Below are positions 1-64,000 of a stretch of DNA of 64,000 nt, piece after piece. The stretch is from positions 14,731 through 78,730 of the forward strand of contig NC_011986.1 of the NCBI RefSeq assembly GCF_000016285.1, given 5' to 3'. The notes beneath the pieces were generated by a model. It made no database searches, was not told the DNA's origin, and worked only from the letters and a program-made list of their open reading frames with translations. A program made the position numbers and the translations under genes. Every line of letters begins with the position of its first letter. Positions within the stretch are counted from its first letter, which is position 1. Origin of the DNA: Allorhizobium ampelinum S4. Lineage in GTDB: Bacteria > Pseudomonadota > Alphaproteobacteria > Rhizobiales > Rhizobiaceae.

Positions 1-806
1 TTGCCGCTCCTTCTGCGCTTGCTTGCGTCCGGATCAGGTTTTGGAGCCATGATGTCAGGGTCAGGGGCTGCAAAATCGGGCTTGCGTAGATTGAAAATGC
101 AGGTCCATTGGTTCCCGTCTCGCAGCGTGTATTGCGTCGCCGTGCCATCAACGACGATGTATTCGCCCTCTTTTCTGAAATTCCGAAGGGTCTCAGAGAA
201 GTCGGACTGAACCGCAAAGATCGCTGGTACGCGCCCTTTGAACTTAAAGAACGTCTTTTTCCCGTCATCGAAGACCATAGACGGCTTCAAAGCGGCATCA
301 CCCGAAAATGAATAGTCGATATTTACATTGGCCTTGTCGATATTGCTTACGTTCGGATTCGCGGCTCTAAACTCCGCCTCTTTCCGCAGAGATGCGTTCA
401 AGTCCTTCTCGGGGTACACAAACCGGATTCCGAAGACCTTACGTTCGTCTGTCGGCGCGTAGTCATTTAATTCGAGGAAATAGATCCGCTTGGATGTCAC
501 GACATTCATGTTCGTAGAAACACCCTTCGCAATAGGTTTTACGAAAAGGATGTTCCCTTTTTCAGACGGTGCGACCTGCCAGCTGTCGGTGTCGCCAAGA
601 GAGATCGTCTCGAACTTTTCATCTTCATCGAAGATGATCATCGTTGAGATGCCGTAAGTCGCTGAGACCTTCACCACGTTGTTTGGCTGGTAAACGACGC
701 TTGTGACGCGTGAATCCAAAGTGCCCGGACGAGGCTGCTGTGCGCCGAAGGCGTGAGTCATCGTTGCGGCCATGAAGGCCGCTGAAAAAAGTAGTCTGAC
801 TCTCAT
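1..806 (-). CDS. virB9: VirB9 type IV secretion protein, 3' end outside window
   Basis: Outer-membrane-complex subunit of the T4SS channel, which forms the periplasmic ring with VirB10 and a VirB7 lipoprotein. The minus-strand frame is open from ATG at 806 to the window edge, about 268 codons, so the C-terminus is missing. It begins with a signal peptide (MRVRLLFSAAFMAATMTHAFGA). The beta-rich body has VirB9/TrbG-type segments such as KRIYFLELNDY, VFGIRFVYP and a C-terminal FKGRVPAIFAV / EYIVVDGTA stretch. Its ATG overlaps the VirB8 stop (ATGA), so translation is probably coupled. VirB10 and VirB11 are expected beyond the edge. Confidence 0.88.
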   Translation of the reverse strand, partial: MRVRLLFSAAFMAATMTHAFGAQQPRPGTLDSRVTSVVYQPNNVVKVSATYGISTMIIFDEDEKFETISLGDTDSWQVAPSEKGNILFVKPIAKGVSTNMNVVTSKRIYFLELNDYAPTDERKVFGIRFVYPEKDLNASLRKEAEFRAANPNVSNIDKANVNIDYSFSGDAALKPSMVFDDGKKTFFKFKGRVPAIFAVQSDFSETLRNFRKEGEYIVVDGTATQYTLRDGNQWTCIFNLRKPDFAAPDPDIMAPKPDPDASKRRRSG

Positions 807-1495
807 CCTGCTGCTCCCGGCGTAACCGTTTCCTGATCGCGACGGTAGTTGTACACCTGGAAGCCAAGGGGGTTTTCAAACCGCCAATCGTTGCGCTCCG
901 GTGTGTCCGTATAACGGAAGCGGACAACAGAGATGTAGTGCCGGGTGATATTGTCACTTTCAGAACTCTCCGTTGTCGAGAACCGGACGAGCGCAGTGCT
1001 AGCGTTCGAGAACGTGACCGACTTTACGTCAACGGTGATTTTCTTGTTTCTGCCCAAACGCCTGCCCGGGTTGTTCGGATTAGCGGCGCTCCATTCGTCT
1101 TGGAGCTCCTTGGCCGCATCGGCCGTGGAAAGAAGCGCGGCAATTCCAAAGTTTTGCTGGATGGCAAACGGGTCATAGCCCTCGCGTGAGCGGATGTACC
1201 GGACAACATTGGCCTGAGTGACAGCCTGCTGGTCAGTGAGGTTTGCCGAGCGCGTGAGCCCGGTCTTGACCTCGATGTAACCTGTATTTTTATCGACCTC
1301 GACGATGTAGGGCTCGAAGGTCTTGAGCGGAACCAACATCACCAGCGTCCCGAGCGACATAAGGGTGATGGCGCTCATTATCAGGGCGATAAACCAAGCG
1401 AATGTCCTTGAGCGATTTGCCTTTTTTACAATCTCCTGTTCCCACTTGTCGCCGTCTTGAAAATAGCTCCGGAGAGCTTCATTTGAATCTGCCAT
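803..1495 (-). CDS. virB8: VirB8 inner-membrane T4SS assembly protein
   Basis: Bitopic inner-membrane scaffold that nucleates T4SS assembly. 230 aa. A short cytoplasmic N-terminus (about residues 1-30) is followed by one membrane helix (about 32-56, FAWFIALIMSAITLMSLGTL). The periplasmic VirB8 domain contains the usual EPYIVEVDKNTG entry strand, a REGYD helix, and the C-terminal RFRYTDTPERNDWRFENPLGFQVYNYRRD region with the conserved NPLGFQV motif. Length is normal for the family. It lies 35 bp after virB6 and overlaps virB9 by 4 bp. Confidence 0.95.
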   Translation of the reverse strand: MADSNEALRSYFQDGDKWEQEIVKKANRSRTFAWFIALIMSAITLMSLGTLVMLVPLKTFEPYIVEVDKNTGYIEVKTGLTRSANLTDQQAVTQANVVRYIRSREGYDPFAIQQNFGIAALLSTADAAKELQDEWSAANPNNPGRRLGRNKKITVDVKSVTFSNASTALVRFSTTESSESDNITRHYISVVRFRYTDTPERNDWRFENPLGFQVYNYRRDQETVTPGAAG

Positions 1496-1530
1496 GGTCT
1501 AGCCCTTAAACCCCTCTGAACAGCCTGCGC

Positions 1531-2559
1531 TTAACGTGGCACGCTGTTACTGCTGATGCTTTTCTGCATCGCGTCCGCGCTTGCATTTCGAATATTTTCC
1601 CGCATTCCCGCATGGGTACGTTCCCTTGCAGCCATCCCGATCCGACCGGCTGCGCCGGAAACACTGCGCGCTCCTGTGAGTGCAGCAGCGGGGGCACTGA
1701 AGCCCGTCAGGCCTCCGACGGTTCGCGCCACTTGGCCGATCCCGGCTGCGACACCCCCCGTAATCCCCTGAGCAAGTGTCTGTATGTTGAAAAGCACGAA
1801 GGCGCCGGCGGCACACAAAAGAAGGAAAGCTGCAACATCATCGAGTTGAAGCCTGCGTTGATCGGCCGCTGCAGCGACTTTCGTCAACTCTGGATCCATT
1901 GCGGAGATCAAGAACGCAGCAACCACGTAAACGAACAACGGAATAATCGCGTACATCAGCACACTTTGGAACCATGCCATTCCGTAGCTTCGCGTAGGTT
2001 GAAACAACAAACATGCGATGAAAATGGGGGCGGTTCCTAGCAGCACCCACATCATGACCTTCGCAAGCAAAAGGATCGCAAGAGCGACGGCGATAAACAC
2101 GCCGACGCCAAACATGATCAGAAAACCGACCATAGCCGGAAGAACAGAAAAATAACCGGCCTGTTCAGCAAAGGCCCCCGCCGCCTTGTTGGCCGTTTCC
2201 CAGATCATCGAAAGGCCGTTTGTCGGCTCTGTGATACCTGTATTGCTGACCGCGAGAATTGCCCGTCCCACGTCTTCCGGTGTATCGCTCAGCCAGGCGT
2301 AGAAGAACGTGTTGAAGTTACCCCATGAGTTTATGAAAGCAACGATCAGCGTCATTCTGACTACGCGGCTGATCACCTCCCCAACGCTGACACGCGCAGT
2401 TCCCATGATCAGTTGAAGACCGTAATAGGCGACGTAGGCAATCAAAAGCACGGTTAGAAGCGGCGTTACTTCGCTCGCAACAACCCCATAGGCGCTTTGC
2501 GTAAAGCTAGCGCCCGTCTGTTCGATCCGATCCAAAAGCCCACCGAGGAAATCCTCCAT
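1531..2559 (-). CDS. virB6: VirB6 polytopic T4SS membrane protein
   Basis: Inner-membrane channel component of the VirB T4SS. 342 aa with several hydrophobic segments (for example VTPLLTVLLIAYVAYYGLQL, a long one near residues 140-180, and FLLLCAAGAFVLFNIQTLA) and a polar Ala/Gly/Arg-rich tail. The family's central Trp-rich loop is recognisable (WGNFNTFFYAWLSDTP). The gap to virB8 is only 35 bp, so there is no room for a canonical virB7 between them. Confidence 0.9.
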   Translation of the reverse strand: MEDFLGGLLDRIEQTGASFTQSAYGVVASEVTPLLTVLLIAYVAYYGLQLIMGTARVSVGEVISRVVRMTLIVAFINSWGNFNTFFYAWLSDTPEDVGRAILAVSNTGITEPTNGLSMIWETANKAAGAFAEQAGYFSVLPAMVGFLIMFGVGVFIAVALAILLLAKVMMWVLLGTAPIFIACLLFQPTRSYGMAWFQSVLMYAIIPLFVYVVAAFLISAMDPELTKVAAAADQRRLQLDDVAAFLLLCAAGAFVLFNIQTLAQGITGGVAAGIGQVARTVGGLTGFSAPAAALTGARSVSGAAGRIGMAARERTHAGMRENIRNASADAMQKSISSNSVPR

Positions 2560-2571
2560 CGCCCAACATCC

Positions 2572-2799
2572 TTATTCAGTTGCTATTGTGCCGATGGCCG
2601 CCAGAGCGGCGGATGGTTCGCCATTGACGCTTGTCATTGGACCACAGTCGTGACGTGGATCCTCAGCATAAGACGTCATATTGGCGGGCCGTTTGCATGG
2701 TGCCGTTTTCTCTTTCGCGGCCGTGCCACAGCCCGCAAGCCCGGCTGTAAAGGTCGCGACTAGAAGCACCGTTCCCGCTATCTCGAATGCCTTAATCAC
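2572..2799 (-). CDS. Small lipoprotein, VirB7- or entry-exclusion (Eex)-like
   Basis: 75 aa starting at a GTG that overlaps the virB5 stop by 8 bp. A lipobox (LAGC, Cys about residue 24) follows a hydrophobic signal segment, so it should be lipid-anchored. The mature part has two more cysteines (CKRP and HDCGP). Its place between virB5 and virB6 matches the eex lipoprotein of pKM101-type operons rather than virB7, which normally follows virB6. No other VirB7 candidate is present, so it may serve either role. The sequence alone does not decide. Confidence 0.7.
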   Translation of the reverse strand: MIKAFEIAGTVLLVATFTAGLAGCGTAAKEKTAPCKRPANMTSYAEDPRHDCGPMTSVNGEPSAALAAIGTIATE

Positions 2800-3490
2800 C
2801 GTAGGTCATCGCCTTCTTCGAGTTCGACATATCGACAAGACGTTGCTGGTTTTGAGCATTGAGCGACTGGACTGTGCCATTCATGACGCCGATCATTTCG
2901 TTTAGCACCAGCCCGGATTGGACCTGAAGCTGCGTATTCTGATCGATCGAGCCCTTGATATCCTCAGCCTTGCCAATCTGCTGACCTGCTTGCTGGAAGG
3001 ATTGGGTACGCTGTTGTACCGCCTGGTTTGAACCGGTCACCAAAGCCGCAACGCCGAGAACCGTGTTCATCACCTCCTCATAGGACTTGTCGCCTGAGAA
3101 TGTGCTATCGGCCTTTCCCGACAGGTTTTTCACCAACTGCAGCCCGTTGATAAAGGTGGAGGCGATTTTGCCGATATCGCCCCCCATGTTCCCGAAATTC
3201 GGTACGCCACCGCTCATCAAGCTGTCGAAGGACGGCATCTGGGAGACACTGAAGCCATTGCCGATAGCAAGGTTCTGCATAGGGCTTTGCACGCTTCCAC
3301 GGTCACCCGTTACGGCCTTAAGTGTTTCTTCGACGGTCTTAAGAACCTCCTTGTTGGTATCGAGGATGTCGGTCGTTGTTTTCGATGTTTCCTGAGCAAC
3401 CTTCAGGTTAGCATTGTCGATTGTGGGGACCTGAGCGTACGCTGTCGAAGCTAGAGCCAGCGAAAACGCCGTTGCGATCGTCTTTTTCAT
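2792..3490 (-). CDS. virB5: VirB5 minor pilin / T4SS tip protein
   Basis: 232 aa with a cleavable signal peptide (MKKTIATAFSLALASTAYA) and a long, mostly helical, Gln/Asn-rich body with coiled-coil character (QAVQQRTQSFQQAGQQIG). It ends in a region typical of VirB5/TrbJ proteins that sit on the T-pilus tip. The position between virB4 (with its transglycosylase) and virB6 fits. Family assignment rests on architecture and position because VirB5 proteins diverge strongly. Confidence 0.8.
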   Translation of the reverse strand: MKKTIATAFSLALASTAYAQVPTIDNANLKVAQETSKTTTDILDTNKEVLKTVEETLKAVTGDRGSVQSPMQNLAIGNGFSVSQMPSFDSLMSGGVPNFGNMGGDIGKIASTFINGLQLVKNLSGKADSTFSGDKSYEEVMNTVLGVAALVTGSNQAVQQRTQSFQQAGQQIGKAEDIKGSIDQNTQLQVQSGLVLNEMIGVMNGTVQSLNAQNQQRLVDMSNSKKAMTYGD

Positions 3491-3502
3491 GGCAGTTCTC
3501 CT

Positions 3503-4591
3503 TTATTGTGTACTCAACATCAGTTTCATTTCGGACGCCCGTTCCCTCTTCTGGACGCAAGCTTGTTCCTTCTCGTTCCACTCCACGTTCAGCGCCGGGT
3601 CACAGAGCTTCACCGTTTCGGGGTCTTTATCGTCGTTTTTCTTCACCGAGCTCGTGCGAGACGAGCCGGATCTTTCACCGAGATCCAGCGCGTTCTTCGA
3701 GTTCATGAGTTCAGCCATTGTCGCTCCAAGACGAATGACCTGATTCATCATTTCGAGATTCGCGTTTCGAGCCCCTGAGTTCTGGTCCCAGCTGTCTTGG
3801 ATCGTGCCCGTCTGCATCTGCCCGAGCTGCTGCAACCACGAACTGACATTGCCACTGCTTTCCGTGATGGACTGGCTCGTCGCCATAGCGTTCATCGAGC
3901 TGTCACGAGCACCCGAGAAGGCTGTGCTGCCTCCTCCATAGTTCATCGGAATGTTTGAGGTATCCGACCCGCCAAACTGCGGCATCCATTGTTTCGTGAT
4001 GCTCGCGACATAGCCTTGGGTTTCTTTGAATGGTGGGATGCCGCCATACTTCTGCACGTTGCCAGGGCCAGCATTGTAAGCGGCCAGAGCGAGGTTCGTA
4101 TTCCCGTTGAAACGCTTCAGCTGTTGCTTGAGATACCGCGCGCCGCCCCGAAGGTTGTCTTCAATGTTGTTTGGGTCAACGCCGAGGTCCTTTGCGGTTC
4201 CTGGCATAAGCTGCGATAGACCCGTCGCGCCTACCGGTGATTTTGCGCAGGGGTTGAAGCGGCTCTCTTGATAGACAAGAGACATGAACAGCGTTTCGTC
4301 TACGCCCTCTTCCTGGGCAACGCGCTTTACGAGGCCGACGATCTCCGGATTAGCTTGCGCGGCAGACGGCGCGTCGCCTCCCTTGCCTTTTTTGTACATC
4401 GAGCAAGTGACGCTGGTGCTGACAGTATGGCGTTTCTTGTCTGTTTCCTTGATGTCGTCGGTTGTTTTCTCCCTCACCGTGTCGTCCGCCGTTAGTGCGG
4501 CGTCGGTGATTGGAACCTGCGTAAAGGCTGCGCTTGGAGCGCCAATCGACATGGCTGTAGCAAGCAGCACCAGAGTGGGACTTTTCCTCAT
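3503..4591 (-). CDS. Second lytic transglycosylase in the virB operon
   Basis: 362 aa. A signal peptide is followed by a linker and an SLT-type lysozyme domain (about residues 80-200): LVYQESRFNP with the catalytic Glu, GATGLSQLMPGTA, and LALAAYNAGPGNV. The C-terminal ~130 residues are low-complexity and helical, with a Lys/Asp-rich stretch and two cysteines. It should cleave peptidoglycan to let the T4SS span the wall. Its ATG overlaps the virB4 stop (ATGA). It is a second enzyme beside the VirB1 at 7714-8682 and shares only the catalytic domain with it. The C-terminal domain is not recognised. Confidence 0.88.
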   Translation of the reverse strand: MRKSPTLVLLATAMSIGAPSAAFTQVPITDAALTADDTVREKTTDDIKETDKKRHTVSTSVTCSMYKKGKGGDAPSAAQANPEIVGLVKRVAQEEGVDETLFMSLVYQESRFNPCAKSPVGATGLSQLMPGTAKDLGVDPNNIEDNLRGGARYLKQQLKRFNGNTNLALAAYNAGPGNVQKYGGIPPFKETQGYVASITKQWMPQFGGSDTSNIPMNYGGGSTAFSGARDSSMNAMATSQSITESSGNVSSWLQQLGQMQTGTIQDSWDQNSGARNANLEMMNQVIRLGATMAELMNSKNALDLGERSGSSRTSSVKKNDDKDPETVKLCDPALNVEWNEKEQACVQKRERASEMKLMLSTQ

Positions 4592-7047
4592 TCAGCATTC
4601 TCCCATCCGCAAAATTTAGCCAACCAGTTTTCCGGCTCGTCTCCATATTGTTCGCGGAGTGCGGCGCACTCCTCGATCGTCTCCTTACGCCCGGACAGGA
4701 CCTTGACGAGATCGGGCATGCTCGAAAGGTCGAGCCGGGCGATGACTGAGTCATTGCCGTGCTTGATCAGGAAGGTTCGCTTTTCGGGCGGGGTGTTCTT
4801 GATGAAGTTGTATTCCTTCACCGTGAGACCGAAGCGCTTGATGTAGCTCTCTTCGTCTGCACGCGGGTTCGGGAAATGAATGTTCGTGGAAGACTGCTCA
4901 ATGAGCGTGTGAGAGACCTTCGACTTTGCAATGTCGGCGGCCGATTGAGTGCCAAAGCCCACGATGCCGTTGAGCTTACGAATGGTCTTCATTTTGTCGA
5001 CAATGAACGCGCTGAAAGTTTCATCGAGGAGCAGCTGCCAGCCTTCGTCCATGAAGAACATGACCGGATTGCCATCCAGCAGTTCATCAAGCCGATGGTA
5101 GAGATACATGAGGGCGGGCGTCCGCAGTTCTTCGTTCCCAAGAATACTGGTCATGTCAAAGCCGAACACCGTCCGGCCAGAGAAGGACAGCACATCGTGT
5201 GGAGCGTTAAAGAGCCAAGCCTTTTCGCCCTCGGTCCAAGGACGAAGTCGAGAATAGAGGTCATTGGCATCAGCACGGGCACGGCCCATAAGCAGGTTGC
5301 CAAGGTTGGTGAGGTTTCGCTGTTGTGCCGGTTCTTCCATGAGGCGGACCACAGCGCGCTCTATGATATCTTCATCTTCCTGGGTGAAGTCGCGGCGATC
5401 ACGTCCACCGAGCATCGCCTTGAGAAGGCGCTGAAGAAATTCTCTGTTTGGTCCCGTGTTCTCCAACTGGAGCGGATTGAATCCAGTTGGTGTACCCGGG
5501 GAAAGGATCTCGTAAGATCCGCCGATGGCTCGAACGAAGATTTCGGCTCCGCGGTCCTTATCAAAAAAGACGGCGCGGGGTGTTGGGGAAACTCGCATGG
5601 CCTGCGCGAGCAGGAAACTCAAACCGACAGTTTTACCCGAGCCGGTCGGTCCTGTGACGGTAAAATGCCCGATATCGCGGCGGTGGAAATTGAACCAGTA
5701 GGGCGTCTGCGATGTCGTCTCAAGGATCGTGATGGGAAGGCCCCAATGCGTACGTTCCGCCTGACCACTGGCGAAATTGTGCATTGATGACAGGCCCGAG
5801 AAGTTCGAGCTGGAGAGCATCGCCTTTCTAGCAATATAGGAATGGTTACCGGGCAACTGCGCCCAAAACGCTGCCTCAAGATTGAGATCTTCACGCAGCC
5901 AGTTGATATTCATGTCCGTGAGGCATGCACCAAGTTCCGAAACGCAGCGGCTCAAGCCTTCGAGGTCCCGGGAAATGCAAAGTAGCGAAAAATGGTGGAA
6001 GCCAAACACGGCTTCCTGATTCAGCATACTGTCGAGAGCAAAATTGATGTCAGATTCTACAGACGTCCCAGCTTCATCCGAGGCACGGATTTGCCTCTGA
6101 AGGCGCGTTATGCGCTCCTGCGCAATTGGCTTGTCTGCAAGGGTAAATGACTGCGTCAGGATGAACTCATGGTTCACCTGTAACAGTCCGTCCAACATGC
6201 CAGGTCCAGTGAAAGGAGGGTATTCCTTGATGGACAGCAGTGCGCCATACCGCGAATCTTCGTCCACGGCGGCTTGCGCGTGAAAGGCGCGCTTGGCGAA
6301 GTGGAGACGAGATGTTCCAATGAAGTTGCGAATGCCCATGCGCGGCAGTCGCATCTTTCGAGACACACTCCCCGTGAGGATAGAATTGAAGAATTCGCAG
6401 GGCTCGGAATACGGTTCGCCCTTGGTCTCTTCCTCCTGCCCCTCGATCTTTGCAATATCATCGGACTTCTTCCGATAGGTTATGCCGAGCGAGCGGGCTC
6501 CATATTTACTCAGTTCACGGACGATATTCCCGATCAGTTCCTCTAGGTCCGTTACCTCTTCGCGCGTGGCTTGTGTTTTGGCGTCCTTGTTGGACTGCGT
6601 AAAAATCCGCTTGAGAGAGTCGCCAACACCAAGCGCGCCGCGCATGCCCGAACGGACAATCGTCAAGTAGATCTCGTTGGTGAACATGCGCTTCTTGCGA
6701 AGCTGACCCATGTATCGCGTATTCAGGATGTCGCAGAATGATTGATCAAACGTTCCGCCGATCTCGGTCTCGACCTCGCGACGGATCACGGTTGACCATA
6801 GGGAAAACCGGCTTGAGCCGAGCGCGCGTATCATCGTGTTCTGGACGACTGATCGCATATTCAATTCGGCCTGGTCTTCGGTCTGGAAAAACAAGCCGTC
6901 GAGCTTGATGACACTGGCGAGTGATCCATTCTCGAGACCTATCACCGTGTCCGAGACATGCCGCATGTAGGGAATATGAACGGACATAGGCCGCTCGTTT
7001 CCGGCGACCTTCCCAAATCCTAGCTCTTCTTTGATGACTTTCAGCAT
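4588..7047 (-). CDS. virB4: VirB4 T4SS ATPase
   Basis: Cytoplasmic/inner-membrane ATPase that powers pilus biogenesis and transfer. About 819 aa from ATG 7047 (MLKVIKEELGFG), 2 nt after the virB3 stop; an in-frame start at 7077 would add 10 residues and overlap virB3. Walker A is GPTGSGKT, Walker B is VMFFMDEGW, and downstream VirB4 motifs include GFGTQSAADIAKS. The N-terminal CagE/TrbE/VirB domain is intact and the length is normal. No strong Shine-Dalgarno precedes either start, so coupling to virB3 is likely. Confidence 0.95.
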   Translation of the reverse strand: MLKVIKEELGFGKVAGNERPMSVHIPYMRHVSDTVIGLENGSLASVIKLDGLFFQTEDQAELNMRSVVQNTMIRALGSSRFSLWSTVIRREVETEIGGTFDQSFCDILNTRYMGQLRKKRMFTNEIYLTIVRSGMRGALGVGDSLKRIFTQSNKDAKTQATREEVTDLEELIGNIVRELSKYGARSLGITYRKKSDDIAKIEGQEEETKGEPYSEPCEFFNSILTGSVSRKMRLPRMGIRNFIGTSRLHFAKRAFHAQAAVDEDSRYGALLSIKEYPPFTGPGMLDGLLQVNHEFILTQSFTLADKPIAQERITRLQRQIRASDEAGTSVESDINFALDSMLNQEAVFGFHHFSLLCISRDLEGLSRCVSELGACLTDMNINWLREDLNLEAAFWAQLPGNHSYIARKAMLSSSNFSGLSSMHNFASGQAERTHWGLPITILETTSQTPYWFNFHRRDIGHFTVTGPTGSGKTVGLSFLLAQAMRVSPTPRAVFFDKDRGAEIFVRAIGGSYEILSPGTPTGFNPLQLENTGPNREFLQRLLKAMLGGRDRRDFTQEDEDIIERAVVRLMEEPAQQRNLTNLGNLLMGRARADANDLYSRLRPWTEGEKAWLFNAPHDVLSFSGRTVFGFDMTSILGNEELRTPALMYLYHRLDELLDGNPVMFFMDEGWQLLLDETFSAFIVDKMKTIRKLNGIVGFGTQSAADIAKSKVSHTLIEQSSTNIHFPNPRADEESYIKRFGLTVKEYNFIKNTPPEKRTFLIKHGNDSVIARLDLSSMPDLVKVLSGRKETIEECAALREQYGDEPENWLAKFCGWENAE

Positions 7048-7049
7048 GA

Positions 7050-7349
7050 TTATGGTCCGTACGAGTTGGTGCCCCAAAAGCGCTTATTGGGAGTGCGGGG
7101 TGTCTTGCGTGACGAAACCTGAAGCACGTCGAGAATTTTCGCGTCCCATGTGCAAAGCGAGAAAAGGACGAGATAGCCCACAGGCGCGAGCAGAAGTGCC
7201 GCGAGATGGTTCGACGCAAGCCATCCGATGATGGTGAGGCCGATGATCAGCACCACCGCCATGTATGGCACGCCCCATAGGGTTGGTGATCGGGTCAGAC
7301 CGATCACCAAAGGCGTGAGCGCCGGCTTCTCATCCGAGAACTCGCTCAA
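7050..7349 (-). CDS. virB3: VirB3 inner-membrane T4SS protein
   Basis: 99 aa starting at TTG, 1 nt after the virB2 stop. The N-terminus (LTPLVIGLTRSPTLWGVPYM) is the VirB3 signature. It is followed by two membrane segments (VVLIIGLTIIGWLA and LLAPVGYLVLFSLCTW) and a basic tail. The order virB2-virB3-virB4 is canonical. Confidence 0.93.
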   Translation of the reverse strand: MSEFSDEKPALTPLVIGLTRSPTLWGVPYMAVVLIIGLTIIGWLASNHLAALLLAPVGYLVLFSLCTWDAKILDVLQVSSRKTPRTPNKRFWGTNSYGP

Positions 7350-7350
7350 C

Positions 7351-7701
7351 TTACTGCCCGCCCACCGAAGAAATCATCTGATCAACAATGGCCGGAGCGC
7401 CGAAGACGAGGCCGATACCAATAACGACCGCGCCGGCTGTAAACCAAGACAAACGACCGGCAAATGCCATGAAGCCCAGGGCGATAACGGCAATGATCGC
7501 CAACAACCGGCCAAATGGGCCAGTGATGAAATCCACGATCATCTGCACGGCGGTCTGGATAGGGCCGAAAGCACCACTGCCTCCGCCGCCTGCCCCTTGG
7601 GCAAACGCCAACTCCGCGCCGACGATCTGCACCGCCGCGACCACGCCAAGAAGCGCGATCATCTTAACCGCCTGGGATTGACCCAACTTCACCTTTTTCA
7701 T
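7351..7701 (-). CDS. virB2: VirB2 major pilin
   Basis: 116 aa prepilin of the T-pilus. It has a long signal peptide ending near AFAQG, then a Gly-rich start of the mature protein and two hydrophobic helices (LLAIIAVIALGFMAFAG and FTAGAVVIGIGLVFGAPAIV) separated by a short RLSW loop, as in VirB2/TrbC pilins. Length and operon place are normal. Confidence 0.93.
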   Translation of the reverse strand: MKKVKLGQSQAVKMIALLGVVAAVQIVGAELAFAQGAGGGGSGAFGPIQTAVQMIVDFITGPFGRLLAIIAVIALGFMAFAGRLSWFTAGAVVIGIGLVFGAPAIVDQMISSVGGQ

Positions 7702-7713
7702 CTGACTCTCTCC

Positions 7714-8682
7714 TTAGAAGTGCATCACGCCACCGACAAACTTGCCGGTTTTCTCAACGGCAATTACCCCGCTACCGTTGGCCGTATTCGTCGCCGCTGC
7801 CTCACGGACGACATTTCCGGCCTTCCGCTTGCCCACAGGCATCGGAAGACCAAGCTGAAAATTGAGGACTTTTGCTACGTACCCGACCGTCTCCTGAAAG
7901 GGCGGAACGCCGCCATATTCGTAGATCCGGTTCTCGCCGCTGTTGTATGCAGCGGCTACGAGCAGAGGATTTTGAAACTCATCGAGCAGAAACCGGAGAT
8001 ACTTGATGCCACCCTCGATGTTCTGCCGTGGATCGCAGATATCAACGACGCCGAACCTCGTTGCGGTATCGGGGATAAGCTGCATGGGGCCACGAGCTCC
8101 TTTGGGAGAGTTGCGAACCACGTCAAACCTGCTTTCGGCCCAAGTGATTGCCACAGCAAACCCCTCATCAACCTGATGGCGGCGCGCGGTCTCTACAACC
8201 AAAGCTTTGATCTCGTCCGGCGTCATCGGAGATGCGCCACACTCTTTTGCCCCCATTACGGGCGAAGCTAACACGTTTCCTGCGCCAATTTGGCTAAGTG
8301 AACCGGTCGCACGAGAAGCAGTCGGAGAGCCGCCTATTGATCCTGTCACATCCACATACGGCGTTTCTGTTGCGCCAATATTAGTATCTGGTGAAGCCGC
8401 AGTCTCGGTCGTGCTGTTTTGCTTGTTCGCGTCCTTCACTACGCCATCAGCGCCCAAGACAAATTCTTTCGCTGGAACAGCCTCGCCAGCCCATCTTTCA
8501 GCGAAATTGGTTGCAAGTGACGGTGATCCAGACGCTTCGCTTCCATTGTATGCGCTAGCTATTCTGGTATTTTTTACAGCATCTTGGGCATATGCAAAGT
8601 TGGCCGACCACAGCGCGACGAGAGCTGTCCCCAAAAGGACGGTGGTGCCTGAAAAGCCTGCCATGCGAGCCCTGTTTTCCAT
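7714..8682 (-). CDS. virB1: VirB1 lytic transglycosylase
   Basis: 322 aa, first gene of the virB operon. Hydrophobic export signal near residues 12-33, then a Ser/Thr/Ala-rich linker and an SLT domain from about residue 155: ITWAESRF with the catalytic Glu, GARGPMQLIPDTATRFGV, and LVAAAYNSGENRI. It opens the peptidoglycan for channel assembly. A divergent promoter region separates it from the SNase-fold operon. Confidence 0.9.
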   Translation of the reverse strand: MENRARMAGFSGTTVLLGTALVALWSANFAYAQDAVKNTRIASAYNGSEASGSPSLATNFAERWAGEAVPAKEFVLGADGVVKDANKQNSTTETAASPDTNIGATETPYVDVTGSIGGSPTASRATGSLSQIGAGNVLASPVMGAKECGASPMTPDEIKALVVETARRHQVDEGFAVAITWAESRFDVVRNSPKGARGPMQLIPDTATRFGVVDICDPRQNIEGGIKYLRFLLDEFQNPLLVAAAYNSGENRIYEYGGVPPFQETVGYVAKVLNFQLGLPMPVGKRKAGNVVREAAATNTANGSGVIAVEKTGKFVGGVMHF

Positions 8683-8742
8683 CGTCTCCGCCTGCCAAAC
8701 GGTGTTGTGATTAGGAAGAAAACCGATTAAGTTGATGCTTGT

Positions 8743-8770
8743 ATGATACCGATTTGGCTCAGACTTACAA
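8743..8770 (-). promoter_or_regulatory. Candidate virB operon promoter
   Basis: On the minus strand TTGTAA (8770-8765) and TATCAT (8748-8743) are separated by 16 nt, about 60 bp upstream of the virB1 start. They match 4/6 and 5/6 positions of the sigma70 consensus. The 157-bp region 8683-8839 is shared with the divergent plus-strand operon. Confidence 0.4.
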
Positions 8771-8839
8771 GTTTTTGTGCCAGTGTTAAACCCCCTTTCT
8801 CAAGGGAATCCGTTGTACCAAGATGGTTAGGGCTAGAAA

Positions 8840-9448
8840 ATGATACGGACCATCATTACCGCACTCGCAGGTTGCGCAATGGCAACACAAGCTTTTGCCG
8901 CGCCGGCAATCAACAAGGATTACGTCAAGTCGCTCGCCGCCCCCGGTAAGACGGCTTTGGTGATCGAGTATTATGACGGCAATGGGAAGGTCGTTGACCG
9001 GAAGGGCTATGCAACAGCCTCAGGGTTCAAGGCTGTATCCGGAACCGACTTCAAGATTGACGATAAGACGACAGTACATCTGTACGGTCTCCAGCCGTGT
9101 AAGGGGGATCTGGTCAACCGGACCGAGGATTATGCGGGAACCTGTGATGACTATGCTCTTAAGCAGCTTCAGGTCATGTTGCAGAGCCCAAAGGTCGTTT
9201 TCTGCCGCGCTTTCGTCAGCGAGCAGGGGGCGACGATGCAGAATGCAACGTGCTACGGGTACTACAATTACCCTGGTGCCATGGACTCGGTCGATAATTT
9301 CGAAGAGCAGCTTCTCTCTCTGGGCGCTCTTCGTCTCGCCAAGAAGCCTGATGGTTCGGTGGAGCGGCCTGATCTACAAGAAGCCGAGAAGCTCGGGAAA
9401 AAGGGCGACTTCGGCATGTGGGCTGATCCGCGGGTAAAGTCGCAATGA
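8840..9448 (+). CDS. Exported SNase-fold protein, catalytically degenerate
   Basis: 202 aa with a signal peptide (ending AFAAP). The core resembles the staphylococcal-nuclease/thermonuclease fold: the strand TTVHLYGLQPC aligns with the FRLLLVDTPE strand of nucleases, but the catalytic Arg, Asp and Glu positions read His, Gln and Lys. Four cysteines (LQPC, GTCDD, VVFCRA, ATCYG) match the pattern of the next two proteins and of the one at 60210. Probably not a nuclease. First gene of an operon divergent from virB, so a role in transfer is plausible but inferred. Confidence 0.72.
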   Translation: MIRTIITALAGCAMATQAFAAPAINKDYVKSLAAPGKTALVIEYYDGNGKVVDRKGYATASGFKAVSGTDFKIDDKTTVHLYGLQPCKGDLVNRTEDYAGTCDDYALKQLQVMLQSPKVVFCRAFVSEQGATMQNATCYGYYNYPGAMDSVDNFEEQLLSLGALRLAKKPDGSVERPDLQEAEKLGKKGDFGMWADPRVKSQ

Positions 9449-9984
9449 GGCGGATAGCTCTTCTTATGGCGGCATTGATGCCTTCCTGGGCTATCGCAGC
9501 CCCGGAGGGCTATTTCGATTTAAAGCCAGACGGGATAACGCTCGAGACCGGAGACACATGGGTGTCCAATGGAGAGCGGTTCCGTCTCTATGGCATACAG
9601 TCATGTTTGCGCGGCACCAACTATACCGATGCCCACGGTAATACTCGCGATTGCGGCGAGGCGTCCCTTGCTGTTCTTGCCGCGTATATCAAGGACACAC
9701 AGCCGATTTGCGCACCAGTCGCTAAGGCAAACAACATTTCATATGTCATTTGTTACGCGACCGTTGGGAGCCAGCGGCTGGATCTAGGGCAGGTTCTCGT
9801 CAGCAGTGGGTACGCGTTTGCTGCATTGAAGAGCGACGGACTTCCATATCATGTCCCCTACTCTGTGGCCGAACAGATGGCCCAGCAGAAAAAGGCGGGT
9901 CTCTGGCAGTTCAAAGACGTCCAGCACCCGTCGATCACCCTCAGCCGAGAAGCCAATCAGCGCGCCAGGAAGGCGGAGCAATGA
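9445..9984 (+). CDS. Exported SNase-fold protein, degenerate active site
   Basis: 179 aa starting with ATGA coupling to the previous gene. Signal peptide ends near AIAAPEG. It has an SNase-like core with ERFRLYGIQSC: the catalytic Arg is kept but the Asp and Glu positions are Gln and Leu. The cysteines IQSC, RDCGEA, PICAP and VICYA repeat the family pattern, and GQVLVSSGYAFA corresponds to the C-terminal helix region of thermonucleases. Start chosen by the overlap and the signal peptide. Confidence 0.75.
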   Translation: MRRIALLMAALMPSWAIAAPEGYFDLKPDGITLETGDTWVSNGERFRLYGIQSCLRGTNYTDAHGNTRDCGEASLAVLAAYIKDTQPICAPVAKANNISYVICYATVGSQRLDLGQVLVSSGYAFAALKSDGLPYHVPYSVAEQMAQQKKAGLWQFKDVQHPSITLSREANQRARKAEQ

Positions 9985-10685
9985 AACATATTCCCCTGTT
10001 CGGCGTCATTATCGCTGCGATTGCCACACCTTCAATGGCCGCCGACCTACAATACTATACCCCGCGCTACTCGGGGCGCGTTGCACCACCCGTCGATTCC
10101 GCGCCCGTCAGGTTGCCGGTCTTCAAAGGCGTTGTAACCGTTCTGGACGGCCGCACTCTTTGGTATGGCTCTCTCGGACGTGGCTATAAGGTCCGCCTCG
10201 CGAGTATCGATGCATGCGAGCTCCCGCAATGGGCTCTCCACCCCAAGTGGGTAGACCGGACAAAGAACCAAGCGCCTATGCCGGTTCCCTGTGGCCCGCT
10301 TGCAAAAGCTTGGTTGAAGCGAACCATTGGCAACAAGGTGACGGTCTGCACGACGCTTGGGTATGGGAATGATGGCATTCCTCTCGCTCAATGCACGGTC
10401 AAAGGCCGAGACGTGGCGACGGAAATGCTGCGCGTAGGCTGGGCGCGAGTGGATTCCCCCTACGCCAACCAACAGTACCTTTCCTATCAGCACGATGCCA
10501 TGGCCGCCCGTTATGGAATGTGGGGCACCTACGTGCTCGACATGAACGAATGGCGGCGCAAAGCGGTTGATAAGACCCTTGAGCGGCGACCTCTGGCGGA
10601 TTTCAACCTTTTGGCAGAACGAAAAAGCGAAATCTCGCCGCCGTTTGCTGACGCACGCAACAAACCTAAGAGGACAGATCGATAG
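9981..10685 (+). CDS. Exported thermonuclease-family protein
   Basis: 234 aa from ATG 9981, which overlaps the previous stop (ATGA) and starts a clear signal peptide (ending SMAAD). Core motifs are VVTVLDGRTLW and KVRLASIDACELPQ. Compared with nucleases (IDGDT...R...D..E), the Ca-binding second Asp is replaced by Arg, while the catalytic Arg, Asp and Glu look present. It has the four-cysteine pattern IDAC, VPCGP, TVCTT and AQCTV. It may be inactive or altered. A long upstream extension in the same frame lacks a start signal and was not used. Confidence 0.8.
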   Translation: MKHIPLFGVIIAAIATPSMAADLQYYTPRYSGRVAPPVDSAPVRLPVFKGVVTVLDGRTLWYGSLGRGYKVRLASIDACELPQWALHPKWVDRTKNQAPMPVPCGPLAKAWLKRTIGNKVTVCTTLGYGNDGIPLAQCTVKGRDVATEMLRVGWARVDSPYANQQYLSYQHDAMAARYGMWGTYVLDMNEWRRKAVDKTLERRPLADFNLLAERKSEISPPFADARNKPKRTDR

Positions 10686-11066
10686 TTGCCGGATATCGCA
10701 CATATCGCGACATCGTTCGCTATCGATCCGATGGCGGCGCTATTGGTTGCCATTCCCCTTTCGCTCGCCCTGATCGTGCCCTGCGAACGTTTGTGGTGGA
10801 TCCACGCCCCCTGCGCTTTGGTCCTCCTCGTGGCCTCAGCCTTATTCCAGGCCGAGCGTCATCTCGCTTTCGACAGCTATCTTGTCGGCTTTTTTGCATT
10901 TGCGGCGGTTTGCCGGGATATCCCAAACCGCCCCCTCCTCTACCGCGTCGGTATCCTCTGGTTTGCAGCATTCTCGTTGATCACCGCCGTCATTTATGCG
11001 GCCTCCGACCGAACAGACCCCCACGCGATAGAAGCCAAGATCTCACACCGGCCAATTCCGCAGTGA
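10686..11066 (+). CDS. Small membrane protein, unknown
   Basis: 126 aa from TTG 10686, one base past the previous stop, with AAGAGGA about 11 nt upstream. About four hydrophobic segments (ALLVAIPLSLALIV, HAPCALVLLVASALF, LVGFFAFAAVC, GILWFAAFSLITAVIYAA) cover most of its length. No family recognised. Its place in the operon of exported SNase-fold proteins beside virB suggests a conjugation-linked membrane protein. Confidence 0.65.
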   Translation: MPDIAHIATSFAIDPMAALLVAIPLSLALIVPCERLWWIHAPCALVLLVASALFQAERHLAFDSYLVGFFAFAAVCRDIPNRPLLYRVGILWFAAFSLITAVIYAASDRTDPHAIEAKISHRPIPQ

Positions 11067-11088
11067 ACGAATGAGAGAGGGAAAGCTA

Positions 11089-11667
11089 ATGAAAGCTCTA
11101 TATTTTGTCGCCGCAGGTGTTGCGGCTTTTGCCATGACACCTGCCGCAAGGGCGCAAGATGCGTCTTGGGGGTGCCAGATCCTCCTTTGCGCAGCGTCCA
11201 AAAACCCCTCATGGCAGGGGGTTGGGTACTGCGTGCCGCCGATGCAGAAATTGATTTCGGCTATGAAGAAGCCCGGCTTTTCGTGGCCGATCTGCGAAGA
11301 AGCTAAAGCCGGGAAACCCGGCCATGAACCTTTTGAAGATTGCCCTGCCGGTTTTCAGGCCGGGCGGGTATCGTCTGGCCGCGACAACGACTCCCTCTTT
11401 GGCGGTGGCGAGGCGAATGTATGCACAAAGACGGTCAACCAGTGCAGCAACCGCGGCGCTTTCCGGACGCTCTACGGGAACGAACGCGCGAACCAGCAGG
11501 CCGGCATCACAATCCGCGAACTTAATTCAAACAATGACAACGGCTTTGGCAACAGCTGCCAAGTTGTCATCACGCAGCCAAGGCCAATGAGGGCTGACCC
11601 CTATTACTTCGATATCCCGAACGACAAAGGCGTGAAGGAACGTCATTGGTTCAACCTCAATCTATGA
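11089..11667 (+). CDS. Conserved-looking exported cysteine-rich protein
   Basis: 192 aa from ATG 11089, preceded by a GA-rich Shine-Dalgarno (GAGAGGGAAA). The upstream ATG at 11071 lies inside that signal and is less likely. The signal peptide ends at ARAQD. The mature protein carries eight cysteines (for example WGCQILLCAASKNPSW, GYCVPPM, WPICEEA, EDCPAGF, VCTKTVNQCSN), so it is probably disulfide-rich and periplasmic. No family name can be given safely. Same operon as the SNase-fold proteins. Confidence 0.72.
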   Translation: MKALYFVAAGVAAFAMTPAARAQDASWGCQILLCAASKNPSWQGVGYCVPPMQKLISAMKKPGFSWPICEEAKAGKPGHEPFEDCPAGFQAGRVSSGRDNDSLFGGGEANVCTKTVNQCSNRGAFRTLYGNERANQQAGITIRELNSNNDNGFGNSCQVVITQPRPMRADPYYFDIPNDKGVKERHWFNLNL

Positions 11668-11677
11668 GGCCAGCGCC

Positions 11678-12103
11678 ATGAACCAGAACATTCTACTCGT
11701 AATCGCTACCGGAGTTGGCATTGCTGCCGGCTCCGGCGCAACTTACGTTTTGATGCCGCAGCCAGATCCGCAAGTTCGCGCACCCACGCATGAAGAAATT
11801 GTAGCAGCCATAGAAGCTGATCCGTCTCTTCTGCCGCGCGAGTTTGTAGCCCCGGCCTTGGAGACCCCGAGCGAAGAAGAGGCCTTGGCGGCATACCGCC
11901 GAGCCTACTCCTCCAATCCGATGCGAACTCGCGGATCTGAGGACCGTATCTCAATACGACTTGGCGAGTGCGACCAGAATCCAGCCGGGCCGGGAGTGTC
12001 TTGTCTTACGTCCATCAAGTTTACCCCGTCCGCCCAACCTCTCGATCGCGTTATTGGATATTCGAAATCCACTTCAGGCGATTGGGTTGCGAACGGATAT
12101 TAG
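11678..12103 (+). CDS. Exported or membrane-anchored protein, unknown
   Basis: 141 aa starting 10 nt after the previous stop. One N-terminal hydrophobic segment (ILLVIATGVGIAAGSGATYVL) is either an anchor or a signal. An acidic Pro/Glu-rich region follows, then a short domain with two cysteines (ECDQN and SCLTS). Last gene of the SNase-fold operon. Function unknown. Confidence 0.65.
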   Translation: MNQNILLVIATGVGIAAGSGATYVLMPQPDPQVRAPTHEEIVAAIEADPSLLPREFVAPALETPSEEEALAAYRRAYSSNPMRTRGSEDRISIRLGECDQNPAGPGVSCLTSIKFTPSAQPLDRVIGYSKSTSGDWVANGY

Positions 12104-12119
12104 CAGCTATCAGGCCAAC

Positions 12120-12452
12120 TCAAACAGTGAGGTTGTCCGCCTCTGTCTGAATCACTTCCATCTCTTTGGGATCCAAAGCTGCCTGCGTTGTCAGGATGTA
12201 GGCAGCTAAATATTCGAGTTTGCGGTCGGATTCGTTTCGGTCGGCTGGCTTGTGCATGACGATCGATAGTCGTGCCGCCTCATCTTCCTTCGATGCAGCA
12301 GCCAAAGCCCCGGCATAAATCACAGGACTTACGCGCTCGGTCGCTCGCTTTTCGTCCCATTCTCTCACCGTCTTAGCCGTCGCCATCTGAGCCGCGATGT
12401 GGCGTTCCATTTTCTCGAAGAGCGAACCGTCTTCCATTCCCTGCTTCATCAT
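12120..12452 (-). CDS. Orphan protein, paralog of 49773-50117
   Basis: About 110 aa from ATG 12452, directly preceded by a strong Shine-Dalgarno (AGAGGTGAG). An earlier in-frame ATG at 12497 has none. Helical and charged, no export signal. The C-terminal part (KLEYLAAYILTTQAALDPKEMEV) closely resembles KLTYVAAYILKTGAVLTPQEMD in the protein at 49773-50117, so the two form a small plasmid family of unknown function. Confidence 0.65.
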   Translation of the reverse strand: MMKQGMEDGSLFEKMERHIAAQMATAKTVREWDEKRATERVSPVIYAGALAAASKEDEAARLSIVMHKPADRNESDRKLEYLAAYILTTQAALDPKEMEVIQTEADNLTV

Positions 12453-12845
12453 CTCACCTCTATCCACAAAACCAGCCGAAGCCGTTTGACCTCCCAAATC
12501 GAAGGGAGGGCAGGACCTGGTCCTGCTCCCGAGCTCGTGCGGAACAGCTGGAGAGAGGGGGACAAGCGCTAAACCGGAGGGGGATCACCCACCCGAAGGG
12601 CCGCGTCGGATTTTTTGTAGAAAATCGGACCGGTGCTGCAAGCCGCAGGCTGAAGCATGGGGAAACCGGTTTAGTGCTTGTGGGGGAGAGAGGGCAGCGC
12701 GCCTTTCTCCCCTCTCAGTGAGCTTCATTGTCATTAAATCTAAATCGAGATAGGTTTACATTACGTAGAAAAAAACACGGGTTATGTGACGCGCTATCTG
12801 TTTCTCCCGGCCGCCACACTGACTGTAACAAATACGAGCGTTTAT
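12453..12845. other. Intergenic region with long inverted repeat, upstream of recombinase
   Basis: About 390 bp without a supported gene. It contains a purine-rich hairpin near 12506-12535, a 16-bp inverted repeat (12562-12577 against 12666-12681, 15/16 matches) around an 88-bp centre, and an AT-rich stretch 12727-12780 before the recombinase. The 9-mer TTATGTGAC occurs at 12782 and again at 12842. A res-type site or another recombination or origin site is possible. Confidence 0.5.
12562..12681. repeat. Inverted repeat, arms 16 bp
   Basis: Left arm ACAAGCGCTAAACCGG (12562-12577), right arm CCGGTTTAGTGCTTGT (12666-12681). One mismatch (C/T). The centre is 88 bp, so it is more likely a protein-binding or recombination structure than a terminator. 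Confidence 0.6.
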
Positions 12846-13478
12846 GTGACAACGTTTTTAGGATATGCCCGTGTCTCGAAATCTGACGGCACACAAGTTC
12901 ACGATCTACAGCGAGACGCTCTAATTGCGGCAGGCGTTGACCGTGACAATATTTATGAGGACTCGGCTTCCGGGAAAAAAGATGATCGACCGGGGCTCAC
13001 CTCATGCCTAAAGGCCCTTAGGGCTGGCGATACGCTTCTTGTCTGGAAACTCGATCGACTCGGCCGCGATCTCCGTCACCTGGTTAACTTGGTCGATGAA
13101 CTCACCAAGCGGAATATTGGTCTCAAGGTGCTTGCTGGCGAAGGCGCAACGATCGACACTTCGACAGCCAACGGCCGGCTCGTGTTCGGCATATTTGCGG
13201 CGTTAGCGGAATTCGAACGGGCACTGATCGTCGAGCGGACAAAGGCCGGACTTGAGGCGGCGAGGGCACGCGGGCGTAACGGCGGCCGGCCATTCAAAAT
13301 GACAGCTGCAAAACTTCGACTTGCGCAGGCGGCGATGGGGAAGCCGGAAACGAAGGTTGGCGAACTATGCGCCGAACTTGGGGTGACGAGACAGACCCTC
13401 TATCGGTTCGTAGGCCCGGAGGGAAATATTCGACAAGATGGGGAGAAACTATTGGCGCGGCGGAAAAAAGGGTCGTGA
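12846..13478 (+). CDS. Serine recombinase, resolvase/invertase family
   Basis: Site-specific recombinase, 210 aa from GTG 12846 (an in-frame GTG at 12786 would add 20 residues unlike the family). N-terminal catalytic domain with LGYARVSKSDG (nucleophilic Ser), VWKLDRLGRDLRHL, ANGRLVFGIFAALAEFER and the long E-helix ERTKAGLEAARARGRNGGRP. A C-terminal Hin-type helix-turn-helix follows (VGELCAELGVTRQTLYRFV). Normal Tn3-resolvase/invertase size. It stands alone with no transposase, so it is more likely a plasmid multimer resolvase or a relic of a Tn3-type element. Confidence 0.9.
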   Translation: MTTFLGYARVSKSDGTQVHDLQRDALIAAGVDRDNIYEDSASGKKDDRPGLTSCLKALRAGDTLLVWKLDRLGRDLRHLVNLVDELTKRNIGLKVLAGEGATIDTSTANGRLVFGIFAALAEFERALIVERTKAGLEAARARGRNGGRPFKMTAAKLRLAQAAMGKPETKVGELCAELGVTRQTLYRFVGPEGNIRQDGEKLLARRKKGS

Positions 13479-13613
13479 GGCTGAACGCCTAGCTGTACGT
13501 GCTGTTGCGAGTGGGTGAGATCGCAGTGACCGCTTGCGCCCGGATCAGAACTAATAGGACAACTTTGCTAACGACTATTACTGATCTTCTCCCTCTCATT
13601 TTCTGATTAAAAG

Positions 13614-14534
13614 CTAACTACGAAGGATAGTCTGCACTCTATCTGTTATCTGCCGCTGCAGCTGAGCCAACCCCTCCGCGTTGTTAAGGTATGTCATGTA
13701 CCGAATATGCCGCAAGTCGAAGGGCACGTCGTCCGCATGTTGAGTAATGAGAATAACTTCGCGTCCAAGCGTATGAGATATTCCGGCTTCATAGAAGACA
13801 TTTGGATTGCGCCCAGTCAGATCGCAGATCACGACACGGGATCGGTCTATCAGTGACACCACATCTTGGATAATAGTGTGGTGCTCCCAGATGTTGTCGG
13901 CACGGTTACATCTCATCCCCGCGGCTCCTACGATCGTTTCGTAAACGGTAGCAAAACCGCCGCTGAACGGCATCATGGCTGAGGCCTGTAGTGGATCGAT
14001 GCGTGAGGGTGCCGAAACGTCGAAGACCGTCGGGGCATTGCAGGAAGGTGCATGAAGCAAGAGGCGAAGGATCGTTTGATATAGATCACCGTCTTGGACA
14101 GTCCACCGAGTATGTGTCCAATCGAAGCGATTCCTCCCATTGCCGTGACCCGAGAGACCAATTTCTGTCGCTACGCTTACAAGTCGGTCTTGGGTGATGA
14201 TGGGCACTGAAAGGTCGTATTGATACCTCAGCCGCACGGTGCTGTTTGATCTACCAATCACCTGCATCGAGCCAACTCGAGCTAGATCATCTGGCTCGCG
14301 GCCCTCAGCCATAAACAGGGTGGGTAGAAGCGCCAGCGCTGGGTCAGCGACATTGTCAGGCACGCGGTCAGCTGGGAAGTCTAATTCGCCATGAGACGCG
14401 TCAGGCCACCCTAGTCCCCAAATGATTCTGTTAAATGCCACACTCACCACTCCCAGCTCGCTTATCGAACCTTCGCCGCAATTGGCAACTAACGGTTCAG
14501 AACATATTTGACGTCTAACGCAGCCTTGGCGCAA
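13614..14534 (-). CDS. Protein with TIR/nucleoside-deoxyribosyltransferase-like C-terminus
   Basis: Up to 306 aa. The start is uncertain; GTG codons near 14447-14441 are also possible. The C-terminal ~130 residues carry the pattern IDRSRVVICDLTGRNPNVFYEAG...LGREVILITQ...VPFDLRHIRYM, typical of the nucleoside 2-deoxyribosyltransferase/TIR-like Rossmann-type fold found in many bacterial stress and anti-phage proteins. The Asp in CDLTGRN and the Glu in FYEAG are the candidate catalytic residues. The N-terminal ~170 residues are not recognised. Its 5' side abuts an IS21 insertion 26 bp away, which may have cut its promoter. Function as an NAD- or nucleotide-consuming effector is inference. Confidence 0.7.
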   Translation of the reverse strand: MRQGCVRRQICSEPLVANCGEGSISELGVVSVAFNRIIWGLGWPDASHGELDFPADRVPDNVADPALALLPTLFMAEGREPDDLARVGSMQVIGRSNSTVRLRYQYDLSVPIITQDRLVSVATEIGLSGHGNGRNRFDWTHTRWTVQDGDLYQTILRLLLHAPSCNAPTVFDVSAPSRIDPLQASAMMPFSGGFATVYETIVGAAGMRCNRADNIWEHHTIIQDVVSLIDRSRVVICDLTGRNPNVFYEAGISHTLGREVILITQHADDVPFDLRHIRYMTYLNNAEGLAQLQRQITDRVQTILRS

Positions 14535-14560
14535 TCGATAGCATCGGCCGTGAAAGATAC

Positions 14561-14660
14561 TGCGGGTTTCACAAAGTCCCGGCCAGTGATTTCACTAAGT
14601 CGCGGACACCGATTTCAGTAAGTACGGGACAGTGATTTCGCAAAGTCGCGGACAGTTATC
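14561..14660. repeat. Four tandem 23-bp terminal repeats of the IS21 element
   Basis: Copies of TTTC-(A/G)-x-(A/T)AAGT-x-(C/G)GG-x-CA begin at 14567, 14590, 14613 and 14636, exactly 23 bp apart. Inverted copies lie at the right end (GAAA at 17126, 17149 and 17171). Such multiple terminal repeats are IstA binding sites in IS21-family elements. Confidence 0.8.
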
Positions 14661-14732
14661 GCGACGGATTTAGGTCGAATTTCGTGAGCGCCAATCTGGC
14701 ATTTTTCACCTCGTGATTTGAGCGAGGACATT

Positions 14733-16286
14733 ATGCGCAGACGGAAGCAAGCGAGACATACTGACGTGAAGGATATCCGATCGATCCTGCGGCTGACGTT
14801 CGAGCAGCGATTGTCGATACGTGCCGTTTCCGAGCGGCTGAAGATGAGCAAGACGTCGGTTTCGACGTATCTTCTGCGGGCTCAAGAAGCCGGCCTTGGG
14901 GTCTGGCCACTTCCACCGGGCCTGGACGAGGACGACGTTCTCCAGCAACGGCTCTTCCGGCGGATGGGACGACCTCCACGCGATACCGTTGAGCCGAACT
15001 GGCCGAAGATGGCCAGCGAATTGAAGCGCAAGGGTGTCACGCTCCATTTGCTTTGGCAGGAATACCGGGAAGCCCATCCGGATGGCTATGGCTATACATG
15101 GTTCTGCGGCCGGTTTGCCGATCACGAAAGCCGAGCCAAGCCCACCTACCGCAGCCGTCACATTGCTGGTGTTGCGATGGAATGCGATTATGCCGGCCAT
15201 ACAATCCCGATCATCGATCCATCGAGCGGCGAGATCCGCTCGGCACAGATCTATGTTGCGGTGCTGAGCGCATCCCAACTGACGTTTGCATATGCCAGCT
15301 TCAGCCAAAAGCTGCCGGATTGGATCGAGGCGAACCAGCGGGCCTTTAGTTACTTCGGCGGCGTGACGAAGACGACGATCTGCGACAATCTGAAGTCTGC
15401 GGTGGCCAAGGCGCTATGGTTCGAACCGACATTGAATACGACGTTTGCCGCTTTCGCCGAACACTACGACACAACCGTGGTTCCGGCCCGCCCACGGCAT
15501 CCTCGGGACAAGCCGTCCGCGGAAGGGACGGTTTTAATCGTTGAGAGATGGGTCCTGGCCAGACTTCGAAACGAACGGTTCTTCAGTCTCGTTGACCTCA
15601 ATATCCGCATCAGCGCTTTGATCGAAGACCTCAATTCCCGGACGATGCGGCGATATGGCAAGTCCCGGCGCGCACTATTCAATGAAGTCGAGCGCGCTCA
15701 GTTGAAGCCACTGCCTGCAACGCCGTTCGAGTACGCGGAATGGAAGACGGCAAAAGTCCATCCCGACTACCATGTCGAGGTCGACAAGACCTTCTATTCC
15801 GTACCGCATGGGCTGATCGGAAAGCGCGTCGATGTCAGGCTGACATATCGGGCAGTTGAGATCTTCCTTGATCATAAACGGGTCGCAAGCCACATCCGAA
15901 GCTCGCAGCGCTCGGGCCATGTCACCGTCAATGAACATATGCCCAAGGCGCATCAGCGCTACGCAAACACGACGCCTCACACATTGCGCAGGGAAGCAGC
16001 GAAGGTGGGGATCAACACGGCAACGTTTATCGAACGTCTGCTCAGCGACCGCCCACATCCCGAACAGGGCTACCGATCCGCTCAAGGCGTTCTCTCCCTG
16101 GGGCGCCGATACCAATCCGATCGTCTGGAGCTGGCTTGCGAGCGGGCGCTGGTGATCAACGCGCTGAGCTATTCGTCTGTCGCCAATATTCTCAGATCTG
16201 GTCTCGATCAGGCTCCGGTCATGACCGAGGCCGTGAAGCCGGCGCCGCCGCACGGCAATATCCGCGGCAAAACCTACTATCAATAA
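14733..16286 (+). CDS. istA: IS21-family transposase IstA
   Basis: 517 aa from ATG 14733 (Shine-Dalgarno-like GAGG upstream; an in-frame TTG at 14718 is possible). N-terminal helix-turn-helix (LRLTFEQRLSIRAVSERLKMSKTSVSTYLLRA), then the retroviral-integrase-type DDE core with AMECDYAGHT, TTICDNLKSAV and the region around RDKPSAEGTVLIVERW, then the Mu-C-like domain (FYSVPHGLIGKRVDVRLTY). Intact. Acts with IstB downstream. Confidence 0.93.
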   Translation: MRRRKQARHTDVKDIRSILRLTFEQRLSIRAVSERLKMSKTSVSTYLLRAQEAGLGVWPLPPGLDEDDVLQQRLFRRMGRPPRDTVEPNWPKMASELKRKGVTLHLLWQEYREAHPDGYGYTWFCGRFADHESRAKPTYRSRHIAGVAMECDYAGHTIPIIDPSSGEIRSAQIYVAVLSASQLTFAYASFSQKLPDWIEANQRAFSYFGGVTKTTICDNLKSAVAKALWFEPTLNTTFAAFAEHYDTTVVPARPRHPRDKPSAEGTVLIVERWVLARLRNERFFSLVDLNIRISALIEDLNSRTMRRYGKSRRALFNEVERAQLKPLPATPFEYAEWKTAKVHPDYHVEVDKTFYSVPHGLIGKRVDVRLTYRAVEIFLDHKRVASHIRSSQRSGHVTVNEHMPKAHQRYANTTPHTLRREAAKVGINTATFIERLLSDRPHPEQGYRSAQGVLSLGRRYQSDRLELACERALVINALSYSSVANILRSGLDQAPVMTEAVKPAPPHGNIRGKTYYQ

Positions 16287-16298
16287 GAAGGACATCAG

Positions 16299-17075
16299 AT
16301 GCTGACACATCCGACACTGGAACAAATGAGCGCGCTTGGCCTTGCCGGCATGGCAACGGCCTATCGCGAGCTCCTTGAGCAGCCTCATGGAAACGACCTG
16401 AGCTTTGATGAACGACTCGGGTTGATGCTTGACCGGGAGATCGCCCTCAGAACGGACCGAAGGCTGACAAACAGGCTCGCCACCGCCAAACTCCGTTTTG
16501 CCAATGCTTCGATCGAAGACATCGATTTTGGATCGCACCGGGGCCTGGATCGCCGTAACGTCCTGTCTCTGGCGCAGGGGGCATGGCTCAAGGCAAATGA
16601 GAATCTGATCCTGACCGGCCAGACGGGCACCGGAAAGACATGGATTGCGTGCGCCTTTGCACGCCAGGCGGCCCGCCTCGACCACTCCGTCCTTTATGTT
16701 CGCATGCCGCGATTGTTTGAAGACCTCGCGCTTGCAAGGCTGGATGGGCGCTTCCCGCGCCTCATTGATAAGCTTGCACGCGTTCAGCTATTGGTGCTGG
16801 ATGACTGGGGGACGCACACCTTGAACGACCGCCAGCGGCTCGATCTGCTGGAAATCTTCGAGGAAAGATACCGGCGCAAGTCCACCCTGATCACAGCCCA
16901 GCTTCCCGTCGCGGCCTGGCACGAAATGATCGGAGAAGCAACTTTAGCTGATGCGATCCTGGACCGTATTGTTCACAACGCCCACCGTATAACACTCGAA
17001 GGAGACAGCATGCGGAGGCGGAAAACACCAACGCTCTTGACCGGCGCCGAAATAAACGAAATCAATCACCCATAA
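16299..17075 (+). CDS. istB: IS21-family helper ATPase IstB
   Basis: 258 aa AAA+ ATPase that assists IstA in target capture. Walker A GQTGTGKT, Walker B LLVLDDWG, and the typical IstB N-terminus ([22 protein letters not shown]) and C-terminus ([23 protein letters not shown]). Starts 12 nt after istA with AAGGA upstream. Complete. Confidence 0.94.
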
Positions 17076-17312
17076 CAGCAACCAGGCTGGCGGAATTCGA
17101 GCGATCCCGCTGTCCGTGACTTAGCGAAATGCTTGTCCGCGACTTGCCGAAATAACTGTCCCGATTCACTGAAATCCGCAAGATACTCCACTGGACCTCG
17201 TTTTCGGCCTTAGCTCCAGTGTTTTCTGCCCTTTCGCGTCGACGGGCCTGAATATGCGGCAGTGAACCGCCCCGGCTTTGCCGGAGACCCCAACTCGTGA
17301 GAAGTAGGGTCT

Positions 17313-17642
17313 ATGACAAGCAAGACGACGAATAAATTCTCTCCTGAAGTTCGTGCCCGCGCCGTTCGGATGGTGACGGAGCATGAAGCCGAACATCCCT
17401 CCCGCTGGGCGGCGGTATCATCGATAGCGGCCAAGATCGGTTGCTCGGCGCATACCCTCCATGAATGGGTGAAGAAGGCCGAGGTCGACAGCGGCAAGCG
17501 TGCAGGTTTGCCGAGTGACGTGGCGGAGAAGATGAAGGCTCTGGAGCGGGAGAACCGCGAGCTTCGTCAGGCGAATGAGATTTTACGCAAAGCCTCGGCG
17601 TATTTTGCCCAGGCGGAGCTCGACCGCCCACTGAAGCGATGA
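17313..17642 (+). CDS. IS3-family OrfA
   Basis: 109 aa DNA-binding subunit: Tra8/IS3-type helix-turn-helix ([17 protein letters not shown]... [20 protein letters not shown]) followed by a leucine-zipper-like helix ([21 protein letters not shown]). The stop overlaps the orfB start (ATGA), so OrfB can be made by coupling or by frameshifting to an OrfAB fusion. Confidence 0.93.
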
Positions 17643-18544
17643 TTTCCTTCATTGACGAACACCGCTCGGTGCTCGGGGTCGAGCCGATCTGCAGGCTGCT
17701 GCCGATTGCCCCGTCCACCTATTATGAGGTCGTCGCCAAGCGCACGGACGTGGGTCGCCTATCGGCCCGCGAACGGAATGATATTGCCATGAAAGTCGAG
17801 ATACGCCGGGTGTTCAACGAGAACTTCCAGGTCTATGGCGTGCGGAAAGTGTGGCGACAGTTGCAGCGAGAAGGCTTCGATATTGCTCGCTGCACCGTCG
17901 CAAGGCTCATGAGAATGATGGGTCTTCAAGGCATCATTCGTGGCAAGCCCATCAAAACCACCGTATCGGACAAGTCTGCCCCGTGTCCGCTCGACCGCGT
18001 CAACCGCCACTTCAAGGCTCCCGCGCCGAACATGCTCTGGCTTTCCGATTTCACCTATGTCGCGACCTGGCAGGGCTTCGTCTACGTGGCCTTTGTAATC
18101 GATGCCTTCGCCCGCCGTATCGTTGGCTGGCGGGCCAGTCGAACAGCGCACGCGGGATTCGTCCTCGATGCTCTCGACCAGGCACTCCATGATCGGCGGC
18201 CCGTCAAACGTGGCGGGCTGGTTCATCATTCCGACCGCGGCTCGCAATACGTGTCCATTCGCTATTCCGAACGACTGGCCGAGGCGGGCATCGACCCGTC
18301 TGTCGGAAGCGTTGGCGATAGTTACGACAATGCTCTCGCCGAAACGATCAACGGTCTTTACAAGGCCGAGGTCATCCATCGGCGAGGACCATGGCGCAAC
18401 TTCGAAGCTGTGGAGTTCGCCACGCTCGAATGGGTCGACTGGTTCAACCACCGTCGCCTTCTGGAGCCCATCGGGAATATCCCGCCAGCCGAGGCCGAAG
18501 AACGATACTACGCCATACTGGACGCGCCAGCCATGGCCGCATAA
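17639..18544 (+). CDS. IS3-family transposase OrfB
   Basis: 301 aa with the HTH_21 region ([27 protein letters not shown]) and the rve-type DDE core: [18 protein letters not shown], and [18 protein letters not shown] with the catalytic Asp and Glu. Full length. Identical in sequence to the copy encoded at 57497-58402. Confidence 0.94.
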
Positions 18545-18583
18545 CTTAAACCAAACGGTCTCCGGCAAAGCCGGGGCGGTTCA

Positions 18584-18728
18584 TACAGATATTCAAATGC
18601 ATCCTGTGTTTGAACTGCCCCACGAAGAAATATCAGCGATAAAGGCAATGTGTAGAAAGATGATCCTCGGCATTAAGCAGCGAATGATTGACATCAAACA
18701 AAGCTACTTGATTGATGGACATGATTAG
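18584..18728 (+). pseudogene. 3' fragment of a gene cut by IS3 copy 1
   Basis: The frame directly after the right end of IS3 copy 1 is open and reads HTDIQMHPVFELPHEEISAI and further to HD-stop at 18728, a helical, protein-like sequence of about 47 residues with no start of its own. It is probably the C-terminal tail of a gene whose front was lost when the IS inserted or the flank was deleted. Family not recognised. Confidence 0.5.
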
Positions 18729-18791
18729 AAACTTCATCGTCGGGGTCTCATTTTAACACGTGACCGATCAGGGCAGAGGGGCATTGTCGAA

Positions 18792-19172
18792 ATGAGCGAC
18801 ACGACGCAAAGCCGGAGCCTTCAGATCAGTCCGAACCACACGGTCGCCTTCTGGCGCGGCCTCGAACTGAATCTGAACAATCCGAAACAGGAGGACGCTT
18901 CGGTCATTCAGGCCCAGTCAGCAGAACGGCCACCATTTCATGTCTCGCACTTCCGGGACAATATTACAGTCAATCTGACTGTGACCTCGCTACTGACTTC
19001 GTTCGTCCGGGACTACGACTTCGATGTGACGATCGGCCTGACGGAATTTCATTGTGATAGCCCCGGCAAAGTCCTCGTCGGTGGTGTGGTTTACATTCCA
19101 ACGAGCGGTATCCTTGGTCGCGACTGGAAAGAAGATCTTTTGAAATCGGTATGGATGTCCCCGGTTTCATAG
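18792..19172 (+). CDS. Hypothetical protein overlapping the adenylate cyclase 3' end
   Basis: 126 aa from ATG 18792. Codons have G/C-rich third positions like neighbouring genes, which supports it. Mostly beta-strand-like, with NITVNLTVTSLLTSFVRDYDFDVTIGLTEF, and no export signal. Its last 82 bp overlap tail-to-tail with the cyclase gene on the other strand, so one of the two C-termini may be altered. No family recognised. Confidence 0.5.
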   Translation: MSDTTQSRSLQISPNHTVAFWRGLELNLNNPKQEDASVIQAQSAERPPFHVSHFRDNITVNLTVTSLLTSFVRDYDFDVTIGLTEFHCDSPGKVLVGGVVYIPTSGILGRDWKEDLLKSVWMSPVS

Positions 19173-20455
19173 CCCGCAGGCGATGCAAGATTGGCAGTGC
19201 GACGGATATAGGCAATGTTGACCGACGCCTTCCTGCCAGGGATACTGACGCCATTGGTGTACACCCAATCATTGGGCCCAAACATACCCGGGACTTCTTC
19301 GATTATGCGGTCCGAGACTACGAGTGGCGATTTCAAAAGGCTGGCCAGAGACTCCAGGCGTTGGGCGACATTGACGGCGTCACCGATCACGGTGAACTCG
19401 TCATGGAAACCGCTTTCAAGTACGCCGCCGAGAACCGTACCGTAGTGCAAGCCGATACCCGCATACAAACGGGGGCCGCCCTTCTCGATTTTCTTACCGC
19501 CCCATTCTTCGAGCGCCTCGGTCAAAGTCAACGCGCAGGCCAATGCCCGCCGCGCGTCGTCCGCCTTTGGCTTCGGCTGCCCAAACACAGCCATCACCCC
19601 ATCGCCGATGAACTTGTCCACAGTCCCGCCATAGGCGAACACAGCGCCGGCGACGATGTGTCGATACTCACCGAGGACGCAGGCGAGCTCGCGTGAGGAA
19701 GCGGTTTCCGCATAGGACGTGAAGTCCCGGATATCGACAAACATGATCGCCGCGTCCCGCCGCTCGAGGTCAAGGCTGGCACTTGCAGTCTGAAGATCGG
19801 CGACGACCGTCGGCGAGAAGAAGCGTGACAGGTTCATGCGCTTTTCCTCGATTCTCAAGGCCTGCCTGACAGTGCGGTCGTGATCGCGCGCCAGCAGATA
19901 TACCGCCATCGCGGTAAACGCGAAACTCACCGTAAGGCCGAGGTCCTGGTTGAAGAAGTTGGCCAATAGTGTTCCGGGCGAGCTGTCGTGATGACGGAAC
20001 GCCATGATGGCAAGCATAAGGACCCATGCCGACACCACGATCGTCGAAAACACGACGATCAACCAGCGATCGAGCTTCAGGCCCACGTGGTTCAAAAGAA
20101 TGAATGACACGACCAGGCTCGATGTCGTGAGGTTATGATCTTGGGTAATTGGGTTTGCCAGAATGTGTTCATAGAGAATGACCACGACCAAGGCGGCGTC
20201 GAGCATCACGAACAGCTGGCCGAGGTGTTTTTGTCTGGGGAAATAGACAGCTGCCGCGACGGATGCAACGCTGACGATCAGATACACCGAATTGACGATG
20301 ACATGGGTGGTAAAGCTCGCGAGGCCGTCACCGAACACGAGGTTGGCGAATAGGATCGAAAGCACCACGAACCGCAGCGAAGCTGACCTTATTTCCCGCG
20401 TGGCTGCACTGTTGCCCAACGGCGATGATTTTTTATCCATGATCCAAGCCAGCAT
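19091..20455 (-). CDS. Membrane-anchored class III adenylate/guanylate cyclase
   Basis: 454 aa. About six N-terminal hydrophobic segments (to residue ~200) form a MASE-like sensor, followed by a linker helix and a C-terminal class III cyclase domain: AAIMFVDIRDFTSYAE with the first metal Asp, GGTVDKFIGDGVMAVFG with the second, and VIGDAVNVAQRLESLA. It should make cAMP (or cGMP) in response to a membrane signal. The last ~35 residues beyond RKASVNIAYIRR are atypical and overlap the opposite-strand gene. Substrate specificity cannot be read with confidence. Confidence 0.88.
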   Translation of the reverse strand: MLAWIMDKKSSPLGNSAATREIRSASLRFVVLSILFANLVFGDGLASFTTHVIVNSVYLIVSVASVAAAVYFPRQKHLGQLFVMLDAALVVVILYEHILANPITQDHNLTTSSLVVSFILLNHVGLKLDRWLIVVFSTIVVSAWVLMLAIMAFRHHDSSPGTLLANFFNQDLGLTVSFAFTAMAVYLLARDHDRTVRQALRIEEKRMNLSRFFSPTVVADLQTASASLDLERRDAAIMFVDIRDFTSYAETASSRELACVLGEYRHIVAGAVFAYGGTVDKFIGDGVMAVFGQPKPKADDARRALACALTLTEALEEWGGKKIEKGGPRLYAGIGLHYGTVLGGVLESGFHDEFTVIGDAVNVAQRLESLASLLKSPLVVSDRIIEEVPGMFGPNDWVYTNGVSIPGRKASVNIAYIRRTANLASPAGYETGDIHTDFKRSSFQSRPRIPLVGM

Positions 20456-20490
20456 GATCGAGAATTTTCGATCCGGAGAATGAGGTCGGA

Positions 20491-20519
20491 CGGGCCGAGC
20501 GTTTGGAAGGCTCGGCCCG
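20491..20519. terminator. Perfect hairpin between cyclase and CusF genes
   Basis: CGGGCCGAGC and GCTCGGCCCG form a perfect 10-bp stem with a 9-nt loop, 6 bp beyond the CusF stop. No T-tract follows on the minus strand, so termination may be weak or Rho-assisted. The same hairpin recurs at 24034-24062 as part of the duplicated module. Confidence 0.6.
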
Positions 20520-20525
20520 ATCGCT

Positions 20526-20810
20526 TTACTTGATTTCCGTGACCGTTAGCTTGCCCTCGACGCGCTCGGCGACGAACTCGATGCTTGCGCCTTCCTTGAG
20601 CTTCTCAAGCATTGCATCGTCCTTGACGCGGAACACCATGGTCATCGCCGGCATTTCCAGGTCCTTCAGTTCCTCATGGATGAGGGTGACCTTCTTCGCC
20701 TTGGCATCGACCTTCTTGACCGTGCCCTTAGTGAATTCGGCAGCGAAGACCCCGGAAGCCATCGTGAGCGCGAGCACCGCCGCAGAAGTGAGTTTGATGA
20801 ATGAGGTCAT
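20526..20810 (-). CDS. CusF-like periplasmic copper-binding protein, copy A
   Basis: 94 aa from ATG 20810 (a longer frame lacks a signal peptide). Signal peptide ends FAAE. CusF OB-fold core GTVKKVDAKAKKVTLIHEELKDL then MPAMTMVF. His45, Met56 and Met58 align with the CusF Cu(I) ligands. The capping Trp of E. coli CusF (W-PAMTM) is Met53 here. It likely hands Cu(I) to the Cus pump or shuttles it in the periplasm. 22 bp after the cupredoxin gene, probably the same operon. Confidence 0.88.
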   Translation of the reverse strand: MTSFIKLTSAAVLALTMASGVFAAEFTKGTVKKVDAKAKKVTLIHEELKDLEMPAMTMVFRVKDDAMLEKLKEGASIEFVAERVEGKLTVTEIK

Positions 20811-20832
20811 GTCGATTTCTCCTTGTATCGGG

Positions 20833-21312
20833 TTACTTCTTGGCAACGGTGACGTCGCCGTGCATTCCGGCGTCGTAGTGGCCGGGAACGAGGCAAGCGA
20901 TCTTGAAGGTGCCATCGTTGGTGAACTTCCAGATGATCTCGCCGGACTTTCCGGCAGCCAGGCGGATGGCATTCGGATCGTCATGTTCCATATCCGGGGA
21001 CTTCTCCATCACGGCCTTGTGCTCCATAACCTTCTCTTCCTGATCGAGAACGAACTCGTGATCCAACTCGCCAGCATTCTTAATCGCGAACACAACCGTC
21101 TGGCCCTTGCGAACCTTGAAAGTATTTGGCGTGAAAATCATCTTGCCGTCGGCTGTCTCTTTCATGGAGACACGGATGGTCTGGGTGGCCTCTGCCTTCT
21201 TGCCGGGTTCACCGACAGCCATAGCCGCGTTGTGCCCACCTTCGTGGGTGCCGGAGGCGAGGGCGGAAGTGGCGAGGAATGCAGTAAAAACTACTGTAAG
21301 TAACGTTTTCAT
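20833..21312 (-). CDS. Periplasmic cupredoxin, copy A
   Basis: 159 aa from ATG 21312. Signal peptide ends ALASG. A His-rich start (GTHEGGH) precedes a plastocyanin-like domain with the type 1 copper ligands His (LDHEF) and the Cys-His-Met loop KIACLVPGHYDAGMHG. Often found with copper-resistance genes in Rhizobiales. May carry electrons or bind Cu. The longer open frame upstream overlaps the next intergenic region and lacks coding character. Confidence 0.88.
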   Translation of the reverse strand: MKTLLTVVFTAFLATSALASGTHEGGHNAAMAVGEPGKKAEATQTIRVSMKETADGKMIFTPNTFKVRKGQTVVFAIKNAGELDHEFVLDQEEKVMEHKAVMEKSPDMEHDDPNAIRLAAGKSGEIIWKFTNDGTFKIACLVPGHYDAGMHGDVTVAKK

Positions 21313-21451
21313 TGATTTATCCTGATGGGGGGTCGGAGAGTGCGAAGCCGATATTGATCCGCATGTCTTTTCACGAATAAGGGTTACTTGCGTTTGTTTA
21401 TTCACAAGTTCTGAACGGACTGGATAAATCAACTTCGAAGAACCGAGTGTA

Positions 21452-21721
21452 TCACCTGCGGTTGTTCTTGACGGACTCCGCCCTCGGATCAATGATTGTG
21501 ACCGTACCATAACGGGTGTTCGTACGTTCTACCTTACCGCTAGCCAGAACGCGGACGCTGACATCAGGATTGGATACAGACGATGCTGTATCGCCGGGTG
21601 TTCCATGTCCCTGAATGATACTGGCTATTGGTGAAGCCGTCTTATCAAGTTTGGTGTAAGCGAAAGCTGTCGGGGTAATAGCCATCACAGCCACTACAGA
21701 TATGACGATTTGTTTGATCAT
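21452..21721 (-). CDS. Small exported protein, unknown
   Basis: 89 aa with a signal peptide (MIKQIVISVVAVMAITPTAFA) and a short mature chain of Ser/Thr/Val-rich sequence ending KNNRR. Divergent from the response regulator with a palindrome between them, and in the same lower-GC segment. Probably a member of the two-component regulon. Family not recognised. Confidence 0.65.
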   Translation of the reverse strand: MIKQIVISVVAVMAITPTAFAYTKLDKTASPIASIIQGHGTPGDTASSVSNPDVSVRVLASGKVERTNTRYGTVTIIDPRAESVKNNRR

Positions 21722-21802
21722 GACTAAAATCCTTATTTAGCACTGCGAACTGCAGCAACAAAAGGATAGAAGGTCTGTTTTTCAGTCACCTGTCTCGTGA
21801 TA

Positions 21803-21814
21803 TACAAATTTGTA
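21803..21814. promoter_or_regulatory. Palindrome in the divergent regulator promoter region
   Basis: TACAAATTTGTA is a perfect 12-bp palindrome roughly midway between the small exported gene and the response regulator. Its shape (inverted TACAA/TTGTA) is like OmpR/CusR-type sites, so autoregulation is possible. No second copy was found in front of the cupredoxin genes. Confidence 0.35.
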
Positions 21815-21913
21815 ATCCGTTCGCCAATAATCTGCCGTAAGAAAGCCCCAATCACATCGCGTTGACTGCAGGGTGTAAGGCACTGTGCCAAAAGAAAAAG
21901 ATTGACGGGTGGC

Positions 21914-22591
21914 ATGAAGATACTGGTCATCGAAGACGACCAAACGACGAGAAAATACCTTGTGAAGGGCTTAAGTTCCGCTGGGCATTCGATAGACTGC
22001 ATTGGGGATGGTCGTGAGGGGCTCTCAGCAGGCTTGGACACGCGCTATGATATTCTAATTGTTGATCGGATGATTCCCGGCCTCGACGGCTTAAACCTTG
22101 TCAAAAGTTTGCGTGCAGCATCAGTGCGTACCCCTGTCTTGTTTCTGACGGCAATGAGTGGCGTGGATGATAGGGTGGAGGGTCTTGAAGCCGGGGGTGA
22201 CGATTACCTCGTTAAGCCGTTCGCGTTTTCGGAATTAGTCGCTCGTATAAACGCCCTCGTTCGGCGCCCCCCGATTGCCGCTGAGAAGACCAAGCTGCGG
22301 GTCGGCGACCTTGAAATGGATCTCGTCGCTAGGACTACTTCACGTGCCGGACAACTCATTGAACTATTGCCGCGAGAGTTTTCACTGCTTGAATTACTGA
22401 TGAGGAACGAGGGACGAGTACTCACAAAAACGATGTTTCTTGAAAAAATATGGAACTTTAATTTTGATCCTCAAAGCTCAGTCGTCGAGACGCACATCAG
22501 CCGGCTCCGGGCAAAAATAGATAAGCCTTTCAGCACATCACTTTTGCATACCGTCAAAAACACTGGATACACGTTGCATGCTCGCGGGTAG
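21914..22591 (+). CDS. OmpR/PhoB-family response regulator, CopR/CusR-like
   Basis: 225 aa from ATG 21914 (GGGTGG upstream; TTG 21902 is less likely). Receiver domain with the acidic pair in VIEDDQ, phospho-acceptor Asp in ILIVDRMIPG, Thr in FLTAMSG and Lys in DDYLVKPF. C-terminal winged helix (LLPREFSLLELLMRNEGRVLTK ... VVETHISRLRAKID). The pairing with the sensor kinase and its place inside the copper genes suggest metal-responsive control. Third positions are richer in A/T than in neighbouring genes, a sign of separate origin. Confidence 0.9.
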   Translation: MKILVIEDDQTTRKYLVKGLSSAGHSIDCIGDGREGLSAGLDTRYDILIVDRMIPGLDGLNLVKSLRAASVRTPVLFLTAMSGVDDRVEGLEAGGDDYLVKPFAFSELVARINALVRRPPIAAEKTKLRVGDLEMDLVARTTSRAGQLIELLPREFSLLELLMRNEGRVLTKTMFLEKIWNFNFDPQSSVVETHISRLRAKIDKPFSTSLLHTVKNTGYTLHARG

Positions 22592-23951
22592 TTTTCTCAA
22601 GAGTACCGCCGTCAGGCTCGCTATTATCTACATTTCACTTTTTGTTTCTGCGTACCTGATTGCGAACATTGTAGCTTATCAAATGGTTGTTAAATTTTTG
22701 GACGACCGACTGAATTCTAACGTCATGGAACGGTATCGCGAGATCGCGTCAGCCTACGAGGCGCGCGGTCTAAATGGGGCCGTTCAGATGATTGAAAGTC
22801 ATGGTCCCGCTGTTAGGGGTGAAGAGACCGTGTATACGTTGCGAGGTGCGACAGACGACCTGGTTGCCGGAAACGCCAAATTTTCGGATGTGCCAATTGG
22901 CCTTTCGACTTTTCGATCTAACAGCCAATACGAAAGTGCACCACACTACAAATTATTCCGGGGACCGCTGGGAGAGTATGACCTGGTTGTCGGAATTAGC
23001 TACGGCGACACGGACCAACTGGCTCGAATCGTCCTGATAAGTTTTGGATGGGCGACGGCAATAATCTTGGGCGTTGGAATGACCGGAGCTTCGATTTTTG
23101 CTCATCGAACTCGTAGGCGCATTTTCGTTCTTTCTACCATTGCGCATGAAATCGGGCATGGCGATCTCTTCAAGCGCCTTCCGATTTCCTCTCGTATGGA
23201 TGAAATTGATGTCCTTTCCACCGAAGTCAACGTCGCATTGACACGGCTTGAGTCAAGCGTGATCACGTTGAAGCAGGTTACGACTGACGTTGCACATGAC
23301 TTAAAAACGCCAATTGCGCGTACGTTTCTGATTCTTGAGGACTCACTGCAATCCGATGTTCCTGGTGATATGAAGAGCGGTATTGAGATCGCTCTCGTGG
23401 AACTGAAGTCTACGTCTGAAACATTTGACGCTGTTCTTCGGATTGCGCAGATTGAGTCGCGCAGTCGAACTACCAATTTCAGGGTTTTCAATCTGAAATC
23501 ATTGGTTCACGATATTTATGAGGTTTACGAAGCTATAGCCGTGGATGCGGGTTACGACCTCACGCTTGCCGACAGCATTTCCGACTCTTGGATCGAAGGC
23601 GATCCAGATTTGGTTAGACAGTTGTTGGCCAATTTGCTTGCTAACGCCATGCGCCACACCCAAGCTGGCTCTAATATCGTTTTATCACTTTCCTACAACG
23701 ACGATACCATTTATCTGAGCGTTTCCGACAACGGTCCAGGAATTCCTCGTGACGAACGTGAGAGAGTTTTTGATCGCTTTTATAGGCTTGAGAAGAGTAG
23801 GACGACGGCCGGGTCCGGATTGGGTCTCACGTTGGTCAAAGCTATTGTGGGTCTTCACGGGGCGACTATTGAGCTGCTTGACAACGATCCCGGCCTGTCT
23901 GTTGTTGTGGGTTTCCCCCAGGTGAAGAGGGAAGATCAGCAGGCGCATTAA
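22578..23951 (+). CDS. Sensor histidine kinase, partner of the CopR-like regulator
   Basis: 457 aa starting 14 bp inside the regulator's 3' end, so coupled. One membrane helix (about 12-35), a periplasmic domain to about 150, a second helix (IVLISFGWATAIILGVGMTG), a HAMP-like linker, the H-box VAHDLKTP with the phosphorylated His, the N-box (LLANLLANAMRHT), and G-boxes SDNGPGIP and GSGLGLTLVKAI. Presumably senses periplasmic copper or envelope stress; the ligand is inferred only from context. Lower GC than the flanking copper genes. Confidence 0.9.
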   Translation: MLAGSFLKSTAVRLAIIYISLFVSAYLIANIVAYQMVVKFLDDRLNSNVMERYREIASAYEARGLNGAVQMIESHGPAVRGEETVYTLRGATDDLVAGNAKFSDVPIGLSTFRSNSQYESAPHYKLFRGPLGEYDLVVGISYGDTDQLARIVLISFGWATAIILGVGMTGASIFAHRTRRRIFVLSTIAHEIGHGDLFKRLPISSRMDEIDVLSTEVNVALTRLESSVITLKQVTTDVAHDLKTPIARTFLILEDSLQSDVPGDMKSGIEIALVELKSTSETFDAVLRIAQIESRSRTTNFRVFNLKSLVHDIYEVYEAIAVDAGYDLTLADSISDSWIEGDPDLVRQLLANLLANAMRHTQAGSNIVLSLSYNDDTIYLSVSDNGPGIPRDERERVFDRFYRLEKSRTTAGSGLGLTLVKAIVGLHGATIELLDNDPGLSVVVGFPQVKREDQQAH

Positions 23952-24033
23952 AATCCACCAGCTTTTTGCACGGGACGCTAGTAGACGTCAGCAGGTGCAT
24001 CAACCGAATTGACGATCACCAGGCGAATCTGAA

Positions 24034-24062
24034 CGGGCCGAGCGTTTGGAAGGCTCGGCCCG
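24034..24062. terminator. Hairpin after CusF copy B
   Basis: Same perfect CGGGCCGAGC/GCTCGGCCCG stem as at 20491-20519. Lies between convergent genes (sensor kinase on plus, CusF on minus), so it may serve both strands. No clear T-tract. Confidence 0.6.
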
Positions 24063-24068
24063 ATCGCG

Positions 24069-24353
24069 TTATTTGATTTCTGTGACCGTTAGCTTGCCCT
24101 CGACGCGCTCGGCGACGAACTCGATGCTTGCGCCCTCCTTGAGCTTCCCGAGCATTGCGTCGTCCTTGACGCGGAACACCATGGTCATGGCCGGCATTTC
24201 CAGGTCCTTCAGTTCCTCGTGGATGAGAGTGACCTTTTTCGCCTTGGCATCGACCTTCTTGACCGTGCCCTTGGTGAATTCGGCAGCGAAAACCGTGGAA
24301 GCCATTGTGAGCGCAAGTACCGTCGCAGAGGCGAGCTTGATGAATGAAGTCAT
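24069..24353 (-). CDS. CusF-like periplasmic copper-binding protein, copy B
   Basis: 94 aa, nearly identical to the protein at 20526-20810 after the signal peptide. Differences include Ala/Thr changes in the signal and Gly for Glu in AMLGKLKEG. It keeps His45, Met53, Met56 and Met58, again with Met in place of the CusF Trp. Last gene of the minus-strand operon that starts with a lipoprotein, TolC-type channel and multicopper oxidase. Confidence 0.88.
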   Translation of the reverse strand: MTSFIKLASATVLALTMASTVFAAEFTKGTVKKVDAKAKKVTLIHEELKDLEMPAMTMVFRVKDDAMLGKLKEGASIEFVAERVEGKLTVTEIK

Positions 24354-24375
24354 GTCTGTATCTCCTTGTAGTGGG

Positions 24376-24855
24376 TTACTTCTTGGCAACGGTAACGTCG
24401 CCGTGCATCCCGGCGTCGTAGTGGCCAGGAACGAGACAGGCGATCTTGAAGGTGCCGTCGTTGGTGAACTTCCAGATGATCTCGCCGGACTTTCCGGCAG
24501 CCAGGCGGATGGCATTAGGATCGTCATGTTCCATATCCGGGAACTTCTCCATCACGGCCTTGTGCTCCATGACTTTTTCTTCCTGGTCGAGGACAAACTC
24601 GTGATCCAGTTCACCAGCATTCTTAATCGCGAATACGACCGTCTGGCCCTTGCGGACCTTGAAAGTGTTTGGCGTGAAAATCATCTTGCCGTCGTCCGTC
24701 TCCTTCATGGAGACACGGATGGTCTGGGTGGCCTCTGCCTTCTTGCCGGGTTCACCGACGGCCATAGCCCCGTTGTGCCCACCTTCGTGGGTGCCGGAGG
24801 CGAGGGCGGAAGTGGCGAGCGCTCCCAGAAACAGTGTGATCATTACAGTTTTCAT
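24376..24855 (-). CDS. Periplasmic cupredoxin, copy B
   Basis: 159 aa from ATG 24855. Differs from copy A mostly in the signal peptide (MKTVMITLFLGALATSALA). Type 1 copper ligands are kept (LDHEF; ACLVPGHYDAGMHG). It sits 32 bp after the multicopper oxidase stop, a possible electron or copper partner of that enzyme. Confidence 0.88.
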   Translation of the reverse strand: MKTVMITLFLGALATSALASGTHEGGHNGAMAVGEPGKKAEATQTIRVSMKETDDGKMIFTPNTFKVRKGQTVVFAIKNAGELDHEFVLDQEEKVMEHKAVMEKFPDMEHDDPNAIRLAAGKSGEIIWKFTNDGTFKIACLVPGHYDAGMHGDVTVAKK

Positions 24856-24887
24856 ACTCTTGTCCTTTGGTTGGTTGGGAGACAGGA

Positions 24888-26237
24888 TCAGCCGTGTTTC
24901 ACTGGTTTTGGCGTGATCTGGGTTTTTGCGTCTTTGGCCTTGGTCGTATCGGGCAGTTCGCCAGTCCATTCCCAAGCCTGCGTACCGGGCGGGTTTTCGT
25001 ACCAGCCGGGATCGGTGTAATCGTCGGCAGCGATACCCTCGCGGACCTTCACGACGGAGAACATTCCGCCCATCTCGATGGGACCGTGCTTTCCCCATCC
25101 CGTCATCATCGGGACAGTGTTCTCCGGTATCTCCATCTCCATTTCGCCCATATCGGCCATCCCAGCTGTACCCATGGGCATGTATTCCGGGCGGATTTTC
25201 CTGATTTTCTCCGTGACCGTTTTCTTATCGACGCCGATGAAGGTCGGAACGTCATGTCCCATGGCATTCATCGTGTGGTGCGACTTGTGGCAATGGATTG
25301 CCCAGTCACCGAGGTATTTGGCGTCAAACTCGTAGGCACGCATCGCGCCGACGGGTATGTCGATGCTGACCTCGGGCCAGCGGGCCTCGGGCCTGACCCA
25401 ACCGCCATCCGTGCAGGTAACCTCAAAATCGTAACCGTGCATGTGGATCGGGTGATTGGTCATGGTCAGATTGCCGACACGGACGCGCACGCGGTCGTCC
25501 TTGGAGACGACGAGCGGACTGATGCCGGGGAAGATGCGGCTATTCCAGGCCCAGAGGTTGAAGTCCGTCATTTCCATGATGCGCGGAACGTAAGTTCCGG
25601 GATCGATGTCGTAGGCGCTGAGCAGGAACACGAAGTCACGGTCCACCGGCATGAACGTCTCGTCCTTGGGGTGAATGACGAAAAATCCCATCATGCCCAT
25701 CGCCATCTGGACCATTTCGTCCGAATGCGGGTGGTACATGAAAGTGCCGGATTTTACGAGGTCGAACTCGTAGACGAAGGTCTTGCCGACGGGGATGTGG
25801 GGTTGCGACAGACCGCCGACGCCGTCCATGCCAGACGGCAGGATCATGCCATGCCAATGGACGGTTGTATGTTCCGGCAACTTGTTGGTGACGAAGATGC
25901 GGACCCGATCGCCTTCGACAGCTTCGATCGTCGGCCCTGGAGACTGGCCGTTGTAGCCCCAGAGATGCGCTGTCATCCCCTCGGCCATTTCACGCTCCAC
26001 CGGTTCGGCGACCAGGTGGAACTCCTTGACGCCGTTGTTCATGCGGTGAGGCAGTGTCCAGCCATTCAGCGTCACGACCGGGGTATAGTTGGGTCCTGAC
26101 GATGGTCTGACTGGCGTCTGTGTTTCGGCATTTTCCATGAGCGCGGCTTCCGGCAGGCCCATGTTTGACGTTTTTGCCCACGCCGCAGTCGAAACGAGCG
26201 CCGCGCCTGCACCGAGCATTTGTCTTCTGTTAAACAT
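24888..26237 (-). CDS. Periplasmic multicopper oxidase
   Basis: 449 aa from ATG 26237, which opens a Tat-like signal (FNRRQMLGAGAALVSTAAWA); longer upstream frames have no signal. Copper motifs in order: HWHG, HPH (MYHPHSDEM), NHPIHMHGYDF and HCHKSHH, giving type 1 and trinuclear sites. Likely oxidises Cu(I) to less toxic Cu(II) in the periplasm. The C-terminal third is Met-rich (MPMGTAGMADMGEMEMEIPE), as in copper-tolerance oxidases. Operon neighbour of the TolC-type channel. Confidence 0.92.
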   Translation of the reverse strand: MFNRRQMLGAGAALVSTAAWAKTSNMGLPEAALMENAETQTPVRPSSGPNYTPVVTLNGWTLPHRMNNGVKEFHLVAEPVEREMAEGMTAHLWGYNGQSPGPTIEAVEGDRVRIFVTNKLPEHTTVHWHGMILPSGMDGVGGLSQPHIPVGKTFVYEFDLVKSGTFMYHPHSDEMVQMAMGMMGFFVIHPKDETFMPVDRDFVFLLSAYDIDPGTYVPRIMEMTDFNLWAWNSRIFPGISPLVVSKDDRVRVRVGNLTMTNHPIHMHGYDFEVTCTDGGWVRPEARWPEVSIDIPVGAMRAYEFDAKYLGDWAIHCHKSHHTMNAMGHDVPTFIGVDKKTVTEKIRKIRPEYMPMGTAGMADMGEMEMEIPENTVPMMTGWGKHGPIEMGGMFSVVKVREGIAADDYTDPGWYENPPGTQAWEWTGELPDTTKAKDAKTQITPKPVKHG

Positions 26238-26250
26238 TGTCTTGTCCTTT

Positions 26251-27711
26251 TCAGTGACCGCCGCCGCTTTCGGCGGCCGCTGCAACCTCGGTCTCACCAC
26301 CTGCTGCACCCGCGCCGCCGCCATAGATGGCAGGTGCGAGATTGGCTTCGGCCAACCAGAAATCGCGTTTTGCATTGACGGCGAGGAGGACCGAATTGAC
26401 CTTTTCCCGGCTGTCGGCGAGCAGTTCGAACGTGTTGGAAATCATGCCATTGTAGGTGAGGAGGGATTCCTCTTCGATCTTGCTGCGCAACGGCACGACA
26501 CTGTTGCGGTAGTGCCTGGCGATGTCGTAGTTCGACCGATAGGCCTGATAGGCGGACCTTGCTTCAGACCGGACGTTGACTGCCTTTTCCGCGAGCAGGT
26601 TTGCCGTCCGCATGTAGGCCAGTTCGCCCTTCCTCATACGCGCTTTGCCGCTGTCGAAGATTGGAATCACGAATTCCAGTTCGACATTGCCGGTCGTGTC
26701 CTTTTTCTTTTCACCGTCCTCCAATTCGCGTTCCGTCTCGAACCCGGACAGGATTTCGAGATCGGTGACGTAGCGTGTCGCTTCCGTCAGCTTGTAGGAT
26801 TTTGCGGTGGTATTGAGGTCGAGCTTGGCCATCTGCAGGTCCACCCGACGTTGCAAAGCCTCGGCTTCGATAAGGTCTCGCTTGACAAGACTCTTGGGAA
26901 GCTGCGGCAGTCGATTGGGAATCTGATAGTCGATGTCCGAGCCCCAAAGTCCCATGAGACGTGTCAGCTCTTCCTTTGCAAGACGGGCTTCAAGCCTTGC
27001 CTTGGCGGTCTGGCCTGCCAGTTCAGCATAAAAGACATGCTCGCGGGCCTGGCCTCCCTTCGTCATGGAGCCTGTTTCGCCAAGTTTCTTCGCGAGTTCC
27101 GACGCTGCGTCGGCGGCGGCTTGTGCCTGGCTGAGCTGGGCGACCGTTTCCCAGGAGGCAACGGCAGTTATCCATGCGCGACGGGTCTCCGCCGCCAACT
27201 GAAGTGTCCGAACGGCAGCAGCGAGCTGTGCCTTGCGGAACCCGGCATCGGCGATTTCGACGTTCCGCTTGTGGGTGGCGAGTGCGAGGATGTTGGTGGC
27301 GATCACACCTTCGATGGCTCTATAAGCTTCGAGACCGGGTGTGCCGATCCCCGTCAGGCCGATACCGACCGTCGGGTTTACGAGCATCGTGGACTGCCAT
27401 GCATCCGCCGAAGAGTCTCCAAGATCGGCGTAGGCCGCCTGCAGACCCTTGTTGTTGAGAAGGGCTATCTGCACCGCCGTCTCGACGTCGACGGTCTTTT
27501 TGGTGAGGAGCGTCTTTACCCGGCCTGAGACCAACTGCGCGTCCTGGCGATTCTGCACCCAAACGGTGTCCTTTCCCGTCGCCTCGGCCGTTTTGTTTGA
27601 AACGTTAGAAAACCCGGCGGTTGTCGCAGAGTATTCCGTCGATGATACGCATCCACCGAGAATGAGCGGCAGTGCAACAGTCGCAGCGCATTTAAAAGTG
27701 AAAAGGCTCAT
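26251..27711 (-). CDS. TolC-family outer-membrane efflux lipoprotein (CusC-like)
   Basis: 486 aa with a lipoprotein signal (LPLILGGC, Cys 21) and two tandem outer-membrane-efflux-protein repeats of long helices (VQIALLNNKGLQAAYADLGDS early; VNVRSEARSAYQAYRSNYDIARHYRNSV late). It should form the outer-membrane duct for copper, perhaps with CusBA encoded at 37.8-42.4 kb. The C-terminus is Gly/Ala/Glu-rich, ending GGGH. It overlaps the lipoprotein gene upstream by 4 bp (ATGA). Confidence 0.9.
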   Translation of the reverse strand: MSLFTFKCAATVALPLILGGCVSSTEYSATTAGFSNVSNKTAEATGKDTVWVQNRQDAQLVSGRVKTLLTKKTVDVETAVQIALLNNKGLQAAYADLGDSSADAWQSTMLVNPTVGIGLTGIGTPGLEAYRAIEGVIATNILALATHKRNVEIADAGFRKAQLAAAVRTLQLAAETRRAWITAVASWETVAQLSQAQAAADAASELAKKLGETGSMTKGGQAREHVFYAELAGQTAKARLEARLAKEELTRLMGLWGSDIDYQIPNRLPQLPKSLVKRDLIEAEALQRRVDLQMAKLDLNTTAKSYKLTEATRYVTDLEILSGFETERELEDGEKKKDTTGNVELEFVIPIFDSGKARMRKGELAYMRTANLLAEKAVNVRSEARSAYQAYRSNYDIARHYRNSVVPLRSKIEEESLLTYNGMISNTFELLADSREKVNSVLLAVNAKRDFWLAEANLAPAIYGGGAGAAGGETEVAAAAESGGGH

Positions 27712-27935
27712 GACGCGTCTCCTTCCGGAGCTTGCGCGTCATTCTGATTTCGCCATGGTTTGGGATCGACCGGGATCCGGTGCGTGTAGCCCGAAACAGG
27801 GCTGGAGTAAGTCACCGGGCGAACGCCGGCTGTAGAGTCGGCAACTTCGCTCGAAGCGATGACTTCAGGAGGCAACGTGGCAGCGCAACCGCTCGCGAAA
27901 AGCGGTAAGGCAACCACCAGAATTTTGAGGTTCAT
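27708..27935 (-). CDS. Small lipoprotein at head of the oxidase-TolC operon
   Basis: 75 aa from ATG 27935. Lipobox LFASGC with Cys about residue 17, then a Pro/Ser-rich mature chain (YSSPVSGYTHRIPVDPKPWRNQNDA). Translationally coupled to the TolC-type gene. Such small lipoproteins are common beside CusC-like channels; the exact role is unknown. Confidence 0.75.
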   Translation of the reverse strand: MNLKILVVALPLFASGCAATLPPEVIASSEVADSTAGVRPVTYSSPVSGYTHRIPVDPKPWRNQNDAQAPEGDAS

Positions 27936-28024
27936 GGTGTAATCCGAATAGGAGGTGTCAGCGGCGCAACGAGCCATTTGCCCGTAGACGCACGTTCAGA
28001 CCCGCAAGGGCGGGTTGAGCCTAT

Positions 28025-28411
28025 TCAGATGTTCGGTGGGCGATGCAAAGGAACGAGTTCGCCGATGACGTCGCTGTCGTTCATGAAAGCATGGATGGAC
28101 GAAACGACGGGGCCATTCCAAGTGTCTATGTTTGCTATGATCGCAATACTGACACAGAAGTCTTTGCAGCACTCCTGCTTTACCACTTTTGACGAATCCT
28201 CGTCCGCAGACACTTGATCGTGATGGTCGTGTTCGCTCATCTGAGCGCCAGCATACTCCATGCTTTCCGACATTACCATCGGAGCATCGGATGCCCGCCC
28301 GTGCATGGCTGCTGCGGCTGTGGACAGCGAGTATCCCGCCAGTGATACAATGATCACCAGTCTAATCAGAATCAGCAATTGCTTGCAGATGATTCGATAC
28401 ATCGAGCCCAT
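28025..28411 (-). CDS. Small exported Cys/His/Met-rich protein (DUF2946-like architecture)
   Basis: 128 aa. N-terminal hydrophobic signal or anchor (LLILIRLVIIVSLAGYSLS), Met/His-rich middle (MVMSESMEY, EHDHHD), then ECCKDFC followed by a hydrophobic stretch and a Pro-rich end (PLHRPPNI). This layout is shared with the proteins at 28659, 32285 and 36877. Likely binds copper in the periplasm or membrane. Possibly co-transcribed with the lipoprotein-TolC-oxidase operon 90 bp downstream. Confidence 0.65.
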   Translation of the reverse strand: MGSMYRIICKQLLILIRLVIIVSLAGYSLSTAAAAMHGRASDAPMVMSESMEYAGAQMSEHDHHDQVSADEDSSKVVKQECCKDFCVSIAIIANIDTWNGPVVSSIHAFMNDSDVIGELVPLHRPPNI

Positions 28412-28658
28412 TTCTCACAGCTACCTTCAATGGAGCCAAATTTCAACAACTCAAATATGTCAGGAAAATCGGAGTCGTATTTGTGACGACGAACTTTCGT
28501 CCGATTTGACGATAAGGGTTCCAACGCTGGCAAGGTCAAGAGCGGCAGTCGAACGAAATTGATTTGTAGTCGTTGTCGGGTGGCGCTTCACGGAACCGAT
28601 GGCGAACCTGAGCGTTTCTCAGGGTCATTCACCGGAGCATCGCAGGAGCGTCACTTGC

Positions 28659-29003
28659 ATGCCTAAGGGAAAATCTTCCATGTTCGGTCGCAGCATAAAA
28701 AAGAGAATGTGTCTAATTCTTGCGATACTTCTCATCTTGTCAAATATCCATGGAACGGCGCTGGCGGGTGGCGCATCTGCCGATCACTGCCCTTCAATCT
28801 CTTCATTGGCATCTAGCCACGATTCTAAAGGTTCTGTTGGACACGCTTGCTGCCCCACCATGATTTGCTGCCCAATCTTAGTCTCGGTGGACGTGCTTGG
28901 TGGTCCAGACAGACGGAGGGCTGTTGTATTCGTCGCGGTCGAACAACCAATCAGTTTGCTGTTTCTTCGTCCGGACTATCCGCCCCCAAAGCTTCTAAGC
29001 TGA
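28659..29003 (+). CDS. Small exported Cys-rich protein (DUF2946-like architecture)
   Basis: About 114 aa (ATG 28659; ATG 28680 also possible). Signal/anchor CLILAILLILSNIHGTALA, a His/Ser-rich stretch, then HACCPTMICCPILVSVDV and a Pro-rich end (RPDYPPPKLL). Paired cysteines and position in the copper island suggest metal binding. First gene of a plus-strand set with the DUF305 and Csp genes. Confidence 0.6.
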   Translation: MPKGKSSMFGRSIKKRMCLILAILLILSNIHGTALAGGASADHCPSISSLASSHDSKGSVGHACCPTMICCPILVSVDVLGGPDRRRAVVFVAVEQPISLLFLRPDYPPPKLLS

Positions 29004-29045
29004 GTTGCGAAGCGTACCAAATTGTATCCAATCAGGAGAACTAAA

Positions 29046-29474
29046 ATGAAAACTATCGTAAGAATCTCGCTCGCCGCTGCATGCGCTTTGTCATTGCTCA
29101 CTGTCATGCCCGCCATGTCGTTCGCAGAGATGGCCTATCCGGAAAAGTGTAAGTCCGAGATGGACATGTCAAAGATGGATATGAAGTCCGGTGACATGGG
29201 CATGGGCGACATGATGACCGACTATCAGAAGGCATCGATGGAAGGCATGAAGTCGATGCAGATGAACATGATGCAGGGCATGATGAAGAAGGACGCAGAC
29301 GTTGCCTTCGTGTGCGGGATGATCGCCCATCACATGGGCGCGATCAGCATGTCCGAGGTCGAGCTGAAATATGGTGACAACGAATGGGCCAAAAAATCCG
29401 CACAGAAGATCATCGACGCGCAGACCAAGGAAATCGCCGAGATGACTGACTGGCTCGACAAGGAAGCGAAGTAG
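29046..29474 (+). CDS. DUF305 periplasmic Met-rich copper-binding protein
   Basis: 142 aa from ATG 29046. Signal peptide ends SFAEM. Strikingly Met/Asp/Lys-rich (MDMSKMDMKSGDMGMGDMM), then the DUF305/CopM-type helical domain with CGMIAHHMGAISMSEVEL and a C-terminal DAQTKEIAEMTDWL helix. Likely a periplasmic copper or silver sink. Confidence 0.88.
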   Translation: MKTIVRISLAAACALSLLTVMPAMSFAEMAYPEKCKSEMDMSKMDMKSGDMGMGDMMTDYQKASMEGMKSMQMNMMQGMMKKDADVAFVCGMIAHHMGAISMSEVELKYGDNEWAKKSAQKIIDAQTKEIAEMTDWLDKEAK

Positions 29475-29483
29475 GAAGGAAGC

Positions 29484-29822
29484 ATGACCATGCATCACAT
29501 TTCAGATGAAATGAAAGTCTGCATCGACAATTGTCTCGCCTGCTATCGCGAGTGTTTATCGATGGCTATGGGGCACTGCTTGGAAATGGGCGGCGAACAT
29601 ACGGAGCCGAAGCATTTGAAGCTTATGATGGCCTGCGCGGAAATTTGCCGGACTTCGGCTCATTTCATGCTCCTGGGTTCAGAGCATCACAAGCACGTGT
29701 GCCGAGAATGCGCTGAGATTTGCGCTCAGTGCGCCGATGATTGTGAGCGCGTCGGGGACATGGAGTCGTGTGTAGCGACTTGCCGTCGCTGTGCGGACAG
29801 CTGCGCTAAAATGGCGGCCTGA
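29484..29822 (+). CDS. Four-helix-bundle copper storage protein (Csp/DUF326)
   Basis: 112 aa, no export signal, so cytosolic like Csp3. Regular Cys spacing on helices (CIDNCLACYRECL, CAEICRTSAHF, CRECAEICAQCADDCERV, CVATCRRCADSCAK) plus His/Met residues gives the Cys-lined core that stores many Cu(I) ions. 9 bp after the DUF305 gene, same operon. Confidence 0.92.
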   Translation: MTMHHISDEMKVCIDNCLACYRECLSMAMGHCLEMGGEHTEPKHLKLMMACAEICRTSAHFMLLGSEHHKHVCRECAEICAQCADDCERVGDMESCVATCRRCADSCAKMAA

Positions 29823-29824
29823 AA

Positions 29825-29860
29825 GTTGGGGGAGAGCACTCTCACATGCTCTTCCCCAAC
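29825..29860. terminator. Hairpin between convergent csp and P-type ATPase genes
   Basis: GTTGGGGGAGAGCA pairs with TGCTCTTCCCCAAC (14 bp, one G-U) around an 8-nt loop, 3 bp past the csp stop. The sequence after it (ACTTAGTTT) is moderately T-rich. Confidence 0.65.
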
Positions 29861-29920
29861 ACTTAGTTTATCAGGCGACAGCCTGCGACGCAGAAAGCAG
29901 CGTCCATTCTCGATCCCACC

Positions 29921-32134
29921 TCATATCCGCACACTCCTCAATCTCAAAGCATTGCCAATCACGCTTACCGACGAAAGCGCCATGGCAGCCGCTGCGATGA
30001 TTGGGGACAGCAAAAGCCCGAACGAGGGATAGAGCAATCCGGCGGCAATCGGTACTCCAGCCGCGTTGTATATGAAGGCGAAAAACAGGTTCTGCCTGAT
30101 ATTGCTCATTGTCGCCTGGCTCAGTTCACGAGCCCGCACGATCCCCTGAAGGTCGCCCTTCAGCAGGGTTACGCCAGCACTCTCGATCGCGACATCGGTG
30201 CCGGTCCCCATGGCAATTCCGACGTCGGCCGCAGCCAGGGCGGGAGCGTCGTTCACACCGTCCCCCGCCATTGCGACGATCCGGCCTTCTTCTCGCAAAC
30301 GCTTCACGATCTCGCTCTTGTCTTCCGGCAGGATTTCGGCTTCGACCTCGGTGATCCCAAGCTTGCGTGCGACTGCGGCGGCCGTCGTCTTGTTGTCGCC
30401 CGTCAGCATCACGACCCGGACCCCTGCCTTGAGCAACGCTTGGACTGCGTCGGGTGTCGTCGTCTTGATCGGATCGGCGATCGCTAAAAGGCCGCCGAGG
30501 TCGCCGTCTACCGCTACGAAAATGACTGTTGCGCCTTCTCCTCTCAGTGCCTCCGCCTGGCTGGTAAGAGCCGAGACATCGATATGAGCTTCCTCCATGA
30601 TGCGGTGGCTGCCTATGATGAGCCTGCGTCCGTCGACACTTCCCGTAACCCCTTTGCCAACCGGGCTATCGAAATCTTCCGCGACGCCGAGAACCAACTG
30701 GCGCTCCGTCGCCGCGTTGACTATGGCAGTTGCCAGTGGATGCTCGCTCGCTCGTTCCAGCGTTGCCGCCAGGCGCAGCAGTTCGGGTTCTGTGAACCCA
30801 TTTATCGCGGCCATGGACGTTACCTTGGGTTTACCCTCGGTCAGGGTTCCGGTCTTGTCGACGACCAACGTGTCGACTTTCTCGAAACGCTCCAGGGCTT
30901 CGGCATTCTTGATCAGGACACCAAGACCAGCACCCCGGCCAACGCCAACCATGATCGACATCGGCGTTGCAAGGCCCAACGCGCAGGGGCATGCGATGAT
31001 GAGCACCGCGACCGCGGCGACAAGACCGTGGGCAAAGCGCGGTTCTGGACCCCAGATCATCCATGCTGCGAATGCGACGATGGCAATGCCGATCACCACG
31101 GGGACGAACCAGCCTGAGACTTCGTCGGCCAGGCGCTGGATGGGCGCTCGCGAGCGCTGGGCGTCCGCAACCATGCGGACGATCTGCGACAGCATGGTAT
31201 CGCGGCCGACTTTTCCTGCCTCCATGACGAAGCCACCGGTCTGGTTCATCGTCCCGCCTATCAGCTTTGCACCGACCTCTTTGGTGACGGGCATCGATTC
31301 ACCGGTGATCATCGATTCATCAACCGAACTGCGTCCTTCGATAAGGCTGCCATCGACCGGGACCTTTTCACCGGGGCGAACCCGAAGCCGATCCCCGACG
31401 ACAACCATTTCCAGGTCGATGTCCTCGTCGACACCGTCGCGGACGCGGCGTGCCGTCTTGGGGGCAAGGTCAAGAAGTGCGCGGATGGCTCCACCGGTCT
31501 GTTCACGGGCTTGCAACTCCAGAACCTGTCCCAGCAACACCAGCACCGTGATGACGGCTGCAGCTTCGAAATAGATGGCGACTGAACCGTCTGCGGAGCG
31601 GAAAGTGGCGGGAAACAGACCAGGTGCAAGGGTTGCAACAACGCTGTAAGTCCACGCGACCCCGGTCCCCATTGCTATCAATGTGAACATGTTCAGGCGC
31701 ATAGTGACGAGGGACTTCCATGCTCGCTCGAAGAATGGAAAGCCTGCCCATAGGACGACAGGTGTAGCCAGAACAAGCTGAATCCAATTCGAGGTCTGGG
31801 CACCAAGCACCATGTGAAGATTGGTGAGGTGTCCACCCATCTCCAGCATGAGGACGGGCACGGACAGAACGAGCCCGATCCAGAAACGGCGTTTCATGTC
31901 GAGATATTCGGCGCTTGGCCCGGTATCCGTTGTGACTGCTTCCGGTTCAAGAGTCATCCCACAGATAGGGCAGTTCCCGGGGCCAATTTGCTTTACCTGC
32001 GGATGCATAGGGCATGTGTAAATTACGCCCTCCGTCTGATACGTCACTGAACTCTTTTGGGCCACGAGCGTGGCCTGAGCACCGTGCCCTTGATGATGAT
32101 TGTGGTGACTTTCATGGCTTTTTTGCTCGTCCAT
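29921..32134 (-). CDS. P1B-type copper/silver ATPase with N-terminal CxMHP metal-binding domain
   Basis: 737 aa from ATG 32134 (GGAGC upstream; the longer frame lacks a start signal). A His-rich N-terminus ([12 protein letters not shown]) and a heavy-metal-binding YHS-like module ([27 protein letters not shown]) replace the usual HMA domains. Core: about eight helices, [13 protein letters not shown] with the CPC ion site, [11 protein letters not shown] with the phosphorylated Asp, the HP motif (SEHPLATAI) and [10 protein letters not shown]. Exports Cu(I)/Ag(I). It differs from the HMA-type ATPase at 33848, so the two are not simple duplicates. Confidence 0.93.
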
Positions 32135-32284
32135 TAGATAGCTCCTTGTTGGTTCGTCTCCAGGACTTCGAAAGGAAACGCAGCACGGCGGCCTCGACAA
32201 TCGCCACCGGAATGGTCGCCGTGCAGCTATGGCAGGCAACCGAAGGATCATACCGCCGTTGAGCGGAAGTGTTCAGAGAATGGA

Positions 32285-32635
32285 TCAGGGAGGGCCGAGA
32301 ACAGGTCGGTAGCTGAGACCTGTGATTAACTGCTGAGGATGGAGGGATCTCTGAGGGCCAGTACCTACATGAAAAACACCAGGATTCGTAGGCGGAAGGA
32401 TGACGTTGCACAGGCTGCATACGCTTTTGCAACAGACCATCTGCTCGACATGGTGGCGATCATCTTGGCGAGCTTCTTCGCCCATGGACGTTTCGACATG
32501 TAGCGCTTGAGGTAAGTCGTTATCGCATAATTCGGAAGCAGCCTCGGCCATCGGCGCGACGAGGAACATAATTGCGACCAAAACGGCCAGCAATCCTCTC
32601 GCGTATCGTCGAATGGTTTGGCTTACGGCGATCAT
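32285..32635 (-). CDS. Small exported Cys/His-rich protein (DUF2946-like architecture)
   Basis: 116 aa. Signal/anchor LLAVLVAIMFLVAPMAEAA, acidic His-containing middle (DDRHHVEQM), then VCCKSVCSLCNVILPPTNP and a Pro-rich end (SYRPVLGPP). Third of four proteins in the island with this layout. 150 bp upstream of the P-type ATPase gene on the same strand, so possibly co-expressed with it. Confidence 0.62.
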   Translation of the reverse strand: MIAVSQTIRRYARGLLAVLVAIMFLVAPMAEAASELCDNDLPQALHVETSMGEEARQDDRHHVEQMVCCKSVCSLCNVILPPTNPGVFHVGTGPQRSLHPQQLITGLSYRPVLGPP

Positions 32636-32697
32636 GATGTCGTTCGGTCCCTATCGTCGTACTCAAGCATAGTACCGTGGCGTGGCAAGAGTTGCGT

Positions 32698-32711
32698 TGA
32701 TCCTGATCAAG
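32698..32711 (+). promoter_or_regulatory. FNR/FixK-type box upstream of cytochrome c'
   Basis: TTGATCCTGATCAA is a perfect palindrome matching the FNR/FixK consensus (TTGAT-N4-ATCAA), 94 bp before the cytochrome c' start. It suggests low-oxygen or nitric-oxide-linked control by an FnrN/FixK/Nnr-type regulator. Confidence 0.7.
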
Positions 32712-32804
32712 CTCAAGGACGGTTTCAGACCCAGAAGGTTTGGCTCCGGTGTAACGGGATGGTCAAAAACAGGAGGAATAGCCTCCGGCAAAATGGAGTG
32801 TAGC

Positions 32805-33377
32805 ATGGCATTGAAGGCGAGAGTGACGAAACTGGCCACTTCGGCGCTTTCAATAGTCATTTTCGGCACGGTGATCTCCTTGGCTATCGCTCAAAACGCC
32901 GCGCCCGGCAAGGTTGTCCAAAGACAGGACGGTATGAAGGCGATGGCAAACGCCGCCAAGTCCATCGACGCCATGTTCAAGGACTTGTCGCCCTATGACG
33001 CAAGAGCTTTCAAAGCGGCCGCCGAGACCATTCTGGCTCACTCGGGACCTAGCCTGTCGGCGCTGTTCGACGGTTCCGGTGCCACGCCTGGCTCAAAAGC
33101 CAGCACAATCATTGAAACCGACCGCCAACACTTCGACAAGCTGGCAAAGGACCTTGGCATCTACGCGTCAGCGCTGTCTGTCGCAGCTGACCGAAATCCC
33201 GACAGGCTTGGACCAGAAACGCGGATGCAAATAGGAGATGCCATGGGAGGCGGACCGCTCGCGAGAAAGGTCGACGCAGCGAGAGATGCAGCATCAATGC
33301 CCGCAGAACACGCTTTTCACATGATGCTTCAGACTTGCACGTCGTGCCACGCGACGTTTCGGGTCAAGACGGACTGA
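32805..33377 (+). CDS. Cytochrome c' (class II c-type cytochrome)
   Basis: 190 aa from ATG 32805 (GGAG 6 nt upstream; ATG 32793 also in frame). Signal peptide ends ISLAIAQ. Four-helix-bundle domain with the C-terminal haem motif CTSCHATFR, typical of cytochrome c', which binds NO and may blunt NO or peroxide stress. An FNR-type box lies upstream. The longer frame back to 32682 covers the promoter and is not coding. Confidence 0.9.
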   Translation: MALKARVTKLATSALSIVIFGTVISLAIAQNAAPGKVVQRQDGMKAMANAAKSIDAMFKDLSPYDARAFKAAAETILAHSGPSLSALFDGSGATPGSKASTIIETDRQHFDKLAKDLGIYASALSVAADRNPDRLGPETRMQIGDAMGGGPLARKVDAARDAASMPAEHAFHMMLQTCTSCHATFRVKTD

Positions 33378-33388
33378 TCAAATTCATT

Positions 33389-33832
33389 TTAGACAACGTT
33401 GGCGAGGCCAAACTTGGATGGCATACCAGGCCCGATGTTCTCCAGGGTGTCGGCGAAACCTTCGATGATCGGGCAGTCCGGCCGATCATCGCCGTGGCAA
33501 TGGCTGGCGAGATGCTTCAACGTCTTCGTCATAGCGGCAATCGCCGCAGCCTTGCGCTCGAGTTCCGCGATGTGTTCAAGCGCGATCGCCTTGACGTCGG
33601 AGCTTGCCCGCGAACGGTCCCGCCACAGGGCTAGCAGCGTCTTCATCTGTTCGACCGAAAACCCGAGGTCACGAGCACGGCGAATGAACTGCAGCGTATG
33701 GACATCGCTGTCGCCGTATGTGCGGTAGCTGGACTCCGTACGGTGTGCGGGCGTGATCAACTTGATCTGTTCGTAATAGCGGATCATCTTGGTCGAGACG
33801 CCCGAAGCCTTGGATGCTTCACCGATGTTCAT
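33389..33832 (-). CDS. hmrR: MerR-family Cu(I)-responsive regulator (CueR/HmrR)
   Basis: 147 aa. N-terminal MerR helix-turn-helix (MNIGEASKASGVSTKMIRYYEQ... YRTYGDSDVHTLQFIRRARDLGFS), dimerisation helix, and the Cu(I)-binding loop CHGDDRPDC with the two cysteines spaced as in CueR, ending PII. Lies 15 bp after the copA gene. Its likely targets are the two 19-bp-spaced operators at 36358-36388 and 36714-36744. Confidence 0.93.
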   Translation of the reverse strand: MNIGEASKASGVSTKMIRYYEQIKLITPAHRTESSYRTYGDSDVHTLQFIRRARDLGFSVEQMKTLLALWRDRSRASSDVKAIALEHIAELERKAAAIAAMTKTLKHLASHCHGDDRPDCPIIEGFADTLENIGPGMPSKFGLANVV

Positions 33833-33847
33833 CGTGGTTTCCTTCCG

Positions 33848-36328
33848 TCAGGTTGTCTTGAAGCGTCGCAGGCGCAGGGCGTTGGCCAGTACGAACACGC
33901 TGGACAGGCCCATCGCGCCAGCGGCGAGGATCGGCGACAGCAGCGTGCCGTTAACCGGGTAGAGGACGCCGGCCGCAACAGGCACGAGGCTGACGTTGTA
34001 GGCGAAGGCCCAGAACAGGTTCTGCCGGATGTTGCGGATTGTCGCCTTGCTGATGGCAATCGCACGCGGCACGCCATTCAGATCACCCGACATCAGAACG
34101 ACGTCGGCACTTTCTATAGCGATGTCGGTTCCGGTCCCGACCGCGAGGCCAATGTCGGCTTCCGAAAGGGCCGGCGCATCGTTGATGCCGTCGCCGATGA
34201 AAGCCACCTTGCGCCCGCCGCTCCGCAGCTTGCGGACCGCTTCGACCTTGCCGTCCGGCAGGACTTCGGCGACGACTTCGTCGATGTCGAGCTGGCGGGC
34301 GATGGCCTGGGCGGTGCGCCTGTTGTCCCCCGTGATCATCGCGACCTTGAGACCGAGCGCATGCAGGGTCTTGATGGCTTGCGGCGTCGTGTCCTTTATG
34401 GGGTCGGCCACTGCGATAATCGCGGCCAGTCTGCCGTCGATAGCGGCATAGAGCGGTGACTTGCCCGCATCGCCCAAGGCGGCCGCCTGCGCCGAGAACG
34501 CCGAGACGTCGATGCCGCTTTTCGTCATGGATCGGTCGGCACCGACCAGCACTGTCCGGCCGTCGATCCGGCCGCTCACCCCGTAGCCGGGGGCAGCCTC
34601 GAAATCAGAGACGTCGGAAAGTGAAAGGCCGTCGGCCTTCGCCGCTGCGACGATGGCTTCGGCGATCGGGTGTTCGGACTGCGTCTCCAGGCCTGCCACT
34701 AGCCGCAGCGTTTCGGCGCGGTCGAAGCCGTCGCTGACCACGAAGTCTGTCAATTCCGGTTTGCCCTTCGTCAATGTGCCGGTCTTGTCCAATGCGACGA
34801 CATCGACATCGCGCAGTGTCTGGAGCGCTTCGCCCTTGCGAAAGAGGATACCGAGTTCGGCTGCGCGCCCAGTGCCGACCATGATGGACGTCGGGGTGGC
34901 AAGGCCCATAGCGCAAGGGCAGGCGATGATCAGTACGGCGACGGCGTTGATCAGAGCAAAGGTGAGCGCCGGCGAGGGGCCAAACAGCAGCCAAGCCAGG
35001 AAGGTGAGGGCGGCCGCGGCGATGACAGCCGGGACAAACCATCCCGTGACCCGATCGACAAGCGCCTGGATCGGCAGCTTCGAGCCCTGCGCCGCCTCGA
35101 CCATTTTGATGATCTGGGCGAGAAGCGTGTCCGCGTCGATCTTCGTCGCCTCGAACGTAAAGGACCCCGTTTTGTTGATCGTGCCGCCAACGACATCGTC
35201 ACCAGCGGATTTCTTTACCGGAACGGGCTCGCCCGTGATCATGGACTCGTCCACGTAAGAACCACCATCGACGAGGCGGCCGTCGACCGGGACTTTCTCG
35301 CCGGGGCGGATGCGCACTATGTCGCCGAGTGACACGGCTCCGATTTCGATCTCGACGAAGTCCTCGCCTCGCTTCACGTGCGCGGTCTTCGCCTGAAGGC
35401 CGATGAGGTGCTTGATCGCCTGACTGGTCTTGCCTTTGGCGCGCGCTTCCAGGTAGCGGCCGAGCAGGATCAGCGTGACGATAACGGCTGCCGCCTCGTA
35501 GTAGACGTTGGCGGTGCCAGAAGGCAGGACACCAGGCAGGAACGTCGCGACGACGGAATAACCCCAAGCGGCCGACGTGCCCAGCACCACCAGCGAATTC
35601 ATGTCGGGGGTCCAGTGAAGCAGGTTGGGAACGCCCTTCCTGAAAAAGCGGAGCCCAGGTCCGAACAGGACGGCGGTGGCGAGCACGAACTGGATGACGA
35701 GGTTGTTGCCCATGCCGATGTTCACCATGATCCAGTCATGGAGGGCCGGGATGAAATGCGACCCCATCTCTAGGACGAACAGAGGAAGCGTCAGCGCCGC
35801 GGACAGGGCCAGCGACATCGTCAGGCGGTTGGCCTCGCGGTCTCGACGATCCTCGTCGTTGTCCGTGGAACGGACAGCGGTTATCCTGCGCACCTCATAG
35901 CCCGCGGCGCGTACGGCATCCTCAAGGACGAGTGTGGAGGTTCCGGAGACGACACGAACGGTAGCCTTTTCGGTCGCGAGGTTGACCGTTGCTTGTCTCA
36001 CACCCTGAACGGACTTCAGTGCCTTCTCGACGCGGGACACGCACGAGGCACAGGTCATGCCCTCGACGCCGAGCTCGCGGGTTTCGAGTTTGGGTTCATA
36101 ACCGGCCTTCTCGATAGCCTGGAGGACAGCTTCGGTTGGTACCACCTCATTATAGGTGACGGTTGCGCGCTCGGTGGCGAGGTTGACGATGGCGGAAGCG
36201 ACCCCTGGAACAGCGGCGATGGCTTTCTCGACACGCACGACGCAGGATGCGCAGCTCATGCCTTCGATCCCGAAATCGGTTGGAAGGGGCAAGGTCTTGG
36301 AGGCTTCGATCTTCGGGATGGCAGTCAT
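33848..36328 (-). CDS. copA: P1B-type Cu(I) ATPase with two HMA domains (CopA/ActP)
   Basis: 826 aa. Two N-terminal HMA domains, GMSCASC (about residue 23) and GMTCASC (about 90). Eight membrane helices, CPC in [24 protein letters not shown] with the phosphorylated Asp, SEHPIAEAI and [14 protein letters not shown]. Exports cytosolic Cu(I). An HmrR-type operator-promoter lies directly upstream, and the regulator gene is directly downstream, the classical rhizobial actP-hmrR arrangement. Confidence 0.95.
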
Positions 36329-36357
36329 CGGGAAATCCTTTTGCTTAACTGCTCATA

Positions 36358-36388
36358 TGGTTAGTCCTTCCAATCATGGGAAGGTCAA
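36358..36388 (-). promoter_or_regulatory. HmrR/CueR-type operator-promoter of copA
   Basis: On the minus strand TTGACC (36388-36383) and TAACCA (36363-36358) are 19 nt apart, the overlong spacer typical of MerR-family promoters. The spacer holds the dyad CCTTCC-N7-GGAAGG (36366-36384). About 30 bp before the copA start. Confidence 0.85.
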
Positions 36389-36480
36389 GAGGTGTCGTGG
36401 GAATTCGTACAACAGATTTCGCGGATAGAAAGTGCCTGGGTTAAGGCCGCCCCAGCAACAGGGACGGCCGCTGATCTAAC

Positions 36481-36684
36481 TCAACGTGTCGTGTAAGACA
36501 CCGGATATCCCGCGTCTTGGATCGCCTTGCCGATGATGGCCGGGTCCAGCGTTGTTTCGACAGTTGCGCTCTTGGAAGCGAGGTCTACGGTGGCGACTGC
36601 AGCCGGATCGGCGGCTTTGATGGCTTTCTCGACGGTGCCCTTGCAGTGGCCGCATGTCATGTTCTGGATATTGAACTCATACAT
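36481..36684 (-). CDS. copZ: CopZ-like cytosolic copper chaperone
   Basis: 67 aa from ATG 36684, with GGAGAC as Shine-Dalgarno. Single HMA domain with NMTCGHCKGTVEKAI and the C-terminal IQDAGYPVSY. Delivers Cu(I) to CopA and/or HmrR. Controlled by its own 19-bp-spaced operator. It is transcribed towards copA, 152 bp away, but separately because copA has its own operator. Confidence 0.92.
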   Translation of the reverse strand: MYEFNIQNMTCGHCKGTVEKAIKAADPAAVATVDLASKSATVETTLDPAIIGKAIQDAGYPVSYTTR

Positions 36685-36713
36685 CTTGATGTCTCCTGTC
36701 GATGTGCTGGTTT

Positions 36714-36744
36714 GATATGGGGCTTCCAACGATGGGAGGGTCAA
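36714..36744 (-). promoter_or_regulatory. HmrR/CueR-type operator-promoter of copZ
   Basis: On the minus strand TTGACC (36744-36739) and CATATC (36719-36714) are 19 nt apart with the dyad CCTCC-N7-GGAAG in the spacer (one mismatch against a perfect repeat). Same layout as the copA operator. Confidence 0.82.
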
Positions 36745-36876
36745 GGCCCAGTGGCCAAGATTTGGCGTTTCCGAATCCGGGCACACGCGGATGGATCAAC
36801 CTCTTCGACGAGATCCCGCATAAACAGCGGCAGCAATTTTCCGTGAGATGTCTTCCCATGGCGATGGCTCCGTGCC

Positions 36877-37263
36877 ATGACTAGTGCCATGAGGTTCGTA
36901 AAGGTCATCTATCGACTGCTGTTCGTGACCGCCATTCTCGGGATCGTCATCGGTCCGATGAGCGTAGGCGCGGCTGACAGCGTCATGGCCGCCTCACTGC
37001 CTGTGGTGATGGACGGTATGGCTGGCATGGACATGCCTGACGACCTGCCGTGCTGTCCCGACGAACAACCGGACAAGCCAGACTGCGCGTGCAAATCCTG
37101 CCCGTTTGCTGTGATCTGCACGACGATGATCGTCGGTCAACTGGCAACCTCTCATTCCTGGTCGTTGAATATCGGTTGGGTCGCTCATCGGTTCCTCATG
37201 CCCCCGCATGGGGAGCTTGCTTCCTCACTGGTCTACCCGCCAGTCCGTCCTCCACGAGTCTGA
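36877..37263 (+). CDS. Small exported Cys/Met-rich protein (DUF2946-like architecture)
   Basis: 128 aa (an ATG at 36889 would give 124). Signal/anchor LLFVTAILGIVIGPMSVGA, Met-rich stretch (MDGMAGMDMPDD), CCPDEQPDKPDCACKSCPF, a hydrophobic segment, and the Pro-rich end (YPPVRPPRV) that marks the family of four in this island. Divergent from copZ and upstream of the FixH-CusBA genes, so probably copper-related. Confidence 0.65.
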   Translation: MTSAMRFVKVIYRLLFVTAILGIVIGPMSVGAADSVMAASLPVVMDGMAGMDMPDDLPCCPDEQPDKPDCACKSCPFAVICTTMIVGQLATSHSWSLNIGWVAHRFLMPPHGELASSLVYPPVRPPRV

Positions 37264-37385
37264 TCTCACGTCCTTGAACACGTCGTCGATTCAGCACGGC
37301 CGCAGGTTCGCGTCCGTGCTGTAGCGATGGCGATCCATTTGACTGAGGACGAGGTCGCAGACCCGTCCGAATGAGACATTGAACC

Positions 37386-37790
37386 ATGAGAAATTTCACC
37401 TTTAACGCGAGGAGCCCGCTCTTCGCCGGCGCATTTCTGTTAGGCACCGCCAACGCTTCGTTGGCGGGAGCGCAGGACTACGAATTCCAAGCCGTCCAGA
37501 CCGAGATCAAGCAGGGGCCGGCGGCGACCGTGTCCGTACGCCTGATCGACAAGCGCACGGGCAAGACCGTTCCCGACGCCGTTATCTTCACGACGCGGAT
37601 GGACATGGCTCCCGATGGCATGGAAACGATGACCACAAAGGTAGACCTGGCAACCTCCGGGGAGCCGGGCGTCTACGCCTTTACGACCAATCTTTCCATG
37701 GAAGGCGGATGGCGTTTCCAGGTCGCCGCCAAGGTCCAGGGTGAGCCTGAGACCGTCAAGGGCGAAGTCGTCCTGAAGGCTGTCCCGTGA
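37386..37790 (+). CDS. FixH/YtkA-like periplasmic protein
   Basis: 134 aa with a signal peptide (ending LAGAQD) and an Ig-like beta fold: VSVRLIDKRTGKTVPDAVIF, MAPDGMETMTTKV, then GVYAFTTNLSMEGGWRFQV, as in FixH/YtkA domains. Overlaps the CusB-like gene by 4 bp (ATGA), so it belongs to the efflux operon and may help load copper. Confidence 0.82.
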   Translation: MRNFTFNARSPLFAGAFLLGTANASLAGAQDYEFQAVQTEIKQGPAATVSVRLIDKRTGKTVPDAVIFTTRMDMAPDGMETMTTKVDLATSGEPGVYAFTTNLSMEGGWRFQVAAKVQGEPETVKGEVVLKAVP

Positions 37791-39214
37791 ACATCCCGCG
37801 CATCATTGCCACGCTCTCCCTCGCCGCGATCGTCGGCGGGGGAGGCTATTGGGCCGGGAAGTACGATGTCGGTGCATTTTTTCAGGGGGGCGTCAAAGGG
37901 ACCGGGATGGCCGCCGAGGCGGAACCGCGACGCGAAGGAACGGGAGCGGTGATCTATTACCGCCATCCGGACGGGTTGGCCGAATACTCCGCCACGCCAA
38001 AGAACACCGATGACGGGCGGCTATTCGTTCCTGTTCGAGCAAGCGAGGACATCAGCCTCGGCCCAAGCGGAGCCGTCGCGCCGTCACCCGATACGGCATC
38101 CGTCTCACTCGAGCGTAAAATCTTGTACTACCGCAACCCCATGGGGCTTCCCGACACGTCCAAGGTTCCGAAGAAGGATTCAATGGGGATGGACTATCTT
38201 CCCGTCTATGACGGCGACGTCAGCGACAGTTCAACGGTGAAGGTCCCTCTCGGTAAACTCCAGCGGACGGGGGTGAGGACTGCGCTGGCCGAAGTGACAA
38301 CCGTCAGCCGGAAAATCCGAGTCCCCGGGACAGTCACATTGGACGAGCGTAGGGTGAGCATCATTTCGATGCGGGCAGATGCCTTCGTGGAGGACGTGGC
38401 GAATGTCACGACCGGCGATGCGATCACGAAGGGCGAAAACCTCTTTCAGTTCTATTCAAAGGAGATCGCCACCGCCGGAGCGGAATACGCAGCCGAGATG
38501 CGCAACGGGGCAAAGTCCAACCCTGACTCCGGGGCGGCGCTTCGTTTGAAAAATCTGGGCGTGCCCACGGCAACGATCGGCAGCATCGCGAGCGAGAGGA
38601 AAGTGCCGCAAAGTATCGCTTACACGTCGCCGCGTGACGGCGTCGTGCTCGAGCGTATGGCTGTGAGCGGCATGATGGCCGAGGCTGGCGACATTCTTTT
38701 TCGCATCGCAGACGTGTCCAGGGTCTGGGTAATCGCCGACGTGCCGGAATATGAGCTAAGCGCGGTCCGCAAGGGAGCCGTCGTTTCCGTGATCGTCCGC
38801 AATCTGCCCGGTACGACATTCAAGGGGACGGTCGATCTCATCTATCCCGAGGTCCAGATGCAGACCCGGACGACGAAGGTCAGGATCGAGCTTCCGAACC
38901 CTAGCGGCCAACTGATGTCCAACATGTATGCCGAGGTCGAGATCGAAGCCGGATCTGGAAACCCAGTCGTCGCCGTTCCCAACAGTTCGGTCATTGACAC
39001 GGGCGACCGCCAGCTCGTCTTCATCGATAAGGGCGAGGGCAGGTTCGAACCGATGAACGTCGCGCTGGGTGTCCGAGGTGAGGACATGACCGAGATCACC
39101 AAAGGGATCGCCGCTGGCGACCGTGTGGTCGTGTCGGCCAACTTCCTGCTGGACGCCGAAAGCAACCTGAACGCCGCGTTGAGCGCGCTGACAGCGGATG
39201 AGGTGAAACCATGA
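37787..39214 (+). CDS. cusB: CusB-like RND efflux adaptor with metal-binding modules
   Basis: 475 aa membrane-fusion protein. N-terminal membrane anchor, then two heavy-metal-binding modules (a degenerate YYRHPDG...LFVPV and a better one YYRNPMGLPDTSKVPKKDSMGMDYLPVY), then the barrel-sandwich/alpha-hairpin/beta-barrel body (GTVTLDERRVSIISMRADAFVEDV; YTSPRDGVVLERMAV; VWVIADVPEYELSAV). Links the inner-membrane pump to a TolC-type duct. ATGA overlap with the pump gene. Confidence 0.92.
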   Translation: MNIPRIIATLSLAAIVGGGGYWAGKYDVGAFFQGGVKGTGMAAEAEPRREGTGAVIYYRHPDGLAEYSATPKNTDDGRLFVPVRASEDISLGPSGAVAPSPDTASVSLERKILYYRNPMGLPDTSKVPKKDSMGMDYLPVYDGDVSDSSTVKVPLGKLQRTGVRTALAEVTTVSRKIRVPGTVTLDERRVSIISMRADAFVEDVANVTTGDAITKGENLFQFYSKEIATAGAEYAAEMRNGAKSNPDSGAALRLKNLGVPTATIGSIASERKVPQSIAYTSPRDGVVLERMAVSGMMAEAGDILFRIADVSRVWVIADVPEYELSAVRKGAVVSVIVRNLPGTTFKGTVDLIYPEVQMQTRTTKVRIELPNPSGQLMSNMYAEVEIEAGSGNPVVAVPNSSVIDTGDRQLVFIDKGEGRFEPMNVALGVRGEDMTEITKGIAAGDRVVVSANFLLDAESNLNAALSALTADEVKP

Positions 39215-42200
39215 TTGCCAACATTATCTCATGGTCCGCCCGCAACTTGGTCCTCATCTTCGTCGGCGCTACTCTTTCCATCGCGGGCGGCGTCTATGCG
39301 TTGCGCACGCTTCCGCTCGATGCCATCCCCGACCTCTCAGACGTCCAGGTCATCGTGTTCACCGACTATCCCGGCCAGGCTCCGCAGGTAGTCGAGGATC
39401 AGGTCACCTATCCGCTGACGACCTCGATGCTGACCGTGCCGAAGTCTAAGGTCGTCCGTGGGTTCTCGTTCTTCGGCGTTTCGTTCGTCTACGTGATTTT
39501 CGAGGACGGAACCGACCCCTACTGGGCACGCAGCCGCGTGCTCGAATATCTGAACGCGGCCGCGAGCCGCCTGCCGGACGAGGTGTCACCGAGCCTCGGT
39601 CCCGATGCGACGGGTGTGGGCTGGGTTTACCAATACGCCGTCGTCGCCAAGGAACTGTCGCTGGCCGAACTTCGGTCGCTTCAGGACTGGGTCGTGCGCT
39701 TTGCCGTCTCCAAATCCGAGGGCGTTGCCGAGGTGGCCAGTGTAGGCGGCTTCGTCAAGCAGTACTCCATCGTCGTTGACCCGGCCCGCCTGAAGGCCCA
39801 GAGCGTCTCGCTTTCCGATATCGCCAACGCGGTCCGCTCCAGCAACCGCGACGTCGGTGGGCGCACGATCGAGCTTTCCGAGTTCGAGTTCATGGTCCGG
39901 GGCAAGGGCTACCTGCAGGGCATCAAGGACATCGAGAACATCGTCCTCAAGACGAATGCGGGGGTTCCGCTGCGTCTGTCCGACGTGGCCAGGGTCGAAC
40001 TGGTCCCAGACGAGCGGCGCGGCATCACCGAACTGAACGGCGAGGGCGAGGTCGCCAGCGGGATCGTCCTTCAGCGAGACGGAGCAAACGCGCTGACCGT
40101 TATCGAAAACGCCAAGGAAAGCTTGGCGGCGGTACAAAACAGTCTCCCGGCAGGTACCGAGATCAAGCCCGTTTACGATCGCTCGACGCTGATAGAAGCG
40201 GCAATCGAAACCCTCAAAGCCACGCTCATCGAGGAGTCGATCGTGGTCGCCCTGGTGACGATCGCGTTCCTCTTGCACGTTCGCAGCGCGCTTGTGGCGA
40301 TCATCATGTTGCCTATCGGCATCCTGATGGCGTTCATGGCGATGCGTGCGCTCGGCCTCGGTTCGAACATTATGAGCCTGGGCGGTATCGCCATCGCCAT
40401 CGGCGCGATGATCGACGCGGCCATCGTCATGATCGAGAACGCCCACAAACATCTCGAGCGTGCGCCACCGGGCAAGCCTCGAACCGAGGTCCTTATCGAA
40501 GCGGCGAGCGAAGTCGGCCCCGCGCTGTTCTTCAGCCTGCTGATCATCACCGTGTCGTTCCTGCCGATCTTCACGCTGGAATCGCAGGAGGGCCGCCTGT
40601 TCGGGCCACTCGCCTTCACCAAGACGTTCGCCATGGCGGCGGCCGCACTGCTGTCGATCACGCTTGTCCCGGCACTGATGATCCTGTTCGTCCGGGGCCG
40701 CATTGTCCCGGAACACAAGAACCCCCTCAACCGACTGCTGATCTGGATATACCGCCCGGTGATCGCTGGCGTCCTGAAGGCCAAGAGCCTTACGATCCTG
40801 GCGGCTATCGTAATCCTCGCCGTGACCGTCTGGCCCGTCCAGCACATCGGCAGCGAGTTCATGCCCAGTCTCGACGAAGGTACGCTGATGTACATGCCGA
40901 CAACGCTGCCCGGCCTGTCGGTGACAAAGGCTGCCGAACTGATGCAGACGCAGGACCGGATCATCAAGTCGTTCCCGGAAGTCGAGACTGTGTTCGGCAA
41001 AGCGGGGCGCGCGCTGACGGCGACCGATCCGGCTCCGACGGAGATGTTCGAGACGATCATCACCCTCAAGCCGAAATCCGAATGGCGACCGGGTGTCACC
41101 TCCGACAGTCTCAAGCAGGAAATGGACGCTGCCCTCCAGTTCCCTGGCGTCTCCAATGCCTGGACCATGCCGATCCGCGCCCGCATCGACATGCTGTCCA
41201 CGGGGATCAGGACACCCGTCGGCGTCAAGGTATATGGCACCGAGCTGAAGGAGATGGAGAAGGTCGCCCGTGACATCGAGACAGTCCTCAAGACCGTTCC
41301 CGGAACGTCCAGCGCCTACGCCGAGCGTGTTATCGGCGGATACTATCTCGACATCATCCCTGACCGCATGGCTCTGGGGCGCTACGGACTTTCCATCGAC
41401 GACGTCCAGGACGTGATCGGGATGGCTCTAGGGTCCGAGGTCGTGACCTCGACTGTCGAGGGCAGGGAGCGGTATGGCGTCGCCATCCGTTACCCAAGGG
41501 CGTTCCGAAGCGATCCACAATCCATCGCCAGTGACGTCCAGGTCTCCTTGCCGGGTGGCGGTACGGTACCGCTCGGCGAGGTCGCTAAAGTTAAGCTCAC
41601 CCGGGGTGCGACGACCATACGGACCGAGAACGGCCAGCTAGCCCTCTATATCTTCGTCGATATCGCCAATCGGGACCTCGGGGGTTACGTAGCGGAAGCC
41701 CAGGCTTCCGTTGCAGCAAGCGTCGAGATGCCTCCAGGATATTCCGTCGCCTGGAGCGGCCAGTTCGAGTATCTCGAACGGGCGAAGGCCCGGCTGATGA
41801 TCGTCGTCCCGCTGACGCTCGCGCTGATCTTCCTGCTGCTCTACCTCAATTTCAAGGCGCTGACCGAGACGCTGATTGTCATGCTGTCCCTGCCGTTCGC
41901 TCTGGTCGGCGGCATCTGGATGATGTGGTGGCTGAGCTTCAACGCCTCTGTCGCCGTGGCAGTCGGCTTCATCGCGCTCGCTGGCGTCGCAGCCGAGACC
42001 GGGGTGATCATGCTGATCTATCTCGACCACGCTCTCAGGGACGAGAAGGCGAAATGCGAAGTCGAGGGCAGGATATTCGGACGGCAAGACCTCAACAGGG
42101 CTATCATGTTTGGAGCTGTCGAACGGGTGCGTCCCAAGATGATGACCGTCGTCGCGATCATGGCGGGCCTGGTACCGATCCTTTGGAGCACGGGTGCGGG

Positions 42201-42372
42201 GTCGGAGATCATGCAACGGATTGCCGTGCCGATGATCGGCGGAATGGTATCGTCCACATTGCTAACGCTAATCGTTATCCCCGCCGTCTACGGGCTGGTC
42301 AAGGGCTACGGATTGACGGGTGCGCGCGAGGAAAAGCAAGTCCCGGCATCCTTGGCCGCAAATCGGATTTGA
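39211..42372 (+). CDS. cusA: CusA-family heavy-metal RND efflux pump
   Basis: 1053 aa, normal for CusA. N-terminal helix then PLDAIPDLSDVQVIVFTDYPGQAPQ; TM4 motif GGIAIAIGAMIDAAIVMIENAHKHLE with the proton-relay acidic residues; periplasmic SEFMPSLDEGTLMYMPTTLPG containing one of the Met-triad residues; C-terminal helices LNFKALTETLIVML and GVAAETGVIMLIYLDHA. Exports Cu(I)/Ag(I) by proton antiport. Intact. Confidence 0.95.
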   Translation: MIANIISWSARNLVLIFVGATLSIAGGVYALRTLPLDAIPDLSDVQVIVFTDYPGQAPQVVEDQVTYPLTTSMLTVPKSKVVRGFSFFGVSFVYVIFEDGTDPYWARSRVLEYLNAAASRLPDEVSPSLGPDATGVGWVYQYAVVAKELSLAELRSLQDWVVRFAVSKSEGVAEVASVGGFVKQYSIVVDPARLKAQSVSLSDIANAVRSSNRDVGGRTIELSEFEFMVRGKGYLQGIKDIENIVLKTNAGVPLRLSDVARVELVPDERRGITELNGEGEVASGIVLQRDGANALTVIENAKESLAAVQNSLPAGTEIKPVYDRSTLIEAAIETLKATLIEESIVVALVTIAFLLHVRSALVAIIMLPIGILMAFMAMRALGLGSNIMSLGGIAIAIGAMIDAAIVMIENAHKHLERAPPGKPRTEVLIEAASEVGPALFFSLLIITVSFLPIFTLESQEGRLFGPLAFTKTFAMAAAALLSITLVPALMILFVRGRIVPEHKNPLNRLLIWIYRPVIAGVLKAKSLTILAAIVILAVTVWPVQHIGSEFMPSLDEGTLMYMPTTLPGLSVTKAAELMQTQDRIIKSFPEVETVFGKAGRALTATDPAPTEMFETIITLKPKSEWRPGVTSDSLKQEMDAALQFPGVSNAWTMPIRARIDMLSTGIRTPVGVKVYGTELKEMEKVARDIETVLKTVPGTSSAYAERVIGGYYLDIIPDRMALGRYGLSIDDVQDVIGMALGSEVVTSTVEGRERYGVAIRYPRAFRSDPQSIASDVQVSLPGGGTVPLGEVAKVKLTRGATTIRTENGQLALYIFVDIANRDLGGYVAEAQASVAASVEMPPGYSVAWSGQFEYLERAKARLMIVVPLTLALIFLLLYLNFKALTETLIVMLSLPFALVGGIWMMWWLSFNASVAVAVGFIALAGVAAETGVIMLIYLDHALRDEKAKCEVEGRIFGRQDLNRAIMFGAVERVRPKMMTVVAIMAGLVPILWSTGAGSEIMQRIAVPMIGGMVSSTLLTLIVIPAVYGLVKGYGLTGAREEKQVPASLAANRI

Positions 42373-42386
42373 GAAGGAGAACCACG

Positions 42387-42842
42387 ATGAAAAGAAGAGA
42401 ATTCCTCTGGACACTGGCAGCCATCGGAGCATTGCCCGTTGTCGGAAAGGCGCGGGCAGCCGGCGAAAGCATGGTTGTCTATAAGGACCCGAACTGCGGC
42501 TGCTGCCGTGCCTGGGCCGACGCGATGACGAAAGCCGGGTTTGCCGTGAAGGCTGAAGACGTGGACGACATCAATGTGGTGAAGGACCGCTTTAAAGTCC
42601 CTGGCGATCTGCGGGGCTGCCACACCGCAGTCGTTGCCGGATACTACTTGGAGGGCCACGTTCCGCTGGAGGCGGTGACGAGACTGCTCGCGGAGAAGCC
42701 TGATATCGCGGGTCTCGCCGTACCGGGCATGCCTTTAGGGTCGTTGGGAATGGGGGGCAGCCCCAGCGCGTCGTACGACGTCATGTCCGTTGGGAAGGAC
42801 GGCGCTAGCACGCTTTACCAGGCGGTCAGGTCAAAAGGCTAG
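42387..42842 (+). CDS. DUF411 periplasmic metal-binding protein
   Basis: 151 aa from ATG 42387 with AGGAGA upstream. Tat-like signal (MKRREFLWTLAAIGALPVVG), then VYKDPNCGCCRAWADAMTKAGF and LRGCHTAVVAGYYLEGHVP, the Cys/His motifs of DUF411, and a Met/Gly-rich LAVPGMPLGSLGMGG. Frequently linked to copper efflux operons. Last gene of the cusBA operon. Confidence 0.9.
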   Translation: MKRREFLWTLAAIGALPVVGKARAAGESMVVYKDPNCGCCRAWADAMTKAGFAVKAEDVDDINVVKDRFKVPGDLRGCHTAVVAGYYLEGHVPLEAVTRLLAEKPDIAGLAVPGMPLGSLGMGGSPSASYDVMSVGKDGASTLYQAVRSKG

Positions 42843-43053
42843 TTTCTCGTAACTTCGCCTGACGCAATATATGCTCGCGAAGACGCCAGCGCAGCAGTCG
42901 CCGCCGCGCCGCCCCATCAGGGTGGCTCAAAGATACCGAAAGTGAATGCGGTTGCTTCAGCTAACAGCCTTCGCGGACTAACATGCGATATCCAGGGAGA
43001 CACGGAAACCACGATTCGCATTTTCATCGGTCGGCATGTGATGCTCATCACCT

Positions 43054-43617
43054 TCAGTTCCTGCTATGCGTGCCGGTCGATCGTTCGATGTCGCCGGTGT
43101 TGAGAAAATCGAGCAACCGCTGACCGTTGACGATCGTCAGGTTCGGGTTCGCGGCTGCAACATCCTTCGCGCCGGCGCCCGTCCGTCCGGTATGGATGAA
43201 GATCCCGCTGCAGTCCCGTGCAGCGAGGACAGCGCTGAAGGCCGCCACATGAGCGCGGTTGATGTGTTTGCCGTATCGCTTTGCCTGTAAAAGGTACGTT
43301 TCTCCCTCGATAACCACCGAACCATCCAGCCCGCCATCACCGCTATAGGACGCGTTGCGCCGAACGACATGGCCGCGCCGCTCAAAAGCCTCGAGCAAAA
43401 GTTCCTCGAATGTCAGGGGATCGATCTTGCGAAGGTAAGCCAAGCGCTGCGGCATTAGCGGAATGGTGTTGATCTTTGCCAGAACGCGGCGGGCCTGGTC
43501 CTGCTTGCGGCGGTGACGTCGCTCCTTGGCCTTCGGCCGGAGCAGCCGTCGCAACAGCAGAGCGGCCGCAAAAAGCGCGAGCGCGGCCGCAAGGATCATT
43601 ATCTCAGAGGGCTGCAT
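43054..43617 (-). CDS. Membrane-anchored Mrr-like restriction endonuclease-fold protein
   Basis: 187 aa. N-terminal membrane helix (IMILAAALALFAAALLLRRLL), basic linker, then an Mrr-cat domain: FEELLLEAFERRGHVV, GDGGLDGSVVIEG and the PD-(D/E)xK-type core Asp...QAKRYGK. Cleavage of incoming or modified DNA at the membrane is possible. Such topoisomerase/Mrr-like anchored proteins are common on plasmids and their role is not settled. Confidence 0.82.
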   Translation of the reverse strand: MQPSEIMILAAALALFAAALLLRRLLRPKAKERRHRRKQDQARRVLAKINTIPLMPQRLAYLRKIDPLTFEELLLEAFERRGHVVRRNASYSGDGGLDGSVVIEGETYLLQAKRYGKHINRAHVAAFSAVLAARDCSGIFIHTGRTGAGAKDVAAANPNLTIVNGQRLLDFLNTGDIERSTGTHSRN

Positions 43618-43750
43618 GCAGCCCTGCCCTACGGGGGCCTGCGGCGGCTTTCCCTGTTATGGTCTGTGCGATGACTGCCAAGTGTTGCTCAACCCTCGCC
43701 GCTGCGGTCGCGGCCCCCATCCAACGCCAACCCAATGAGACCGAAATAGA

Positions 43751-43770
43751 GGCGCGGCTTACGCCGCGCC
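43751..43770. terminator. GC-rich hairpin after the HTH gene
   Basis: GGCGCGGC-TTAC-GCCGCGCC, 8-bp perfect stem extended by ATAG/CTAT, 6 bp downstream of the HTH gene's stop on the minus strand. No strong T-tract. Confidence 0.5.
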
Positions 43771-43776
43771 CCTATC

Positions 43777-44253
43777 TCAGCGGCCCGCCGTGGGTGTCGG
43801 TTTTTTCTCCATCGAGACAACCAGCTTGAAAATCCGCTCAAGACCTTCCGTGTCGAGCTGTCGGATTTCTGAGATCGTATTTTGCAGGAGCCGGGAATGT
43901 TCCTGATTTTCGCCCCATAGATGCGGAGCGGCAGGGGCTAGGATTTCCTCTGGCGTAGCGTCCAGAACTTCGCAGAGATGAATTAGCCGGGAGACGGTCA
44001 GTCGGGAAACACTCGTTTCGTAGCGATGATAGACCGCGTTACTCAAGCCAAGCAGAGGAGCGATTTTGGAACGTGACAAGGACCGTTTATCGCGGGCCTC
44101 CCGAATGCTCGTACTGATTTTGTCGTCCAGTTCCGCATTCAGATGGACTTTGCCGTGATAGGGCTTCCGATAGACCGGCTTTTCAAGATCAGGATCCTGG
44201 ACCAGCTGTAGGCCGAGTTGTTCAACCCAGTTTTCTATCGTTGGACCTGCCAT
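43777..44253 (-). CDS. HTH (XRE/Cro-type) transcription regulator
   Basis: 158 aa. Central helix-turn-helix (ISTSIREARDKRSLSRSKIAPLLGLSNAVYHRYETSVSRL) followed by a helical C-terminal region (LIHLCEVLDATPEEIL). The N-terminal ~45 residues (WVEQLGLQLVQDPD) are unfamiliar. Likely a plasmid regulator. No operator seen upstream. Confidence 0.8.
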   Translation of the reverse strand: MAGPTIENWVEQLGLQLVQDPDLEKPVYRKPYHGKVHLNAELDDKISTSIREARDKRSLSRSKIAPLLGLSNAVYHRYETSVSRLTVSRLIHLCEVLDATPEEILAPAAPHLWGENQEHSRLLQNTISEIRQLDTEGLERIFKLVVSMEKKPTPTAGR

Positions 44254-44529
44254 GGTTTTACCGCGCTGTAATTTCTAAGCCTGATTCTTTGTTACCGAAT
44301 TGGCTACATGATAGGAACCCTGAAACATAGGTTTTCGGCTAAATTTGGCGCATCGCTTCGCGACCCCGCTCTATGCCTTCGGCACGGAGCCGCTGGAAAA
44401 GCGTCTCCGCCCTTCGGGTAACGATCGCTTGCGCAGCGCGGCGGTCGCCGCGAAACAAATAATGGTTTGCGCCATATTGGGCTATTCACTGGCATTTACA
44501 GTTTGATCGCAAGATACCATATTGCATCA
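44254..44529. other. Intergenic, no gene seen; holds promoter of the small RNA candidate
   Basis: No convincing coding sequence on either strand. The segment near 44338-44460 has several short GC hairpins. At its right end TTTACA (44495-44500) and CATATT (44518-44523), 17 nt apart, form a good plus-strand promoter. Confidence 0.5.
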
Positions 44530-44617
44530 AACCGAGGTCAGGTTGTGACAGGACACTAGCCCGTTCTGCCATGCCGGCAGGGGGCCGCTCTGCCTCGAAA
44601 CAGGGCGGCCCCTTTTT
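44530..44617 (+). ncRNA. Candidate small RNA with own promoter and terminator
   Basis: A sigma70-like promoter (TTTACA-N17-CATATT, 44495-44523) is followed within about 90 nt by a strong intrinsic terminator: a 12-bp stem GGGGCCGCTCTG/CAGGGCGGCCCC (44581-44612, one G-U, 8-nt loop) and five T. A smaller hairpin CTGCC-N5-GGCAG precedes it. No ORF fits between promoter and terminator. Coordinates are estimated from the promoter spacing. Confidence 0.5.
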
Positions 44618-44912
44618 ATTTCTGGGTATCATCGTCGTGGATATTTTCATTCCAGCAGTCATCGCTTTGGCCGGCTACGTATGGCTCGTGTTGAGAGCGA
44701 ACCGAACCTTCCACGCCATTCGCAAAGAGAGGTTCGAGCACACAAATGCCGCTGGCGTTCTGCAATTCGACACCTACGAAGAGTTGCGCAAATTCGAGGG
44801 CCGCGAAGCCAGCAATCAATTCTGGATCAACGTCGCCGCCGTTCCTGGCGGCGTCATTCCGCTCGCCGCTATTTTCGCTATCATCGCGTCGATAGCTGAG
44901 ATGTCCTCCTGA
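44571..44912 (+). CDS. Small membrane protein, start uncertain
   Basis: Up to 113 aa. Two hydrophobic segments (FLFLGIIVVDIFIPAVIALAGYVWLVL and VPGGVIPLAAIFAIIASIAE) around a charged loop (RTFHAIRKERFEHTN). The ATG at 44571 lies inside the terminator hairpin of the small RNA candidate and lacks a Shine-Dalgarno. A GTG at 44637 is an alternative that would shorten the first helix. Unknown function. Confidence 0.5.
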   Translation: MPAGGRSASKQGGPFLFLGIIVVDIFIPAVIALAGYVWLVLRANRTFHAIRKERFEHTNAAGVLQFDTYEELRKFEGREASNQFWINVAAVPGGVIPLAAIFAIIASIAEMSS

Positions 44913-45230
44913 AGAACCCTTCCGCGTGGGTAGATCAACGGTGACACCTTCGGTGTCCTGCTTGCTGGATGAGGGAAAGAGGAGCGCTGCCCTCTCTCCC
45001 TCGCAAGCGAAAAAACGGTATCCCCGTCCTTCCTTCGCGCTTTGCGCTCCGTGCAGGATCGCCGCTTGCGCGCCGACCCTCCGTCTTCGCCTTCGGGCGG
45101 GCGAACCCCCTCCGTTTTATTCCCTTGCCACCCTCTCTCCCGCTGCTCCGCGCGAACTCGGGAGCAGGAGCGGGGCTCCTGCCCACGAGGGGCACGAGAA
45201 GACCGCTTCGCGGAAATGGAAGGGCTAGAC
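44913..45230 (+). other. Structured CT-rich leader upstream of 45231
   Basis: About 320 bp without a supported gene. It has a small hairpin (ACACCTTCGGTGT, 44944-44956), a purine hairpin GAGGGAAAGAGG/CCTCTCTCCCTC near 44971-45002, and pyrimidine-rich runs alternating with CGCTTGCGC-type inverted repeats. Resembles the leaders at 52893-53279, 60717-61117 and 62915-63142. Confidence 0.4.
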
Positions 45231-45689
45231 ATGACCAAAACAGTAACCGTTTACCTGTTGGACCCGGAGGCCGGGACCATTCAAACCGTCGAGATCGACG
45301 CGCGCAGCGCCTTTGCTCAAACCTACACCTTGATTGGATGCGAGCTGGTTCAGGTGGTGCCGTTCGATAGCCACCATGTGCTCGTCATCGATGAGGACGG
45401 GTTACAGGATGGACTAACATCCTTCACCATCGCAGATGGATACCCGCAGCCATTGGCCGGGAAAATTGTCCTTGTCGGTGCACAAAACGGCGAACACTTC
45501 ACGCCTCTCCAAATGACCATCGAAGACGCCGCCAAACTGTTCACCGTGTGCAAACCGGTGCTTGATCCGGTTTTTGCGTCAATCGATGAGACGACCATGA
45601 AGGGGGTTATCCTTGCCGGTTTTCTGACCGGTCTGCAAACGCGGATCACTCGCACCATGCCCACCGTCATGGCGGGGGTGAAGAAATGA
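45231..45689 (+). CDS. Plasmid protein, possibly DUF3846-like
   Basis: 152 aa from ATG 45231. N-terminal part (VYLLDPEAGTIQTVEIDARSA ... VLVIDEDGLQDG) resembles DUF3846-type small plasmid/phage proteins. The C-terminus is a helical region (LFTVCKPVLDPVFASIDETTMKGVI). No export signal. First of a run of plus-strand plasmid genes to 47879 and overlapping the next gene by 4 bp. Function unknown. Confidence 0.65.
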   Translation: MTKTVTVYLLDPEAGTIQTVEIDARSAFAQTYTLIGCELVQVVPFDSHHVLVIDEDGLQDGLTSFTIADGYPQPLAGKIVLVGAQNGEHFTPLQMTIEDAAKLFTVCKPVLDPVFASIDETTMKGVILAGFLTGLQTRITRTMPTVMAGVKK

Positions 45690-46702
45690 GCATCACCGTT
45701 GCATTCTTCGAGCGGGAAGCCGCCGACCGCGTTTTAGGAATCGTAGCAGACACCTTCGCCGCCAAGATCGCGGTGAAGGACATCGAGCATAATTTCAGCT
45801 GGCTCACCCACTCGCCCGAACGTCGCGCAGACCGCGAACTTGAGGCACTGGCCCAGCGGCTGAACGATTTTGCCAACTATGCCATGGACCTTTGGACGGA
45901 GGCCGCGACCCCTATCCCCGGTCCCGAAATCGAGGCTTTCACGCGACGGCACATTGACGTCACTCGCAAATATTGGGCAGCGGAAAGCCGTTGCGCCAAC
46001 TGGATGATAACCGGCCCTGCCCGCTTTCCTGTTGCTCGCAACGAAAAGCGCATGCGGGTTTCCGACGCCCGCCGTGCTGATATCGCCGCCCATGCGGAAA
46101 ATGCCCGCAAAGCAATCAGGCGCAAGGCATACCCGCACGGAGCGGACGGCGAGCCGATCCGCTCCGGCGACCCCGAAGCGTTGCAGCGCATCGCATCGCG
46201 CATCGAGGACCTGGCCTTGTCCATCGACAGGATGAAACGCGCCAACGCCATTATTCGCCGGATGGAAAAGGACCATGCCAGCGAAGCCGACATATTGGCT
46301 CGCGTGGTGTCGGAAACCGGCTTGGCAGAAGAGCAGGCGGCACGGGGCATCACGATTGCGCCGTGGCAGAGCAGGCGCGGCTTTTGCACCACCAACACCC
46401 GCGCCGAGCTTCGCCGCATGCAGCAGCGCCTAGCGCGCCTCGCGGCGATGAAGAAGCGCGGCGACAGGTCGGAGGAAGTCGAGACGGAAGCGGGAGCCGT
46501 GGAGGTGAAGGAAAACACCGAAATAGCCCGCATCCAGATGATTTTTCCCGGCAAACCCGACGAGGAAGCCCGCCGCATCCTCAAATCCCATGGCTTCCGT
46601 TGGTCGCCCTCGCAAGGCGCGTGGCAGCGTCACCTTAACGAGGCGGGACGCTATGCCGTCAAAACCGTCTTGAGCAAGATCAGCGGCGCTAGCGCCGCTT
46701 GA
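45686..46702 (+). CDS. Large plasmid orphan with a KSHGFRW-type C-terminal motif
   Basis: 338 aa, Arg/Ala-rich and helical. The middle has two helix pairs and the C-terminus carries RILKSHGFRWSPSQGAWQRHL, a motif seen in plasmid and phage proteins of unknown role. ATGA overlap with the previous gene suggests the two act together. Nothing enzymatic can be assigned. Confidence 0.7.
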   Translation: MSITVAFFEREAADRVLGIVADTFAAKIAVKDIEHNFSWLTHSPERRADRELEALAQRLNDFANYAMDLWTEAATPIPGPEIEAFTRRHIDVTRKYWAAESRCANWMITGPARFPVARNEKRMRVSDARRADIAAHAENARKAIRRKAYPHGADGEPIRSGDPEALQRIASRIEDLALSIDRMKRANAIIRRMEKDHASEADILARVVSETGLAEEQAARGITIAPWQSRRGFCTTNTRAELRRMQQRLARLAAMKKRGDRSEEVETEAGAVEVKENTEIARIQMIFPGKPDEEARRILKSHGFRWSPSQGAWQRHLNEAGRYAVKTVLSKISGASAA

Positions 46703-46730
46703 TCCTCCCAACACATTGAGGATTCGTGAG

Positions 46731-47180
46731 ATGACCGAGCAGATTTTTACCGTCATGGAATTTTGCGGCAAGGGCGACCCGATGTTCGGCGGCAATGCCG
46801 CCGATTGGGGACTCTATACGACCGAGGACAAGGGGCACGCGTTCATGTGTGCCGCCGACGCGCAGCGCCGCGATCTGGTCAAAGCCTATTTCCCGACCGA
46901 GAAGGAGGGAAAGGCAGCTGGTGAAGGCGCGAGCCATAGAAACGGACTGATTTCCGTTCTGCCGGTGCCACATGACGCGCGCATTCCCGTAGCGCAGCTT
47001 CGCTGGATCGTCGGGAACATGCACGTTGGCACGAGCGACGAGGACTTGACCGCCGATATCGTCGCCCGTTCGGAAAGCTGGCCGCTAGGCCAGTACGCGG
47101 ATTACGTGGCTCAGGCCTGCGCCTACGCGCTTGCCAGTCACCGAGCTAATCAGAGGCTTTATGCCCACTTCCGGTTCTAG
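46731..47180 (+). CDS. Hypothetical plasmid protein
   Basis: 149 aa from ATG 46731 with GAGGAT upstream. Soluble, no known motif. Distinct segments MEFCGKGDPMFGGNAADWGLY and GQYADYVAQACAYALASH. Part of the same plus-strand set. Unknown function. Confidence 0.6.
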   Translation: MTEQIFTVMEFCGKGDPMFGGNAADWGLYTTEDKGHAFMCAADAQRRDLVKAYFPTEKEGKAAGEGASHRNGLISVLPVPHDARIPVAQLRWIVGNMHVGTSDEDLTADIVARSESWPLGQYADYVAQACAYALASHRANQRLYAHFRF

Positions 47181-47189
47181 GAAACAACC

Positions 47190-47525
47190 ATGACGCACTC
47201 TGTTTGCAAACGCTGTGGTGGCGGCTTCTGGGAAAGCGAGAAAGGCGCACGGGAGGAAGACCTTTGCGACGAATGCGAGGGAAAGGTCGCGCCCAAGAGG
47301 GCGGCCCGCCGCAGCGTGGAGGTGTTTGATATTCCGTCCGGCCTTGGCGGGAGCCATACCGTCGAGATTGTCAGCGAATTGCAAGGCGGTATGGTGCGGC
47401 TGCGCGTCTGGTACGGGCGCGCAACCGCGACAGGCTGGGAACCGTGGAAGGATTGGGACGGCTACCGTTTCGACGCTGACCGCGCCGAGTTGAAAAACAA
47501 GCGGACAATGCCGCTTTTCAAATAG
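47190..47525 (+). CDS. Small zinc-ribbon protein
   Basis: 111 aa. N-terminal CKRCGGGF...LCDECEGK gives a four-Cys zinc ribbon; the remainder (VEIVSELQGGMVRLRVWYGR) is a short beta domain. 9 bp after the previous gene. Possibly nucleic-acid binding; role unknown. Confidence 0.65.
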   Translation: MTHSVCKRCGGGFWESEKGAREEDLCDECEGKVAPKRAARRSVEVFDIPSGLGGSHTVEIVSELQGGMVRLRVWYGRATATGWEPWKDWDGYRFDADRAELKNKRTMPLFK

Positions 47526-47573
47526 CCCCCTGGCCGCGCCGATCGCGCGGCCCGTCCATCAGGAGGACCGACA

Positions 47574-47879
47574 ATGAGCCGATATCCCATCACCGTAAAA
47601 TCAGCGCTTCAGACCGATGAAAACGCCGTAATCGGTTTCGACCAGCCGTTGCGCACGTACTTTCTGCAGGCGTTCCCCGACGAGGCGACGGACGCTTGCG
47701 CGCTATGGCTTGGAGGCTTTCTTGAAGAGTATCCGAGCCTTGAATCAATTATCAATGCGGCTCGCGCCGAGGGATATGACGTTCACGGGCTGACCCATGA
47801 TGTCATCATAGCCTTGACCAAGGAAGGCGGGACGCCGACGCCGCCCAGCATTGCGGAGCGGCTTGGCATCGTTCGATAA
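47574..47879 (+). CDS. Hypothetical plasmid protein
   Basis: 101 aa from ATG 47574 with AGGAGGACC as Shine-Dalgarno. Soluble. Segment RTYFLQAFPDEATDACALWLGGFLEEYPSLES is helical. No family recognised. Followed by a terminator-like hairpin. Confidence 0.6.
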   Translation: MSRYPITVKSALQTDENAVIGFDQPLRTYFLQAFPDEATDACALWLGGFLEEYPSLESIINAARAEGYDVHGLTHDVIIALTKEGGTPTPPSIAERLGIVR

Positions 47880-47903
47880 GCAACCAATCGAAGCTTGTGT
47901 TTT

Positions 47904-47929
47904 GGGGCCGGTTTTACCAGACTGGCCCC
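47904..47929 (+). terminator. Terminator-like hairpin after 47879
   Basis: GGGGCCGG pairs with CTGGCCCC (one G-U) around a 10-nt loop. The downstream T-run (GCGTTTTC) is short and offset. Confidence 0.4.
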
Positions 47930-47983
47930 GCTTGCGTTTTCGGAGGTCGGACCCAAGCCGCATCGAGCGGCCCAGGTCCGAAC

Positions 47984-48019
47984 GAGGGGAGCCCTTGCCC
48001 CTCCCCTCGGGCTCCCCTC
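47984..48019. repeat. GA/CT-rich leader hairpin, copy 1
   Basis: GAGGGGAGCCC and GGGCTCCCCTC form a perfect 11-bp stem, followed by CCCACCC and the Shine-Dalgarno of the HTH gene at 48040. Related hairpins occur at 52862-52892 and 57126-57156. Confidence 0.55.
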
Positions 48020-48039
48020 CCACCCAAAGGAGAAATCAG

Positions 48040-48300
48040 ATGAGCAGGTTTGAGCCGTTGACGGTCGAAATAGGACGACGCCTTGAGATTGTCCGACAAG
48101 ATGCCGGAAGTTCACCAGACAAATTCGCGTCCAGCCTGAACGTGAGCCAAGAGCTCTATCAGGCATATGCGGACGGAGAGGCTGAAATGCCGATGGCGGT
48201 CATGAGAGCGCTCTACGATGTACACGGGGTCAATCCCGCTTGGTTGCTGGCAGGCGAACAGGACCGATACATGCCCAAAGGACCTGTTGCGGCGCAGTAA
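48040..48300 (+). CDS. Small XRE-type HTH protein
   Basis: 86 aa from ATG 48040 (AAAGGAGAAATCAG upstream). The whole protein is one helix-turn-helix domain (IGRRLEIVRQDAGSSPDKFASSLNVSQELYQAYADGEAEMP) plus the phage-repressor-like GVNPAWLLAGEQD. Likely a plasmid regulator. Confidence 0.75.
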   Translation: MSRFEPLTVEIGRRLEIVRQDAGSSPDKFASSLNVSQELYQAYADGEAEMPMAVMRALYDVHGVNPAWLLAGEQDRYMPKGPVAAQ

Positions 48301-48367
48301 CCCGTTGGCTGCATCACCGATCAGAAATATTGGAAGGAGGCTGCAAACTGTTGGCCCCCTCCCTTCC

Positions 48368-48550
48368 TTAGGTTTGGGCAGCGTAGAAAATGGCGAAATT
48401 GATCGCCAGCAGGACGAACAGCGTGCCGATGAAAGCCAGAAAAAAGACGCCGATTTTTTTGAGTAGGCTTTGCGGCTGCTTCTTGCGGCTAAACGCAACG
48501 ACGCCTGCCGCGCCTGCCGAAATGCCGATGATGGCCGGGAGTGACATCAT
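48368..48550 (-). CDS. Small membrane protein
   Basis: 60 aa from ATG 48550 (AAGG 8 nt upstream; ATG 48547 also possible). Two hydrophobic helices (LPAIIGISAGAAGVVAFS and IGVFFLAFIGTLFVLLAINFAIFYAA) separated by a basic loop RKKQPQSLLKK. No family recognised. Convergent with the HTH gene. Confidence 0.55.
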   Translation of the reverse strand: MMSLPAIIGISAGAAGVVAFSRKKQPQSLLKKIGVFFLAFIGTLFVLLAINFAIFYAAQT

Positions 48551-48727
48551 GTCTTGGACCTTTCGAATGGTCGCACGAGCCCGCTTGTGCGGGAATCCGT
48601 GCTTGATTACGATGTAGTTCAAGACGTTCTTAAAGTTGCGCTTCCTAAATGCCGCAAGGTTAGGTCACGCATGCAGCGACGTTTTCCACCGAAAGACCGA
48701 GAAATGATTGCGAGCATATGCAATTCG

Positions 48728-48743
48728 GGATATTATAATATCC
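48728..48743. promoter_or_regulatory. VapBC operator palindrome
   Basis: GGATATTATAATATCC is a perfect 16-bp palindrome overlapping a TATAAT-type -10, 18 bp before the vapB start. Such sites bind VapBC for autorepression. Confidence 0.65.
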
Positions 48744-48760
48744 TCGAAGGGATATGTATC

Positions 48761-49000
48761 ATGCCGCTCTACATCAAAGATCCGGAAGTCGATACGCTCA
48801 CCGAAGAGCTGATCCGCTTGACCAAAACATCCAAGGTTGATGCCGTGAAGACGGCGCTTAGGCGCGAGATCGCCAGCCGCAAGGGCAGCTTGCCCATGCG
48901 CGAGCGCCTGGCTAAGTCTCTCGCGATGGCGAGGGACGCCGGTCCCTTTGCGCCGGGGGATCACAAACGAGAAACTGACGAAATGTGGGGCGAAGACTGA
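48761..49000 (+). CDS. vapB: VapB-family antitoxin
   Basis: 79 aa from ATG 48761. The N-terminal ribbon-helix-helix-type region MPLYIKDPEVDTLTEELIRL with TKTSKVDAVKTALRRE is the Rv0623-like VapB family. The C-terminal tail wraps the toxin. Its stop overlaps the vapC start (TGATG). Confidence 0.9.
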   Translation: MPLYIKDPEVDTLTEELIRLTKTSKVDAVKTALRREIASRKGSLPMRERLAKSLAMARDAGPFAPGDHKRETDEMWGED

Positions 49001-49434
49001 TGCTATTCGTTGACGCTTCCGTGGCCGTCGCAATCCTAGCCGGCGAAGACGACGCCGGCGAGCTGATGCACAGGCTTGAACAGCATGACGGCCCCTTTTA
49101 CGTGTCGGCCGTGGTTCGCATGGAAGCCTCGCTTTCGCTGACGCGGCGCATGGCCGAAGCGACAGGCCGCGACCGGCCTGCGACCCCTGACATGCTCGCT
49201 ACGGCGCGAAGGATGGTCGATCAGTTCTTCGCGGACCTTGAAGCCAAGGAAGCCATGATCTCGGGAGACGTGGGGACCAAGGCGCTGGACGCTGCACAGC
49301 AGTTCGGAAAGATCGTCAATCACCCGGCAAAACTGAATATGGGCGATTGCTTCACCTATGCCTGCGCCAGAGCCTACCGCACGAAGATCGCTTACAAGGG
49401 CAACGACTTTGCCGAAACCGATCTCGGTTGGTGA
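49000..49434 (+). CDS. vapC: VapC PIN-domain ribonuclease toxin
   Basis: 144 aa from ATG 49000. PIN domain with acidic catalytic residues in LFVDASVAV, the Glu in VRMEASLSL, and NMGDCFTYACA...KGNDFAETDL. Cleaves RNA (often tRNA) when VapB is lost, so it stabilises the plasmid. Complete and paired with VapB. Confidence 0.92.
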   Translation: MLFVDASVAVAILAGEDDAGELMHRLEQHDGPFYVSAVVRMEASLSLTRRMAEATGRDRPATPDMLATARRMVDQFFADLEAKEAMISGDVGTKALDAAQQFGKIVNHPAKLNMGDCFTYACARAYRTKIAYKGNDFAETDLGW

Positions 49435-49461
49435 CCGTCAATAGGAACGCGCGAGGTAGTC

Positions 49462-49748
49462 ATGTCTGAAGATGTATCGCATATTCTCCATGCCGATGGG
49501 TCGAAGGCGAACGACGCTGGAAATATGACGATGCCGGCTTTGATATCTTCGACACATATGAAGCTGCGAAGGAGGACGCCCTACAGCTACGAGAAGACAT
49601 CGCGCGTCAGGGCGAAACTGAGTGGACACCTGTCCAGATCGAGAAGCTTGTCCTCGCCCCCATGAACAGGGAAAATTTGCTGCTTCTTTTCAATTCCGGC
49701 TTTGAGGCCGCTGTCATCGACCACGAAGTGTTGGACGTGATCGATTAA
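49462..49748 (+). pseudogene. Frameshifted hypothetical gene
   Basis: ATG 49462 opens MSEDVSHILHAD, then the coding signal moves to another frame at about 49497 and reads WVEGERRWKYDDAGFDIFDT ... VLDVID-stop at 49746-49748. The second frame has no start codon after its upstream stop near 49465. About 83 residues of good coding character downstream. A one-base deletion (or two-base insertion) around 49495-49498 would explain it. Could also be a sequencing error. Confidence 0.55.
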
Positions 49749-49772
49749 GGTCAGCCGCGACGAGCGGGATGT

Positions 49773-50117
49773 TCACATCCGGCGTGGAGCGCCGAGGAGC
49801 AAATCCATTTCCTGGGGCGTCAGAACAGCGCCGGTTTTGAGAATGTAAGCTGCGACATAGGTCAGCTTGTCATTCACCTCGCTCTCACCCTGCGGCCGGT
49901 ATTGAAGGATTGCCTGTCGGGCTTCTGCTTCTTTTCTCATCAGAGCGTCGTCAAATTGAGCGCCGTCTGCCATCGCATGGAGCGTGGCAATGTGCTGATC
50001 AATCAACTCCTCAAGCCATGTCTCAGTGGTCTCCTTGCACACGAGCGCTTTGTGCGTGCGATGACGGGATGAGCGTGGATCGGATGACGACAAATCTATC
50101 ATGGCTGAACAACTCAC
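49773..50117 (-). CDS. Orphan protein, paralog of 12120-12452
   Basis: Up to 114 aa from GTG 50117 (ATG 50102 is an alternative). The C-terminal KLTYVAAYILKTGAVLTPQEMD matches KLEYLAAYILTTQAALDPKEME in the other protein. The N-terminal halves differ. Helical, cytosolic, unknown. Confidence 0.55.
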   Translation of the reverse strand: MSCSAMIDLSSSDPRSSRHRTHKALVCKETTETWLEELIDQHIATLHAMADGAQFDDALMRKEAEARQAILQYRPQGESEVNDKLTYVAAYILKTGAVLTPQEMDLLLGAPRRM

Positions 50118-50216
50118 TGATCTATGAGCGTCCTAGCGTAGACCACTGCTTGCGGATGAAGGCACGATACACTACGAAGTTCCACGAAACGAAACGAAAT
50201 CAGCGCCGGTAAGCCT

Positions 50217-51806
50217 TTGGAGAAGAACGGAAAGTTTTTCATCGCGCCCCCTAAGGATGGGCGGGATTTTAAGGAACTGTTCAAGGACCTTGCCGCTGCG
50301 GGGGCTGGACGTCCGCTGGACAGCGACGGCTTTCCATCGGGTCCATGGACGCCGGAGCTTCTGGCCGAAGCGATTTCGCAGATAGATTCCAATCATGTTG
50401 GCGTCGATTTGCGAACGGTACAGCTCTGGTTTCAGGAGAACGACAAGGGTGTGAGCGCGGCCAACATTCGCTGGCTTGCGAGGGTTTTCGGATGCGATGA
50501 CCCGTTAGCGACGAGTGAATGGCAAATGGAGCTCATCGCGGCTCAGTCCCGGTTGGCCGCAAAGAGGCGAGGTTCGAGAAAGCCGGGAAACCGCCCCAAT
50601 CCGATTCCGGATCTTCCGCTTGCCGAGACCGAGTCCGTTGAGATCGTCTATGCGGCGCAAGCCTATGCGCAGACCCAAAAGCCGCGCTTCAGTCTTGGCC
50701 GAACGTCGGAGGCGGTCTTCACACGCGGCTCGCCCCTGAATCTGCCCGCTTCGGTCTTCGCAGGCGCGTCGGGCCTCGGATTTCTGGCCTATATCATGGG
50801 CATTCACAGCGCGATCTACACCCGAGCCGATGGCATTGTTAAGCAGGTCGGGTTCCTTTGGGCACCCAACTGGACCTTTTTGTTTATGGTCCTCCTGCCC
50901 GTGTTTTTCGTGCTGGTGACGGAGCTTCTGGTTTACTGGAAAAACAATGGCCGGATGGTGCTGGCGGGCCATGGCGACAGACTCCAGAGCGGCCGCGATT
51001 GGGAACATCACCTGAAGGCCTATTCCTACTCCTATTGGGCCGTTTTCGTCATCTGCATTCCCTTCGCGGGTATCTTCCAGTGGATTGCGGTGGATCTGAT
51101 GCCGCTGCTGAAAGGAAAAGGCGACTATGCGATAAGTTGGGGAACGTTGGCGCTCATTCGGCCGGAGGTGATCTCGGTGCCAATGTCGATCGTCTTCACA
51201 GGCCTTGCCTATCTCTACATGTGCCTGTGCTTCTATCTGCTGTTTGCGGGCCTTATTCTCCTCCATGCGATCCTCCATGACCTCTGGACGATTGAGGGTG
51301 TCACACAGTTGCATCCGGATGAGTTTCAGCGGGAAGCCGGGGCGATAGCCCTGGGAGTGATGCGGGGGATATTCCGGTGCACCACGGTTGGTATTTTGGT
51401 CGCCATCTGCATGAAGCTTCAAAGCGCCTACCTCGCCTCGAACGGCAAGGACATCGTGACGTGGCTCTTGAACGATAGCTCGGTTGTCATTGACGGCTAT
51501 GCCAATGGCCGCAATGGCTTCCACTACAGAATGCCAACGCATTTCAGCAGTCTATTGGTGGCGATTTCGTCCTGTGTAGGCTTCGTGATCGGGTCCGTTC
51601 GGTTTGCAAGACGCTTCCACATGCCGCTATGGCGTATGTCGGTGGTCGTCGCGTTGCTCTTTGCAACCTACATGCTGATCGATGCCTTTGACGGTTTCTC
51701 GATCCTCCTTGGTATCGCAACCCTGCTCGCGACATACGCCCTTTTCGATCCGGAGTTCGGGCGGTGGCGCGCAGACGAGATAGAAAGCGATCAACGTGTT
51801 TCATAG
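50217..51806 (+). CDS. Polytopic membrane protein with N-terminal HTH-like region
   Basis: 529 aa from TTG 50217. Residues ~45-105 look like a helix-turn-helix (VDLRTVQLWFQENDKGVSAANIRWLARVFGCDDP); after a linker about eight membrane helices follow (for example FVLLPVFFVLVTELLVYW-like segments, YSYWAVFVICIPFAGIF, LYMCLCFYLLFAGLILLHAIL). I recall similar rhizobial proteins called RcgA-family putative transporters, linked to conjugation control, but this is memory, not a search result. It overlaps the hydrolase gene by 11 bp. Confidence 0.7.
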   Translation: MEKNGKFFIAPPKDGRDFKELFKDLAAAGAGRPLDSDGFPSGPWTPELLAEAISQIDSNHVGVDLRTVQLWFQENDKGVSAANIRWLARVFGCDDPLATSEWQMELIAAQSRLAAKRRGSRKPGNRPNPIPDLPLAETESVEIVYAAQAYAQTQKPRFSLGRTSEAVFTRGSPLNLPASVFAGASGLGFLAYIMGIHSAIYTRADGIVKQVGFLWAPNWTFLFMVLLPVFFVLVTELLVYWKNNGRMVLAGHGDRLQSGRDWEHHLKAYSYSYWAVFVICIPFAGIFQWIAVDLMPLLKGKGDYAISWGTLALIRPEVISVPMSIVFTGLAYLYMCLCFYLLFAGLILLHAILHDLWTIEGVTQLHPDEFQREAGAIALGVMRGIFRCTTVGILVAICMKLQSAYLASNGKDIVTWLLNDSSVVIDGYANGRNGFHYRMPTHFSSLLVAISSCVGFVIGSVRFARRFHMPLWRMSVVVALLFATYMLIDAFDGFSILLGIATLLATYALFDPEFGRWRADEIESDQRVS

Positions 51807-52797
51807 CTGGCTTGATGGTTGGGACGAGCGGCGCGCGCAGCGTGGTGACGAGGCCAAGAAGACAACGCCTTTCGTGATCGACGCCGATCGCGCCTTTCCC
51901 GGTGCGCAGAGTACCGCGTCTCTGGAAGAATTTTGTCTGCTTGCCGGCAAAGCCGCTTCCGATCCGGGTTTCTTCGAGCGACCGAGCGGGAGCGTTGAAG
52001 GATTTGAAAGAAAGGACGGATGGCTCAAGTTCCCGTCCGATATCGCGACGGACGTTGACGAGAACAATACCGTCTGGGCCAAAATCACGGAAAGCGCGTC
52101 ATGCAAAAAGGCACTGGTGATTTTCCACCACTGGAATGCCGACGCCCGGAATGCCCAGATTGCGACATTGTTTTCGAGGCGCGGCATCACCGTGATCGAG
52201 ATCGCGATGCCCTATCATTTCGAACGCAGCCGTCCCGGCTCGCTGTATGCCGACTACATCCTCAGTGCCAATCTCGGGCGAACGCTCCAGTCCATGAGGC
52301 AAGCGGTTTGCGATGGCCGGAAAGTCATTGGCTGGCTGAAAAGCGAAGGCTATCGCGAGATTTCGGTTCTCGGCATGAGCCTGGGCTCTTGGGTCGCAGG
52401 ATTGATCACGGCGCACGAGCCCGCCGTGTCGAAAGCCTCGCTGTTTCTGACAGCCGGTAGCCTCGCTGACATGGTTTGGACAGGGCGCGCAACACGATCC
52501 ATACACGACAGCCTTGCGCCCCATATCGAGCTGGACGACCTCAGACGTGCGTGGGGACCGCTCAACCTCGAGAACTACGCGCAAAATTTGGCGCGACCCG
52601 ATTTAAGGCTTCACATTGTCCTTGCGAAACGAGACACGGTCGTTTTGCCCGGTCTATCGTCCCGATTTATGCAGAAGCTCAAGAATGTCGGCGCTTCGCC
52701 TCACATCCTCGAACTGAACTGCGGGCATTATTCGCTTGGTATTCCGCCTTACATCCTGCGAGCTGGCACGAGCTTGAACAGCTTCCTGTCGCGCTGA
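51796..52797 (+). CDS. Alpha/beta-hydrolase, partner of the membrane protein
   Basis: 333 aa from GTG 51796. Hydrolase fold with KALVIFHHWNADARN, the nucleophile elbow GMSLGSWVAG (Ser), a late Asp in LHIVLAKRDTVV and a His in LNCGHYSLG, a plausible catalytic triad. No signal peptide. The 11-bp overlap with the membrane protein gene implies a joint function. Substrate unknown. Confidence 0.78.
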   Translation: MFHSWLDGWDERRAQRGDEAKKTTPFVIDADRAFPGAQSTASLEEFCLLAGKAASDPGFFERPSGSVEGFERKDGWLKFPSDIATDVDENNTVWAKITESASCKKALVIFHHWNADARNAQIATLFSRRGITVIEIAMPYHFERSRPGSLYADYILSANLGRTLQSMRQAVCDGRKVIGWLKSEGYREISVLGMSLGSWVAGLITAHEPAVSKASLFLTAGSLADMVWTGRATRSIHDSLAPHIELDDLRRAWGPLNLENYAQNLARPDLRLHIVLAKRDTVVLPGLSSRFMQKLKNVGASPHILELNCGHYSLGIPPYILRAGTSLNSFLSR

Positions 52798-52861
52798 TCA
52801 GTTCCACCGTCATGCCTCAAGCGCGCGCTCGCTGACCGCGTTGAGCGGCCATCAAGTGCAA

Positions 52862-52892
52862 TGAGGGGAGCCCCCTTCGGCGCCTCCCCTCA
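52862..52892. repeat. GA/CT-rich leader hairpin, copy 2
   Basis: TGAGGGGAG and CTCCCCTCA form a perfect 9-bp stem, followed by AACTCCCCTTCCCCC, the same tail as at 57157. Confidence 0.5.
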
Positions 52893-53279
52893 AACTCCCC
52901 TTCCCCCGCACGATGGACGCCCCGCAAGCGGGTCGGCTCATTGAGGCTTGTTGGCGTTTCCGGCCGGAGACGTCCTGATGTGTGCCCGCACCGCTGCAGC
53001 ATGACGGCGATGGAAATCCGCCCTTGCGGTCGGATCGCGATTTGCCGGTTGAAGGCAAAGGCGACGGCCGGGGCTACGAAGGCCGCGTTTACCGGTCTCT
53101 CCTTGGTGGCTGTCCGTAATCTAATGCTGCGCACGATACGGCAGGCCCCGCCTTTGCGTGCAACCCCAAGGGGTTCTCCTCTCCGCTTCGCTCCGTTCCG
53201 ATCGCTGCGCGATGCACTCGGCGGTTCCAGCCGTATTCGAGCTTCGCGATTACGCACAACCACCAAGGAGGATCACCTC
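52893..53279 (+). other. Long structured leader of the gene at 53280
   Basis: Nearly 390 bp with no convincing gene. Contains short stem-loops (CGCCCTTGCGG, CCCCAAGGGG, CGCTTCGCTCCG) and ends AACCACCAAGGAGGATCACCTC directly before ATG 53280. The same AACCACCAA-GAGGA ending precedes the DUF736 gene at 61118. Confidence 0.45.
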
Positions 53280-53477
53280 ATGAAAACGCTCGTAACCTTC
53301 TGCCAGAAAACCGGCCGTCGCCTTCGCCAGTTCATCAACCGGCAAATCGCGAAGTTGGCCCATAAGGGCCACCTTAAGTTCTCCATCGCCATCATGCTTC
53401 CGCTCCTCGCCAAGGTCGAGTTCACCTATCAGGTCGAGCTCGATGGCAAGGCCCGAAACGCCAACAAGCCTCAATAA
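53280..53477 (+). CDS. Small basic protein, unknown
   Basis: 65 aa from ATG 53280 with a consensus AAGGAGG. Very basic start (KTGRRLRQFINRQIAKLAHKG), then an amphipathic or hydrophobic stretch (HLKFSIAIMLPLLAKVEF) and a polar end. Followed at once by a strong terminator, so it is a monocistronic unit. Function unknown. Confidence 0.65.
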   Translation: MKTLVTFCQKTGRRLRQFINRQIAKLAHKGHLKFSIAIMLPLLAKVEFTYQVELDGKARNANKPQ

Positions 53478-53484
53478 GGCAAAG

Positions 53485-53508
53485 CCGCGCCCTTCGGGGC
53501 GCGGTTTT
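53485..53508 (+). terminator. Intrinsic terminator after 53477
   Basis: CCGCGCCC-TTCG-GGGCGCGG, a perfect 8-bp stem with a stable TTCG loop, then TTTT. Confidence 0.8.
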
Positions 53509-53529
53509 CCATCGCGCTCCCGATGAGCG

Positions 53530-53781
53530 TCGCCGGTCCGGTCGCAAGCGCGGCCGCCTCGATACCCGGAAAGCGGTGTGTCCAGTCATGGCATCTCCGC
53601 GCAATAATGCGCAACCGATCAGGTTCGCGGTGGACCGCGATCCTGTATCCGTCCCACTTGATATCCCATGACCATTCCGGCCCGATTGGCGGGCGCGCGA
53701 CGAGACTGGCAAGCATGGTTCGATCCGCACGGGCATGGGATCGAACAGCAACTGCGGCTGGCTAGGGTCGCGGCGTCGCAC
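53530..53781 (-). pseudogene. Remnant of an ATP-dependent DNA ligase (LigD-type)
   Basis: From GTG 53781 one frame reads RRRDPSQPQLLFDPMPVRIEPCL; the protein then continues one frame over as ASLVARPPIGPEWSWDIKWDGYRIA... DWTHRFPGIEAAALATGPATLI, with the ligase motif I lysine in IKWDGYR. A single-base deletion near 53713 breaks the frame, and homology stops near 53530 where the neighbouring gene's terminator begins. Only the first ~80 residues of the ligase domain survive. Confidence 0.75.
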
Positions 53782-53931
53782 GCGCCCGCTTTGCAGCGGC
53801 GCATTCTCTTCAGTACGGCGGCTGCGTTGAAGGGCGCGGGCGTCTGGTCATCCCCGTATTGCATCATGGGACCCTTAATATCCCGTACAATATGCTCTAG
53901 AACACTAAGCAAAAGACCAAACGGATGAACG

Positions 53932-54141
53932 ATGACTTCAAGACAGCAACTATTGGCGAAGGTGCATGACATCGCTGATCCCTGCGAAGAGCTACGGCAG
54001 GGGTTTCGTGCGTTGGCAACGGACCCTTCAACACCGCCAGATGTACAGCAAGCCTCTCTCGATCTGGCCGAGGCTATCGAGAAGGTTTTTCAGATCGCGC
54101 ACTACATCATGAAAAGTGAAACGTCAGCTTCAGGCCGTTGA
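53932..54141 (+). CDS. Small helical protein, tentative
   Basis: 69 aa. SRQQLLAKVHDIADPCEELRQGFRALATDP then a second helix (QASLDLAEAIEKVFQIAHYIM). Looks like a two- or three-helix protein with no signal peptide. A GTACAAT-type -10 lies about 45 bp upstream. Weak Shine-Dalgarno. Unknown. Confidence 0.45.
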   Translation: MTSRQQLLAKVHDIADPCEELRQGFRALATDPSTPPDVQQASLDLAEAIEKVFQIAHYIMKSETSASGR

Positions 54142-54408
54142 GAGCCAGGCGGTGCGTTTTTGCCGGAGGAAGTCGATCCCGGCTTCCGCTTCGCGGCGCA
54201 AGCTAAGCCTCCTGCGGCTTCCTTTTTGCCGGCAAAAGCGCGTCGAGAATTCCCGCTTTCCCGGCCTGAAGAACGACCGTCGCTATGCTGAAAGCTCCGA
54301 TACTCTTCATTGTTCGTTTGGCTCGTCGCGACGAGCAAGCGCCGATCGACACGCCGAGCGGCACTCGACACGGTGCACTTTCTCATTGCCCTAATTTACG
54401 TTGAACTA

Positions 54409-54459
54409 GATCTGCCCGTGAAGCGGAGCGCCCAACACTCGGAGCGCAGCGGGCAGATC
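54409..54459. repeat. Inverted repeat with 10-bp arms
   Basis: GATCTGCCCG (54409-54418) and CGGGCAGATC (54450-54459), perfect, around a 31-nt centre that itself repeats GGAGCGC. No T-tract. Confidence 0.55.
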
Positions 54460-54498
54460 GATCCGGGGAACCGGCTTGCCGGTTCACTTCTGGAATGA

Positions 54499-54528
54499 GC
54501 GTCCGAGAAGCGGACGCACGATTTTTTT
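54499..54528 (+). terminator. Intrinsic terminator upstream of the ParB-like gene
   Basis: GCGTCCG-AGAAG-CGGACGC, a 7-bp stem, with a run of seven T starting 5 nt later. There is no gene directly upstream, so it may end a short transcript or insulate the ParB-like gene. Confidence 0.65.
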
Positions 54529-54807
54529 ATACATACCGCTCTTACGACAGGTCGCGGATCGCGCCAATGGGCAAGCGCGCAAGCGCTGTCCCTCGTCTGG
54601 AAAAACGGCTTTCACCGCCGAGCCGGCGAACCTTCCGTTTTTCCCTCCTCCGGACCCATGACCCGCTCCACCCCCTGACGGGAGCGGGCTGCGCCCTCCC
54701 CCTTCGTTCCGCCGGATGTGGGGGCACATCCTACGGAACGTAGGCAAGGCTTCGCCCACTAGCGGGGCTTGCTCCCAAGGGAACCGGAAAACTTTGGAGA
54801 TTGACCT

Positions 54808-56745
54808 ATGACCAAGATCGTCAGCATTCCGCTTAGCAAGCTTGATACAGACCCGAAAAACGTCCGCAAAACCTACAAGGCCGAGGGCGTCGAAAGCCTC
54901 GCAGCTTCCATTCTCGCCAATGGCGTGGTTCAGAACATCGTCGTGCGAAAGGCTCCCAAGGGCCGCTATTTTGTTACGGCGGGAGGGCGTCGGCGTGCTG
55001 CCCTGTTGCTGCTTATCGAGCGCGGCCAGATTTCAGCCGATTATGCCGTGAACGCAATCGTAAAGACCGCCGACGAGGCGACAGAGCTTAGCCTGACCGA
55101 GAACGTGCAGCGGGAGGAAATGCACCCTGCCGACCAGTATGTCGCGTTTCAGGCCATGGTCAACGAAGGTAAGGCAATCGCGGATATTGCTGCACGGTTC
55201 GGTGTGACTGAAATCATCGTTCGCCGCCGTTTGGCCTTAGCGAAGGTCTCGCCGGTCTTGCTGGACCTGTTTCGCAACGACGAAATGACGTTTGAGCAGC
55301 TGACCGCCTTCACGGTCTGCGATGATCATGAGCGTCAGGAACAGGTCTGGGAGTCTCTCGATCGATGGAGCCGCGATGTGTCGCGGATCAAGTCGGCACT
55401 GATGACAGACGAAATTGCCGGAACCGACAAGCGTATCACGTTCCTCGGCGGCCTCGATGTCTATGAACAGGCAGGAGGCGCGGTGCGCCGCGACCTGTTC
55501 GACGCGCAGGGCGGCGGGTTCGCGCTCGACGTAATTCTGGTTGAAAAGCTGGTCAGCGAGAAGCTGGCAGCGGTGGCCGAGCCGTTTTTGTCGCAAGGCT
55601 GGAAATTTGTCGAAACATACATGCAGCGGCCCGACTGGATTTTCGGCGTCCCTCGCGTCTATCCGAAACAGATCGAGCTTTCCCCTGATGAACAATCGGA
55701 ACGTTTGCGCCTGTGCGCCGAGCACGATGAACTCGTAGAGCTCATGGACCGTGACGAGGGCGAGGAAAGCCATTCCGAGCGCATCAATGCCATCAGCGCA
55801 CGACTGGATGAACTGGACTCGATGCAGGAAGTCTTTTCCGACGAGGACAAGGCAAAAAGCGGGGTGGTCGTTTCCTTGGATTACTACGGGAGGCCAGATA
55901 TTGCCGTTGGCATCCGCAAACCGGGTGATGACGAACAGAGCGAGCAAGTGGAAACGGAGGATGACGACAACGGGTCCGAGGCTTCCGAAAAGGTTGAGGA
56001 AATCGGCCCGCCGAAGATCGTCCATTCTGCTGTGCTGGTCGAAGACCTGACAGCGCAGAAGACCGCAGCGCTGCGTGTCGAACTTGCCAACAATCCCGAT
56101 GTTGCTCTGGTCAGCGTCGTTCACGCCATGCTGCTCGATCTTGTTTATCCCGGCACCTATGGCCGTTCGCGAGGGATGACCGCGTTGCAGATCGCCGTGA
56201 CGCATGAGCGTCTGCAAGGTTCGATGAAAAGACCGGATGCAAGTCGGGCGACCGAGGAATGGGACCGGATTGCCGAGAACTTCGGCTATCATCTCCCCGG
56301 CGAGCCGGAAGACCTATGGGAGCATCTCCTCGATAAGCCGCAGTCGGAGCTTCTGGGACTGCTGGCGTATGCCGCAGCGCACACCCTTAACGCTGTCGAG
56401 ACGAAACATAGCTTCCGCAAGGACGCATGCGCCCACGCCGACCAGATCGGGCGCACCCTAAAGGTAGAAATGACCGACTGGTTCGAGACGACAGCCGAAA
56501 GCTATTTTTCGAGCCTGAACCGCGCAGGCATTCAGGCGGCGGTGGCAGAAGTGAAAGGGGCTGATTTCGCATCGCGTGTCGCAAGTATGAAGAAGGCCGA
56601 GGCGGCGGCCTTTGCCGAAACCGCAATCAAAGGGTCCAACTGGCTTCCGTCGCCGGTGCGGATCGCGCCTGATCAGAAGGCCGAGAACGAACAGACTGAA
56701 CCCCGTTCAGAAGATGAGCAACCTTTCCCGATAGCAGCGGAATAG
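54808..56745 (+). CDS. Large ParB/RepB/Spo0J-type protein
   Basis: 645 aa, about twice the size of partition ParB. N-terminal ParB nuclease-like/CTPase domain (VSIPLSKLDTDPKNVRKTY ... TAGGRRRAALLLL ... LTENVQREEMHPADQY) and helix-turn-helix (KAIADIAARFGVTEIIVRRRLALAKVSP). The long C-terminus with an acidic linker (QSEQVETEDDDNGSEASE) is unfamiliar. No parA beside it. Probably a plasmid regulator or orphan ParB rather than the segregation protein itself. Confidence 0.88.
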   Translation: MTKIVSIPLSKLDTDPKNVRKTYKAEGVESLAASILANGVVQNIVVRKAPKGRYFVTAGGRRRAALLLLIERGQISADYAVNAIVKTADEATELSLTENVQREEMHPADQYVAFQAMVNEGKAIADIAARFGVTEIIVRRRLALAKVSPVLLDLFRNDEMTFEQLTAFTVCDDHERQEQVWESLDRWSRDVSRIKSALMTDEIAGTDKRITFLGGLDVYEQAGGAVRRDLFDAQGGGFALDVILVEKLVSEKLAAVAEPFLSQGWKFVETYMQRPDWIFGVPRVYPKQIELSPDEQSERLRLCAEHDELVELMDRDEGEESHSERINAISARLDELDSMQEVFSDEDKAKSGVVVSLDYYGRPDIAVGIRKPGDDEQSEQVETEDDDNGSEASEKVEEIGPPKIVHSAVLVEDLTAQKTAALRVELANNPDVALVSVVHAMLLDLVYPGTYGRSRGMTALQIAVTHERLQGSMKRPDASRATEEWDRIAENFGYHLPGEPEDLWEHLLDKPQSELLGLLAYAAAHTLNAVETKHSFRKDACAHADQIGRTLKVEMTDWFETTAESYFSSLNRAGIQAAVAEVKGADFASRVASMKKAEAAAFAETAIKGSNWLPSPVRIAPDQKAENEQTEPRSEDEQPFPIAAE

Positions 56746-56811
56746 CCGCGCTGCTGTCAGCCGGTCACGTCCTCCAGCATGACCGGCTCCCCTTCCGACG
56801 CGAGGCAAGTC

Positions 56812-56991
56812 ATGTTCGATCAAGTTCCCGACCCCACCAAAGCCGCCGAATGCTGCTGCCAACTTATTCAGGCGTATCTGTCCGATCCCGAGCATGTAGA
56901 TTGGAGCGATGTTCAAACGGCCGTTAACACGGCGCTGGAAGCTTTCAATCTTCCGCCCACGTTCTTCGAGGAACAGGCTCAACCCGCCTGA
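56812..56991 (+). CDS. Small acidic protein, unknown
   Basis: 59 aa from ATG 56812. Residues FDQVPDPTKAAECCCQLIQAYL include three consecutive cysteines; the rest is acidic and helical. 66 bp after the ParB-like gene. Unknown. Confidence 0.5.
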   Translation: MFDQVPDPTKAAECCCQLIQAYLSDPEHVDWSDVQTAVNTALEAFNLPPTFFEEQAQPA

Positions 56992-57457
56992 TTCCCGGTT
57001 GTCACCCGCGCCGCCCGTCTTTGGTCCGATACCAGAGGCGGGCGTTCTGTCATTTGCAAACTTAGTGCAATACGGGATGAAAAGCCGGTTCATGGGTTCG
57101 GATCGTCGCGAAACGCGCCCCTCCGTTGAGAGGAGGCCCAGGCCCCCTCCTCTCAAACTCTCCGTCCCACCCGAGGTCAAAAAGCCCTCTAAAGGTGCTG
57201 TTCCGATGTTTGAGCCATTTCGGTAACGTAGCCAAACGCTCTTGCGCACGCCAATACGAACATAAACCCATAATATTCAGGGGTTCTAGGCGGAGAAGCC
57301 ACGTTGAAGTGCGAATTACGATTGCGAGAAAGCTCAATCGTTGCGCCAAGTTGGGTAATCAAGCTATGTATTGTCTCCGGCCGGAATCAGCTGATGCTGC
57401 GGCTCGTACCCTTTTAACCCAAGTCTGGAGAACACGCAGGCCCAGAAAAGAGAAAAC
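56992..57457. other. Intergenic, hairpin leader, left flank of IS3 copy 2
   Basis: No supported gene over about 465 bp. It holds the third leader hairpin (57126-57156) followed by CAAACTCTCCGTCCCACCC. Beyond it, 57230-57457 shows no coding or structural signal I can name. repA and repB, expected in a repABC replicon, are not here. Confidence 0.5.
57126..57156. repeat. GA/CT-rich leader hairpin, copy 3
   Basis: TTGAGAGGAGG and CCTCCTCTCAA form a perfect 11-bp stem with the same ACTC-CCGTCCCACCC-like tail as the other copies. Confidence 0.5.
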
Positions 57458-57496
57458 TGAACCGCCCCGGCTTTGCCGGAGACCGTTTGGTTTAAG

Positions 57497-58402
57497 TTAT
57501 GCGGCCATGGCTGGCGCGTCCAGTATGGCGTAGTATCGTTCTTCGGCCTCGGCTGGCGGGATATTCCCGATGGGCTCCAGAAGGCGACGGTGGTTGAACC
57601 AGTCGACCCATTCGAGCGTGGCGAACTCCACAGCTTCGAAGTTGCGCCATGGTCCTCGCCGATGGATGACCTCGGCCTTGTAAAGACCGTTGATCGTTTC
57701 GGCGAGAGCATTGTCGTAACTATCGCCAACGCTTCCGACAGACGGGTCGATGCCCGCCTCGGCCAGTCGTTCGGAATAGCGAATGGACACGTATTGCGAG
57801 CCGCGGTCGGAATGATGAACCAGCCCGCCACGTTTGACGGGCCGCCGATCATGGAGTGCCTGGTCGAGAGCATCGAGGACGAATCCCGCGTGCGCTGTTC
57901 GACTGGCCCGCCAGCCAACGATACGGCGGGCGAAGGCATCGATTACAAAGGCCACGTAGACGAAGCCCTGCCAGGTCGCGACATAGGTGAAATCGGAAAG
58001 CCAGAGCATGTTCGGCGCGGGAGCCTTGAAGTGGCGGTTGACGCGGTCGAGCGGACACGGGGCAGACTTGTCCGATACGGTGGTTTTGATGGGCTTGCCA
58101 CGAATGATGCCTTGAAGACCCATCATTCTCATGAGCCTTGCGACGGTGCAGCGAGCAATATCGAAGCCTTCTCGCTGCAACTGTCGCCACACTTTCCGCA
58201 CGCCATAGACCTGGAAGTTCTCGTTGAACACCCGGCGTATCTCGACTTTCATGGCAATATCATTCCGTTCGCGGGCCGATAGGCGACCCACGTCCGTGCG
58301 CTTGGCGACGACCTCATAATAGGTGGACGGGGCAATCGGCAGCAGCCTGCAGATCGGCTCGACCCCGAGCACCGAGCGGTGTTCGTCAATGAAGGAAATC
58401 AT
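57497..58402 (-). CDS. IS3-family transposase OrfB (copy 2)
   Basis: 301 aa, identical to the OrfB encoded at 17639-18544, with DDE residues in [17 protein letters not shown] and [13 protein letters not shown]. Full length. Confidence 0.94.
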
Positions 58403-58728
58403 CGCTTCAGTGGGCGGTCGAGCTCCGCCTGGGCAAAATACGCCGAGGCTTTGCGTAAAATCTCATTCGCCTGACGAAGCTCGCGGTTCTCCCGCTCCAG
58501 AGCCTTCATCTTCTCCGCCACGTCACTCGGCAAACCTGCACGCTTGCCGCTGTCGACCTCGGCCTTCTTCACCCATTCATGGAGGGTATGCGCCGAGCAA
58601 CCGATCTTGGCCGCTATCGATGATACCGCCGCCCAGCGGGAGGGATGTTCGGCTTCATGCTCCGTCACCATCCGAACGGCGCGGGCACGAACTTCAGGAG
58701 AGAATTTATTCGTCGTCTTGCTTGTCAT
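58399..58728 (-). CDS. IS3-family OrfA (copy 2)
   Basis: 109 aa, identical to the OrfA encoded at 17313-17642: N-terminal helix-turn-helix and C-terminal zipper helix. Overlaps orfB by 4 bp. Confidence 0.93.
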
Positions 58729-58778
58729 AGACCCTACTTCTCACGAGTTGGGGTCTCCGGCAAAGCCGGGGCGGTTCA

Positions 58779-58932
58779 AACCGCTCCCGAGAAAACCCGG
58801 AAGCGGTCTGCAAAAAACCAAATAATTAAGCAGATTTGTTTTCGCAGACCCCCCTTCCCCTGTCAATAAGAAAAACGCCTTCTCGGTGAACGGCGAAGCC
58901 TTGTCTGGTCCCTTGAACAGGAGACAGGACAA
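58779..58932. promoter_or_regulatory. repC upstream control region, possible antisense RNA locus
   Basis: Contains a hairpin ACCGCT...AGCGGT (58780-58807) and the inverted repeat GGTCTGC/GCAGACC (58805-58811, 58844-58850) around an AT-rich centre. On the minus strand a perfect TTGACA (58862-58857) could drive a short counter-transcript ending at the ACCGCT hairpin, whose original T-rich tail was TTTTCTCTTTTC before the IS3 insertion. repABC plasmids carry an antisense RNA just upstream of repC. No good -10 was found. Confidence 0.4.
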
Positions 58933-60213
58933 ATGAGGGAAACCCTCACGAACAAGCGGCTAACTGGCCGCAGAATGACAAAGGAGAGAGCCGAGTTCCG
59001 GCGACTGGCACAGTCAACGGAAGTCGGAACGGTGACGCGCGGCCAGTTGGCGGTGTTGTCACAGAGCCTTCCATGCACTGGCCTAATTACCAGTACCGAA
59101 AGCCATCTGCTGACAGTGATCGTCAACACCGCCCGGGCCGACGCCTTCGACACGGGCGGGCGACCCATTGTATTCAAATCCAACAATCAACTGGGGTTCG
59201 AGATTAACCGCTCACCTGGTCGTGTCAGCCGTATCCTGTCGAGATTGTTCGACGCCGGGCTCGTTACCATGCAGGACAGCGCGAATTTCAAGCGCTATCC
59301 GATCAGGGACGGCGAAGGCGAACTTTCGGACGCTTGTGGCATCGATTTGCGTGTGCTGATTGCCCGCTACCGTGAGCTCGATGCCCTTGTGCGGCAGAAG
59401 CGTGAGGAGAAACGCGCCAATGACGCCGCAGCGCGCCGCTTCAGGGCCGCACTCAGGAGCGCCCGCTTTGCGCTGATGAATGCCGCCGATATGACGGAAA
59501 CCGCCCTCGCGAGCCTTGCATCTCGTATCGATCGTATCGCTGCCTTCGTTGGTATCGCCAGCAGAGCGCCCGCGTTTGTTTCGAGACGGGCAGCGCGCCT
59601 GTTGGAGTGGCTTGTTGGACGCTCCGTTCAGGCATCAAGGCGTCCTGAGACCGTGTCTGATCATGATAATATGACATGCACGAATGTCGAAAACGACATG
59701 CACAAACAGATTACAAACCCCCATCCCTTTGACTGGAGTAAAGAGGAACGGCGTCCGGCTAAAGCCGGACAACACAATTCACTTAAGGCTGGCTACGCCA
59801 GCAAGAGGGCTTTTGAGGAAAGCCTGACGAGAGGATCCGACCCAGACAATAGGCAATCTCGCCCGCAGCAAGGGATTGTTGCTCTTGATGATGTGTGGAG
59901 AGCGGCGCCATCGTTGAAAGACTATTTCACCACCGCGCCACGCAGCTGGTCTGATCTCGCCCGCATCGCCCCGCAGATTTGCCGCTTGGCGGGTGTCTCA
60001 GAGGACGCGCGGCTTCGCGCCGTCGATCAGATGGGCCAGCAGGCCGCCGCGATCGCCATCGCGGTCACATTCGAGAAATATTCCCGCCAAGAAGTCAGCT
60101 CGCCCGGAGGGTATTTGCGCGCCATGACGGACCGGGCGGCATCCGGTGAGCTTCATCTTTCGCGTTCCGTCTTCGGGCTTGCCGCCCGCAACTCCATGGA
60201 GGCTCTAAATTGA
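58933..60213 (+). CDS. repC: RepC replication initiator
   Basis: 426 aa. Initiator of repABC-type and repC-only plasmids of Alphaproteobacteria. Typical N-terminal domain (VGTVTRGQLAVLSQSL... HLLTVIVNTARADAFDTGGRPIVFKSNNQLGFEINRSPGRVSRILSRLFDAGLV), a helical middle, and the C-terminal SPGGYLRAMTDRAASGELHLSRSVFGL. Length normal. No repA or repB upstream. The origin of such plasmids normally lies within repC itself. The next gene overlaps its stop. Confidence 0.92.
   Translation: MRETLTNKRLTGRRMTKERAEFRRLAQSTEVGTVTRGQLAVLSQSLPCTGLITSTESHLLTVIVNTARADAFDTGGRPIVFKSNNQLGFEINRSPGRVSRILSRLFDAGLVTMQDSANFKRYPIRDGEGELSDACGIDLRVLIARYRELDALVRQKREEKRANDAAARRFRAALRSARFALMNAADMTETALASLASRIDRIAAFVGIASRAPAFVSRRAARLLEWLVGRSVQASRRPETVSDHDNMTCTNVENDMHKQITNPHPFDWSKEERRPAKAGQHNSLKAGYASKRAFEESLTRGSDPDNRQSRPQQGIVALDDVWRAAPSLKDYFTTAPRSWSDLARIAPQICRLAGVSEDARLRAVDQMGQQAAAIAIAVTFEKYSRQEVSSPGGYLRAMTDRAASGELHLSRSVFGLAARNSMEALN
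59673..59703. repeat. Direct repeats in an AT-richer part of repC (possible oriV)
   Basis: GACATGCAC occurs at 59673-59681 and 59695-59703, with the dyad GTCGAAAACGAC between. It lies in the locally AT-richer central part of repC, where oriV maps in repABC plasmids. Confidence 0.4.
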
Positions 60214-60716
60214 GAAAAAAACCCGTTTTTTCGGCTCTCTTGTTCGCTCTTGTGTTTTCACAACCAGCCAGCGCGGCGGACTATTCCGGGCAAGCCCGCG
60301 TGATCGATGGCGACACCTTCAGCATTCGACAGCAGCGGATCAGGATTGCGGCGATTGACGCCTGCGAGCGCTCGCAAAAGGGCTGGAAGAATGGAGCCGA
60401 ATGGGCGTGTGGTGTCGAGGCTCGCAGCTATCTTTCTCGCCTTATCGACGGAAAGCATGTGACATGCACTATCATAGACGAAGACCAATACCGTCGCCTA
60501 GTCGGACAGTGCTACATCCAGCAAACCGATATCGGCCTTGAAATGGTGAAAGCCGGCCAGGCGCGACTTCTGTTGCAGTATCTACCGCGAGGGAACTCAA
60601 TGCCTCTTGACGCTTACCACCAGGCCGAAGACAGCGCCCGGGGCAGACGTTTGGGCCAGTGGGCGGCCGAGATCGACGCGCCGAGCAATTATCGCCGTTC
60701 CAATTCTCATCAGTAA
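60210..60716 (+). CDS. Exported thermonuclease (SNase family)
   Basis: 168 aa from TTG 60210, overlapping the repC stop, with GGAGG upstream. Signal peptide ends ASAAD. SNase core RVIDGDTFSIRQQRIRIAAIDACE keeps the Ca-binding and catalytic Asp, Arg and Glu; RRLVGQCYI supplies the second Arg region. Four cysteines (IDAC, WACGV, VTCTI, GQCYI) match the three SNase-fold proteins at 8840-10685. Probably the active member of the set. Confidence 0.88.
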   Translation: MRKKPVFSALLFALVFSQPASAADYSGQARVIDGDTFSIRQQRIRIAAIDACERSQKGWKNGAEWACGVEARSYLSRLIDGKHVTCTIIDEDQYRRLVGQCYIQQTDIGLEMVKAGQARLLLQYLPRGNSMPLDAYHQAEDSARGRRLGQWAAEIDAPSNYRRSNSHQ

Positions 60717-61117
60717 CCCAGTGACAATTGGATCTGGAACCGTCGAAATCCTCCTTTGGTAGCGCCAAATTGGCTATCTCGTAGAGCAAAAAGCCGTTTG
60801 TTTACTGTTGTATGCTTACGAAAAGTGAATAATATTGGCGCAGGAATATGCGGTTATTGTTGTTGGTCGTACAGGTGATGTTTGGTAGACGCTTTCAGTA
60901 GACACCCCTCCAAGGCCGTTGCTCTTGATGCCCGTTCGCACAGCGACGCGGTTTGCGCAAAGCTGGCTGTCCTCCAAATTTCCCCGCCTTCGGCTTCCTC
61001 GCGAAGCAAATTTGGCAGCCTTCCAGCCTCCTCCGCTGCGCTTCGGCCTCCGGTGCGCACCGCTTTCCGCTGTGCCTTGTGAACGCTCATCGCAACCACC
61101 AAAGAGGAGTGACCACC
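60717..61117 (+). other. Intergenic and leader of the DUF736 gene
   Basis: 60717-60890 is AT-richer and featureless. 60890-61100 is a CT-rich leader with short inverted repeats (GCCTTCGGC, CGCTGCGCTTCGG) ending AACCACCAAAGAGGAGTGACCACC before ATG 61118, like the leader of the gene at 53280. No supported gene. Confidence 0.45.
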
Positions 61118-61453
61118 ATGAAAAGCATCACCAACTACATCCAGTTCAACGGCGACAACATCGAAACCGCAGACGGTACCGGCCTCATCTCCACCATCGA
61201 GCGAGACCTCCCCATCAAGGTAACGCCTTTCTCTTCCACCAACGAAAGAGCCCCGACGCACCGCGTCTACGCAACGTCTCCCGCAGGTCATAACCTCGAC
61301 GTGGGCGGCATCTGGAAAAAAGAGAACGGCGAAGGCAAGCCCTACTACACGATCTCGATCAAGCGCATGGGCTTTAACGCCAATCTGGGCCGGTTCCCCG
61401 GCCAGGACGATCCGACCCTTCAGGCAATCATCGAGTGGGAACCCCGCGATTGA
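61118..61453 (+). CDS. DUF736 family protein
   Basis: 111 aa from ATG 61118. Typical C-terminal half of the family: ERAPTHRVYATSPAGHNLDVGGIWKKENGEGKPYYTISI. Small beta-sheet protein found widely on Rhizobiales plasmids near conjugation genes; function unknown. AGAGGAG Shine-Dalgarno. Confidence 0.88.
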   Translation: MKSITNYIQFNGDNIETADGTGLISTIERDLPIKVTPFSSTNERAPTHRVYATSPAGHNLDVGGIWKKENGEGKPYYTISIKRMGFNANLGRFPGQDDPTLQAIIEWEPRD

Positions 61454-61573
61454 TTGCGCAGAGAAGCCCGGTTCATGACCGGGCATCTCACCCCGAAAAG
61501 GCTGAAAATCCGCCAAATAGCTGGATTTTTGGCCCTTTTCGTGTTAGGTTCAACAGTAATTGGAGATTTGTCG

Positions 61574-61780
61574 ATGAACATTCATTCCACCCGTCCCGAC
61601 CGCTCCCCGGAAGCCGTAGCGGCTCGAAAGAAGAGCACCGATCAGGCTCGCGCCATGAACATTCGCCAAGGCTATCAGGGCGACGACGCCCTGCTCGAAG
61701 CGGCAACCGCTGCTTACGTTGCCGGCGATCTCACCCGCGAAGAGTATCGCGCCCGCATCTTGCCGCAGCCCAAGGGCTGA
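61574..61780 (+). CDS. VbhA-like Fic antitoxin
   Basis: 68 aa from ATG 61574 (GGAG 8 nt upstream). Its C-terminal half, STDQARAMNIRQGYQGDDALLEAATAAYVAGDLT, follows the VbhA family layout. The antitoxin motif (S/T)xxxE(G/N) that blocks the Fic active site is not evident: the aligned positions read N-I-R-Q-G-Y-Q-G with no Glu. Sits 70 bp before the Fic gene. Assignment rests on layout and position. Confidence 0.72.
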   Translation: MNIHSTRPDRSPEAVAARKKSTDQARAMNIRQGYQGDDALLEAATAAYVAGDLTREEYRARILPQPKG

Positions 61781-61810
61781 TCATTTCATTCAAGTCTCAA
61801 GAGGCTCAAG

Positions 61811-61837
61811 GCCGTCTGCTCGCGCAGACGGCTTTTT
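61811..61837 (+). terminator. Intrinsic terminator between antitoxin and Fic toxin
   Basis: GCCGTCTGC-TCGC-GCAGACGGC, a perfect 9-bp stem with a 4-nt loop, then five T, only 12 bp before the Fic start codon. It would limit read-through into the toxin gene. Confidence 0.8.
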
Positions 61838-61849
61838 GTTGGTTTACGC

Positions 61850-62914
61850 ATGGCTGAAGAACACCCCAAGGGTTCCTACACTTATCCCAACACGTCAGAC
61901 GATCCGGATCGCCAGAACGTCCTTCGTAACAAGTTCGGTATCGAATCCAAATCGGAGCTTCGCACGGTCGAGTACCGCGCAACGCAGGACCGAATTTCGG
62001 AAATCCTTGAGGGTGATGGTCCCAAGGGGAACTTTGATGCCGCTCATCTCAAGGCGATCCACGGCCACATATTTCAGGATGTGTACGAATGGGCGGGTCA
62101 TACCCGAAACGAAAGCCCGGTGGTTGACGGAGCTCGTGTCGAGCCGATTGGTGGCCTCTCAAAAGGCGGAACGTCTTTCCTGCATGGCGCGCGTATAGAC
62201 TTGGGCCTGAATGAGGCTCTGAAGCCGATCAGCGATCCGCAGGCGCTACGAGCCGCCAGCAGGGAAGAATTCGTTGAGCGGGCCGCAAAAGCGCTGTCAG
62301 AGCTGAACTACGTGCATCCATTTCGCGAAGGCAACGGAAGAACCCAGGAAACCTTCATCACGGAGCTCGGCCGGCATTACGGGCATGACATCGATATGAG
62401 CGTGATCAGCAAGACCCGTATGATTGAAGCGTCCATTGCCACGACAAATGACCCTGCCAGCCCTGCCCTGAAGCACGTCATCGAGGATGCGATAGACCCC
62501 AACCGCCGCGAGGCGCTGCGTGGTGCCTTTGCGGATCTGGAGCAGGTCGGCGAGAAGCCATTCGAGCATTATGTTCGGACTGCCCGCCCGGGCGAAGAGA
62601 TCGAGGGCCAGGTGTTCGGTCATGACAATCGCGTTGCAACCCTTGTGACCGAGAACGGCATTATCGCTGTCGATCGCGCCGACCTTCCGGAGCGGATCCC
62701 GGCCGACGACGAAGAGGTGAAGTTCACCGCCCGATCTGACTTCAGAACCTTGGGGCGGCCGGAGCAGGAGGCCCAAGCGCAGCCTCAGAGCGTCGAGCAA
62801 AAGGCTGAACAAGCGCCGCAGCCGTCAAATCACAACGCAGAGCTCAAGGCCCTCGAAGCGCAGCATCTGGCAACCCGTCAGCAGCAGAACGACCGGGAGG
62901 ACCGGGATCGTTAG
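61850..62914 (+). CDS. Fic-domain AMPylase toxin (VbhT/Bep-like)
   Basis: 354 aa. The Fic domain carries the intact active motif HPFREGNGRT (residues 156-165), so it should transfer AMP to target proteins. It is followed by an OB-fold-like region (GEEIEGQVFGHDNRVATLVTENGIIAVDRADLPERI) and a charged Gln/Asp/Arg tail (QQQNDREDRDR). The order Fic-OB matches VbhT and Bartonella Bep effectors, but no full BID translocation domain is visible. No Shine-Dalgarno of note and a terminator directly upstream point to low expression. Confidence 0.88.
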   Translation: MAEEHPKGSYTYPNTSDDPDRQNVLRNKFGIESKSELRTVEYRATQDRISEILEGDGPKGNFDAAHLKAIHGHIFQDVYEWAGHTRNESPVVDGARVEPIGGLSKGGTSFLHGARIDLGLNEALKPISDPQALRAASREEFVERAAKALSELNYVHPFREGNGRTQETFITELGRHYGHDIDMSVISKTRMIEASIATTNDPASPALKHVIEDAIDPNRREALRGAFADLEQVGEKPFEHYVRTARPGEEIEGQVFGHDNRVATLVTENGIIAVDRADLPERIPADDEEVKFTARSDFRTLGRPEQEAQAQPQSVEQKAEQAPQPSNHNAELKALEAQHLATRQQQNDREDRDR

Positions 62915-63142
62915 CCCGGCTTCCTACCCGTTGCAGTACCGGCATCCGCAGCGCCGTTAGCGGCCCCTGCTCCCTTGTGTTTGCCGTCTCCCGTTTCGTT
63001 GGGTGATTGACGGACAAGCTACGATAGCCCCTCCCCCATTCAACCGCTTCGCGGTCCTCCTCTCCGTTGCGGCCCTCCGGGTGCATGGGCTCGTCTCGGC
63101 TATCTCCGTTTTTTGCCGTCAACCAACGAAAAGGCGACGGCT
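62915..63142 (+). other. Leader of the ArdC gene
   Basis: 228 bp without a gene. CT-rich, with CCGCTTCGCGG and GCGGCCCTCCGGG-type stem-loops, ending AACGAAAAGGCGACGGCT before ATG 63143. Similar in style to the leaders at 44913, 52893 and 60717. Confidence 0.35.
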
Positions 63143-64000
63143 ATGCAGAGCAAGGACACCTACCAGCGCATCACGGATGCCATCATCGAGCAGCTTGAAG
63201 CAGGAACGAAACCCTGGATCCGCCCTTGGCGCGGGACCGTCCGCCGCTCGCCGGTACCGCAACGCGCCACCGGCGAAGCCTATCGCGGCATCAACGTCAT
63301 CATCCTGTGGCTTTCCAGCCAGCTCGCCGGCTACGACGGGAACACTTGGATGACCTACCGGCAGGCTCAGGATCTTGGGGGCCAGGTCAGAAAGGGCGAA
63401 CAGGGAACCCTCGTCGTCAAGTACGGGACCTTCACTCCGAAGGCGCAGGAAGCCGACGACAAGAGCATCCCGTACCTGAAGGGCTACACCGTCTTCAACG
63501 TCGAGCAGATCGATGGCCTACCCGACCGGTTCAAAAGCCCGGTTGAAGACATTCCGGAAGGCCCCATGCCGCTCCTCAGGCATGTCGAAGACTTTATCGG
63601 TCGAACCGGCGCGAAGATTACCTACGGCGGCAAGCACGCCTGCTATCGTCCAGGTCCCGACGACATCGAGATGCCCGCGCGTGAACGCTTCCTAAGCGAA
63701 GTCCATCTTTACAGCACCGTTCTGCACGAGCTCGGCCACTGGACCGGCTCGAAACACCGTCTCGATCGCGATCTTTCCGGCCGGTTTGGGACCGAAACCT
63801 ATGCCGTAGAAGAGCTCGTTGCCGAACTGTCGGCGGCTTTCGTATGCGCTGACCTTGGCGTTGAGCACGATCCACGCGAGAACACCGCGACCTATCTGGA
63901 AAGCTGGCTGACGGTTTTGAAGCAGGATAAGCGGGCGATCGTCACAGCCGCCGCCAAGGCTCAGACCGTTTCTGACTACCTTCATGGCCTTCAATCATAG
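63143..64000 (+). CDS. ArdC-like antirestriction protein
   Basis: 285 aa from ATG 63143; the stop falls on the last base of the window. N-terminal ssDNA-binding domain (YQRITDAIIEQLEAGTKPWIRPW ... YRGINVIILWLSSQLAGYDGNTWMTYRQAQDLGGQVRKGEQG) and C-terminal zincin-like metallopeptidase domain with VLHELGHWTG (HExxH) and a downstream EELVAELSAAF. In related systems it shields single-stranded plasmid DNA entering by conjugation from restriction. Confidence 0.92.
   Translation: MQSKDTYQRITDAIIEQLEAGTKPWIRPWRGTVRRSPVPQRATGEAYRGINVIILWLSSQLAGYDGNTWMTYRQAQDLGGQVRKGEQGTLVVKYGTFTPKAQEADDKSIPYLKGYTVFNVEQIDGLPDRFKSPVEDIPEGPMPLLRHVEDFIGRTGAKITYGGKHACYRPGPDDIEMPARERFLSEVHLYSTVLHELGHWTGSKHRLDRDLSGRFGTETYAVEELVAELSAAFVCADLGVEHDPRENTATYLESWLTVLKQDKRAIVTAAAKAQTVSDYLHGLQS

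Follow-up and report, generated by a model that had tools for sequence, protein, structure and literature searches.

Rhizobia and agrobacteria pass genes, those for symbiosis among them, from strain to strain by means of conjugation machines whose parts list comes mainly from a few model plasmids. A 64,000-nucleotide stretch of the Allorhizobium ampelinum S4 genome (contig NC_011986.1, positions 14,731 to 78,730; hereafter the window) raises the question of what three adjacent nuclease-like genes, here called A, B and C, contribute to the virB operon beside which they lie. A first-pass annotation, made from the sequence of the window, read them as secreted proteins with a core like that of staphylococcal nuclease (SNase), which had lost their catalytic residues step by step, had kept a fixed pattern of four cysteines, and had been reused as structural or binding proteins of the transfer apparatus; a fourth SNase gene, D, some 50 kb away, was read as intact. 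We followed these proposals through related genomes, alignments, structure models and a phylogenetic tree.

Gene A (8840–9448; 202 aa, acidic), gene B (9445–9984; 179 aa, with the typical motif RLYG[VI]Q[SA]C[LI]RGT) and gene C (9981–10685; 234 aa, basic) lie head to tail on the plus strand, and the open reading frames of the window overlap by 4 nt at both junctions. On the same strand, orf10686 (10686–11066), which encodes a 126-aa protein that looks hydrophobic by eye, begins without a gap after C and is present in part of the examined loci; it is followed by orf11071 (11071–11667), whose product is Cys-rich and appears, again by eye, to have a signal peptide. Diverging from A on the minus strand is a virB operon with the gene order virB1-2-3-4-LT-5-6-8. 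Its first gene, the virB1 lytic transglycosylase, occupies 7714–8682, and the remainder within the window (virB2, virB3, virB4, a second lytic transglycosylase, virB5, virB6 and virB8) spans 803–7701. The second lytic transglycosylase gene (3503–4591), located inside the operon in addition to virB1, was matched in 77 of the best 80 B loci described below; the remaining three loci are incomplete. The overlapping genes and the opposite orientation of virB1 bear out the proposal that A, B and C share an operon divergent from virB. A Sec-type signal peptide is apparent at the start of all three proteins, which agrees with the proposed export as far as judgment by eye allows, and the periplasm would be the likely destination. 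The locus has a close counterpart in the Agrobacterium vitis plasmid pRvVAR0630d, which shares 93.6% DNA identity over 90% of 7300–12200 and has the same gene order; VirB9-11, VirD4, TraA and MobC are annotated there.

The intergenic region between virB1 and A (8683–8839), which presumably holds divergent promoters, contains ACCGATT repeats (AAAACCGATTAAGTT and TGATACCGATTTGG). The 10-mers of this element recur at similar places in 25–31 of 79 upstream regions, and the element is a candidate regulator site. Sigma-70-like sites in 8600–12200 numbered 2, versus 2.1 expected.

A scan of genome contigs with the B family yielded 268 relatives, and the 80 best of them were examined. All 80 loci carry B and C and 79 also carry A, so the same trio does stand beside virB elsewhere, with strong co-occurrence as the first-pass annotation had anticipated: virB1 lies on the opposite strand in 78 of the 79 loci with A, and the exception (L117) is a 3.4-kb contig without virB1. 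The coupling of the genes is equally regular, with A ending in an [AGT]TGA overlap in 79/79 loci and B doing so in 77/79. Several families are represented, and the linkage holds down to 32–39% protein identity (locus L016). In this distant trio, the third SNase-like gene (L016:2498-3055) starts with a lipobox-like LLLAACS and may therefore encode a lipoprotein. A further irregularity was seen in an Aquibium oceanicum plasmid (L059:9507-10201), where the C gene is apparently split into two open reading frames.

The order was also sampled in 397 genomes that include the window's own. A was found in seven of these, each time beside virB1; one of these A genes, at 32% identity and from another family, shares a 3.2-kb contig with virB1, B and one more SNase-like gene, the third there. 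VirB4 matched at E ≤ 1e-150 in 14 places, six of them at 71–100% identity and beside A; the other eight, at 38–50% identity, are not beside A, so that the more distant VirB loci of this sample lack it. Two sampled genomes have A with neither B nor C beside it, and in a third A is accompanied by C alone (a fourth, G187, cannot be judged because its contig ends). The complete arrangement virB1-A-B-C-orf is carried by plasmid pRmeGR4a of Sinorhizobium meliloti GR4. At one of the examined loci (L109:1-11576, Agrobacterium tumefaciens MEJ076), virB3-virB5 are followed by B and C on the same strand with no A, an arrangement that is either rearranged or mis-assembled. The partial loci (A alone, A with C, B with C) indicate that the trio is not a strict unit. 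Plasmid records with a match numbered 99 for A, 234 for B and 113 for C; A is the most constant member beside virB1, and B is the most widespread in plasmid records.

Predicted structure models show that A and C fold like SNase, which supports for these two the core that had been read from sequence. Membership of the Pfam family PF00565 is graded among the four proteins: D (63.2) and C (31.4) exceed the gathering score of 21, B is at its edge (20.5 in one comparison, 21.4 in another), and A has no Pfam match, with one of 66 A relatives matching PF00565 at E 0.11. VirB families were not matched by A, B or C in Pfam and NCBIfam at E ≤ 1. When solved structures were searched by sequence, D gave a weak match to staphylococcal nuclease (best E 0.02), C and the A3 profile gave none, and the A4 profile gave chance-level rows only, among them 2wac, CG7008-PA (E 1.3), which we take to be Tudor-SN of Drosophila. 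Comparisons between families with hhalign were weak (probabilities of 68, 57 and 9%; P 5e-5 to 4e-3), although the four cysteines line up in them.

We compared the active sites using residue numbers taken from an alignment of D to staphylococcal nuclease and counts from the orthologues at 79 (A), 80 (B) and 80 (C) loci. The catalytic set D21, R35, D40, E43 and R87 is complete in D and incomplete in A, B and C, so that D alone of the four has a full active site, as had been supposed. By way of control, 34 other SNases from this genome and its order, D among them, were aligned in reading frames chosen by profile, and 32 keep all five residues. The loss of a Ca-binding Asp from C is confirmed by the presence of Arg at D21 in 77/80 sequences (Asp in 2, Thr in 1); C keeps D19 in 76, R35 in 70, D40 in 79 and E43 in 72 of the 80. 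B, said to have lost an Asp and the Glu, has indeed replaced D40 by Gln in 80/80 and E43 by Leu (77) or Ile (3), and retains R35 in 79/80 and an acidic equivalent of D21 (Asp 76, Glu 4). In A, R35 is replaced by His (64), Asn (8) or Lys (4), with Arg in 3; D40 by Glu (57), Gln (21) or Thr (1); E43 is Glu in 1/79; and R87 is never Arg, with Lys in 13. The claim that A has lost both acidic Ca ligands and the Glu thus stands for D40 and E43, but the loss of D21 is not proven, since three alignments pair this residue with D70, K50 or T69. The R87 column is without Arg in 239/239 A, B and C sequences. Wider sets of 121 rows each, drawn from the best 120 of 410, 245 and 605 homologues found, agree with the losses counted at the 79–80 loci.

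The cysteines required a different conclusion. All four are invariant or nearly so within each of the A, B and C families, exactly the layout first noticed, and their places in the SNase fold make Cys3-Cys4 and Cys1-Cys2 bonds likely. However, Cys 2, 3 and 4 are also present in 29 of the 34 control SNases, and in 28 of these five residues separate E43 from the first Cys. D is the one exception: it shares with A, B and C a first Cys at P42. The layout comes from ordinary SNases by inheritance and on its own gives no sign of reuse, and we rejected the cysteines as a mark of pseudo-enzymes.

In an 85-row tree, A, B and C each form one supported clade (97/97, 97/95 and 100/99, respectively) that falls outside the bulk of the other SNases; the branching order among the clades is uncertain, as is the position of D, and long branches are formed by L058_A, L016_A, L007_S, L008_S and L045_S. 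The tree excludes L001_S (a duplicate of D), L113_A, L113_C and L060_X. Clades that are each well supported, and each marked by a fixed set of losses, do not form the series of stepwise losses that had been suggested, and stepwise decay of recent tandem copies was rejected on this ground. Rather, the counts at 79–80 loci, the intact controls and the tree together make each loss pattern a fixed property of an old clade.

These clades are under purifying selection. In three close pairs, for some of which dS is small, dN/dS was 0.034–0.052 for A, 0.046–0.105 for B and 0.053–0.115 for C, compared with higher values for VirB1 (0.18–0.38) and lower ones for VirB4 (0.023–0.028); more distant pairs are often dS-saturated. 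Constraint extends to the C-terminal tail of C (residues 183–234 plus stop; 10527–10685, plus strand), a candidate docking segment of 52 residues that is more conserved than the core (mean top-residue frequency 0.87 versus 0.71). The tail is modeled with a pLDDT of about 38–44, and a segment that is conserved yet of low pLDDT is what would be expected if it folded on a partner. The three proteins also differ in charge, with mature medians of -3.1 for A, -0.1 for B and +9.9 for C (pI 9.6); the core medians of A (-5.3) and B (-1.2) compare with +1.6 for 33 other SNase cores.

B relatives at 34–54% identity occur in other T4SS loci. Genes for virB or virD4 lie near B relatives in 6/6 plasmid loci examined, and among the 397 genomes B occurs at ten places in nine genomes, nine of these places having virB or virD4 genes; the tenth (L166) is on a contig of 12.9 kb, where a relaxase match is weak and a homologue of orf11071 is present. 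Five loci (L057, L060, L165, L166 and L169) belong to a Rhizobium leguminosarum-like type in which B is located between two other SNase-like proteins, X and Y, which like A, B and C are without the catalytic set: in four aligned loci, D40 and E43 are replaced in X by Gln and Leu, and D21, D40 and E43 in Y by Thr, Glu and Arg, respectively. Cys 1 and 2 are missing from Y in 4/4 rows and from X in 1/4, so the disulfide layout is not universal, and the contrast between an acidic A and a basic C is not repeated in the charges of X and Y. Both kinds of trio, A-B-C and X-B-Y, are followed in T4SS loci by orf11071, which carries the conserved motif WGC..LLC..P.W..C.PPM. A possible resemblance of orf11071 to TrbM was rejected, because Pfam showed no such match in any of 17 members; orf11071 has no Pfam family.

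Gene D (60210–60716, plus strand) lies outside the trio in a genomic context of its own, overlapping repC by 4 nt (58933–60716). D-like matches were found in 335 plasmid records; of the best 40, many coincide with or adjoin an annotated repC, and 33 recur among the matches listed for the whole region or for one of A, B and C. D matches the PADLOC model PDLC01096 (SNc+LTD) at 4e-5. No PADLOC model was matched by A, B, C, orf10686, orf11071 or orf11678 at E ≤ 0.01, and a defence role for the trio was rejected on this basis. Elsewhere in the window, two IS3-like copies (17263–18583 and, inverted, about 57458–58778) share an identical 1321-bp block and flank about 39 kb that contain copper genes by eye; the pair points to a recent transposition or to an inversion-prone segment.

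The signal peptides, the coupled genes, the incomplete active sites, the purifying selection and the tie to one VirB clade lead us to regard A, B and C, with moderate confidence, as non-catalytic exported accessory proteins, built on the OB-barrel of the SNase fold, of a conjugative MPF_T T4SS, most likely the rhizobial Mpf type IVb. In the proposed arrangement the three proteins would be exported to the periplasm, form two disulfides each and act by binding, perhaps as a complex. A, which is acidic, beside virB1 and sometimes alone, would be the core piece; the basic C would dock by its conserved tail to a partner in an envelope-spanning complex or pilus; and B would be a shared module, serving related T4SS types too. 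The trio would help to assemble or stabilize the channel or pilus, or make contact with DNA or the recipient, and would not cut. More tentatively, and with an expectation a little short of even, we suggest that the T4SSs of Hyphomicrobiales contain a so far unnoticed periplasmic or pilus-associated subcomplex in which three paralogous pseudo-nucleases serve as structural or docking subunits, with the C tail as docking arm, and which arose or diverged in at least two lineages (A-B-C and X-B-Y). Several observations weigh against an accessory role, including the partial loci, the distant VirB loci without A, the cysteines and charges of X and Y, and the precedent of TSN, whose eukaryotic SNase-like domains have lost most catalytic residues while some still cut RNA, as the available text of one study describes (PMC5900569). 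Given that precedent, the catalytic residues kept by B and C count against a non-catalytic reading, and because degenerate SN domains can keep activity, a "dead" site here means only one without the classical catalytic set.

The same features were weighed under four other explanations. The basic charge of C, its usual retention of R35, D40 and E43, and the R35 of B would suit periplasmic nucleic-acid binders that keep hold of DNA, or protect it, while it is exported or imported at the T4SS, but the acidic core of A and the near-neutral core of B fit poorly with binding by all three, and the T-strand is thought to pass within the T4SS channel; we consider this explanation rather unlikely. Precedent from TSN bears on it, in that the SNase-like domains bind RNA, and bears also on the idea that B, C or both are still weak or altered metal-dependent nucleases that trim DNA or RNA at the envelope, in that a single conserved Ca ligand is enough for SN1 and SN3 to work (PMC5900569, available text). 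Residual cutting would draw on the D19, R35, D40 and E43 of C and the D21 equivalent of B; set against these are the absence of Arg from R87 throughout, the invariant Gln at D40 of B, the Arg at D21 of C, and the loss of four of five catalytic positions from A, which leave it distinctly improbable.

Pairing of a pseudo-enzyme with an active enzyme is a general theme, and an intact D often stands next to repC on the same plasmids as the trio, as the 33 of the best 40 D records attest. The pseudo-nucleases could accordingly bind and inhibit D or recipient nucleases, and so shield incoming plasmid DNA. Yet D belongs with the replication operon, about 50 kb from the trio, and B is also found in further T4SS loci (examined for their transfer genes); we hold shielding to be slightly less probable still than residual cutting. 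Finally, an operon that is divergent from virB and not inside it, and some of whose members can be missing, might be cargo that hitch-hikes beside virB without any role in transfer; this is very improbable, since the linkage persists across several families down to the identities seen at L016 and tracks the VirB4 clade, and since B recurs in a second T4SS type. If A, B and C are instead accessory proteins of the T4SS, as we favor, then three conserved signal-peptide proteins tied to one VirB clade would be new parts of the machine. Their current names may mislead: many records label B and C "thermonuclease family protein" or "exoI", while A is entered as "hypothetical". The trio is also a clean case, in three adjacent paralogues, of an enzyme fold that has stayed under selection after loss of its active site.

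Taken singly, an SNase fold, a pseudo-enzyme or a T4SS accessory protein is nothing new, but we did not see the three combined in searches of the open-licence literature; proteins of the A, B or C type were not described in the titles and abstracts searched. With respect to the staphylococcal nuclease family (PF00565), the trio is distinguished by the incomplete catalytic set of all three members and the extra conserved tail of C, and has its first Cys at the P42 position, as does D. The T4SS itself is probably Mpf type IVb, a placement by shared genes, because the megaplasmid records of SM11 and RU11/001 carry A and C. The available text of a study of plasmid pSmeLPU88a of S. meliloti reports that its Mpf type IVb is functional in transfer and resembles the SM11 and RU11/001 systems (PMC13274422); the word "nuclease" occurs 0 times in the main text of that paper.

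The nearest published remark that we saw concerns pLPU83a_0136 of Rhizobium favelukesii, a "putative thermonuclease" beside traG that is up-regulated with conjugation genes in an rcgR mutant, and whose function the authors leave open in the available text (PMC13055273). By its description it resembles the trio as an SNase-family gene adjoining conjugation genes, and differs in being a single gene on a group I-C plasmid. A likeness in principle only is offered by HelP and the ICESt3 Aux proteins, OB-fold relaxosome auxiliaries of Gram-positive ICEs, which were likewise recruited to conjugation but, according to the text available, act with a relaxase or helicase (PMC12857230). TSN is comparable to the trio in its degenerate SNase-like domains; these differ, as far as the available text goes, in being tandem eukaryotic domains of one chain, two of which still cut RNA (PMC5900569).
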